Shown here one piece after another: positions 1 through 32,582 of a DNA stretch of 32,582 nt. This DNA is from a virus: IMG/VR virus record IMGVR_UViG_3300029954_000054, positions 1 to 32,582 of that record; one strand, 5' to 3'. Below the pieces are notes generated by a model. It did not search any database. It saw nothing but the letters and a program-made list of their open reading frames with translations, and was not told where the DNA came from. Position numbers and translations under genes: made by a program. Every line of letters starts with the position of its first letter. Position 1 is the stretch's first letter.

Positions 1-1
1 T

Positions 2-97
2 GTCTACGTCAACGCGGGTTCAGCTGAGGAAGCGATCCGAAAAGCGCTCCCAGAGCTGTCCGAACAGGCAAAGCGACACAACGACGAAACGCCCTAG
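2..97 (+). CDS. C-terminal end of an unrecognised early protein (partial)
   Basis: An open frame enters from the left edge and ends at TAG (95-97), giving 31 residues with a basic and acidic, probably helical end. The start lies outside the window, so no function can be assigned. The last codons read through CGAAAC, and the stop codon sits in the loop of the first hairpin of the RNA element at 85-131. This gene therefore overlaps the element, whereas the later genes stop just before theirs. The frame is supported by its position at the head of a same-strand series. Confidence 0.5.
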   Translation, partial: VYVNAGSAEEAIRKALPELSEQAKRHNDETP

Positions 98-131
98 CGG
101 CGTCCCCGGCAATCATGCCGGACCGATGAGG
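85..131 (+). ncRNA. Hammerhead-like leader element, copy 1
   Basis: Order of blocks: CGAAAC (85-90); a 5-bp hairpin with a CTAGC loop counted from the last A of GAAA; GTC (102-104); one unpaired C; a CCGGC/GCCGG hairpin (106-121) with loop AATCAT; A122; then CCGATGAGG (123-131). This is the block order of a type II (stem II open) hammerhead, but core U4 is C and no extended stem II is visible. The 3' end, GAGGAG, supplies the ribosome binding site of the gene at 141. Confidence 0.6.
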
Positions 132-140
132 AGAACTCAC

Positions 141-419
141 ATGAGCAACAACCCATGGCAGCTCTACGACACCGTAGAGGGCTGGAAGACCGCCAGCGCC
201 GAACTCGAGGCTGCTCTCAAGACCGCCGTCCGGAACGCCCATTTGGCGCGTGCCGACGGGTGGTCGGTCGCCGTGGCGACGCGGCGCTACTTCGACGAGA
301 TGGAGCCCATGCTCAGGAAATACCGCGAGTTTGGTGCCAACGACTCCGAAGGCCTTCACAGGCTGGAAGACGTCATCGACCGTGAACTCGGTTCTGGCGC
401 CAGTCGCGAACGCCTATAA
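141..419 (+). CDS. Small early phage protein, unknown function
   Basis: A 92-residue charged, mostly helical protein with no signal peptide, membrane segment or cysteine cluster; I do not recognise the family. ATG 141 is chosen because GAGGAG lies 6 bases upstream. An in-frame ATG at 126 lies inside the conserved GATGAG block of the RNA element and has no binding site of its own. The gene stops at TAA (417-419), directly before the second RNA element. It is the first complete member of the early series, all of which share this kind of leader. Confidence 0.7.
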   Translation: MSNNPWQLYDTVEGWKTASAELEAALKTAVRNAHLARADGWSVAVATRRYFDEMEPMLRKYREFGANDSEGLHRLEDVIDRELGSGASRERL

Positions 420-472
420 CGAAACCCGCCTTGGCGGGTCCGGCCTGGAATCAACCAGGCCACTGACGAAGG
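420..472 (+). ncRNA. Hammerhead-like leader element, copy 2 (intact CUGANGA core)
   Basis: It starts one base after the TAA of the previous gene. CGAAAC (420-425) leads into a GC hairpin whose tip can form a CUUG tetraloop, then GTC (438-440), one unpaired C, a 7-bp hairpin GGCCTGG/CCAGGCC with loop AATCAA, A462, and CTGACGA (463-469). The last block fits the hammerhead consensus CUGANGA exactly. The A at 470 cannot pair with C420, so stem II is not evident. AAGGA at the 3' end acts as binding site for the ATG at 483. Confidence 0.65.
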
Positions 473-482
473 ACCACGCCCA

Positions 483-704
483 ATGGCAACGAAGCTCGAA
501 GAGCTCGTGGAAATCGAGGGATTCGAAAAGGACACCCTCGCGTTCCTGCAGGCATTTTCGCACGACAGCGTCTGCCCTGCGATCTGCATGAACCCCGGCT
601 GCTCCTACACATCGGAGCTGGAGCCGGATCAGACGGAGGGCTGGTGCGAGGAATGCGACACGGGCTCGATGAAGTCCGGAATGGTCCTCGCAGGCGTCAT
701 CTGA
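483..704 (+). CDS. Small cysteine-motif protein, possible zinc ribbon
   Basis: A 73-residue protein with Cys residues in the pattern C-x3-C-x4-C in its middle and C-x2-C (CEEC) about 20 residues later. This is the spacing of a small zinc-binding ribbon, though metal binding is inference. No known family is recognised. The start follows AAGGA at the end of the preceding RNA element. The stop overlaps the next start as TGATG, so translation of the following gene is probably coupled, which fits the absence of an RNA element between the two. Confidence 0.65.
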   Translation: MATKLEELVEIEGFEKDTLAFLQAFSHDSVCPAICMNPGCSYTSELEPDQTEGWCEECDTGSMKSGMVLAGVI

Positions 705-928
705 TGTCCGCATCGATCACGCCCGAACAGCGGGCCGCTCTGAACGCCGTCGCAGACGCGATTTGCGAGGCCGTGAGGGCCACCGGGGCACATGGTGCTC
801 CCGGAGGCCACATCTACGCTGGCCTGATGTCCTCGGGCTGTACGTTGAGCCAGTACACCTCCATCATGGGGATCCTGGTGCGCAACGGGCGCCTGCGCCG
901 GGAGGGAGAACTCTACTTCCCCGGCTGA
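704..928 (+). CDS. Small winged-helix-like protein, unknown function
   Basis: A 74-residue protein. The C-terminal part (IMGILVRNGRLRREGELYFPG, written here as ILVRNGRL then RREGELYF) looks like the recognition helix and wing of a small winged-helix fold; this is a resemblance only. Its ATG overlaps the TGA of the previous gene by one base. It is the only gene of this block without a hammerhead-like leader, consistent with start by coupling. DNA binding is possible but not shown. Confidence 0.6.
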   Translation: MSASITPEQRAALNAVADAICEAVRATGAHGAPGGHIYAGLMSSGCTLSQYTSIMGILVRNGRLRREGELYFPG

Positions 929-937
929 ACGGAACCG

Positions 938-990
938 CCACGAAACCCCTGCGGGGGTCGCAACCCATCACGGTTGCAAGATGAGTGGAG
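938..990 (+). ncRNA. Hammerhead-like leader element, copy 3 (degenerate core, paired stem II)
   Basis: CGAAAC (941-946), CCCC/GGGG hairpin with TGCG loop, GTC (957-959), hairpin GCAACC/GGTTGC (960-977) with loop CATCAC, then AAGATGAG (978-985). This is the only copy where the flanks can pair as stem II: CCAC (938-941) with GTGG (985-988). On the other hand the C and U of CUGAUGA are both A here and the extra unpaired C after GTC is absent. TGGAG provides the binding site of the next gene. Confidence 0.5.
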
Positions 991-999
991 AATCACCAC

Positions 1000-1371
1000 A
1001 TGAATCAGGTAGTTACGCCCATCGACCTTGAACATCCCAGGACGATCAGGGCGGTCATCGAAGAGCTCAATGAACGAATGAAACCTCTGCTCCAGTCAAT
1101 GGAAGCGGAAGGGTTCAGCTGGCCTTGGTGGAACGAGAAAGAACCCGATCATGACGACAGAATGGTGATGCCAAAGCGTTGGTATTACCTGTCTGTCTAC
1201 GCCGTGCGCGGCAACTCCGAGGCCCATTGCGTCCACTTCGACCTCATCATCCCTCCCCTGGACGGGGAACGGACCTGCCGGCTTCACACCGTCGGCTTTA
1301 TGAAGGTCTGGGGTGGATGGAATGCGGCCTTCAGGATCGCCAACGCGGCGACATTGATCCTTCACGAATAG
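1000..1371 (+). CDS. Early phage protein, unknown function
   Basis: A 123-residue soluble protein with a tryptophan-rich stretch (FSWPWWNEKE) near residues 34-44 and a beta-rich second half. I do not recognise the family. ATG 1000 is preferred over GTG 985, because TGGAGA lies about 9 bases before ATG 1000 and GTG 985 falls in the conserved end of the RNA element. It ends at TAG (1369-1371), one base before the next element. Codon use is like its neighbours. Confidence 0.7.
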   Translation: MNQVVTPIDLEHPRTIRAVIEELNERMKPLLQSMEAEGFSWPWWNEKEPDHDDRMVMPKRWYYLSVYAVRGNSEAHCVHFDLIIPPLDGERTCRLHTVGFMKVWGGWNAAFRIANAATLILHE

Positions 1372-1372
1372 A

Positions 1373-1419
1373 CGAAACCCCCTCGGGGGTCCGGCCGGAA
1401 TCAACCGGCCACCGATGAG
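1373..1419 (+). ncRNA. Hammerhead-like leader element, copy 4
   Basis: CGAAAC (1373-1378), CCCC/GGGG hairpin with CTCG loop, GTC (1389-1391), unpaired C1392, hairpin GGCCGG/CCGGCC (1393-1410) with loop AATCAA, A1411, CCGATGAG (1412-1419). Core U4 is C. The flanks allow two base pairs of stem II (GU with AC). Unlike the others it lacks a good GGAG-type site, so GATGAG itself is the only purine-rich stretch before the ATG at 1429. Confidence 0.6.
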
Positions 1420-1428
1420 TAACACGCA

Positions 1429-1821
1429 ATGGCCGATTACAGCTTTCGTTGGACTTGCTCTTACGGCGATGAGGTAAACTACCAGGTCTATGGCGACGGA
1501 CAGCCCTACGAGGCGACCGTGCGCTGGGAGGCTTCTGATTACTTCCGAAGCATCTGGAACGGCGATGAGGCGTCCTGGCAGGCCCAGTGCGTCGCCGCCA
1601 TCGGCCTGATCCGCGGCCGCACGTGTGAGCCCATGTCGCAAGACGTGGTCGACGCGTTCAACGCCTGGCGGGCTCACGAGCACGCCCGGGGCATCGCCGA
1701 GTTGAAAGCGAACCCAGGAAAATACGGCGTCATCGACGAAAACGATGATCTCCACAAGCCCCCGCCGGTTGTGCGTGGCGCTTACTGGGGTGATGGAAAA
1801 TGGATCATCACCTCGCCCTGA
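1429..1821 (+). CDS. Early phage protein, unknown function
   Basis: A 130-residue soluble protein. The first half is beta-rich and aromatic (SFRWTCSYGDEVNYQVYG), the middle is helical (VVDAFNAWRAHEHARGIAEL) and the end returns to short strands. No recognised domain. The start is fixed by position: ATG 1429 is the first after the RNA element, although the binding site is weak. It ends at TGA (1819-1821), one base before copy 5. Probably co-transcribed with the rest of the early block. Confidence 0.7.
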   Translation: MADYSFRWTCSYGDEVNYQVYGDGQPYEATVRWEASDYFRSIWNGDEASWQAQCVAAIGLIRGRTCEPMSQDVVDAFNAWRAHEHARGIAELKANPGKYGVIDENDDLHKPPPVVRGAYWGDGKWIITSP

Positions 1822-1822
1822 A

Positions 1823-1872
1823 CGAAACTGCCTGCGGGCAGTCCCCCGGGAATCACCCCGGGACCGATGAGG
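1823..1872 (+). ncRNA. Hammerhead-like leader element, copy 5
   Basis: CGAAAC (1823-1828), TGCC/GGCA hairpin with TGCG loop, GTC (1841-1843), unpaired C1844, hairpin CCCGGG/CCCGGG (1845-1862) with loop AATCAC, A1863, CCGATGAGG (1864-1872). Core U4 is C. The first 21 bases are identical to copy 6, while the second hairpin differs by compensating changes, so the pairing and not the sequence is kept. GAGG serves the ATG at 1882. Confidence 0.6.
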
Positions 1873-1881
1873 CTGAATCCG

Positions 1882-2262
1882 ATGAAGAAGAAGATCGCAG
1901 CACCACGTTACAACGAGGTCGCACTGACCGACGTTGAACTCCCCCAGCCTGCGACGTTGACCGTCGCGGAGCTGATCGACCGCTACCCGAACAACGACAT
2001 CCTGCATTGCAGCACCAAGCGTGACACCAAGGACTATGAGGTCCTGGAGTGGCCGCAGGGTCTGTACGTCAAGGACAAGCTGTCCGGCGGCGACACCATG
2101 GCGCGCGAGTATCTCGGTCGCCTCGGTCACTTCCCAAGCCTGGAGCAGGCGCGCGCTTTTATCCGGCGTCGCAAGGAGGCGATCGTCGCCGCCAGGAACG
2201 GGGGCGCGGACATCGACACGGTTGTCGATGCGGGAGAGGTAAAGCTGCTGACAGCAGCTTGA
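1882..2262 (+). CDS. Early phage protein, unknown function
   Basis: A 126-residue basic-start protein (MKKKIAAPRYNEV) with a predicted helix rich in arginine and lysine near residues 85-105 (SLEQARAFIRRRKEAIVAAR). No family recognised; nucleic-acid binding is conceivable from the basic helix but unproven. ATG 1882 has GAGG 9 bases upstream, while the in-frame ATG at 1867 lies in the GATGAGG block of the RNA element. The stop TGA (2260-2262) directly abuts copy 6. Confidence 0.7.
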   Translation: MKKKIAAPRYNEVALTDVELPQPATLTVAELIDRYPNNDILHCSTKRDTKDYEVLEWPQGLYVKDKLSGGDTMAREYLGRLGHFPSLEQARAFIRRRKEAIVAARNGGADIDTVVDAGEVKLLTAA

Positions 2263-2313
2263 CGAAACTGCCTGCGGGCAGTCCCCCTGGAATCAACCAG
2301 GGACAGATGAGGG
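2263..2313 (+). ncRNA. Hammerhead-like leader element, copy 6
   Basis: CGAAAC (2263-2268), TGCC/GGCA hairpin with TGCG loop, GTC (2281-2283), unpaired C2284, hairpin CCCTGG/CCAGGG (2285-2302) with loop AATCAA, A2303, CAGATGAGGG (2304-2313). Core U4 is A. Compared with copy 5 the second stem changed on both strands and stays paired. GAGGG is the binding site for ATG 2323. Confidence 0.6.
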
Positions 2314-2322
2314 CCATGACAA

Positions 2323-2790
2323 ATGCTGGTGGACGACTTACGCGCCCAGGTGGCAATTTGCCTGATGGAGCGCAACTCCAGCCTGAAGGCTTCCGACGTG
2401 GAAGACTTCGTGGAGAGCTACCTCGACACCGCCGTGGAGAACGTCCGGATCGACGATCCCGACGATCCCGACGCGGAAATGTCCGACTATATCCCCGACG
2501 ATTGTCGCGGATGGCACGACGAGACGATCGACGCAGCCATACGGCAAGGCGTCGATTTCCTGTCGGATTGCTGCGTCATGATCGACTGCTGCAATCACAG
2601 CCGCGGCTTTCCCATGCGGGACCTGGCGCAGATGTTTTTCTACTCCAGGAACGGCTACGGCTCCGGCGAGGGTTTTTGGCCCGAGGGCGGCGGCTGCGGG
2701 CACTGCTCGGGGCCGCTCCAGACCTACTGTGAAAATTCCGGCAAGGCGAACCTGACCATGAACAGGGCCAGGTTTCTCGTGTGGGAATAA
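2323..2790 (+). CDS. Cysteine-rich early protein, unknown function
   Basis: A 155-residue acidic protein with many cysteines: a cluster DCCVMIDCC near residues 86-94, then CGHC and a further C near residues 125-136. The CGHC plus paired cysteines suggests a metal-binding or disulfide-rich C-terminal half; the N-terminal half is helical and acidic (repeat of DDPDDPDAE). I do not recognise a family. ATG 2323 is 9 bases after GAGGG; an out-of-frame ATG at 2316 leads nowhere sensible. It ends with TAA (2788-2790) shortly before copy 7. Confidence 0.7.
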   Translation: MLVDDLRAQVAICLMERNSSLKASDVEDFVESYLDTAVENVRIDDPDDPDAEMSDYIPDDCRGWHDETIDAAIRQGVDFLSDCCVMIDCCNHSRGFPMRDLAQMFFYSRNGYGSGEGFWPEGGGCGHCSGPLQTYCENSGKANLTMNRARFLVWE

Positions 2791-2795
2791 TAATT

Positions 2796-2850
2796 CGAAA
2801 CGGCTTCGGCCGTCCGCCCGGCAATCACGCCGCGGCACTGATGAATAGGA
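2796..2850 (+). ncRNA. Hammerhead-like leader element, copy 7 (intact CUGAUGA core)
   Basis: CGAAAC (2796-2801), GGC hairpin closed by a UUCG tetraloop, GTC (2812-2814), unpaired C2815, hairpin GCC-CGGC / GCCG-c-GGC (2816-2836) with one bulged C and loop AATCAC, A2837, CTGATGA (2838-2844). All core bases of the hammerhead consensus are present, except that the C2815/A2837 pair is a mismatch and stem II is not closed. AGGAGA at 2847-2852 serves the ATG at 2861. Confidence 0.65.
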
Positions 2851-2860
2851 GAGACCGACA

Positions 2861-3607
2861 ATGGACTCTTTTGAATTCGCAAGCTTTCGTTTTCCGCGCA
2901 AAATTCCACAGCTCGTCCCGACGTCCTATTGCGGCACCCCAGAGGTGTTCAAGCGGCCGGCGGGCAGGAAGCACCACTACAAGGTGAGCGGCAGCTACTA
3001 CGGCTCGCCAACGCCGATCACGAAGGAAAACCCGAAGACCGGAGACGGCTTCTATCTCGATTGCGATTTCCACCCAGGTCTGCGCTGGACCTGGTGCGAC
3101 AAGATCGCAGACATCCGCATCGACCATCGGGGCTGGTGGACGAACGACCTCGGCGACGGCGAGACAATCCGTGGCGTCGTTTTTCGTCTTCCGCACGGCC
3201 GGGGATTCCTGGCCGGACACGCGATGGGCGAAGGGATGTTGTCAACCTTGTGTTGCAAGGTCTGGGACAACGAGAGAGATGCCGCCTACGAGGCCGACCG
3301 CATGGCGGAGCGCGCCGCGCAGAAGGAGCGGGATTACCAGCGTGCCTGGCGGGCCGGCATGGACGCCGCCGATCTCGAGACCACGATCCGGGACTTCCGG
3401 ACCGAGCTGTTGGCTCTGATCCGGGAGTTCCGGGAGTTTAGCCGCCTGGGTCGCGTCTACCCGACCTTGCGCGCCTTCCTGATGGAAGACATACGCGAGC
3501 TCCTCGGGAGCATCCGCAAGGCGAGGAAAGAGCGGGACGAGCTGAAGGCCGATTACTCGGCCTGGCAGCCAGACGCGTATTACGAAGGCTACAGGTGTGG
3601 GGGATAA
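2861..3607 (+). CDS. Last gene of the early block, unknown function, coiled-coil segment
   Basis: A 248-residue protein. Residues 1-130 are beta-rich and aromatic. Residues about 140-225 are strongly charged helices (AERAAQKERDYQRAW; KARKERDELKAD), likely coiled coil. The end is AYYEGYRCGG. No family recognised. ATG 2861 follows AGGAGA by about 8 bases. It is the largest gene of the early series and lies directly before the terminator at 3622-3667, so it closes the transcription unit. Confidence 0.75.
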   Translation: MDSFEFASFRFPRKIPQLVPTSYCGTPEVFKRPAGRKHHYKVSGSYYGSPTPITKENPKTGDGFYLDCDFHPGLRWTWCDKIADIRIDHRGWWTNDLGDGETIRGVVFRLPHGRGFLAGHAMGEGMLSTLCCKVWDNERDAAYEADRMAERAAQKERDYQRAWRAGMDAADLETTIRDFRTELLALIREFREFSRLGRVYPTLRAFLMEDIRELLGSIRKARKERDELKADYSAWQPDAYYEGYRCGG

Positions 3608-3621
3608 CCCCCACCACGACA

Positions 3622-3667
3622 CGAAACAGCCCACCCGGCAGGAAAATCCTGCCGGGTGGGCTTTTTT
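3622..3667 (+). terminator. Rho-independent terminator built on a CGAAAC element start
   Basis: A 15-bp perfect hairpin (3629-3643 with 3647-3661, loop AAA) is followed by six T (3662-3667), a textbook intrinsic terminator. It begins with CGAAAC at 3622-3627, shortly after the stop of the last early gene, exactly where the seven RNA elements begin. It therefore looks like an eighth element whose first hairpin was lengthened into a terminator. Confidence 0.9.
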
Positions 3668-3705
3668 GCGTCATCGGCACCGGATGTGTTTTTCCATTTT
3701 TCGCG

Positions 3706-3734
3706 TTGCGCATCACATTCCTCCGTGATACGGC
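3706..3734 (+). promoter_or_regulatory. Candidate promoter and operator of the recombination operon
   Basis: TTGCGC (3706-3711), a 17-base spacer and TACGGC (3729-3734) make a weak sigma70-type promoter just after the terminator and before the first gene of the next operon. The spacer holds an inverted repeat TCAC-N8-GTGA (3713-3728), a natural place for a repressor. The same half-sites with the same spacing recur at 17959-17974. The -10 match is poor, so the promoter call is tentative; the repeat is seen directly. Confidence 0.4.
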
Positions 3735-3766
3735 TGGCCGCTTCGTGAGCACCGAAAGTTGAAATC

Positions 3767-4117
3767 ATGCGCAATCTGACTGACAAGTTCGTCTCTCTGG
3801 AGCGACGCGACCAGGTCCCCCGCCCGAGCGACACGCCGGTGCCCGGCACCTATTTGGTGCGCCTCGTCCGCAAGGGCCCTTTGATCCCCGCGCGCATCGA
3901 CTGCGTCGGCGGGCTGTGGTCGGTCACCATCAACGGTGTCCTGCAGGGGCCGGCGCAAAGCGAGCCGTTCCTGGCGGCCGGCATGGACCGCGCCTTCCTT
4001 GGGCTGCGGGTGCCGGAGGCGGAATACGACCGCCGGCTGGGCTGGAAGGACATCCCGGGCCACCCCAACGCCACTCCCAACAGGCCGATCGATTTCAACC
4101 AAATCCCCGTGCTCTGA
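3767..4117 (+). CDS. Conserved-looking phage protein, unknown function
   Basis: A 116-residue soluble, beta-rich protein (GTYLVRLVRKGPLIPARI; GGLWSVTINGVL). It is the first gene of the plus-strand recombination operon, 150 bases after the terminator. The binding site before ATG 3767 is weak (GAAAG). No function is assigned. Its place before the ERF gene suggests a role in early DNA metabolism or its control, but this is context only. Confidence 0.7.
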   Translation: MRNLTDKFVSLERRDQVPRPSDTPVPGTYLVRLVRKGPLIPARIDCVGGLWSVTINGVLQGPAQSEPFLAAGMDRAFLGLRVPEAEYDRRLGWKDIPGHPNATPNRPIDFNQIPVL

Positions 4118-4132
4118 AAGGACAGACATTCC

Positions 4133-4966
4133 ATGCCCGACATCTATCCGGGGGCCGGTCACAACAGCGGCGCCTGTGTCGCCCCCGATATCGATCTCCT
4201 GATCGATCCGGAAATTCTGACCGAGCAATGGGCGGCGGACCACGCGGCCGGTCTCGAGCGGCGCGATGCGCTGCTGGCGCGGGTCGACCGCTTCCGCGAG
4301 GAAAACCCCGCCGGCGTGACCACCGAGGCCGAGGCCGAGTTCGCGTCCGACCTCGCCGCCCAGATCGCCTCCGCGGCCACGCCGGCGGCCACGCTGCACG
4401 AGATCAAGAAGGCGCCCTTTCTGGCGGCCGGGCGTGCCGCGGACGCCTTCTTCATGCACGGGTGGTCCGCCCGGCTACAGGCGGCCGTCGGCTATTTCAC
4501 GGGCAACGGGGCCAAGGGCCAGCCTTTGGGCGTGCTGACCAAATACCAGCGCGAAAAGGCCGAGACGGAACGTCTCCTCCGTGAGGAGGCAGCGAAACAG
4601 GCGGCTGAGGAGGCCGCACAGGCGGCGGCAGCGGCGGCGGCGGCCAAGAGCGCCGATCTCGACGACAACGCCCTCCAGCAAGCGGAGATGGCCGAGCTGG
4701 CGGCTGCGGCGGCCCGTGCGCCGGTGGCCGACCTCTCGCGCACGCGGGGCCCGTACGGCTCCACCACCAGCCTGCGGGCGAACTGGACCTGGGAGGGCGT
4801 GGATCTGATGGAGCTCGTCAAGGCGGTGGCGGAGGGACGCGCCCCGCTCAATTACCTGACCTACAACGTCCCCGTGATTGGCGGGGCCGTGCGCCCCAAG
4901 GACGGGGTCCGGGAAATCCCGGGCATCAAGATCTGGAACGCCTCCAGCTCCCAGGTGCGCAAGTGA
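4133..4966 (+). CDS. Alanine-rich phage protein upstream of ERF, unknown function
   Basis: A 277-residue protein. It starts with PGAGHNSG, a short motif often seen at the start of alphaproteobacterial phage proteins. Residues about 60-105 are helical; residues 140-200 are a long alanine- and glutamate-rich helix, likely coiled coil. A compact C-terminal part ends in IPGIKIWNASSSQVRK. AAAGGACAG precedes ATG 4133. Its stop overlaps the next start (GTGA), so it is coupled to the annealing protein and may be an accessory recombination factor; that role is inferred from position. Confidence 0.7.
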   Translation: MPDIYPGAGHNSGACVAPDIDLLIDPEILTEQWAADHAAGLERRDALLARVDRFREENPAGVTTEAEAEFASDLAAQIASAATPAATLHEIKKAPFLAAGRAADAFFMHGWSARLQAAVGYFTGNGAKGQPLGVLTKYQREKAETERLLREEAAKQAAEEAAQAAAAAAAAKSADLDDNALQQAEMAELAAAAARAPVADLSRTRGPYGSTTSLRANWTWEGVDLMELVKAVAEGRAPLNYLTYNVPVIGGAVRPKDGVREIPGIKIWNASSSQVRK

Positions 4967-6507
4967 CGGACACGAACATCACCACCACCAACACCAGTGT
5001 GGTGCAGGTCATCGGGCAGAGCGAGAAGATCGGCGAGCTGGTCGTCGCGCTGTGCCGCGCGCAGGGCGAGATGATCTCGCCGCGAAGGAACAAAAAGGTT
5101 TTCGTGAAGAGCGACAAAGGCAATTACGAGTTTCGCTACACGACGCTCGACACGATGATCGATATGACGCGCCCGATCCTGGCCGAGAACGGTCTGGCGG
5201 TCATCAACGTCGTCAACATCCGGACCCGCACGCTCCACACGCGGCTGATCCATATCAGCGAGCAGTGGATGGAGACCGAGGGACCGATCGATGCCGGCAA
5301 GCCTGGCCCGCAGGCCTGGGCGTCCGCGGTCTCCTACGCGCGGCGCATCAACTTCGCGACCCTGTTGAACATCGCGTCCGACGAAGACGACGACGGCAAC
5401 ATCGCGGAGGGAAACGGTATGCAGGTTCACCAGGGCCGCGGTCCAGCGACCGTTTTGCGGGCCACGCCGCCGGTCGCGTTGTCGGGGCCCGAGACCAGAC
5501 AGATCGCCAGCGACACCAACCAGCTGCGCACGCGCTTTGAGCGCCTGATCGGATTGTGCGACGAGGTGATGGAGGCCGACGATGTCTCGCAGAATCTCGG
5601 TATCCGCCTGCTGCAGGCCTGGCAGATCGAGCTCGACGCGTTCAGCGCGTTCCGCGCTATTCCGGCGCGCGCGGCGGCGTGGAATCTGATCCGGACACGG
5701 GTTCCGGAGGCGATCCGCAAGATCTGGGGTGAGGTGATCGCCACCGCATGGCTGGCGTCGCTGCAGGCCGATACACCGGCCGCATTGGCGGCGATACGGG
5801 AGGCGTGGAAAGGCGAGTGGCGCGACGCGATCCGGGATCTCAAACAGCGCTCGCCCATCGCCCATGGCCTGTTCCTCGAGCACTGCGCGGCGCAGGGCAA
5901 GCGCTGCGACCAGGCGGAGCAGGACCAGACGGAGGCCGCCGAGGCACCGGCGGAGGCCGCGAACAGTCTGGCCACGAACAGTCTGGCGGCGACAGAGCCC
6001 CCGCCCGCGGAACCGCAGGACGGTTCGGTCGACGACGGCCCGGGCGATTTCTGCGAGGTGCTTTTGAATCCGTTCGGCGAGCCCACCAGCCTGACGCCGT
6101 TCCGCACGCCCGCCTCGTTCGCGCAGGCGTTCGCCGAGCGGTGGCACGCGGCCGACGGGGAGCGCGCCCGCCGCGCTCTCGAGGAACACAATGCGGACGC
6201 GCTGGCACTGTGCTCGGAGATCGATCAGGCCGCCGCGGATCTGCTCGGCGGCCTCGCCACCCCTGAACCGCCGCCGCGCGTGGATCTGATGGTGACAATA
6301 CCGCTCAACGACAAAGGCAATGTCGAGATCGCCGTCTATCTGACGTTGCTCGCGCAGGCCCTGAGTGCCGCGCCGGCCGGCGACATCGATGCCTGGCAGG
6401 ACGCGAACCGGCCGAACATCGAGAAGCTGGCACCCATGTCGCGCGCCAAGGCGCAGAAGCTGGTGGCGGCCCGACGGGCGGAGCTGGGCCTGCCGCCCGC
6501 TGCTTGA
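4963..6507 (+). CDS. erf: ERF-family single-strand annealing protein, long form
   Basis: ERF proteins anneal complementary single strands and drive phage recombination and genome circularisation. Residues about 10-150 fit the family: an N-terminal helix around LVVALCRAQGEM, YEFRYTTLDTMI, RPILAENGLAV, then QAWASAVSYARR and the acidic patch ASDEDDDGNIAEG. Usual ERF proteins are about 200-300 residues; this one has 514, with a proline/alanine linker near residues 325-350 and an unassigned C-terminal region ending PMSRAKAQKLVAARRAELGLP. The GTG start overlaps the previous TGA. SSB is encoded two genes downstream, which is the common arrangement. Confidence 0.85.
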   Translation: MTDTNITTTNTSVVQVIGQSEKIGELVVALCRAQGEMISPRRNKKVFVKSDKGNYEFRYTTLDTMIDMTRPILAENGLAVINVVNIRTRTLHTRLIHISEQWMETEGPIDAGKPGPQAWASAVSYARRINFATLLNIASDEDDDGNIAEGNGMQVHQGRGPATVLRATPPVALSGPETRQIASDTNQLRTRFERLIGLCDEVMEADDVSQNLGIRLLQAWQIELDAFSAFRAIPARAAAWNLIRTRVPEAIRKIWGEVIATAWLASLQADTPAALAAIREAWKGEWRDAIRDLKQRSPIAHGLFLEHCAAQGKRCDQAEQDQTEAAEAPAEAANSLATNSLAATEPPPAEPQDGSVDDGPGDFCEVLLNPFGEPTSLTPFRTPASFAQAFAERWHAADGERARRALEEHNADALALCSEIDQAAADLLGGLATPEPPPRVDLMVTIPLNDKGNVEIAVYLTLLAQALSAAPAGDIDAWQDANRPNIEKLAPMSRAKAQKLVAARRAELGLPPAA

Positions 6508-6887
6508 GCGAAGAGAGTCGCGACTGGGGGATGACGCCGGAGGGCCAGCTCGATCCGCACGGGCTGGCCCACGAGCTCGAACAACGTGGTGCCCGATGGG
6601 CGGACAGCCACGCGGCCGCCGAACTGCTGGAGAAAACCCACCGGATCGTGCTGGCGCAGATCACCAACGACTACCGCCTGCTGGAGCGGGGCCTGTCGCG
6701 CAAAGCCGCCGAGGACCTCGCTCTGGGCAGCGAGGCCTACATCCAGCACATCGAGGCGACGGTCGAGGCGCGGCGGGTCGCCAACATCGCGCGCGCCAAC
6801 TACGACGCCATCCGCGTGCGCATCGAGGCGATGCGTACCGTGGAGGCGACCAAGCGGGCCGAAATCGGCAATTACAGACGAGGTTAA
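6504..6887 (+). CDS. Small helical protein between ERF and SSB
   Basis: A 127-residue, almost entirely helical protein with heptad-like patterns ([25 protein letters not shown]), probably a coiled coil. Its TTG start overlaps the ERF stop as TTGA, so it is translationally coupled; an ATG-only reading would begin at 6531 (MTPEGQ). Similar short helical proteins often lie between ERF and SSB genes in phages, and a helper role in recombination is a reasonable but unproven guess. Confidence 0.65.
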
Positions 6888-6891
6888 AGTC

Positions 6892-7365
6892 ATGAGCAGC
6901 GTGAACCGGGTGATCATTATCGGCAACCTCGGCAAGGATCCGGAGGGGCGCACCGCGCAGAACGGCAGCCGCATCGTCAGCTTCTCGGTGGCCACATCCG
7001 AGCACTGGACCGACCGCGCTTCCGGCGAGCGCAAGGAACGAACCGAGTGGCATCGGGTCGTCGTCTTCAACGAGAAACTCGGCGAGATTGCGGAGAAATA
7101 CCTGCGCAAGGGCAGCAAGGTCTATCTCGAGGGCCAGCTGCAGACCCGCAAATGGACCGACCAGGCCGGCGCCGACAAATACATCACCGAGATCTGCCTC
7201 GCGATGTATCGCAGCACGCTGGTGCTGCTCGACCCCAGGAACACCGATGCCGCGGACGACCGCACGCCGGCCAGACCCGCCGTGACCCCCCGGTCATCCA
7301 GCGACCTCTGGTCCGCCGCCGCGTCGCCCAAGGATGACCTCGATGATGACGAAATCCCGTTTTAG
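6892..7365 (+). CDS. ssb: Single-stranded DNA-binding protein
   Basis: A 157-residue SSB. The OB fold occupies residues 1 to about 112, with [17 protein letters not shown] at the start, [31 protein letters not shown] in the middle and a final strand near residue 105. A disordered proline/serine linker leads to the acidic tip DDDEIPF, the usual docking site for partner proteins. GAGG precedes ATG 6892. It coats single-stranded DNA and would work with the ERF protein encoded upstream in the same operon. Confidence 0.95.
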
Positions 7366-7470
7366 CACAAAGGGTTCCTCCAGTGTGTTGCGTGTCCGAA
7401 CTGAAGCAAAAACACACGGGAGGCCCATATTCCGCTTGCGGTTGCATCCCAGCCAGGTGTTAGCTGTGCC

Positions 7471-7920
7471 ATGACGGTCGTGGTTCCGATCCTGCTGTTG
7501 CCCAAGGATGTCGACCTCCCGGTGCCGCGCTATCAGTCGGCGGGGGCGGTCGCGATGGATGTCTACGCCGCCGAGAGCAAGTGGCTGCTGGCGCGCGTTC
7601 CCACCACGATCCGCTTCGGGTTCGCGCTCGCCATCCCGGAGGGCTACGAGGGCCAGATACGCGGCCGATCCGGACTGGCGAAGCGTGGGATCTCCTGCCA
7701 TCTCGGCACGATCGATTCTGATTTCAGAGGCGAAATTATGGGCCTGTTCACGTTTGTGCCGGATGTCGCCGAGACCGATGTGAAATCGGCCTACCAGGTC
7801 GACCGCGGCGACCGCATCGCCCAGCTGCTGGTCGCGCCGGTCACGATCGTGCGCATGATGGTGGTGGACGCGCTGCCGGACACCGTGCGCGGCGCCGGTG
7901 GTTTCGGATCGACCGGGTGA
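7471..7920 (+). CDS. dut: dUTP diphosphatase (dUTPase)
   Basis: It hydrolyses dUTP to dUMP and pyrophosphate, keeping uracil out of phage DNA and feeding dTMP synthesis. All five family motifs are visible in 149 residues: AGAVAMDVYA (I), GRSGLA (II), GTIDSDFRGEI (III), RGDRIAQL (IV) and the C-terminal GAGGFGSTG (V). Motif III has Phe where Tyr is usual, a minor change at the uracil pocket. The gene starts 105 bases after ssb, the largest gap in this operon, and its stop overlaps the next start. Confidence 0.93.
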   Translation: MTVVVPILLLPKDVDLPVPRYQSAGAVAMDVYAAESKWLLARVPTTIRFGFALAIPEGYEGQIRGRSGLAKRGISCHLGTIDSDFRGEIMGLFTFVPDVAETDVKSAYQVDRGDRIAQLLVAPVTIVRMMVVDALPDTVRGAGGFGSTG

Positions 7921-8096
7921 CGGTCTGGCTGCTGGTGGCGGCGGTCTGCGACCTTGGGACGTGCTGGTCGGGCAGGAATGCTGGCGTGTATCTCACCTGG
8001 GAGGCGTGTTTTCGCGCCGGGCTTGTGTTGGTAACCGAACCGCAAGCTCATCTCTGGGCAAGCTGCGAAGAACATCGCGAAGGACCAGGATCATGA
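7917..8096 (+). CDS. Small cysteine-rich protein with hydrophobic N-terminus
   Basis: A 59-residue frame begins at GTG 7917, overlapping the dUTPase stop (GTGA), and ends at TGA 8094-8096, overlapping the next ATG (ATGA). Overlaps at both ends, the standard in this operon, argue that it is real, and otherwise this stretch would be an empty 170-bp gap. The start VTVWLLVAAVCDLGTCW is hydrophobic, like a short membrane anchor or signal, and four cysteines follow the pattern C-x4-C ... C ... C. No family is recognised. Confidence 0.6.
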   Translation: MTVWLLVAAVCDLGTCWSGRNAGVYLTWEACFRAGLVLVTEPQAHLWASCEEHREGPGS

Positions 8097-8464
8097 AGTC
8101 CGAAGACACCCAGCCCCAACCCCAAGGCCTGTACCGCAGCGCGACGCAGATGCTCGACGCGCTCGAGGACGGCGCCTACGCGTCCGAGGTATCGGGCCAT
8201 CTGGAGGACATCGTGCGCGAGCTGAATATGTGCCTCGACGCGTCGCGCAGGGGCGAGGCGACCCTGACACTCACGATCAAGTTCATCGCCACCCAGGGGG
8301 CCATCGACGCCCATTCGAGCGTCAAGTGCAAGCTGCCGCCGGCGCAGCGGATCCGGTCGACGTTCTACGTGGCGCAGGGACAGTTCCTCTCGGGCCGCAA
8401 CCCGAAACAGGCCGAGCTGGAGCTGCGCGCGGTGCCGAAGCAGGAGCTGCGCACGACGGCCTGA
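8093..8464 (+). CDS. Conserved phage protein upstream of DUF2303
   Basis: A 123-residue protein: a proline/glutamine start, a helical part (MLDALEDGAY ... LEDIVRELNMCL), then a beta-rich part (ATLTLTIKFIATQGAI) and RNPKQAELELRAV near the end. Proteins of this general plan commonly precede DUF2303 genes in phages. ATG 8093 has AGGACCAGGA upstream. The function is unknown; the conserved pairing with the next gene suggests joint action. Confidence 0.75.
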   Translation: MKSEDTQPQPQGLYRSATQMLDALEDGAYASEVSGHLEDIVRELNMCLDASRRGEATLTLTIKFIATQGAIDAHSSVKCKLPPAQRIRSTFYVAQGQFLSGRNPKQAELELRAVPKQELRTTA

Positions 8465-8494
8465 TCACCCCGATCCGGAATGGAAACAGTTCAA

Positions 8495-9436
8495 ATGGCT
8501 GATATCAGCGATTGCGTCGAGAAGATCGCCAAACTGGCCTATAACGCGGTCTCCCCGACGGTGCTGTCCGCCGACCCGGACCAGGTCGCGGGCCACAAGC
8601 GGGCGCTGCTGATCCATACGGGCGACTTGAAGGTCTCCGACCTGACGGACCAGATCCTGGCGGGCCTGCCCCATCCGCCCGCGCGCCGCGGCAAGGTCAT
8701 GGTGTCCTCGCTGCAATCGCTGATCGATTTCACCAACCGGATGAAGGAACATTCGTCGGTCCTGTTCGCGGACGCCACGGCGAAGACATTGCTGGCGGTG
8801 CTGGATTACCACGAGGAGGTGCTCGGGCGCACCGCCCCCAGCGACGCCCCCGTGGAGGCGCGGCCGCGCTGGGGCCGGTTCAAGGCGTTGTTCTCGTTTC
8901 CGCTCTCTCGCCCTTACACGATCTGGTCCGGCAAAAACCGGCAGGCGATGGCGCAGGCGGATTTGGCGGCGTTCCTGGAAGACAACATCCTCGACATTCT
9001 GGCCGCCAGGGATGTGTCGGATCAGACGATCCTGACTCTGGTGTCTCAGTTGGGGCTCAAGATCGGCTCGCCCGACGAACTGTTGAAGGTGGCACGCGGG
9101 TTTTCGCTGACCAGCGAGGAAAAATTCAAGTCGGTCGCCAACCTCGACACCGGCGAGATGGCGGTGGCCTACGAGCAGACCCACACATCGAATTTTGTCG
9201 CGGACGTCAAATTGCCGACGGCGTTCGTGGTGGCGATTCCGGTGTTCGAGGGGGACGCGGCGTTCCAGCTGTTGGTGCGCTTGAAGTACCGCAAGAAAGA
9301 CGGCGCGCTGACCTGGTACTTCGACATTTACGCGATCGAACGGGCGTTCCGCGTGGCGTTCGAGGAGGCGTGCGTGCGCGTCCAGGTGGCCGTCGATCTG
9401 CCGCTGTTCTACGGCGCCCCGGCCGAAGCGCTCTGA
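8495..9436 (+). CDS. DUF2303 family protein
   Basis: A 313-residue protein that fits DUF2303, a phage family of unknown function: HKRALLIHTGDL near the start, MVSSLQSLIDFTNR, VLFADATAKTLLAVLDYHEE, AFLEDNILDI, and a beta-rich C-terminal half (TAFVVAIPVFEGDAAFQLLVRLKYR). GGAAAC lies about 9 bases before ATG 8495, which I prefer to the in-frame ATG at 8480 with no binding site. The stop overlaps the next start (TGATG). Its place among recombination and methylation genes suggests DNA metabolism. Confidence 0.75.
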   Translation: MADISDCVEKIAKLAYNAVSPTVLSADPDQVAGHKRALLIHTGDLKVSDLTDQILAGLPHPPARRGKVMVSSLQSLIDFTNRMKEHSSVLFADATAKTLLAVLDYHEEVLGRTAPSDAPVEARPRWGRFKALFSFPLSRPYTIWSGKNRQAMAQADLAAFLEDNILDILAARDVSDQTILTLVSQLGLKIGSPDELLKVARGFSLTSEEKFKSVANLDTGEMAVAYEQTHTSNFVADVKLPTAFVVAIPVFEGDAAFQLLVRLKYRKKDGALTWYFDIYAIERAFRVAFEEACVRVQVAVDLPLFYGAPAEAL

Positions 9437-9990
9437 TGACAGGCCACGCCCGCAGCTCCGGTTACGAGAAGGTGCCGCATGAGTGGTATTGCGAGCCGCG
9501 CGCCGCGGTGGACGCACTCCTCGACGTCGAGGCGTTCGACGGAATCGTGTTCGATCCGGCCTGCGGCAGCGGCAATATCCCGCTGGCCTGTATCGCCCGC
9601 GGCCTGGCTGCCGGTGGCAGCGACATCGTCGATCGCGGCTATGGCGCAGTGATGGATTTCCTCTCGCCCGACGATTTCCCTGCCGATCGCAGAATTGCCA
9701 ACGTCCTCACCAACCCGCCTTTCGGCCTGGCCGAAAAATTCATCGCGCGCGCTGTGACGTTCGCGACCAGCAAAATCGTCATGTTTGGTCGCCTGGCGTT
9801 CCTGGAGGGGCAGCGCCGGAGACAGCTGTTCCTGTCGACGCCGTTCGCGCGGGTGTGGGTCTGCAGCTCGCGCGTGTCGATGCCGCCGGGGGGCACGTCG
9901 GTCCCGGCGTCAGGCGGCAGCGTTGCCTACGCCTGGTTTGTTTGGCAGCACGGCCATATCGGTCTGCCAACGCTCGGGTGGCTGCCATGA
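9436..9990 (+). CDS. Phage DNA methyltransferase, N6-adenine type
   Basis: A 184-residue protein with an S-adenosylmethionine-binding motif DPACGSGN (near residues 40-47) and a catalytic NPPFG (near residues 94-98), the pattern of adenine or cytosine amino-methyltransferases. No separate target-recognition domain is visible, and no restriction partner is nearby, so it is a solitary modification enzyme, perhaps protecting phage DNA. It is coupled to its neighbours by TGATG upstream and ATGA downstream. Confidence 0.85.
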   Translation: MTGHARSSGYEKVPHEWYCEPRAAVDALLDVEAFDGIVFDPACGSGNIPLACIARGLAAGGSDIVDRGYGAVMDFLSPDDFPADRRIANVLTNPPFGLAEKFIARAVTFATSKIVMFGRLAFLEGQRRRQLFLSTPFARVWVCSSRVSMPPGGTSVPASGGSVAYAWFVWQHGHIGLPTLGWLP

Positions 9991-10220
9991 AATACGACCG
10001 GAAACTCATCGCGCGCCAGAACGCCTTGGCGCGGGAGATTTGCCTCGCGAGCGGGTTCCTCCCCGACGCACCCATACGGCCCGACGGCAATGAGCCGCGC
10101 TGGATGGAGTTTCTCGGCGAGGCGGTCGTCCAGCTGCGGATGCTCGACCAATACGCGCGCGAGCAGGCGGAGCTCGACGCGCTCGAGGCCGGGGCCCGGG
10201 CCGGGGACATCGGTGGCTGA
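9987..10220 (+). CDS. Small helical phage protein, unknown function
   Basis: A 77-residue, largely helical protein with many charged residues (KYDRKLIARQNALAREICL; AREQAELDALEAGARAG). ATG 9987 overlaps the methyltransferase stop, and its own end overlaps the next GTG start by 8 bases. No domain is recognised. The tight coupling suggests it is made in step with the methyltransferase. Confidence 0.65.
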   Translation: MKYDRKLIARQNALAREICLASGFLPDAPIRPDGNEPRWMEFLGEAVVQLRMLDQYAREQAELDALEAGARAGDIGG

Positions 10221-11073
10221 CGGGACCCCTATCAGCTGGACGGACGCGACGTGGAATCCCATCACCGGGTGCTCCGTCGTGAGCCCGGGCTGCACAGGAT
10301 GTTATGCCATGCGGTTGGCCGGCACGCGCCTGCGTCACCACCCGAGCCGCAGCGGGCTCACCAAATTCGCCAAAGGCGGCCCGGTCTGGACCGGCGATGT
10401 CCGCTGGAACGAGCAATGGGCCGCACAGCCGCTGGGGTGGACCCGGCCGCGCCGGATCTTTGTGGTTGCGCACGGCGATCTGTTCCACGAGGGGGTGCCG
10501 GTGGAGTGGATCGACCGGGTATGGGCCGTGATGGCGGCCTCGCGCGAGCACACGTTCCAGGTGCTGACCAAGCGGGCGCATATCATGCGCGCATACGTCT
10601 CGACGCCGACCCGGGCGCGCGTGCGCGAGGCGATGCGGACCCTGCAGGGCGAGGATGTGCCGGACCCCGATTTCCTGATGCGGCCCGGCGGCTGGCCGCT
10701 GCCAAACGTCTGGCTCGGCGTCAGCGTGGAGGACCAGATGCGTGCCGAGGAGCGTATCCCGCTGCTGCGGGCGACGCCGGCGGCGCTGCGCTATCTGTCG
10801 GTCGAGCCGATGCTGGGTCCGGTGTGCCCGTGGACCGCGTCGATCGACGCCCGCACCGCGCTCCTGACGGGCGCGCACTGGGCGCCGGAGATCGACATCG
10901 ACTGGGTGATTTGCGGCGGCGAATCAGGCCGCCGTGCGCGCGACATGGATCCTGGCTGGGCCCGCGAATTGCAGGCCGCGTGCCTGGCGCGGGCGGTCCC
11001 GTTCCATCTGAAGCAGATGGCGCGGCGGGCGCCGATCCCGACGGATCTGGCTGTCCAGGAGTTCCCGCCATGA
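10213..11073 (+). CDS. DUF5131 family protein (phage Gp37/Gp68-like)
   Basis: A 286-residue protein with the family signature at the start: ISWTDATWNPITGC, then VSPGCTGCYA. It continues with VVAHGDLFHEGVP, FQVLTKRAH, NVWLGVSVEDQ and VICGGESGRRARDMDP, all typical of this phage family. The clustered cysteines resemble an iron-sulfur site, and a radical-SAM-like relation has been suggested by the motif layout; the reaction is not known. The GTG start overlaps the upstream gene by 8 bases and the stop overlaps the next start. Confidence 0.85.
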   Translation: MADGTPISWTDATWNPITGCSVVSPGCTGCYAMRLAGTRLRHHPSRSGLTKFAKGGPVWTGDVRWNEQWAAQPLGWTRPRRIFVVAHGDLFHEGVPVEWIDRVWAVMAASREHTFQVLTKRAHIMRAYVSTPTRARVREAMRTLQGEDVPDPDFLMRPGGWPLPNVWLGVSVEDQMRAEERIPLLRATPAALRYLSVEPMLGPVCPWTASIDARTALLTGAHWAPEIDIDWVICGGESGRRARDMDPGWARELQAACLARAVPFHLKQMARRAPIPTDLAVQEFPP

Positions 11074-11267
11074 CCCGAACCGAGAACCAGCACTCCGACC
11101 GGACCCGCGACAAGATACGCAAATTATGGGCGGAGGGATTGTCGGTCGGTGCCATCGCGCAGCAGTTGGGCCTGGAAAAACCGGTCGTGAGCGGGCTGGT
11201 CTGCCGCATGAAGGACCTGCCGCGCCGTCCCAGTCCGATCAAGCGCAAGCCAGGCCCGGTGCCGTGA
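11070..11267 (+). CDS. GcrA-like helix-turn-helix protein
   Basis: A 65-residue protein: RDKIRKLWAEGLSVGAIAQQLGLEKPVVSGLVCRMKDLPRRPSP. The helix-turn-helix and its LWAEGLS...IA..LG wording match the N-terminal DNA-binding part of GcrA, the alphaproteobacterial cell-cycle regulator that senses adenine methylation. The C-terminal RNA polymerase contact region of full GcrA is missing. Close linkage to a phage methyltransferase makes a methylation-linked regulator plausible. ATG overlaps the DUF5131 stop (ATGA). Confidence 0.65.
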   Translation: MTRTENQHSDRTRDKIRKLWAEGLSVGAIAQQLGLEKPVVSGLVCRMKDLPRRPSPIKRKPGPVP

Positions 11268-11644
11268 CGAGCTTTGTCCCGAGCCTGTCGACCACGATCG
11301 ACTTTCTCTACACCAACCACGCCGGCCGGACGCAGCGGCGCCGCGCCCGCGTGATGTACGTGTATTGGGGGCCGACGCCCTACCACCCGATCGCGCAATG
11401 GATCTGCCGGGCCGAGGATCTCGACCGGCACGCGCCCCGGGATTTCGCGATGCGCGACATGAAGGACGTCCGCATTCACGTGCTATCAATCGAGGAAAGG
11501 ATTCCCAGTGACCGACCGCCCGATCCTGTTCAGCCCGTCGATGGTGCAGGCGATCCTGCGGGAAATCGCCCAGCCAGGCGCCGGAAAAACCGTCACACGG
11601 CGCAAGGCCAACAGCCCGGTGCTGCGCCTGACCACGCGGGGTGA
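11264..11644 (+). CDS. Small phage protein, WYL-like fold possible; overlaps next gene
   Basis: A 126-residue frame starting at GTG 11264 (GTGA overlap). Residues 1 to about 80 look like a conserved unit: IDFLYTNHAGRTQRRRARVMYVYWGPTPYHPIAQW, ending in FAMRDMKDVRIH; this resembles small WYL-type phage proteins, at low confidence. The last 46 residues are basic and proline-rich and lie over the start of the next gene (137 bases shared). That tail may have arisen by loss of an earlier stop near 11508. Confidence 0.6.
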   Translation: MTSFVPSLSTTIDFLYTNHAGRTQRRRARVMYVYWGPTPYHPIAQWICRAEDLDRHAPRDFAMRDMKDVRIHVLSIEERIPSDRPPDPVQPVDGAGDPAGNRPARRRKNRHTAQGQQPGAAPDHAG

Positions 11645-12023
11645 CACGCTCTGGGTGCGCGAGGCCTGCGTGACCGACGACCGGCAGCAGCGGGCGGTCG
11701 CCTACCTGGCCGATGGCGAGATCGACCCGTCGGTCACCAATGACTACGCGGCCCCGCGCAACGCGTTCCACATGCCGCGCTGGGCGTCCCGACTCACCCT
11801 GTCGGTGACGGCGACCCGCGTGGAGCGGCTGCAGGCCATCACCGAGGCCGATGCACGGGCCGAGGGGGTGGAGAGCGTGGCCCATTTCCAGGCGCTGTGG
11901 GACGTGCTGCACGACCCGGGCGCGTGGGATCAGAACCCCGAGGTGATCGTCATCCGGTTCCGCCCGCGGCTCGGCAATATCGACGTCCTGGCGGCAGCGC
12001 GCGACGCGCTGGTCCCGTCGTGA
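11508..12023 (+). CDS. ASCH/PUA-like phage protein
   Basis: A 171-residue protein of a widespread phage type: PILFSPSMVQAILREI then KTVTRRK near the start, GDTLWVREACV, HMPRWASRLTLSVTATRVERLQAITEADARAEGV, and a C-terminal FQALWDVL ... NPEVIVIRFRPR. The layout is that of ASCH-like (PUA-related) RNA- or nucleotide-binding proteins; the cellular target is unknown. The GTG start has GAGGAAAGG 8 bases upstream, so it has its own strong initiation even though the upstream frame runs over it. Confidence 0.75.
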   Translation: MTDRPILFSPSMVQAILREIAQPGAGKTVTRRKANSPVLRLTTRGDTLWVREACVTDDRQQRAVAYLADGEIDPSVTNDYAAPRNAFHMPRWASRLTLSVTATRVERLQAITEADARAEGVESVAHFQALWDVLHDPGAWDQNPEVIVIRFRPRLGNIDVLAAARDALVPS

Positions 12024-12226
12024 GCTACAGCCTGCCGACCGTCGGCCATGAGGTGCAGGTCGAGCAACGGGGGCGCCGGGTCACGCTGTGTTTTGTCGCC
12101 GCCACGCAGGCAAAAGCCGACGCGCTGGCGGAGTATCTCGTCGCTCAGCTGAGGGACGGGACGCTGCAGATCACGGTGATGGGCAAGCCGACCAGCGTTT
12201 CGAGGGATTTTCCGCGTGAGCACTAA
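12020..12226 (+). CDS. Small phage protein, unknown function
   Basis: A 68-residue protein that starts at GTG 12020, overlapping the previous stop as GTGA. It has short strands (EVQVEQRGRRVTLCFVAAT), a helix (AKADALAEYLVAQLRDG) and a final strand (LQITVMG). No family is recognised. Its end overlaps the next start by 11 bases. Confidence 0.65.
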   Translation: MSYSLPTVGHEVQVEQRGRRVTLCFVAATQAKADALAEYLVAQLRDGTLQITVMGKPTSVSRDFPREH

Positions 12227-12404
12227 TGCCGAATGGGAGCATTATTCCGTGCCGCCAAAAACCGCGTTTGGCGTCTGGACCCGGGTCTATCGCCTGCGTG
12301 TGCCGGGGGGCGATCTCTACCGGACCGAGCGTGGCGAGACGCATGACGGCGACGACAATATCCTCCACATGGCGGTCACTTTTGTCCCGGAGCGCGTGCG
12401 CTGA
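12216..12404 (+). CDS. Small phage protein, unknown function
   Basis: A 62-residue, beta-rich protein (TAFGVWTRVYRLRVPGGDLYRTERG). GTG 12216 is chosen because it keeps the operon's overlapping pattern; a later in-frame start is not available close by. TGA at its end overlaps the next ATG (TGATG). The function is unknown. Confidence 0.6.
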   Translation: MSTNAEWEHYSVPPKTAFGVWTRVYRLRVPGGDLYRTERGETHDGDDNILHMAVTFVPERVR

Positions 12405-12685
12405 TGGAACAGGAACACTGGCATCTGTCGGTGGTGTGGGTCGACGGCGGGCGGGAGCCGCAATGCAAGCCCAACCCCGCCTATCCGGACGGGATCGATG
12501 TCGAGGTGCCCGGCCCGACGGGGCAATCCTGTTTCACCCGCCTCGCCTATCCGGCGAAGCGTTGCGGCTACTACGAGGTGCGCTGCGCCATCTGCCGCTA
12601 CCGGGTGGCCGTGACCACGGCCGGCCGGCCGGATGATCCCCGCTCGGTCCGGATCGGGTGCCTGCAGCTGGCCGGAACAACCTGA
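12404..12685 (+). CDS. Conserved cysteine-containing phage protein
   Basis: A 93-residue protein with cysteines in a pattern typical of a common phage family: CKPNPAYPDGIDV near the start, then SCFTRLAYPAKRCGYYEVRCAICRYRVAVTTAGRPDDPRSVRIGC. The RCG...C-x2-C part looks like a zinc site. The C-terminal TTAGRPDDPRSV is the most conserved-looking stretch. Its role is not known. The start overlaps the previous stop. Confidence 0.75.
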   Translation: MEQEHWHLSVVWVDGGREPQCKPNPAYPDGIDVEVPGPTGQSCFTRLAYPAKRCGYYEVRCAICRYRVAVTTAGRPDDPRSVRIGCLQLAGTT

Positions 12686-12703
12686 AGCGAAGGACGGCAC
12701 GTC

Positions 12704-12874
12704 ATGTGGACCATTCTCATCATCATTCTCATCGTCCTGTTGCTGGGCGGCGGGGGCTACGGATTCCGCTCGGGCTGGGGCGGTGGGGGGTTCAACGCCA
12801 CCACCGGCGGTGTCGGGCTGCTCGGGATCGTGGTGATCGTCCTGCTGATCCTGCTGGCGCTCGGCCGCATCTGA
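12704..12874 (+). CDS. Very small glycine-rich membrane protein (DUF3309-like)
   Basis: A 56-residue protein with two hydrophobic segments (residues 3-15, TILIIILIVLLL, and 38-54, LLGIVVIVLLILLAL) joined by a glycine-rich loop containing GYGFRSGWGGGGF. This plan matches DUF3309-type small membrane proteins known in alphaproteobacteria. Start ATG 12704 follows AAGGACG. It sits in an 18-base gap after the previous gene and 3 bases before the next. It would lie in the inner membrane; its function is unknown. Confidence 0.7.
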   Translation: MWTILIIILIVLLLGGGGYGFRSGWGGGGFNATTGGVGLLGIVVIVLLILLALGRI

Positions 12875-12877
12875 GCG

Positions 12878-13078
12878 ATGGCCGAGGACACGCCCGGGTG
12901 GTGGCGCTACCGGGTGACGATCCGCAAGATCGGCCGCGACAGGCGGGAGCGGATCATCATGGTGCTGACGGCGTCGCAGCAGGCGGCGGAGGACTGCGCG
13001 CTGCGTCAGGTGCCGCCGGCGGAGCGGGCGGACTGGCGGGTTTTAGAAAGCGTACGGGAGGCAAACGATGGCGAATGA
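12878..13078 (+). CDS. Small basic phage protein, unknown function
   Basis: A 66-residue protein, WWRYRVTIRKIGRDRRERIIMVLTASQQAAEDCALRQV. A basic strand pair is followed by a helix. It overlaps the excisionase-like gene by 11 bases. No family is recognised. Its place directly before xis-int suggests late membership of the early operon. Confidence 0.6.
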   Translation: MAEDTPGWWRYRVTIRKIGRDRRERIIMVLTASQQAAEDCALRQVPPAERADWRVLESVREANDGE

Positions 13079-13376
13079 TGACCTTTCGCGGACGATTCCC
13101 CAGGTCGCGCTCCGCTGGCAATGCAGTCAGCGCACTGTCTACAATCTCATCGAGTCCGGCGAGATCGGATTTATCCGCGTCCGCAAACTCATTCGCATTC
13201 GCCAATCGGACATCGAGGCATACGAGGCACGACAATGGACAGCACCCGCAGCAAAGACATCAGATACTCGCTCACACCACGCGGCAATCGTCTCTATGTC
13301 ACGTGGTGGGAGGGGGGCAAACAATACCGCGTTTCGACGGGGACAAGCGACCGCGTCAAAGCCGAAACCTATCTGA
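13068..13376 (+). CDS. xis: Excisionase-like MerR/HTH_17 protein
   Basis: A 102-residue protein. Residues about 8-56 form an HTH_17-type domain: IPQVALRWQCSQRTVYNLI, then GFIRVRKLIRIRQSDIEAYE, as in phage excisionases that bend attachment-site DNA and steer the integrase. Residues 57-102 are unstructured-looking and are encoded in sequence that also encodes the start of the integrase in another frame (142 bases shared). GGGAGG lies 9 bases before ATG 13068. The gene name is by role and position, not by sequence identity. Confidence 0.75.
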   Translation: MANDDLSRTIPQVALRWQCSQRTVYNLIESGEIGFIRVRKLIRIRQSDIEAYEARQWTAPAAKTSDTRSHHAAIVSMSRGGRGANNTAFRRGQATASKPKPI

Positions 13377-14296
13377 GACAGTTCCAGCACGGGCGCGAGA
13401 CACCGCTGCCGCCGGCCGAGCCGACAGTCGCCGATCTGCTTGCCGGCTATCTCGCTGACCGCACCCCGCGCGTCGCCTCTCCTGAGACCCTGCGCCACGC
13501 CTGCACCGCCCTGAGCCGGCATCTCGGGTACATGCTGCCCAGCACGCTGTCGCGCCAGGTGTGCCGGACCTACCATATGAGCCGGCGCACCGAGGGCTGG
13601 CAGGCTCCGGGCAGCAAGCGGCGCAAGCCGATCGGCGCCGGCACCATCATACGCGAGCTGGTGACCCTGCGTGCCGCGTTGCGCTGGGGGCTCGGCGAGG
13701 GCTGGATCACCGTTGAGCCTTATATCGAGCTCCCGAAGGCGCCGGCGGCGAAGACCCGGTGGCTGACCCGAGAGGAAGCGGAGCGGCTCCTGGGGGCGAC
13801 CGACGCCCCGCATGTGTATCTCTTCATGATGCTCGGCCTCTACACGGGGGCACGGATGGGGGCGCTGATCGAGTTGCGCTGGGACCAGGTCGACTTCACG
13901 GCGGAGCGGATCGACTTCGGCGCCGGGAAGGGGAACAAACGCCGCGCGATCGTGCCGATGACCGTTGCGTTGCGCACCGCTCTGGCGGAGGCCTACCCGG
14001 CGCGGACCACCGACCGGGTGATCGAGTATGGCGGGCTGCCGGTGCGGAGCGTCCGCAAAGGGGTCGCCTCGGCCTGCCAGCGGGCCGGGCTGCCCGGGGT
14101 GGGGCCGCATACCCTGCGTCACACGGCGGCCAGCTGGATGGTCCAGGCGGGGGTTTCTGCCGAGGAGGTCGGGGTATTTCTGGGCAACAGCGCGGCGATC
14201 GTGGAGCGTGTGTATGGCCATTTCAGCCCGGAGTATCTGGCCGACGCGACCCGAGCACTGTCTCAGCCGCCGGCGCGGGTGCGGCGGAATCCCTAG
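13235..14296 (+). CDS. int: Tyrosine-family phage integrase
   Basis: A 353-residue site-specific recombinase. The N-terminal arm and core-binding region (residues 1 to about 170) is followed by a catalytic domain with GARMGALIELRW (first Arg near 206), GKGNKRR (Lys near 231), HTLRHTAASW (His-x-x-Arg near 292-295) and RVYGHFSPEY (nucleophilic Tyr near 327). ATG 13235 is chosen because the protein then starts with a typical strand pair (SLTPRGNRLYVTWW). It lies beside the attP core (14340-14383) and overlaps the excisionase-like gene, the usual lysogeny module. Confidence 0.93.
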   Translation: MDSTRSKDIRYSLTPRGNRLYVTWWEGGKQYRVSTGTSDRVKAETYLRQFQHGRETPLPPAEPTVADLLAGYLADRTPRVASPETLRHACTALSRHLGYMLPSTLSRQVCRTYHMSRRTEGWQAPGSKRRKPIGAGTIIRELVTLRAALRWGLGEGWITVEPYIELPKAPAAKTRWLTREEAERLLGATDAPHVYLFMMLGLYTGARMGALIELRWDQVDFTAERIDFGAGKGNKRRAIVPMTVALRTALAEAYPARTTDRVIEYGGLPVRSVRKGVASACQRAGLPGVGPHTLRHTAASWMVQAGVSAEEVGVFLGNSAAIVERVYGHFSPEYLADATRALSQPPARVRRNP

Positions 14297-14308
14297 CCAC
14301 TGGCCAGG
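14291..14308 (+). repeat. Palindromic repeat left of attP core
   Basis: CCCTAGCCACTGGCCAGG covers the integrase stop codon and just beyond. It matches 16 of 18 bases of the perfect palindrome at 14468-14485 on the other side of the attP core. Each copy is close to self-complementary. Candidate arm-type or accessory protein site. Confidence 0.6.
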
Positions 14309-14339
14309 AATCACCCCTTGGAAGCTTCGGCTAACCCAT

Positions 14340-14383
14340 TGATGCTGCTGGGTAGAATCGAACTACCGCCGCTCCCTTACCAA
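14340..14383 (-). other. attP: attP core: 3' part of a tRNA-Thr(GGU) gene
   Basis: Read on the minus strand, the stretch is a tRNA from the anticodon loop to the 3' end: loop TTGGTAA with anticodon GGT (14379-14381), stem half GGGAG, variable CGGC, T arm GGTAG-TTCGATT-CTACC, acceptor half CAGCAGC, discriminator A (14343) and TCA in place of CCA. No 5' half (acceptor GCTGCTG, D arm) precedes it, so it is not a working gene. Phages that insert in tRNA genes carry such a 3' copy to restore the gene. Phage-type genes on both sides suggest an unsplit attP. Confidence 0.85.
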
Positions 14384-14420
14384 AATAGGTATCCCCCCTG
14401 CAGGCCTTGATATCTAACAC

Positions 14421-14429
14421 TTTTTTTTT
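14421..14429 (+). other. T9 tract in the attP region
   Basis: Nine consecutive T lie between the attP core and the right palindrome, in a locally AT-richer part of a GC-rich genome. No hairpin precedes them, so a terminator is not supported. Such tracts in attP arms often favour bending or IHF-type binding. The rest of 14384-14467 shows no gene. Confidence 0.35.
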
Positions 14430-14467
14430 GCATACACCTGCACGATTCGCCTTCTGTTCACTGTGTT

Positions 14468-14486
14468 CCCTAGCCAGTGGCTAGGG
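14468..14486 (+). repeat. Perfect palindrome right of attP core
   Basis: CCCTAGCCAGTGGCTAGGG is a 19-base perfect palindrome around a central G. Its near copy lies at 14291-14308, so the two flank the tRNA-like core at 32 and 85 bases. Possible integrase arm or excisionase site. Confidence 0.6.
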
Positions 14487-14516
14487 AGCACTCCCTCACG
14501 CAAAACAGGGAGTGCT
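14487..14516 (+). repeat. 10-bp inverted repeat next to the palindrome
   Basis: AGCACTCCCT and AGGGAGTGCT are perfect complements separated by 10 bases, directly following the palindrome. No T run follows on either strand, so I do not call a terminator. It may be an operator for the gene at 14624 or part of the attP arm. Confidence 0.5.
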
Positions 14517-14623
14517 CCGCAAAAGCATAAAAGTCACCGCCAACCCACGGATGCTGAAAGGTTATCGCGTTCTATTGCTGCGTGGGCTTGACCTTGGTCC
14601 CGATCTGCAGCCACACAAGACGT

Positions 14624-15358
14624 GTGACAACCGCGTCCCGTGCGATCAACGACATGGCGGAGGTGATGGGCGTTCTTCCCGCCACGGCGTTCCGTGCCGC
14701 GCGCGCGCTCCGGGAACGCAGCATCAGCCTCTGGCCCCAGGGATCACAGGGCCGGCGGCAGGAGGCGCACGTGACGGTCGGGCACTGCGTCAACCTGGCG
14801 CTCGCGATCGCCACCGCCGACCCGATGACAGACGCGCCGAACACTGTGCGGCGCTATCGATCATTGGTCGAAGGCGAACTGCGGATCTTTGATCACGACC
14901 GGCGCGACACGCCGCGGGTCACGCGCGAGTGCGTCGCAACCCCTGGAGTCGGTACTCTCGCGCCGTTGTTCAGCAACTACGGAAACACCCTGGGCAAGCA
15001 TCTCGAGGGACTTCTGATGGCACTATCGGACACCGGGAATCAGGCCCAGGGTGATCTGCGCCACGTCGAGGAATTCGAGTTGGAGATCACGGTGGGCCCG
15101 TTACCCCAGGCAGTGCTCGTCTTCGACCTCTGGACGGGCGACGCGGGCTATCGCACCGAACGACAGACCTACACGCCGCCGCGCCCGGTCCAGGCCGCGC
15201 CCGGCATGGTCACAGTGAAGACCATTCCCTTCAGCGTCTTTGAGGTGATGGCGGCCTTGCCTGGACCAGTCAGCCCCGGATCACCGAACCGGCGACAGGG
15301 TGACCGGGGTTTTCTGCACCCGGACGACGCCGCTTCCCGTCCCCATGTTCAGGGTTGA
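14624..15358 (+). CDS. DNA-binding-like protein beside attP, possible lysogeny regulator
   Basis: A 244-residue protein from GTG 14624; GTG 14582 and ATG 14654 are alternatives in frame, and no start has a strong binding site. The N-terminal 60 residues (INDMAEVMGVLPATAFRAARALRERS, then GRRQEAHVTVGHCVNLALAIA) look like a helix-turn-helix followed by a helical unit seen in lysogeny-region proteins of alphaproteobacterial phages. Residues about 130-215 are beta-rich (FELEITVGPLPQAVLVFDLW). It stands alone on the plus strand with its own terminator, next to attP, which fits a repressor or immunity role; this is inference. Confidence 0.6.
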   Translation: MTTASRAINDMAEVMGVLPATAFRAARALRERSISLWPQGSQGRRQEAHVTVGHCVNLALAIATADPMTDAPNTVRRYRSLVEGELRIFDHDRRDTPRVTRECVATPGVGTLAPLFSNYGNTLGKHLEGLLMALSDTGNQAQGDLRHVEEFELEITVGPLPQAVLVFDLWTGDAGYRTERQTYTPPRPVQAAPGMVTVKTIPFSVFEVMAALPGPVSPGSPNRRQGDRGFLHPDDAASRPHVQG

Positions 15359-15430
15359 TTTTCAAGCTGCGAGGGGAGAGGATCGGATTACCACATTCGA
15401 TCTCTCATCCTCACGAAATGGCGTACTAGG

Positions 15431-15456
15431 CCGGCCCCATGGGTCGGCTTTTTTTT
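15431..15456 (+). terminator. Rho-independent terminator after the 14624 gene
   Basis: CCGGCCC and GGGTCGG pair (7 bp with one G-U, loop CAT, 15431-15447), followed by C and a run of eight T (15449-15456). It lies 73 bases after the plus-strand stop and only a few bases beyond the end of the converging minus-strand gene. No T run exists for the minus strand, so it acts for plus transcripts. Confidence 0.85.
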
Positions 15457-15459
15457 GGC

Positions 15460-16047
15460 TCAGCGTCCGAGCGTCGCCGTCAGCCGCATCTGCGACGGCC
15501 GATAGGCCGGGTTGCGTGTCACCTGGGCGTCGCTGACCAGAGGCGCGTCGAGCTCCAGCCACTCCCCGGTCGCGGACTTTGCCGGCGGGATCAGCAGCAG
15601 GCCCTCGCCAGGGATCGCGTGGCGGACCAGCGCCAGCAGCCCATGGGTCGCGCACAGGCGCACCAGATAAGCCCGCAATGCCGGGTCGCGGTGGGCCAGC
15701 GGGCGCTTCGGGTCGGCCCAGATCTGGGCCACGTCCAGCGGCTCTCCGTTCGCCATGATCGTGCAGAGCATCGGATCGATGATGTAGCCGGCGAGGTCGG
15801 GGCGCCGCAGTCCGGCCTCCACCACCCCGGGATCGAACAGCCAGCGGCAGTTCCACGCCGCGCAGCCGCTCGGCCGATCGGCATAAATGCCGCAGCCACC
15901 GGCGCGCAGGTGCGTGCATTTGATGCCGGCCGGCTTGTGCCTGGTCGCCAGTTCAACCGGCACATGGGTGCAGCAGGCGTGGCAACTCCCGCAGCTCCGC
16001 CCGCGTATCGGCAGCCCGAAGATCTGCCAGCCTGGCTCCTCAGCCAT
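15460..16047 (-). CDS. YkgJ-type cysteine-cluster protein
   Basis: A 195-residue protein. The start MAEEPGWQIFGLPI leads to CGSCHACCTHVPVE, then KCTHLRAGGCGIYADRPSGCAAWNCRW, the cysteine pattern of the YkgJ (zinc/iron-chelating) family. The second half contains GLLALVRHAIPGEGLLLIPP and an end near NPAYRPSQMRLTATLGR. The metal role is established for the family only as likely chelation; substrate unknown. ATG 16047 overlaps the previous gene by 8 bases. It is the last gene of the 15.4-17.9 kb minus-strand unit. Confidence 0.8.
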   Translation of the reverse strand: MAEEPGWQIFGLPIRGRSCGSCHACCTHVPVELATRHKPAGIKCTHLRAGGCGIYADRPSGCAAWNCRWLFDPGVVEAGLRRPDLAGYIIDPMLCTIMANGEPLDVAQIWADPKRPLAHRDPALRAYLVRLCATHGLLALVRHAIPGEGLLLIPPAKSATGEWLELDAPLVSDAQVTRNPAYRPSQMRLTATLGR

Positions 16048-16276
16048 CGTTGGGCACCACTTTTCCGGCATACATGGTCGCCCGCAAAGATACGGGGTCA
16101 GCCTTCCACCGATGGACCTTGACCAGCCCGCGACGCTCAAGCCGTCGGCACGCGGCTTCGTCCTCTTGCGCGATCTCCAGCACAGTCTCCCATTCGGGCA
16201 ACGATGCAAGCAGCCGCAGTTCGTCTTGCGGCAGAGGAAGGGCAAATTCGGGTAGGTCCGGGAAAAGGTCAGACAT
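16040..16276 (-). CDS. Small winged-helix-like protein
   Basis: A 78-residue protein: LPQDELRLLASLPEWETVLEIAQ, then EDEAACRRLERRGLVKVHRWKADP. The helix-strand-hairpin order with LERRGLVKV is like a winged helix of a DNA-binding protein. The start ATG 16276 lies 5 bases after the upstream stop. Function is not known; DNA binding is inferred from fold resemblance only. Confidence 0.65.
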   Translation of the reverse strand: MSDLFPDLPEFALPLPQDELRLLASLPEWETVLEIAQEDEAACRRLERRGLVKVHRWKADPVSLRATMYAGKVVPNDG

Positions 16277-16281
16277 CCCGA

Positions 16282-16773
16282 CTACGCGGCCGCCTGGATG
16301 AGCTGGGCGGCCAGACCAGCGCACTCCGCCTCGACGTCGGCGAGCGTGCGGTAGTGCCGGGGCCATGCCGACCAGGTTGGGACATGCTGGAGATCGCGCG
16401 GCATGGCTTCGATGGCCGGCATCAGGTCGTTCAGGTGCGCACAGTCGAAGCCGAGCCACCAGACATCGTCGGATTCGCCCGCGGCGGGCACGTGGCACAC
16501 GCCCTCCTCCTCCGGCGTATGCATACAGGCGCCGGAGAAGTTCAGGCCGCCATGGACGTCGAGCCAATCGAGGTCACGGGCAGCCGCCTGATACATCGGA
16601 TGGTCCTTGCCAACCCCGACATAGCCGCACCAGGCGCCAGTGGCGTCCGAGCGCACGGCGAGGCAGGGCAGACCGGTCGCGCCGTCCTGCCACTGGCGCT
16701 TGTCCGGCTCCGCAAGCCAGGGGCCGTCGCCCCAGGCGGATTTATCGAGCCGATGGTATTCCTTCGTCTCCAC
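16282..16773 (-). CDS. Conserved phage protein, unknown function
   Basis: A 163-residue protein of a family often seen in phages of proteobacteria: EYHRLDKSAWGDGPWLAEPDKRQWQD, TGLPCLAVRSDATGAWCGYVGV, LDVHGGLNFSGAC and WWLGFDCAHLNDL. Histidines and cysteines spaced through the middle may bind metal, but no activity is established. GTG 16773 follows GAGGAGG at 6 bases, a strong site, and overlaps the preceding gene by 32 bases. Confidence 0.75.
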   Translation of the reverse strand: METKEYHRLDKSAWGDGPWLAEPDKRQWQDGATGLPCLAVRSDATGAWCGYVGVGKDHPMYQAAARDLDWLDVHGGLNFSGACMHTPEEEGVCHVPAAGESDDVWWLGFDCAHLNDLMPAIEAMPRDLQHVPTWSAWPRHYRTLADVEAECAGLAAQLIQAAA

Positions 16774-16975
16774 GATCGTCCTCCTCGTCGGGTGGTATGA
16801 CCCGCCCGTTTGGCATGACGCGGTCGAACGTGTCAGGCCACTCGCTGCGACGCGACAGGGTCACATAGACCGGGCCCCAATCCGTCTCCATCAACAGCAG
16901 CTCGAACTCGTCCATGTAGGACGTCGCCCACCAGCGGATGCTGCGCACCATCAGCCACCAGGCGAGCCATCTCAC
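16742..16975 (-). CDS. Small tryptophan-rich protein, unknown function
   Basis: A 77-residue protein. Residues 1-20 are hydrophobic and rich in tryptophan (RWLAWWLMVRSIRWW), perhaps a membrane-surface helix; the rest is polar with a proline/acidic end (PNGRVIPPDEEDDRGDE). GTG 16975 overlaps the upstream stop as GTGA. An alternative start at the internal Met (residue 21, MDEFELLL) would remove the hydrophobic segment. No family is recognised. Confidence 0.6.
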   Translation of the reverse strand: MRWLAWWLMVRSIRWWATSYMDEFELLLMETDWGPVYVTLSRRSEWPDTFDRVMPNGRVIPPDEEDDRGDEGIPSAR

Positions 16976-17469
16976 GGCGGTGCGGCGGGCTGCATGGGTG
17001 CGGCGAGACCGTTGGGCGCCGGGCTCGGGCGGAATTTTTTCTCATATTCCGTGACCGGGCCGCCCGGGGCGGCCAGCCTGCGCAACGCGTTCCGCACCAC
17101 CCAGTCGGTCGCCGTGGGCATCCCGCCGACGCGGACCCGGCGGGTGATCTCCGCCACGCCGGCCGGTTCGGCCAGACTGCGTACCACCAACAGGACCGCG
17201 ACATCCAACGACGCCGGCGACAGCGGCAATGTGGGCTTTCCCAGCAGCGGCTTCGGGGCCGGTTTTTGCGGGGTGGTTTTCGGCGGCGTCTTGGCGAGGG
17301 ACACGCGGACCGGCTTGGCCGCTGCTGGCGTTGCCGGCGGTTTTTCCGGGCCCATCAGCTCGGTCAACTTGCGAGCGAGTTCGGCGCGCTCGTAGTCGCG
17401 GCCGGCTTCGATCAGGCGCACGCCGAGCGCCATCCACTCGGCCTTCAAGCTTTCGACATCGATGGTCAC
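16972..17469 (-). CDS. Protein with basic linker and possible winged-helix end
   Basis: A 165-residue protein. Residues 1-50 are helical (LKAEWMALGVRLIEAGRDYERAELARKLTEL); residues 50-90 are a proline, lysine and alanine linker; the C-terminal part (VLLVVRSLAEPAGVAEITRRVRVGGMPTATDWVVRNALRRLAA) resembles a winged helix-turn-helix. GTG 17469 has GGAGGG 8 bases upstream and overlaps the previous stop. DNA binding is suggested by this end and the basic linker, but it is not shown. Confidence 0.65.
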   Translation of the reverse strand: MTIDVESLKAEWMALGVRLIEAGRDYERAELARKLTELMGPEKPPATPAAAKPVRVSLAKTPPKTTPQKPAPKPLLGKPTLPLSPASLDVAVLLVVRSLAEPAGVAEITRRVRVGGMPTATDWVVRNALRRLAAPGGPVTEYEKKFRPSPAPNGLAAPMQPAAPP

Positions 17470-17903
17470 GGCAAGAGCCCTCCTTTTGGCGCCACGGTGA
17501 CGTAGGGCATCCCCCCGGGGAGTGCCGGCCAGATATCCCGCGGCAGATTCCAGCGCGCCCGCCCACAGGCGATCCCGAGAGCGAACAACGCCTCCATCGT
17601 CAGATGCAAGTCCGTCCATTGCCTGCCATGCCGGTCCTCGCAGGCGTTGAGGAACGACCAGCCCTGGCCGCGGTTGGCGTGGAACTGATCCGGCAGCTCG
17701 GCCAGCATCGCCCCGATCCGCTCAGCGTTGGCCGCGATGCGATCGCGGTCGAAGACGTAGCTGGCGACCACGCCGGCGACGGCGATCGTCGCCCCCTCCT
17801 GTTCTCCGCGTTCGCGGAGGCACCGGCCCATCATCTCCTCCACCGCCGCCGCGGTCAGTGGGGACGCCGTCGATTCGTGAACGTCATGATGTTCGTCAGA
17901 CAT
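17466..17903 (-). CDS. First gene of the minus-strand accessory unit, unknown function
   Basis: A 145-residue protein. It has an acidic, histidine-containing start (MSDEHHDVHES), a helical middle (AAVEEMMGRCLRERGEQEGATIAVAGVVASYV) and an aromatic part (GQGWSFLNACEDRHGRQWTDLHLTMEALFALGIACG). No family recognised. It is the first gene of the leftward unit and lies 87 bases from the divergent plus-strand gene; the shared control region holds the operator at 17959-17974. Confidence 0.7.
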   Translation of the reverse strand: MSDEHHDVHESTASPLTAAAVEEMMGRCLRERGEQEGATIAVAGVVASYVFDRDRIAANAERIGAMLAELPDQFHANRGQGWSFLNACEDRHGRQWTDLHLTMEALFALGIACGRARWNLPRDIWPALPGGMPYVTVAPKGGLLP

Positions 17904-17923
17904 GATGCCCTTCCGGTTGTCGG

Positions 17924-17974
17924 AATTAACCGTTGCTCAGCCTCAAGTCGAAAGGTTATCACATCTTAATGTGA
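17924..17974. promoter_or_regulatory. Divergent promoters with TCAC-N8-GTGA operator
   Basis: Plus: TTGCTC (17933-17938), 17 bases, TTATCA (17956-17961), ahead of GTG 17991. Minus: TTCGAC (complement of 17947-17952), 17 bases, TTAATT (complement of 17924-17929), ahead of the start at 17903. The perfect inverted repeat TCACAT-CTTA-ATGTGA (17959-17974) overlaps the plus -10 and lies just upstream of the minus -35. A bound protein would block the plus promoter and could affect the minus one. Promoter hexamers are only partial matches; the palindrome is certain. Confidence 0.55.
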
Positions 17975-17990
17975 GAACGGGAGGGGATAA

Positions 17991-18236
17991 GTGAAAACTC
18001 CGTCGCCCGCCAGCCGCTGCCCGGCTTGCGCCAAGCGCGGTGCGCTGCGCGATTTCCAGGGTGTCCAGGACGCCTGGGACAGGTTCGCGATCGTGACCTG
18101 GCAGTGTGTGTACTGCGGGACGGTGTGCGAGCCGGTGCTGCGGAAATGGATCATCTGCGGGTATGCGCCGATCATTCTCGCGCCAGGCGAGCTGGAGGCG
18201 CTGCGGGCGTCTCGCGGCCGCGCGCGCACGCCGTGA
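17991..18236 (+). CDS. Small zinc-ribbon-like protein
   Basis: An 81-residue protein with two C-x2-C pairs: CPACAKRG near the start and CVYCGTVC in the middle, spaced like a treble-clef or zinc ribbon. The segment IVTWQCVYCG is typical of such ribbons. GTG 17991 follows GGAGGGG. The first gene of a two-gene plus-strand unit under the divergent control region. The function is unknown. Confidence 0.7.
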   Translation: MKTPSPASRCPACAKRGALRDFQGVQDAWDRFAIVTWQCVYCGTVCEPVLRKWIICGYAPIILAPGELEALRASRGRARTP

Positions 18237-18463
18237 TCGGTCTCGGGATCACCGTCACGCATGACCCCGACGCCGGGGTGGCCTACATCTCCCTCGCCGG
18301 CACCATCGCGCCGGGCGCGGTGGTCCGCACGCTCTGCGTGTCAGACTCGGTCCTGCTCGATTTCGACGCGCTCGGCCGGCTGGTCGGCATCGAGCTGCTG
18401 GACGCGTCCATGCTGCACCCGGACCTGCTGGCCCCGGACCTGCCGGCGCGGGTGGCTAGTTGA
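18233..18463 (+). CDS. DUF2283 family protein
   Basis: A 76-residue protein that matches the short DUF2283 family: THDPDAGVAYISLAG, then VLLDFDALGRLVGIELLDAS. The family has no known function; members often sit in small operons. The GTG start overlaps the previous TGA (GTGA). It converges with the beta-helix gene on the other strand and the coding ends overlap by 8 bases; no terminator is visible between them. Confidence 0.8.
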   Translation: MIGLGITVTHDPDAGVAYISLAGTIAPGAVVRTLCVSDSVLLDFDALGRLVGIELLDASMLHPDLLAPDLPARVAS

Positions 18464-20345
18464 GGCCCAGGCTGCCGCGCCAGGTGGTGCCGTCCCAGGT
18501 GATCGTGACGTCGTTCTCGCCGTTGGCAGCGGTGCCGTAGGTCGGCGCGGTGCCACCGGCCCAGACGATCGCGTTGCTGAACGAGGGGGTGAAGCCGCCG
18601 GTGCCGTTCTGCAGGATGAGGTCCAGCTTGAGCAGCTCGCCCGTGTAGGGAAACCCGGTCGGCCGCGCCATGGTGATGGTGGTGGACGACGTCAGCGTGA
18701 CCGGCTGCGTGGCGCGGCCGTTGTTCGGCATGACGATCGTCTGCGTCGCGCCGGCGACGATCGGGGTCCGAACCGGGTTGTCGACCCACGGATTGAGGCC
18801 CTGGATCAGGGAGGCAAGCCCCGCGATCCCGGCGGTGACAATCTTGCCGTTGATAAAGATCGTCCCGGTCGTTGACAGGTTGAAGCAGCCCGCATAGCCG
18901 ATCATGTTCTGGACTGTCGGGATATTGTTGAAAGACAATGTCGCCCCGTTGCTGACGTTGAACGGACACGGATTGCCTGGACTGACCGTAGGATTGGTGA
19001 ATAATACGTTGGTGCCTTCGAATACTATATTGCCGAAAGAGCCAGTTATCACCGCACCACGACCGGACGTCGCCAGGCCATTCGTTTCCAGCCAACCGGC
19101 GGTGACGACGATATTTCCCTGATTGTTGACGATCGTGTCGTTGTTATAGTCCAAATGCGTATCGATCAGATGGACGATGTTGGCGCCACCATTGTCGATC
19201 GCTGCGGTATTGATGTCAAAGTAGCAGCCGCTGCAGTTGACGATCTCACCGGTATTCACCCCACCGGCATTGACCCAGGCAATTCCGCCATAATCGAACC
19301 AGCAATTCTCGCAGTTGTTGGCAAAGCTGCTGTTGAAGAATACGTCACCGATCGCAAAACCGTCCTCGACGATATTCTTTCGCGATGAGATGACGTTGCG
19401 CTGGTTGAGCTGATCCTGGCCGTCGAACAGAAAAACGCCGACGCCTGGTGTGAAATTGTTTGGATAGCCGCCGGCGCCGGCGCCACGGAAGGTCACGTCC
19501 TCGAACGGATGCGCGTAATAGCGGTCAAAGCCGCCGCCGGTCGCGGACGGCACCGGCGTCGGCGTGTTGTCGGTGGTGACCAGGATGGCGGTGACGATCG
19601 GCTGCCAGGCGGACGGCGTGGTGTAGGTCAGCGCGGTGAGGTTTCCGGTCGCTCCGCTGCTGTTGACGGTCAGCCAGTACTGCTTCGGATAGGCGGTCTG
19701 GTTCTGGTACGAATAGCTGAATGTGCCGGGCAGGACGCCGAGGGAGTGATTGGTGTTGGTGCCAGGCGCGCTCTGCGGGTGGAACGGGGTCGCCGACAGG
19801 TACGAGTCGATCTCCAGCGATGCGCCCCCGGTCGAGGTGGCGGCGATCGAGACCTGCGCATAAGGCGGGGCGGTGATGAGATAGCCAGCATAGCCACCCG
19901 CAAAGGTCATCGAGCCGTCGCCTTGGCGCACGGCCGTGCCGGAGGCGATCACCGGCAACGCGGTGGCGAAATGGACCTCGTCGCCGGCCGCGACCGTCGC
20001 GGGTTGCGGGATGGCGCTGAGGTCGAAGACGGCGCCGTTGCCCTCGACCAGGGTCTGCAGCGGGCTCCAGACGATGACGCCCGCCGTGGAGATCTTGTAG
20101 GTCCGGCCCGGCAGGAACGCGACCAAAGGCTGCGTGTTGAACGCTGCCGCGATCTGCGCGGTGTCGTCGCCGCCGGACGGCGTGAGATAGGTGAGCGGGT
20201 TGGTGTAGGTGCTGCCGCTGTTGCGGGACAGGCTGCCGCCTCCCGCCGAATCCTGCGCCCAGGCCGGGAAAGGCAGGACAGCGACGGCTGCCAGAAGGGC
20301 CGCGAGGGTGAACGCGCCGGCGAGCAGGGCTCTCCGTAGGGTCAT
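18456..20345 (-). CDS. Exported beta-helix protein (pectate-lyase-like), tail spike or surface factor
   Basis: A 629-residue protein. Residues 1-30 are a clear Sec signal peptide (RRALLAGAFTLAALLAAVAVLPFPAWA). Then a tail-spike-like cap (GGDDTAQIAAAF, FLPGRTYKIS) and a long right-handed beta-helix section with repeated strands and Asn/Cys ladders (ENCWFDYGGIAWVNAGG; GCYFDINTAAIDNGGANIVHLIDTHLDYNNDT). The C-terminal part (about 530-629) is a compact beta domain. Phage spikes usually lack signal peptides, so export is odd. Its first 15 residues and upstream leader are shared with the gene at 22325. Confidence 0.75.
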   Translation of the reverse strand: MTLRRALLAGAFTLAALLAAVAVLPFPAWAQDSAGGGSLSRNSGSTYTNPLTYLTPSGGDDTAQIAAAFNTQPLVAFLPGRTYKISTAGVIVWSPLQTLVEGNGAVFDLSAIPQPATVAAGDEVHFATALPVIASGTAVRQGDGSMTFAGGYAGYLITAPPYAQVSIAATSTGGASLEIDSYLSATPFHPQSAPGTNTNHSLGVLPGTFSYSYQNQTAYPKQYWLTVNSSGATGNLTALTYTTPSAWQPIVTAILVTTDNTPTPVPSATGGGFDRYYAHPFEDVTFRGAGAGGYPNNFTPGVGVFLFDGQDQLNQRNVISSRKNIVEDGFAIGDVFFNSSFANNCENCWFDYGGIAWVNAGGVNTGEIVNCSGCYFDINTAAIDNGGANIVHLIDTHLDYNNDTIVNNQGNIVVTAGWLETNGLATSGRGAVITGSFGNIVFEGTNVLFTNPTVSPGNPCPFNVSNGATLSFNNIPTVQNMIGYAGCFNLSTTGTIFINGKIVTAGIAGLASLIQGLNPWVDNPVRTPIVAGATQTIVMPNNGRATQPVTLTSSTTITMARPTGFPYTGELLKLDLILQNGTGGFTPSFSNAIVWAGGTAPTYGTAANGENDVTITWDGTTWRGSLGLN

Positions 20346-20365
20346 CAGTGTGTCTCCACTGTCAG
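20301..20365. repeat. 65-bp exact repeat, copy A (leader and signal-peptide start of beta-helix gene)
   Basis: Identical to 22697-22761 over 65 bases. On the minus strand it contains the binding site (GTGGAGACACAC), the start ATG (20343-20345) and the codons of the first residues MTLRRALLAGAFTLA. A shorter, one-mismatch version of the leader occurs at 22317-22346. Confidence 0.95.
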
Positions 20366-20370
20366 TAGCT

Positions 20371-21870
20371 CTAGAATTGAGTAGCTTGAAGAACCGGGAA
20401 ATACACCTGATTTAAGCAAGTGCTACTGTCATGGTTAATGCCATTGGCTTGCTGCGTTCCGTTGTTGGTTCCGTAGCAAACGCTTGGCTGAACAACCACA
20501 GGAGTAGCGCGCTGCACGCCGACAGCGTAACCGTTGATAGTCATAGTTAGGCCAACTGGCGGATTTGTTACGCTTATAGTCGGAGAAAAGCCAGTAATAA
20601 GGCGCGGAAGCAAAAGGTCCGCTACCAGCACTTCATTAGACAGAACACCAGCCGTAATGGTCCCGCCGATATATGCGGTAACGTGATCCCCCTGAAACGC
20701 GAAGGTTAGAGTAACTGGGCCAGTTCCCCAACCAGTCGTAATGTTGCCCTGTATAGCCGCCGGCCCGCCGTAATAATAAGTTGCGTAAGTATTTGTCCCA
20801 TTGGTCGTCTGCATATTCAACAACTGCACGGCGGGCGATCCGCCGTTACCACCAAGACTATCACTGTAAAACAATTTCACTATGCTAGAAGACGTAATAG
20901 GAGCTCCCGATAGTGTAATAGATACCCAGAAATCCCCTCCCGGGGTCATCGGCAGCGTATAAGGAAACGTCGTTATACCAGTAATTGGCGCCGTCAGTGG
21001 TATATTGTAAGAAAGGTTCTGAATAGTTGGATCAAAACCTAAAACCGCTTCGTCAAAATATCTTCCAATATCAATCAGTCCGATAGAGCCGAGTGTCGTA
21101 GAACCGAGCTTGTTTTGTGTGGACGCCAAGCTTCTTTGCAGTGCCATGTTGGCCTGATAACCGGCCTGCGAGCTTGCCAACGCGTAAGTGCCGCCCGCCG
21201 CCACATTTGCAACAGTGTTCGTTATGAGCACAACGTCGGGTATGGCAGTGAACGCCGCAAGCTGTGTAAATACCGCCGTCCAGGTAGCAACCGCCTCATA
21301 ACCCGGATCGTTCACGCCGGTATTGATAAATACCGTCGTGCAACCCGCCGTGTTGAGATACGAAAGCCAGGTGGCTGTCGTCGTCGTCCACCACGAAGGA
21401 TAAGCAATCCCTGATGTCGCCAGGGACGACGAGCCGCCAGACTGCCCGGCAGAAATCTCGGATAGGGTGGTGCCACCTATCGCGAAGTTGAGGAAGTTGG
21501 CATTCGTCAGCGCAATCCCGTTCGCGGCTTCGTCCTGCCTGATGCGCTGCTGTAACCGGCCCCATAGGACATCAGACGCGGTTATGTTGTTCGCATACGG
21601 GAGCAAGCTCCCGGTATTGCCGCCGAGGCCGGTAATGATGCTATCACCAACAGCGCAATACTTTGCGCCTGTTCCGGCCGCTATGCTTTTGGCAAGATTA
21701 ACGGTGCGGTTAAAACGAGACGGCGTCAGCAGCAGGTCGCCGCCGCTGCCGCCGCTGCCGCCTCTACCGCCGCTACTGACGGCGCCGAAGGAGCTGGCCC
21801 AGGCTGGGAGAGATGCCGGGACCGGAACGGCGAGGGCGGCGGCCAGAAATAGCAGCCAAATCGCGCGCAT
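20371..21870 (-). CDS. Exported SGNH/GDSL-type esterase
   Basis: A 499-residue protein with a signal peptide (residues 1-26, LLFLAAALAVPVPASLPAWA) and a serine/glycine linker. The SGNH blocks are visible: CAVGDSI (catalytic Ser in GDS, near residue 75), NFAIGGTT (block II) and FINTGVND (block III). The family removes acyl groups from polysaccharides or lipids; in phages it often deacetylates capsule or O-antigen. The C-terminal 200 residues are beta-rich and unassigned. Base content is lower in GC than its neighbours (27 of 60 at 20401-20460), a sign of separate origin. It overlaps the upstream stop as TGATG. Confidence 0.8.
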   Translation of the reverse strand: MRAIWLLFLAAALAVPVPASLPAWASSFGAVSSGGRGGSGGSGGDLLLTPSRFNRTVNLAKSIAAGTGAKYCAVGDSIITGLGGNTGSLLPYANNITASDVLWGRLQQRIRQDEAANGIALTNANFLNFAIGGTTLSEISAGQSGGSSSLATSGIAYPSWWTTTTATWLSYLNTAGCTTVFINTGVNDPGYEAVATWTAVFTQLAAFTAIPDVVLITNTVANVAAGGTYALASSQAGYQANMALQRSLASTQNKLGSTTLGSIGLIDIGRYFDEAVLGFDPTIQNLSYNIPLTAPITGITTFPYTLPMTPGGDFWVSITLSGAPITSSSIVKLFYSDSLGGNGGSPAVQLLNMQTTNGTNTYATYYYGGPAAIQGNITTGWGTGPVTLTFAFQGDHVTAYIGGTITAGVLSNEVLVADLLLPRLITGFSPTISVTNPPVGLTMTINGYAVGVQRATPVVVQPSVCYGTNNGTQQANGINHDSSTCLNQVYFPVLQATQF

Positions 21871-22325
21871 CAGCGATACTCCACCGTGATGGAGCCGGCG
21901 GCGGTGCCGGCGGTGCCCGCCGTGTTGCTCCCGGCCGAGGTGCATTGCAGCGCGAGCTGCGGCACCGGCAGCGCAATCGCCGTGCCGAACTCCTCGTACC
22001 ACGGCCAGCCATTGATGTTGTCGGGCGAACCCGCCGCGGCCAGCGGAAAGCTGGCGTTCCCGCCGCCCGCGACGGGCGCCCCGAAGCGGCTGCACCACAA
22101 AGTGGGCGCACTCGGTGGCCCGTTGTTGAACACTCTGGACCACAACCGGAGCGGGGTGTAGCCGGCCTGGACGGGGCCGGTGCTGACCGCGTTCGGCATC
22201 ACCGTGACCGGGGTCCCGTATGGCACCGCGTAGGTCATCCCCCCCTCCACCGCGAGGGCGCGCCCGGTCAGCGTGCCATAGGCGATCGCCACCAGGATGA
22301 CAGCGGCCCATTTCGGTAGGGTCAT
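21870..22325 (-). CDS. Small exported protein, paralogue of the next upstream gene
   Basis: A 151-residue protein with a signal peptide (MTLPKWAAVILVAIAYGTLTGRALA). The mature part shares a plan with the gene at 22325: VPYGTPVTVMPNAV, RLWSRVFNNGPPSAPTLWCSRFGAP, FPLAAAGSP, WYEEFGTAIALPVPQLALQCTSAG and an end ITVEYR. Two cysteines in equivalent places could form a disulfide. Probably a small beta-sandwich. The function is unknown; position between endolysin and esterase suggests a cell-surface or virion-decoration role. Confidence 0.7.
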   Translation of the reverse strand: MTLPKWAAVILVAIAYGTLTGRALAVEGGMTYAVPYGTPVTVMPNAVSTGPVQAGYTPLRLWSRVFNNGPPSAPTLWCSRFGAPVAGGGNASFPLAAAGSPDNINGWPWYEEFGTAIALPVPQLALQCTSAGSNTAGTAGTAAGSITVEYR

Positions 22326-22346
22326 CAGCGTGTCTCCACTGTCAGT
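22317..22346. repeat. Third copy of the leader repeat (30 bp, one mismatch)
   Basis: This stretch repeats the leader part of the 65-bp repeats (stop/start overlap, GTGGAGACAC binding site) with one changed base. It precedes the exported protein gene at 21870-22325. Three successive genes therefore start with the same translation signal. Confidence 0.8.
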
Positions 22347-22741
22347 TTGGCCGCCGCCGATCCGCCGGGCCCGCCGTCGGAGACGCAGACCAGCGCCCCC
22401 TGCGGCACGTAGCCGCCCGTGGTCGAGTTGAATTCCTCCTTCCAGGGGGCCCCGAGGGCGTTGCCGAGAGGCGCGATCGGAAAACTGCCCGCGGCATTGA
22501 CACCTGGCGGGGTCGCGGTGCCGCGCGCGCACCAGGCCGTGCCGTCGGTCACCAGGCCTGGGTTGAGCACCCGGTAATAGGTCCGCCCGAGGCCGAACGG
22601 GCTCGGCTCGGAGGCGATGGCCACGATGGCAGGGATCACCACGACCGGGGCGCCCATCGGAACCGTGGCCGGGTCGGCGAACGCCTGGGCGATCTGCGCG
22701 AGGGTGAACGCGCCGGCGAGCAGGGCTCTCCGTAGGGTCAT
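22325..22741 (-). CDS. Small exported protein with duplicated signal sequence
   Basis: A 138-residue protein. The signal peptide MTLRRALLAGAFTLAQIAQAFA shares its first 15 residues, at DNA level, with the beta-helix protein. The mature part parallels the gene downstream: VPMGAPVVVIPAIV, YYRVLNPGLVTDGTAWCARGTA, FPIAPLG, WKEEFNSTTGGYVPQGALVCVSDG, ending LTVETR. Two cysteines match those of the paralogue. The last residues VETR are encoded by the repeated leader. Function unknown. Confidence 0.7.
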   Translation of the reverse strand: MTLRRALLAGAFTLAQIAQAFADPATVPMGAPVVVIPAIVAIASEPSPFGLGRTYYRVLNPGLVTDGTAWCARGTATPPGVNAAGSFPIAPLGNALGAPWKEEFNSTTGGYVPQGALVCVSDGGPGGSAAAKLTVETR

Positions 22742-22761
22742 CAGTGTGTCTCCACTGTCAG
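22697..22761. repeat. 65-bp exact repeat, copy B (leader and signal-peptide start)
   Basis: Identical to 20301-20365. It covers the end of the endolysin gene, the binding site, and the start of the exported-protein gene at 22741. Exact identity over 65 bases in two otherwise unrelated genes points to recent duplication or recombination. Confidence 0.95.
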
Positions 22762-23556
22762 GAGGCCAAGTGCGGCCAGCGTTATGCCGCCTGCCTCGCC
22801 GTCGGCCAGGAGCCCCTTCGTACGCTGATAGGCCTCGACGGCCGCCAGCGTGCCGGCCGCGAAATCGCCGTCGACCCGGTAGCCAAGGTAGAACCCGGCC
22901 TTCTGCAGGGCGGTCTGCATCCGTGACACGAGGCTGCCGGTCGATCCCGCGATCAGCAGCGGCGGTGCCGGCTTGCTGGGGCCGGCGGTCGGCGTGGTGG
23001 TCGGGATCGCCCCGCCGGTGCCGGCCTGCAGCACCAGTGCGTTGGCCTGGCAGCGGCCCACCCGGGCGACCCAGTCCGAGCCGAACTGACCAAAGGTCGA
23101 CAGGCTCTGATAAAAGGCGATATGCGCCGCCGCCAGCCTGGCGATCAGCGTCGTCGGATCCATTTTCTGCAGCGCGGCCAGGGTGAGCGGCCCGAAGCCG
23201 CCATCCTCGTCGGTGCCGACGGCCTCCTGGATCTCCTCGACGCTGCGGACCGGGCCGGCATTGACCGCGAAATCGAAGGCCATCAGACCCACGCCGACCG
23301 GCATCAGCTCGGACCCGACCACCTGGTCGAACAGCTCGCTGTAGATCGGCTGGACCTTGGCGAGCGTGAGCGCCTTGACGGTGGCGATCGTTGGCGCAGC
23401 AAGGCCGTGGGCGGCGTTGTAGTCGCTCAGGGTCCCGATCGTCATCCCGAGATTGGTCGGCCCGCCCGGGTCGCCGGGATCGTTCGAATAGCCCCCCTCC
23501 TCGGGGAGCGTGAACGCCAGGAACAGCGGCAGATGCGACGGGGTGGCGAGGCTCAC
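22741..23556 (-). CDS. GH108 endolysin with peptidoglycan-binding domain
   Basis: A 271-residue lysozyme-type enzyme that cuts the glycan strands of peptidoglycan. The GH108 signature is near residues 18-38: the catalytic Glu in PEEGGYSNDPGDPGG followed by TNLGMTIG. AFDFAVNAGP near residue 95 and GFGPLTLAAL near 120 follow the family plan. Residues about 205-265 form a peptidoglycan-binding domain (LVSRMQTALQKAGFYLGYRVDGDFAAGTLAAVEAYQR). No signal peptide, so it would rely on a holin. GTG 23556 overlaps the stop of the membrane protein gene. Confidence 0.92.
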   Translation of the reverse strand: MSLATPSHLPLFLAFTLPEEGGYSNDPGDPGGPTNLGMTIGTLSDYNAAHGLAAPTIATVKALTLAKVQPIYSELFDQVVGSELMPVGVGLMAFDFAVNAGPVRSVEEIQEAVGTDEDGGFGPLTLAALQKMDPTTLIARLAAAHIAFYQSLSTFGQFGSDWVARVGRCQANALVLQAGTGGAIPTTTPTAGPSKPAPPLLIAGSTGSLVSRMQTALQKAGFYLGYRVDGDFAAGTLAAVEAYQRTKGLLADGEAGGITLAALGLLTVETH

Positions 23557-23894
23557 AGCTTGATCCCCGGATCGATGTCATTGGCGAGGCGGGTCGCCTG
23601 CGCCCCGACCGCCGCGATCGCCGGTGCCGCCGCGACCACCGCTGCCGCGTCCTTGGTGAAGGCGGCCACGCTGGTCGGCAGGCCGGCCGGGACGGCGTTG
23701 GCGGCGTGGCCGACGGACAGGGCGATCGTGCTGATCACCTTGCGTATCCCGACCCATTTCGAGCCGGCGGTCGGCTGCGGGATCGTGGCATCGATCACCG
23801 AGCAGACCGTCACCAGCGAGGGGACGATCACCACCAGGATCGCGAGATACTGCGCCGGCACGAACGGGGTGATCAGGGCAATGAGGTTTTCCAT
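23553..23894 (-). CDS. Small membrane protein, candidate holin
   Basis: A 113-residue protein with one clear hydrophobic segment (residues 14-36, AQYLAILVVIVPSLVTVCSVIDA) and a second weaker one near 50-70. The section IRKVISTIALSVGHAANAVP is typical of small proteins beside phage endolysin genes. Overlap with the GH108 gene (GTGA) supports a lysis role: a holin would open the inner membrane for the endolysin. ATG 23894 is preceded by a hairpin rather than a clear binding site. Confidence 0.6.
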   Translation of the reverse strand: MENLIALITPFVPAQYLAILVVIVPSLVTVCSVIDATIPQPTAGSKWVGIRKVISTIALSVGHAANAVPAGLPTSVAAFTKDAAAVVAAAPAIAAVGAQATRLANDIDPGIKL

Positions 23895-23930
23895 GCGCCG
23901 ACAACAGGGGCGGATTGGTTCCCGCGTCTA
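23895..23930 (-). promoter_or_regulatory. Late-operon leader element: GGGAACCA after stop, hairpin before ATG
   Basis: On the minus strand: stop TAG, then ACGCGGGAACCAA, then CGCC/GGCG around an 8-9 base loop ending against the ATG at 23894. The same post-stop wording occurs at 31141-31155 and 31527-31539. No clear Shine-Dalgarno sequence is present. Confidence 0.5.
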
Positions 23931-24695
23931 GCGGGTCGCCGGCGGCGCGGTCGGAGGGACGGGTGCCACCACGAGGGGACGGTCGGCATAGACCACGCTC
24001 GGCGCCGGCGCGGCGCCCGGGATGAGGCTGTGCGCGTAAGTGAGTATCGATAGAACCGCCAGCACGCCCGCCACCGCAATGGCGGCCAAAGAATAGGTAT
24101 TGGCGTGGTTTGCGCTCTGTTTCGTGTCGGCACCCTCGCCGCGGTCCAGGCGCGCGTTGATCAGCGTGATTTTGTCGTCCTGGGTCTGGGCCGCAACGCG
24201 AAGGGAATTCATGATGCTTTCGAGTTGCTTGGCGACGGACATTTCGGTCTTGGCGATGGCTGCGGTGTTGGCCTCGTTCTGGTTGAAAACCGCCTTTTCC
24301 GCCGCGACCGAGGCCGCCTGCACCGCGTCCTTGGCGCTGGCGAGGGCGGCGTTGACGGCGCTCTGGGAGGCCAGGAACGCGGCGGAGAGGGCGGCCTGGG
24401 AGGCGATGTAGCGCTGCTCGTAGCGGACATCCGCCTGCTCGGTCTTGTCGTGCAGGCGCAGCAGCTTTTCGTCGACTAGCTTGGCGAGTCCGGACACCTG
24501 CTTGTCCGTCTCGGTGGGCACCCGCGTGAGGTTGTCCGAGAACACTTCCGTGGCCTTGTCGATCCCGTCGAGCCGGGTCCGCAGGACCGTCATGAACCCT
24601 TCGAGCCGGGCGATGATCTCGCGGCGCAAAGCGGCGATCGGGATGTTTTCCCTGGTCGAGTTGGGCTCCTGGTCGTCTTCGGGATTTGCTGTCAC
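23928..24695 (-). CDS. Membrane-anchored coiled-coil phage protein
   Basis: A 255-residue protein. Residues 15-190 are long charged and alanine-rich helices (RREIIARLEGFMTVLRTRLDGIDKATEV; AFLASQSAVNAALASAKDAVQAASVAAEK), strongly coiled coil. A single membrane segment near 207-228 (LAAIAVAGVLAVLSILTY) is followed by a proline-rich tail. GTG 24695 is chosen because GGGGAG lies upstream and the previous gene ends 15 bases away. Such proteins occur next to lysis genes; a spanin-like or tail-associated role is possible but not established. Confidence 0.7.
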   Translation of the reverse strand: MTANPEDDQEPNSTRENIPIAALRREIIARLEGFMTVLRTRLDGIDKATEVFSDNLTRVPTETDKQVSGLAKLVDEKLLRLHDKTEQADVRYEQRYIASQAALSAAFLASQSAVNAALASAKDAVQAASVAAEKAVFNQNEANTAAIAKTEMSVAKQLESIMNSLRVAAQTQDDKITLINARLDRGEGADTKQSANHANTYSLAAIAVAGVLAVLSILTYAHSLIPGAAPAPSVVYADRPLVVAPVPPTAPPATR

Positions 24696-24709
24696 CTGGC
24701 GCTCCCCTG

Positions 24710-25435
24710 TTATGGCCCCGCCGCCGGCCATTTCAGGCCGCTCAGGATGGCCTGCATCTGCGCCGCCGTGGTGGCCGCAGCCAATGACTGGCGGGCCGCG
24801 AGGCGCAGCTGCTTGATCGACGCACCGGCCACGTTCCAGGCCGCGGCGGCGGCGATCGCGGCGGCAGCGGCCTCGCGCAAGGTGTAGGGGGTTGCCGCGG
24901 TGGTCTTCGCCGCCACGTCGGCGCTGAGCCAGGGGTAGAGCGCCGGATCGAGCGGGTCCGGGGCGGTGGTGATCGCGTGGGCCTCGGCCAGGCTCGCCAG
25001 GTACTCGAGCGCGTGGCCGGCGCCGCCGGAGATGAATTTGCCGCGGGCGTTCTCGGCGCTGGCGTCGACCTTGGCGGTGAAATTGGCCCGCAGCCGGACC
25101 AGGTCGAGCTTCGGCGCCGCCACTGGGACGATCGCCCCGCCGACCAGGGCGACGGCGCCGGCCGAGCGCTGCACCTGCGCGTATTGCTCGACGCTGATCG
25201 CGGTGGCCCGCATGGCACCCAGGGTGAAGGCGGCGTTGGCGGCCGGAACGTGCCCGTGCTGGGTGATCGCCCCGGTCGTGGGATTGGCGACGACGTAATA
25301 GACCGACCCCGGGACCGGGACCGGCCTGGCCGCGATGGTGCCGGGGCTGGCGATGGTGCCAGCCTCGGTGCCCGTCCCGGTGCCAGCCTCGGTGCCCGTC
25401 TGGGTGCCCGTCTGGGTGATGATGGTGCTGCTCAT
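24710..25435 (-). CDS. Tail-associated protein with TG repeats
   Basis: A 241-residue protein. Residues 5-35 are low-complexity threonine/glycine repeats (TQTGTQTGTEAGTGTG), encoded by DNA tandem repeats near 25350-25425. A short strand region follows (VYYVVANPTTGAITQHGHVP), then a helical part (NFTAKVDASAENARGKFISGGAGHALEYLASLAEA) that resembles the helical end found in many tail-fibre-associated proteins of alphaproteobacterial phages. The end is helical and alanine-rich. ATG 25435 follows GGAGGG. It lies just downstream of the tail-tip genes, which supports a tail role. Confidence 0.65.
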   Translation of the reverse strand: MSSTIITQTGTQTGTEAGTGTGTEAGTIASPGTIAARPVPVPGSVYYVVANPTTGAITQHGHVPAANAAFTLGAMRATAISVEQYAQVQRSAGAVALVGGAIVPVAAPKLDLVRLRANFTAKVDASAENARGKFISGGAGHALEYLASLAEAHAITTAPDPLDPALYPWLSADVAAKTTAATPYTLREAAAAAIAAAAAWNVAGASIKQLRLAARQSLAAATTAAQMQAILSGLKWPAAGP

Positions 25436-25445
25436 GTGCCCTCCT

Positions 25446-25715
25446 CTACCGTTTTGCGAGCAACACGAGCAGTCGCCGCGTGGAAACCGTGATCGTCTCG
25501 CCCTCGCCGACATTCGCGAGGTTGGTGTTGACCACCAGGGCGTAGCCGAAGACCCCCTCGCCCGGTGAATCGACGATCATGTCGAACAGGCTGCCCACCG
25601 AGGTGTAGATGTAGAGGATCGGCGTCGGGTCGCCGATCCGGGTGGTGCCGTCAGCACTCATCACATAGCGATTGACGGTGATGGTGAGCGGGGAGGTGGT
25701 CGAGGTCTCGCTCAT
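25446..25715 (-). CDS. Small beta-rich protein after gpJ
   Basis: An 89-residue, beta-rich protein (LTITVNRYVMSADGTTRIGDPTPILYIYTSV ... ETITVSTRRLLVLLAKR). Its ATG overlaps the gpJ-like stop (ATGA), so it is coupled to the tail-tip gene, suggesting a small virion or tail-fibre accessory part. No family is recognised. Confidence 0.65.
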   Translation of the reverse strand: MSETSTTSPLTITVNRYVMSADGTTRIGDPTPILYIYTSVGSLFDMIVDSPGEGVFGYALVVNTNLANVGEGETITVSTRRLLVLLAKR

Positions 25716-28700
25716 CCGCCGTCTCCGCCGCCGTCGCCGGAGCCGCCGCCGTCGCCGCCGGTGCCGCCGCCGTCCGACGGGGTCGACGCGGGTGGTATAT
25801 TGGCACCGAGGGACAGGCGGATGAAAATCACGCAGTTCTGACCGGGATCACCGACATTGACGACGACCGAGAGCGCTTCGCCCTGCGGCGTCGTCACGGT
25901 GTCCATGGCCTGGCTCACATAGCTCTCCGAAACACCGTTATAGGCGATGTTGTTGGCGCCGATGGTGAGATCCGCGATGTTGGCGGTCTCGATGACGGCG
26001 TTGCCGATCTGGGCGTTTTCGGTAATCAGGTCCACCGAGGCGAGGTTGACGGCCTCGATGGCGCCGGCGGCGATCTGGGCCGATTTCAAGCCGCCGAAGC
26101 TGCCGATTCCGGCGATGATCGAATTGTAGTAGGCCGGCGCGGTGCCGGGCGGCAGGATCAGGTTCCACCCGCCCGGCGTCGGCGGGTCGGTCGCGGTGCT
26201 GCCGGAACTCCAGCGATAGAGGGCCGCACTGGCCTCGTCATAGGCGATCTGGCCGTCGAACTGGCCGAACACCGCGGTGACGTCAGGGATCAGGGCGACC
26301 GGCGTGATGCTCTGGGCGAACGCGGCGGTGGTGAGGATCCCGTCGGCGATTTGGTCGGCGATCAGATCGGTGGTCTCGGCAAACACAGGGGTCGCGAACG
26401 TGCCCTGCGCCAGGGTGGTCGAGATCGCCCGTATCCAGTACCACCAGGTGGTGAGCGGCTGCAGGTTCAGGCTGTCGTTGTCGGTGTAGCTGTTGGCCAT
26501 GATGGTCAGCAGCAGACTGGCCCCGTCGTACGGTGGCGCGTCGAACGAATTGCTGCGCCACAGCTCGTAATGCAGGATGTCCGGGTTGATCGGCGATACC
26601 CAGGTGAGCTGGATGCGCCTTGTGCCGCCGAGGGCGGTGAACGAGGTCGGCGCCGAGGGCGGATCGCTCACCCCGTTGACATCGACCCCCGCGCCGTCGA
26701 TCCAGGTGCTGGTGCGGCCGTCCGAGCCGACGGTGCGCACCCCAAAGATGTAGAGCCCGACCGCAAGATTGTCGATGTCGTAGGTCGTGGACGTGGTGCT
26801 GTACTGGCCGGAGTAGATGTTGGAGACGGCGCGTATCTGGTAGCTGACGGCGCGCGGGTCGCCCACCGGGGACGACCACGACACCGTCACCCGTATCGTC
26901 GTCGTTGTGCCGTGGGTGACGAGGTAGTCCTGCGCAAAGACGTTCTGCGGCGGCGGGACCGGTGCTGCGAGCAGTCCGATCAGCGACGAGAAGCCGTTCT
27001 TCTGCAGCTGGATGCCATCTTCGACCCGCTCGTATTTGGTGGAGTCGTAGGACAGGCCGACGATCTGATAGGTGCCCCGGTTGGGTTCGGTCATGCCCAC
27101 GCATTGCCACAAGGTCGGCGCGATCGAGGTCGAGGTGACGACATAGACCGCGTCCGGGTCCGGCACCATCGGCATCGGTTCGGACAGGGTCAGGATCGAG
27201 TACAGCACGCCGTTGGCATCGTTCTCGGCGGCGAATCCGGCCAGGTCGTAATTGCTGGCGAGCGTGCCGTCCGGCATCTGCACCGTGAGCTGGTAGCTGT
27301 CATTGGAGCCGGTCGGCTCGAGATAGGCGTCGAGCGGGACGGACGTGGTGGTCGCTCCCATGCGTACCCGCCCGCCCATGCGCGTGGCGGTAAAGGACGA
27401 TGGGTCGGACAGCGCGAAGATCATCCCGGGCCGGACCGAGATCTGGTCGAAGCTGGCCGAGAACGTCACCGTCTCGGTCTGGTTCTGCTCGCTGTCGAGC
27501 ATCCATTTTCCGAGCCGGTTGGCGAGCCCGCGGCTCTGGCAGCCGAACGCGACGATGTCGGTCGGCACGATTCCCCTGAGTGCCACGTTGGCGATGTTGT
27601 CGACCACCTCGACCGCCGGCTGGTAGCGGTTGCCGGGATCGATCCAGGTCACCCGGCAGACATTGTGCCGCGTGTTGAGCCCCGTCCCCTCGTAAGTGAA
27701 CACGCCGCCGATGACATTGGCCTGGGTGACCAGAGCGGTCGGGGTGGTCGGCATGTCGGCGGTCACCACCACCGTGCCCCCACCCCAGTAGGTCATGCCG
27801 CGGAAGGCGCTGACCATGTTCTGCACCACCACATAGGCGTCGGCCTGGGTCGCAATCACGACGTTGAGCGTATAGCGCGGCTCGCTGCCACCGAACCCGT
27901 CCGGCACCGACTGAGCGCAGTACTGCGAGATCGTGTAGAGGTCATAGGCGGTCAGCTCGGTGGCGGCAGCCGGCAGGCCGAGGCCGTAACGGGTGTTGCT
28001 GATCAGGTCGAGCAGGCACCAGGCCGGGTCGTCGGTGACGGCGGTCTGCCAGCTCACCCCGTCCCAGGTGCCGCCCGAAGTGCCGGGTCCGGTCGAGGCG
28101 TAGGTGCGCGCGACGGGATCGAAGTTCAACGGCACCTGCACGTCGAGGCGCTCCACCTCGTAGGTGCGGGTCGGAATCGAACTGCCGAACGAGGCCGCAT
28201 CGATCGTCAGCGCGATATAGGCGCTGTCGGGATAGATCATCGGGTGGTCGGTGATGACGTCGTAGCTGTACCAGACGAACGTGTCCTCGACATTGGTCAA
28301 GGTGTTGTCGGGCGTCAGGCGGCTGACGCGTATGATCCAGCTGCTCAGGCCCGGCGTGCCGGCCAGTGGCAGGTCGAACCGGTAGGTGACCTGGTAGGGC
28401 GCGGTGCATTTCATGCCCGTGAGCGTCGTGTCGACGACCGTCACCCAGGCGCCGTCTACCGGCTGCACCTCGATCATGTAGCTTTGGCTCGGCCCGGCCC
28501 CGAGATAGCCCGTGGTCGTGTCGGCGGAGTAGAGCGACTGCCATTGCAGGGTCACGCTGGCGGCGTTGGCGGTGGGTGCAGTGACGGTATTCACAATCGG
28601 CCCGGTCGCGTAGGACACGGTCCGTCCGTCGGCGATCGTGTCTTCCGCCGAGGGATAGCCGGAAACCGGGTCCTGGTCGGGTAGCCCGATCCTGACTTCC

Positions 28701-29662
28701 CAGTTCACACCTTGGAAATTGTAGGTTCCGTCATTCGCCTGCAGCGGCGTGTTGTTGAAGAAGATCGACTGCGCGCCGTTGACGAGGTTGAGCTGGCCCT
28801 CGCCCAACAGGTCGATGATCCGCACCACGGCGTCCGATTGCAGCGTGTTCTGGGCTTCGCTGCCGCCTCCCCCGCCCTTGCCGCCGCCACCGTAGCCGGT
28901 CACGTAATTCGCGGTGCCGGTGCTGCCGTAATTCCCTGCTGTGGTCGTGTTGTTGTCCGACACCGCGTTGAGATTGGTCAGCAGATCCTCGGCCGCGTAG
29001 CCGACCGAGATCACGGTCGAGCCGACCAGGGTCCGGCCGTAGACGATCGGGACCGGAGCGCCCTCGGAGACCGTGTTGATGCGCCCGGACAGACCGAACG
29101 AGGCGTTGGACTGTCCGGTGTTTTTCTTCTGTTGCGGGCTCAGGAGTGCGGAGATGCCACCCAGTACCAGGGCGGCGCCGAAAATCGCGATCTGGCCGTA
29201 GGTGGCGAATCCCGCCAACGCGCCCGTCGCTATGCCGACCGAGGCGACAGCACCTTGGAGCACTGGCCCAAAAGCGTCGGCCGCGGCGCCGTAAGTGAAG
29301 AGCGAGGCAATGACGATCACCGCGCCGATGACGATCTTGCCGATGCCCATGCCGCTCTTGGCACCTGCGGCCATCGGCAGGATGTGCAGGACGCGCCCGC
29401 CGGTGCGCAGCATCAGCATCGTCTCGTCGATGTCGAAGCCCCGGTCGAGATCGCCGCGTATCAGCCGGTAGTTTCCCTCGCTGAAGGCCGCGCCGAAGCC
29501 GGGCTTGATGGCGCACAGCGCGCGCACCGCACCGGACGTGGTGCCCGCGCGCACCAGCATCGGACCGTCGGAGAAGCCGGCGAGGCGGCCATGCAGCACC
29601 ACCGTCGTGATGTTGGATTCCGGATCGCGGGCCGGCCGGCGCTGGGGTTCAAGAATGGGCAT
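25712..29662 (-). CDS. Fused tail assembly and host-specificity protein (gpI-gpJ-like)
   Basis: A 1316-residue protein. Residues 1-225 match lambda gpI: VVLHGRLA near 22, a glycine/alanine hydrophobic stretch 105-175 ending GGISALLSPQ, and SEGAPVPIVYGRTLVGSTVISVG. A glycine-rich hinge (257-268) leads to the gpJ start: TLQSDAVVRIIDLLGEGQ, FFNNTPLQANDGTYNFQGV. Fibronectin-type domains lie near 890-985 and 990-1090 (SAPTSFTALGGTRRIQLTWVSP). The very end is glycine/aspartate-rich. In lambda I and J are separate genes. The central tip protein contacts the host receptor. The start overlaps the gpK stop by 14 bases. Confidence 0.9.
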   Translation of the reverse strand: MPILEPQRRPARDPESNITTVVLHGRLAGFSDGPMLVRAGTTSGAVRALCAIKPGFGAAFSEGNYRLIRGDLDRGFDIDETMLMLRTGGRVLHILPMAAGAKSGMGIGKIVIGAVIVIASLFTYGAAADAFGPVLQGAVASVGIATGALAGFATYGQIAIFGAALVLGGISALLSPQQKKNTGQSNASFGLSGRINTVSEGAPVPIVYGRTLVGSTVISVGYAAEDLLTNLNAVSDNNTTTAGNYGSTGTANYVTGYGGGGKGGGGGSEAQNTLQSDAVVRIIDLLGEGQLNLVNGAQSIFFNNTPLQANDGTYNFQGVNWEVRIGLPDQDPVSGYPSAEDTIADGRTVSYATGPIVNTVTAPTANAASVTLQWQSLYSADTTTGYLGAGPSQSYMIEVQPVDGAWVTVVDTTLTGMKCTAPYQVTYRFDLPLAGTPGLSSWIIRVSRLTPDNTLTNVEDTFVWYSYDVITDHPMIYPDSAYIALTIDAASFGSSIPTRTYEVERLDVQVPLNFDPVARTYASTGPGTSGGTWDGVSWQTAVTDDPAWCLLDLISNTRYGLGLPAAATELTAYDLYTISQYCAQSVPDGFGGSEPRYTLNVVIATQADAYVVVQNMVSAFRGMTYWGGGTVVVTADMPTTPTALVTQANVIGGVFTYEGTGLNTRHNVCRVTWIDPGNRYQPAVEVVDNIANVALRGIVPTDIVAFGCQSRGLANRLGKWMLDSEQNQTETVTFSASFDQISVRPGMIFALSDPSSFTATRMGGRVRMGATTTSVPLDAYLEPTGSNDSYQLTVQMPDGTLASNYDLAGFAAENDANGVLYSILTLSEPMPMVPDPDAVYVVTSTSIAPTLWQCVGMTEPNRGTYQIVGLSYDSTKYERVEDGIQLQKNGFSSLIGLLAAPVPPPQNVFAQDYLVTHGTTTTIRVTVSWSSPVGDPRAVSYQIRAVSNIYSGQYSTTSTTYDIDNLAVGLYIFGVRTVGSDGRTSTWIDGAGVDVNGVSDPPSAPTSFTALGGTRRIQLTWVSPINPDILHYELWRSNSFDAPPYDGASLLLTIMANSYTDNDSLNLQPLTTWWYWIRAISTTLAQGTFATPVFAETTDLIADQIADGILTTAAFAQSITPVALIPDVTAVFGQFDGQIAYDEASAALYRWSSGSTATDPPTPGGWNLILPPGTAPAYYNSIIAGIGSFGGLKSAQIAAGAIEAVNLASVDLITENAQIGNAVIETANIADLTIGANNIAYNGVSESYVSQAMDTVTTPQGEALSVVVNVGDPGQNCVIFIRLSLGANIPPASTPSDGGGTGGDGGGSGDGGGDGG

Positions 29663-30401
29663 GACGCAGCCAGGCGCGGACGCAGCGGCGCCAGCCGAGG
29701 AACGGATCGACGCGCGACAGACGCCGCTCGAGATGATGGATCATCAGCCCGCCGCCGATATAGATCGCCGCATGATTTGCTGTCGGCACCTTGTTGCCCA
29801 CCGAAAGCAGGATCAGGTCGCCGACCTCCGGGGTATTCATGTCGGCCGTCACGAAGCCGGCGTCTTCATAGTTGTTGAGATAGAGATGCTCACCGTGGTT
29901 CCACCATTTGTCGTCGCGCGCATAGTCCTTGATGATGACCCGACGATTGATCCTGTACCAGTCACGCACCAGAGCGCCGCAATCGCCTTTGCCGTCAGTG
30001 CCGGACGGGCCGTGGCGAAACGGGCGGCCCTCCAGCGGCGGCGGTTCGAGCGCGTCGCCCCAGAAGAAAGGCGTGCTGGCGACTTCGTTGTTGCACATCA
30101 GCAGGCCCCAGGGGACGCCGAAGGCGCGCTGCTGGTTCTGGTCGTGCGCGCTCGGTCCCTCCGGACCGTTGGGGTGGCTGTGGACGATCGCGAGCACCCG
30201 GCCGTCCATCTGCAGCGGCATCATCTGGCGATCGCAGTCGAACGACCGCTCCGGCTCCGCAGCCACGTTGTCGAGCGGGTGGTAGCCGTCCGGGGTGATG
30301 ACGCCGCAGCTTTCCTGCGGGAAGGCAGCGAGGGCATGTTTCTTGATTGCCTCGTTGACCGCACGGTCGGCGATCAGCCGCAAGGTGTCCGGATGCATCA
30401 T
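29649..30401 (-). CDS. Tail tip assembly protein (gpK-like), JAB and NlpC/P60 domains
   Basis: A 250-residue protein with two domains, as in lambda gpK. The N-terminal JAB metalloprotease part has AIVHSHPNGPEGPSAHDQNQQ (His-x-His and Asp of the metal site, near residues 85-105). The NlpC/P60 part has GDCGALVRDWY (Cys near 146) and HAAIYIGGGLMIHH (His near 212). It is thought to act on tail or wall components during tip assembly or DNA entry. ATGATG at 30396-30401 overlaps the gpL stop; I take the first. Confidence 0.9.
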   Translation of the reverse strand: MMHPDTLRLIADRAVNEAIKKHALAAFPQESCGVITPDGYHPLDNVAAEPERSFDCDRQMMPLQMDGRVLAIVHSHPNGPEGPSAHDQNQQRAFGVPWGLLMCNNEVASTPFFWGDALEPPPLEGRPFRHGPSGTDGKGDCGALVRDWYRINRRVIIKDYARDDKWWNHGEHLYLNNYEDAGFVTADMNTPEVGDLILLSVGNKVPTANHAAIYIGGGLMIHHLERRLSRVDPFLGWRRCVRAWLRHAHS

Positions 30402-31120
30402 GTGGGCGTGATCGCCACACCGGGGAACGCCCGGGTCGGCAGCGGGGCGGCATTGAAGCGCAGGACGCAGTCCCGGTACTGCTTGCCGCACACGTCGCCG
30501 ATCGAGTCGGTGCTGTTGCCCGCCAGATCGAAATAGGCGCTTCCCGTATAAGGGCAGCTTCCGTAAACAAAACCGTTGCTCGTCCATACCCTATAGGTAT
30601 GGGTGCATGTATTGCAGATCACCTGCCGCCTTGGCAACTGGACCCCTTGGGCGTCCATGAGAGCGCGTAACTCGAACGTTACTGCGGTTTTGGTCTGTGA
30701 TACTTTGCGATTTACGATATAGATATCGGGTTCGAAGTAAGCGGAGGGATCGGCATCCGGCTGCCCGTCCAGAAAACGCTGAAACACCCGGTAGCGCGTG
30801 ACCTGCGCGCCGAGGCAATCGGAGAACTGCAGCACCAGAGCGGAGACCAGGTTGCCGATATTGGAGATCGCGATCTGCGGGACCGGGAGCTTGCCCTGGC
30901 CATTCCACTCGAATTGGCTGCCCTCGATCGGCAGCGGCACGTATTCGACCCCGCCATAATAGACGGCGGCATCGCCGATGGTGCCCGGGGTCCAGCAATA
31001 GACCGCGGCTCCGGCATCGGCCACGCCGTAGACAGCGGTCAGCGGCGTGGTGTCGAGCTCGTAGAGTTCGATCAGCGCGTCGGAATAGGCAGCCTGGGCA
31101 ATCTGGGTCGGAAGCGTCAT
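30398..31120 (-). CDS. Minor tail protein L-like, iron-sulfur cysteine set
   Basis: A 240-residue protein. The N-terminal part (MTLPTQIAQAAYSDALIELYELD ... VYYGGVEYVPLPIEGSQFEW) and ISNIGNLVSALV match phage tail protein L. The C-terminal half has four cysteines: VICNTC, YGSC, VCGKQYRDC, the set that holds an Fe-S cluster in the lambda protein (established for the family). It sits in the order M, L, K, I/J. The start at 31120 is preceded by a hairpin without a clear Shine-Dalgarno. Confidence 0.9.
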   Translation of the reverse strand: MTLPTQIAQAAYSDALIELYELDTTPLTAVYGVADAGAAVYCWTPGTIGDAAVYYGGVEYVPLPIEGSQFEWNGQGKLPVPQIAISNIGNLVSALVLQFSDCLGAQVTRYRVFQRFLDGQPDADPSAYFEPDIYIVNRKVSQTKTAVTFELRALMDAQGVQLPRRQVICNTCTHTYRVWTSNGFVYGSCPYTGSAYFDLAGNSTDSIGDVCGKQYRDCVLRFNAAPLPTRAFPGVAITPT

Positions 31121-31155
31121 GGCCAGACGAGGCCAACCGCTTGGTTCCCGCGTCA
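31121..31155 (-). promoter_or_regulatory. Late-operon leader element ahead of gpL gene
   Basis: Minus strand: stop TGA, then CGCGGGAACCAA, a small AACC/GGTT hairpin, and TGGCC-TCGTCT-GGCCA directly against the ATG at 31120. It shares the GGGAACCA wording and hairpin-at-ATG layout with 23895-23930 and 31504-31539. Confidence 0.5.
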
Positions 31156-31503
31156 GCCAGTAAGGTCGAAGCGCTCCTCCAGCGAGTAGCTCAGGGTCAG
31201 CACGTCAGCCGACAGGAATCCATAAGTCCCTGACAGCCACTGGAATTTTCGCGCGGTGGTCTCGTTCGGGAGGGTGTAGTAGAAGGTGATCCCGAGATGG
31301 GCGTTCATGAACGCGATGACGTTGTTGCCGTCGGTCGCGTCGATCGAGGCCCAGGCCAGGGTCGGCAGCAGGGCGATCGGGTTCAGGCCGTCAGGGGAGG
31401 ATTGCTTATAGCCGTCGCCAAACGTCGAGATGATCATGCGCGGCGTGATGGCGATCTGGGTGCCGCTGATCGAGGGGTTGATGGCCGGGGTGAAGGTGTC
31501 CAT
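31153..31503 (-). CDS. Minor tail protein M-like
   Basis: A 116-residue protein that matches the gpM family: RMIISTFGDGYKQSSPDGLNP near residues 22-43, WASIDATDGNNVIAFMNAHLG, then FYYTLPNETTARKFQWL and SLEERFDLTG at the end. GpM joins the tail tip complex at the base of the tail. Length is typical. It is followed by gpL, as in lambda. The start lies 33 bases after the previous stop, behind a leader hairpin. Confidence 0.9.
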   Translation of the reverse strand: MDTFTPAINPSISGTQIAITPRMIISTFGDGYKQSSPDGLNPIALLPTLAWASIDATDGNNVIAFMNAHLGITFYYTLPNETTARKFQWLSGTYGFLSADVLTLSYSLEERFDLTG

Positions 31504-31539
31504 GCCGAGGAGGGAACCCTCGGTGTGGTTCCCCCGTCA
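31504..31539 (-). promoter_or_regulatory. Late-operon leader element ahead of gpM gene
   Basis: Minus strand: stop TGA, CGGGGGAACCA, then either GGGAACC/GGTTCCC or CCGAGG/CCTCGG pairing, the latter ending one base before the ATG at 31503. The two hairpins exclude each other, which could act as a switch. No Shine-Dalgarno is evident. Confidence 0.5.
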
Positions 31540-31773
31540 GTGCAGCGTTTCGTCCGGATACGCGTCCGGGAACACCCCTTTGGGGAGAATCAGGACCGGA
31601 ATATCATCGTCCCGGGTCGCCGCGACGGCAGCTTCCAGGCTTGGGCCGTCCCACATGACTGTATAATGACCATCCTGAAATATAGTGGCGAAATAGGTCA
31701 GTTTCTTTTCGTCATTGCAGAACGCTGACCACACTTCGTAGCGGTCGCCGATCACGCGATCTGTCTCGTTCAC
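31537..31773 (-). CDS. Small protein between antirepressor and tail genes
   Basis: A 78-residue protein (VGDRY-type beta start, EVWSAFCNDEKKLTYFATIFQDGHYTVMW, then a helix and PVLILPKGVFPDAYP). GTG 31773 overlaps the previous TGA and has AGGGAG 7 bases upstream; GTG 31776 is the alternative. No family is recognised. Its coupling to the antirepressor gene suggests joint expression. Confidence 0.6.
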   Translation of the reverse strand: MNETDRVIGDRYEVWSAFCNDEKKLTYFATIFQDGHYTVMWDGPSLEAAVAATRDDDIPVLILPKGVFPDAYPDETLH

Positions 31774-32576
31774 CACAGAACTCCCTGTTCCAAAGATGCG
31801 TTTGGTTTTTCTGTTTTGCGGAAGATTTCCGCAAGACGAACAATTCCTTTGGGCGTCACCCGGACATCCTGTCCCATTTGACTGACCCCGTTCCGGTCTG
31901 TGTAGGGTCGCATCTTATGGATCAGATAGCCACGGTTTAACTGGTCCTGTGCCGCATATTCCCGACTTTGACGACCCCGCCCGCGGCGCAGCATCCATTT
32001 GTTCGTCCGCAGATAGTCGAAGACCTTGTCGGGATTGATGCCTATGGCTTTTGCAGCGTCCGAGACGCAGAAGCTCCCGTCGGCGTCCGCCAGCTGCTTC
32101 AGCACGAGCGCCTTGGGTCGCAGTTGCACCGCCTCGGCTTCCAGGGCCTGCAGCGCGCCGTGCTGCTGTTCGACCGTGGCCTTGAGGACGTTCAGGACGC
32201 GCAGGGTAAGCATCTCGAACGTCTCGTGCGGTGCGGCCACCAGGTAGCCGCCGGTGCGGCGGATGGCGGGCAGCACCTCGCCGGTGACCCATTTCTTGAA
32301 CCGTCTGGCCGACGGTTTCCGGCTCGTCATGATGACGCTGTAGAGACCGCTCTCGTTGACGACAGTCGGCATCGCCCCCGACAGGGAGCCTAAGTCATTG
32401 AATTTGGCTCCCTCGGCACGGGATAGGGTTGCCTTTTCGTCGTCATCGAGACGTTTGGCGACATCGGATGGATTGGCGATCTCCAGCACGCGGCAGACAT
32501 CGACCAGAAAAAACCAGGGCTGGCCATCGCGCACCACCACGCGCACCTTCGTGCTCTCGAAGACGAAGGCCAGCAT
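31770..32576 (-). CDS. BRO-N / KilAC antirepressor-like protein
   Basis: A 268-residue protein. Residues 1-115 are a BRO-N domain: FVFESTKVRVVVRDGQPWFFLVDVCRVLEIANPSDVAKRLDDDEK, VVNESGLYSVIMTSRKPSARRFKKWVTGEVLPAIRRTGGY. A helical linker follows (120-160), then a KilAC domain: LADADGSFCVSDAAKAIGINPDKVFDYLR, KWMLRRGRGR, GYLIHKM, VRVTPKGIVRLAEIF. Such proteins usually counteract the repressor or bind phage DNA. The start is 6 bases from the window edge, so an upstream start cannot be excluded. It lies in the tail operon, not in an early region. Confidence 0.88.
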   Translation of the reverse strand: MLAFVFESTKVRVVVRDGQPWFFLVDVCRVLEIANPSDVAKRLDDDEKATLSRAEGAKFNDLGSLSGAMPTVVNESGLYSVIMTSRKPSARRFKKWVTGEVLPAIRRTGGYLVAAPHETFEMLTLRVLNVLKATVEQQHGALQALEAEAVQLRPKALVLKQLADADGSFCVSDAAKAIGINPDKVFDYLRTNKWMLRRGRGRQSREYAAQDQLNRGYLIHKMRPYTDRNGVSQMGQDVRVTPKGIVRLAEIFRKTEKPNASLEQGVLW

Positions 32577-32582
32577 CCCGTC

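Follow-up and report, generated by a model that had tools for sequence, protein, structure and literature searches.

What are the two-hairpin RNA elements that precede successive early genes in this viral DNA, and what might they do to the transcript that carries them? The window, that is, the whole stretch of DNA analyzed (32,582 nucleotides), comprises all of the 32.6-kb virus record IMGVR_UViG_3300029954_000054, in which an earlier note, made from the letters alone, had described seven serial hammerhead-like elements as either a new hammerhead variant or hammerhead-derived leaders with another role.

Layout of the early operon

In the first 3.7 kb of the window, eight small genes, none with an assigned function in PHROGs and Pfam, make up a rightward early operon, and recombination and replication genes (exonuclease, Erf-like annealing protein, SSB, and dUTPase) lie 3' of it. 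The features of this region are as follows.

2..97, +, 3' end of the upstream gene, which runs off the contig (read from the sequence)
85..129, +, copy 1; core CCGAUGA; predicted cut after 104; overlaps the upstream gene end (stop 95-97)
141..419, +, gene after copy 1, no assigned function
420..469, +, copy 2; core CUGACGA, intact; predicted cut after 440; without stem II
483..704, +, gene after copy 2, no assigned function; partial homologue in Roseobacter phage CRP-6
704..928, +, gene whose start overlaps the stop of 483-704 (coupled pair); not preceded by an element
941..984, +, copy 3; core AAGAUGA; predicted cut after 959; 4-bp stem II; G-C in place of C.A
1000..1371, +, gene after copy 3, no assigned function
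1373..1418, +, copy 4; core CCGAUGA; predicted cut after 1391; 2-bp stem II
1429..1821, +, gene after copy 4, no assigned function
1823..1870, +, copy 5; core CCGAUGA; predicted cut after 1843
1882..2262, +, gene after copy 5, no assigned function
2263..2310, +, copy 6; core CAGAUGA; predicted cut after 2283
2323..2790, +, gene after copy 6, no assigned function
2796..2844, +, copy 7; core CUGAUGA, intact; predicted cut after 2814; bulged C in the stem I 3' strand; without stem II; 26.0 bits to RF02276
2861..3607, +, gene after copy 7; phrog_33651, a phage family without assigned function; homologues in Caulobacter, Burkholderia, and Aeromonas phages
3628..3666, +, intrinsic terminator closing the operon (16-bp stem and T run)

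One element occupies each of the gene gaps in the operon, in agreement with the claim that one stands ahead of each independently started early gene, and the sole gene lacking an element (704-928) overlaps its neighbor's stop codon. Stop codons lie 0, 12, 1, 1, 0, and 5 nt ahead of copies 2 to 7, respectively, that of the gene before copy 1 (95-97) is inside the copy, and the downstream Shine-Dalgarno sequence begins at or just past the last core base in most copies. Since the window opens within that upstream gene, the array may extend off the contig. As to the host, the protein matches to Caulobacter, Burkholderia, and Aeromonas phages only hint at Pseudomonadota. Separately, the terminator region (3599-3738) scored 31 to 34 bits against the Caulobacter RNAs ftsZ-DE and CrfA, below their cut-offs, which is probably just a GC-rich hairpin.

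Evidence for the array and its two stems

The pattern CGAAAC-N(4-20)-GUC-N(14-30)-GANGA occurs seven times in the window, on the + strand at the positions first reported (85, 420, 941, 1373, 1823, 2263, and 2796), versus 0.38 times (sd 0.69, maximum 3) in dinucleotide-preserving shuffles. A covariance model search of both strands of the window returned exactly these seven copies and nothing else; the model was built from the window copies and five from a relative, and the window copies match it by construction. Among the 12 copies from the two phages, all 13 pairs of stems III and I were kept in every sequence (100% of cells paired), 9 of the 13 were changed on both sides, and covariation reached 0.73 versus 0.15 when shuffled and ≤0.12 when the partners were slid, sliding by one column leaving ∼41% of cells paired. 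This seed alignment was N-padded, with two bulged bases omitted, and a model-made 14-copy alignment agrees with it. Minimum free energy folds of all single window copies gave the two predicted hairpins, with z scores from -1.8 to -4.0. Stems III and I are real, and copies within one array are related, so that copy counts are counts of non-independent events.

Probable hammerhead identity and core conservation

The block order GAAA(C) - stem III - GUC - stem I - (C)NGANGA is that of the type II hammerhead, with stem II at the open ends. In the Rfam run that the earlier note had proposed, Hammerhead_II (RF02276) was the sole ribozyme family matching these elements and did so in several copies (copies 7, 5, and 1, at 26.0, 23.4, and 18.1 bits), all of them below the cut-off of 37, and the search of the window reported no score for the remaining four; because of these scores, the elements are not filed as RF02276.

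The core details given in the earlier note all held. CUGANGA is intact in two of the seven copies (2 and 7); U4 is lost in the other five, position 4 being C in copies 1, 4, and 5 and A in copy 6, while copy 3, the only one to lose C3, reads A3 A4. G5, A6, G8, A9, G12, A13, A14, and C17 are intact in all seven, and, copy 3 aside, variation is confined to U4, N7, and the 10.1-11.1 pair. The core positions reported to tolerate change in hammerheads are U4, position 7, and C17, the last of these not to G (PMC4075628). Across 41 copies from the window and two further viral contigs, designated G001 and G002, there is no variation in GAAA, G5, A6, A9, or the U preceding H17, each of the four letters occurs at N7, and position 17 is C in 38, A in 2, U in 1, and never G; conservation in the G001 and G002 counts is inflated, since the descriptor demanded GAAA, GAN[GA]A, and UH, and a model search without these requirements still found 40 such elements.

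The seven copies of G001 (IMGVR_UViG_3300029954_000116) also stand in series, share the AAUCA loop and, in most cases, the C.A mismatch of the window copies, and likewise leave stem II open. Here U4 is kept in 7/7 copies and CUGANGA is mostly intact. In the 14 copies of both contigs, C3-G8 appears as C-G in 11, U.G in 1, U-A in 1, and A.G in 1, so that the tertiary 3-8 pair is standard in 13/14, one of these being U-A, and the exception is window copy 3. U3-A8 forms have been reported active (PMC3088659). The G001 copy with U3-A8 in place of C3-G8 has a near-identical sister with U3.G8, and we read the former as compensation specific to a folded hammerhead core and the latter as a step toward it. 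The G001 genes are unrelated to those of the window, so the RNA, not the gene, is common to both operons; one apparent window-G001 protein match stemmed from translation of the element and did not recur when the gene itself was used. Three G001 array genes (L167, 1839-2603, minus strand) look paralogous, with related N-termini, and each has its own element. Taken together, covariation, core conservation that tracks the tolerance rules, the canonical G001 sister copies, and the U3-A8 swap support the original assignment to hammerheads in type II order.

Departures from type II and comparison with known systems

The elements resemble RF02276 (PMC3088659) in block order, in loop-closed stems III and I, in the GAAA/GUC/GANGA core, and in their clustered occurrence in bacterial and phage gene gaps. 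Type II hammerheads have a stem II of two or more base pairs, rarely of just one, and a pseudoknot between loop I and the 3' tail is found in most type II. In contrast, as the earlier note had seen, stem II in the window has 4 bp in copy 3 and 2 bp in copy 4, with one G-C in copies 1, 5, and 6 and none in copies 2 and 7, so that five of the seven copies fall short of a 2-bp stem. Complementarity between loop I and the 3' tail gave no pseudoknot above shuffles in the window (mean longest complement, 2.33 versus 2.05 shuffled), whereas a canonical array (L345) gave 4.50 versus 2.81 in the same test, indicating that the pseudoknot is present there; the usual docking route of stems I and II is therefore missing in the window. 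U4 is degenerate, and the U-A pair after GUC is replaced by a C1.1·A2.1 mismatch in 6/7 copies (copy 3 has G-C), this or another nonstandard pair occurring in 11/14 copies of the window and G001. Loop I is a conserved AAUCA, with AUCA invariant in all copies of both phages. Pairing of this AUCA with the core UGAU/GAU was rejected, since the ≥3 bp possible in 14/14 copies would break the core and follow from fixed letters. With scores below the Rfam gathering score, these features support the proposal of a new variant, namely, a stem-II-poor hammerhead without the pseudoknot and with an AAUCA loop. The open ends of type II are the two strands of stem II and coincide here with the upstream stop codon and the downstream Shine-Dalgarno sequence, which is probably why stem II is short or absent; it is suggestive, as a single case, that copy 3, with the longest post-stop gap (12 nt), has the 4-bp stem II.

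Other known hammerheads resemble these elements in part. A metagenome hammerhead with a one-base-pair stem II (PMC3088659, Fig. 4) also nearly lacks this stem but depends on a 6-bp pseudoknot, of which none was found in the window. Viroid hammerheads (PMC3088659, PMC6155905) share the U4C core and, in places, ill-defined helices but differ in block order and biology, and type SGC hammerheads (PMC10085705) likewise have a hammerhead core in an unusual layout but are a noncircular permutation with four stems and an almost always intact core.

Arrays in other viral contigs

Serial arrangement is not exceptional, contrary to the earlier note, given that clusters were published in 2011 (PMC3088659) and that larger arrays occur in other viral contigs. 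Among 50 IMG/VR records, nearly all picked for holding a type II-like site, RF02276 matched 43 at E ≤ 0.01, with up to 11 matches per record (11 in G005, 11 in G002, and 9 in G435). Type II arrays are common in IMG/VR, and seven copies are a large number, not a record. The largest array met in this analysis, more extreme than that of the window, is in G002 (IMGVR_UViG_3300012974_000540, 93 kb), where ∼27 type II hammerhead-like elements stand in series over 22-46 kb (22480-45790, minus strand; L377/L378), one per small gene and nearly all 6 to 16 nt upstream of a start codon. In 27 copies, position 3 is A in 16, U in 7, and C in 4, U4 is kept in 26/27, and two elements score above the Rfam cut-off. 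A canonical array of at least 10 copies, two of them U4C, with loop I CCGUUANGCGG, was also observed in IMGVR_UViG_3300038412_000035 (11 RF02276 matches in the record).

The stem-II-poor AAUCA family was found by strict patterns in two viral contigs, the window and G001, among the matches listed. In the pattern scan of genome contigs, none of the matches listed (at least 119 stretches) passed the stem and core filter convincingly; model R1 had no match in 385 alphaproteobacterial genomes under strict filters, a search run with no positive control; and blastn of copy 2 against phages and plasmids gave chance matches only.

Proposed mechanism and alternative explanations

We consider it fairly likely that these elements cut the early polycistron, as a stem-II-poor hammerhead variant, into hairpin-ended single-gene mRNAs. 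Each active copy would cut after C17 of GUC, the upstream gene's mRNA then ending in stop codon - stem III hairpin - GUC>p (cyclic phosphate) and the downstream gene's mRNA starting with HO-N1.1 - stem I hairpin - (C)NGANGA - Shine-Dalgarno - AUG. The polycistron would become single-gene mRNAs (one carrying a translation-coupled pair) with a hairpin at both ends. mRNA ends of the 5'-hydroxyl/stem I and stem III/cyclic-phosphate kinds resist RNase E and 3' exonucleases, and the products should evade 5'-monophosphate-dependent RNase E and 3' exonucleases. This reading is supported by one strong terminator after the last gene and by the finding of no promoter-like site in 1-4200 of the window. 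Predicted activity probably varies, being highest for copies 2 and 7, reduced by U4C in copies 1, 4, and 5, and weakest for copies 6 (U4A) and 3 (A3 A4), of which the last two may be inactive.

There are precedents for such a role. In the proposal of Perreault et al. (2011), hammerheads clustered in phages divide transcripts into pieces as long as an operon or a gene, and tandem bacterial and prophage hammerheads cleave ∼2-kb polycistrons in vitro and, for one set, in Escherichia coli (PMC3088659). In the clusters of Azorhizobium, Agrobacterium, and Clostridium scindens, several ribozymes likewise flank single small genes, and cutting of phage transcripts into gene-length mRNAs was proposed, but the tested sets were small (three in Agrobacterium) and were carried on ∼2-kb fragments, whereas the window has seven variant copies in a row (PMC3088659). 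The role of hammerheads in phages has been called unknown (PMC6155905, PMC10085705), and these arrays make the mRNA-processing idea directly testable, because an element sits in nearly every gene gap, flush with the stop codon and the Shine-Dalgarno sequence. Moreover, the U4-relaxed array of the window and the C3-relaxed array of G002 offer natural experiments on the extent to which selection preserves the core, and a seven-copy stem-II-poor family together with a ∼27-copy array would widen the limits of the class.

Most of what weakens the cutting reading also favors its main rival, in which hammerhead-derived, largely noncatalytic leaders keep their hairpin pair at gene boundaries, for mRNA protection or as a site for an AAUCA-reading phage or host protein, while catalysis decays. 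U4 is lost in 5/7 copies and C3 in 1/7, and natural cores deviate almost never (PMC3088659, PMC10085705); position 3 is A in 16/27 copies of G002, and C3 mutations cost >100-fold (PMC4075628); stem II is nearly gone, the pseudoknot is missing, Rfam scores fall below the cut-off, and the invariant loop I AUCA of two phages has no assigned partner. Nevertheless, residues needed only for catalysis or a folded core are intact in every window copy, the losses fall on the tolerant U4 (if changes were independent, five out of six would fall on a single one of the 14 sites with a probability of ∼1e-4, which is indicative only, the copies being related), and G001 keeps U4 in 7/7 and compensates at 3-8. 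Such leaders are, in our view, unlikely, though a serious contender. Rather less probable are ribosome-gated hammerheads, which would cut only lightly translated RNA, with translation deciding which genes become separate mRNAs: as the 5' open end is the upstream stop codon and the 3' open end the downstream Shine-Dalgarno sequence, ribosomes that terminate or initiate there would unfold or obstruct the ribozyme, and, if this were true, the missing stem II, the AAUCA loop, and the relaxed U4 would be adaptations to slow, competed cleavage. That the hairpins are unrelated to hammerheads, acting in RNase III/E processing or translational coupling and resembling the core by chance, would account for two strong GC-rich hairpins per gene gap and for a GANGA strand adjoining the Shine-Dalgarno sequence but is very improbable, given that two operons with unrelated genes carry all three hammerhead blocks in the right order in 7/7 copies each, and given the C3-G8 to U3-A8 change and the restriction of Rfam ribozyme matches to hammerhead II.

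Other repeated elements in gene gaps

An 85% match over 46 nt between copy 1 and Planktothrix phage Pag-Yong1 was set aside as a chance hairpin (13.5 bits, E 0.16 to the model). In the same phage (OL906435.1, 12610-17160), another element, TGACCCTCGCG[CT]CCGC-hairpin-GCGTGGCGATGGCCAG, is repeated in gene gaps and precedes several small genes in a row; this element is not a hammerhead, and no convincing Rfam match was found in 10000-20000. Four further loci (L182, L191, L192, and L198) matched the pattern and were rejected as type I hammerheads with CUGAUGA upstream. At these loci, serial type I hammerheads (CUGAUGA - stem II - GAAAC - stem III - GUC) lie between genes, and a conserved CGGGATGCAA(TCA) and CAACGGAGAA leader comes after each of them.
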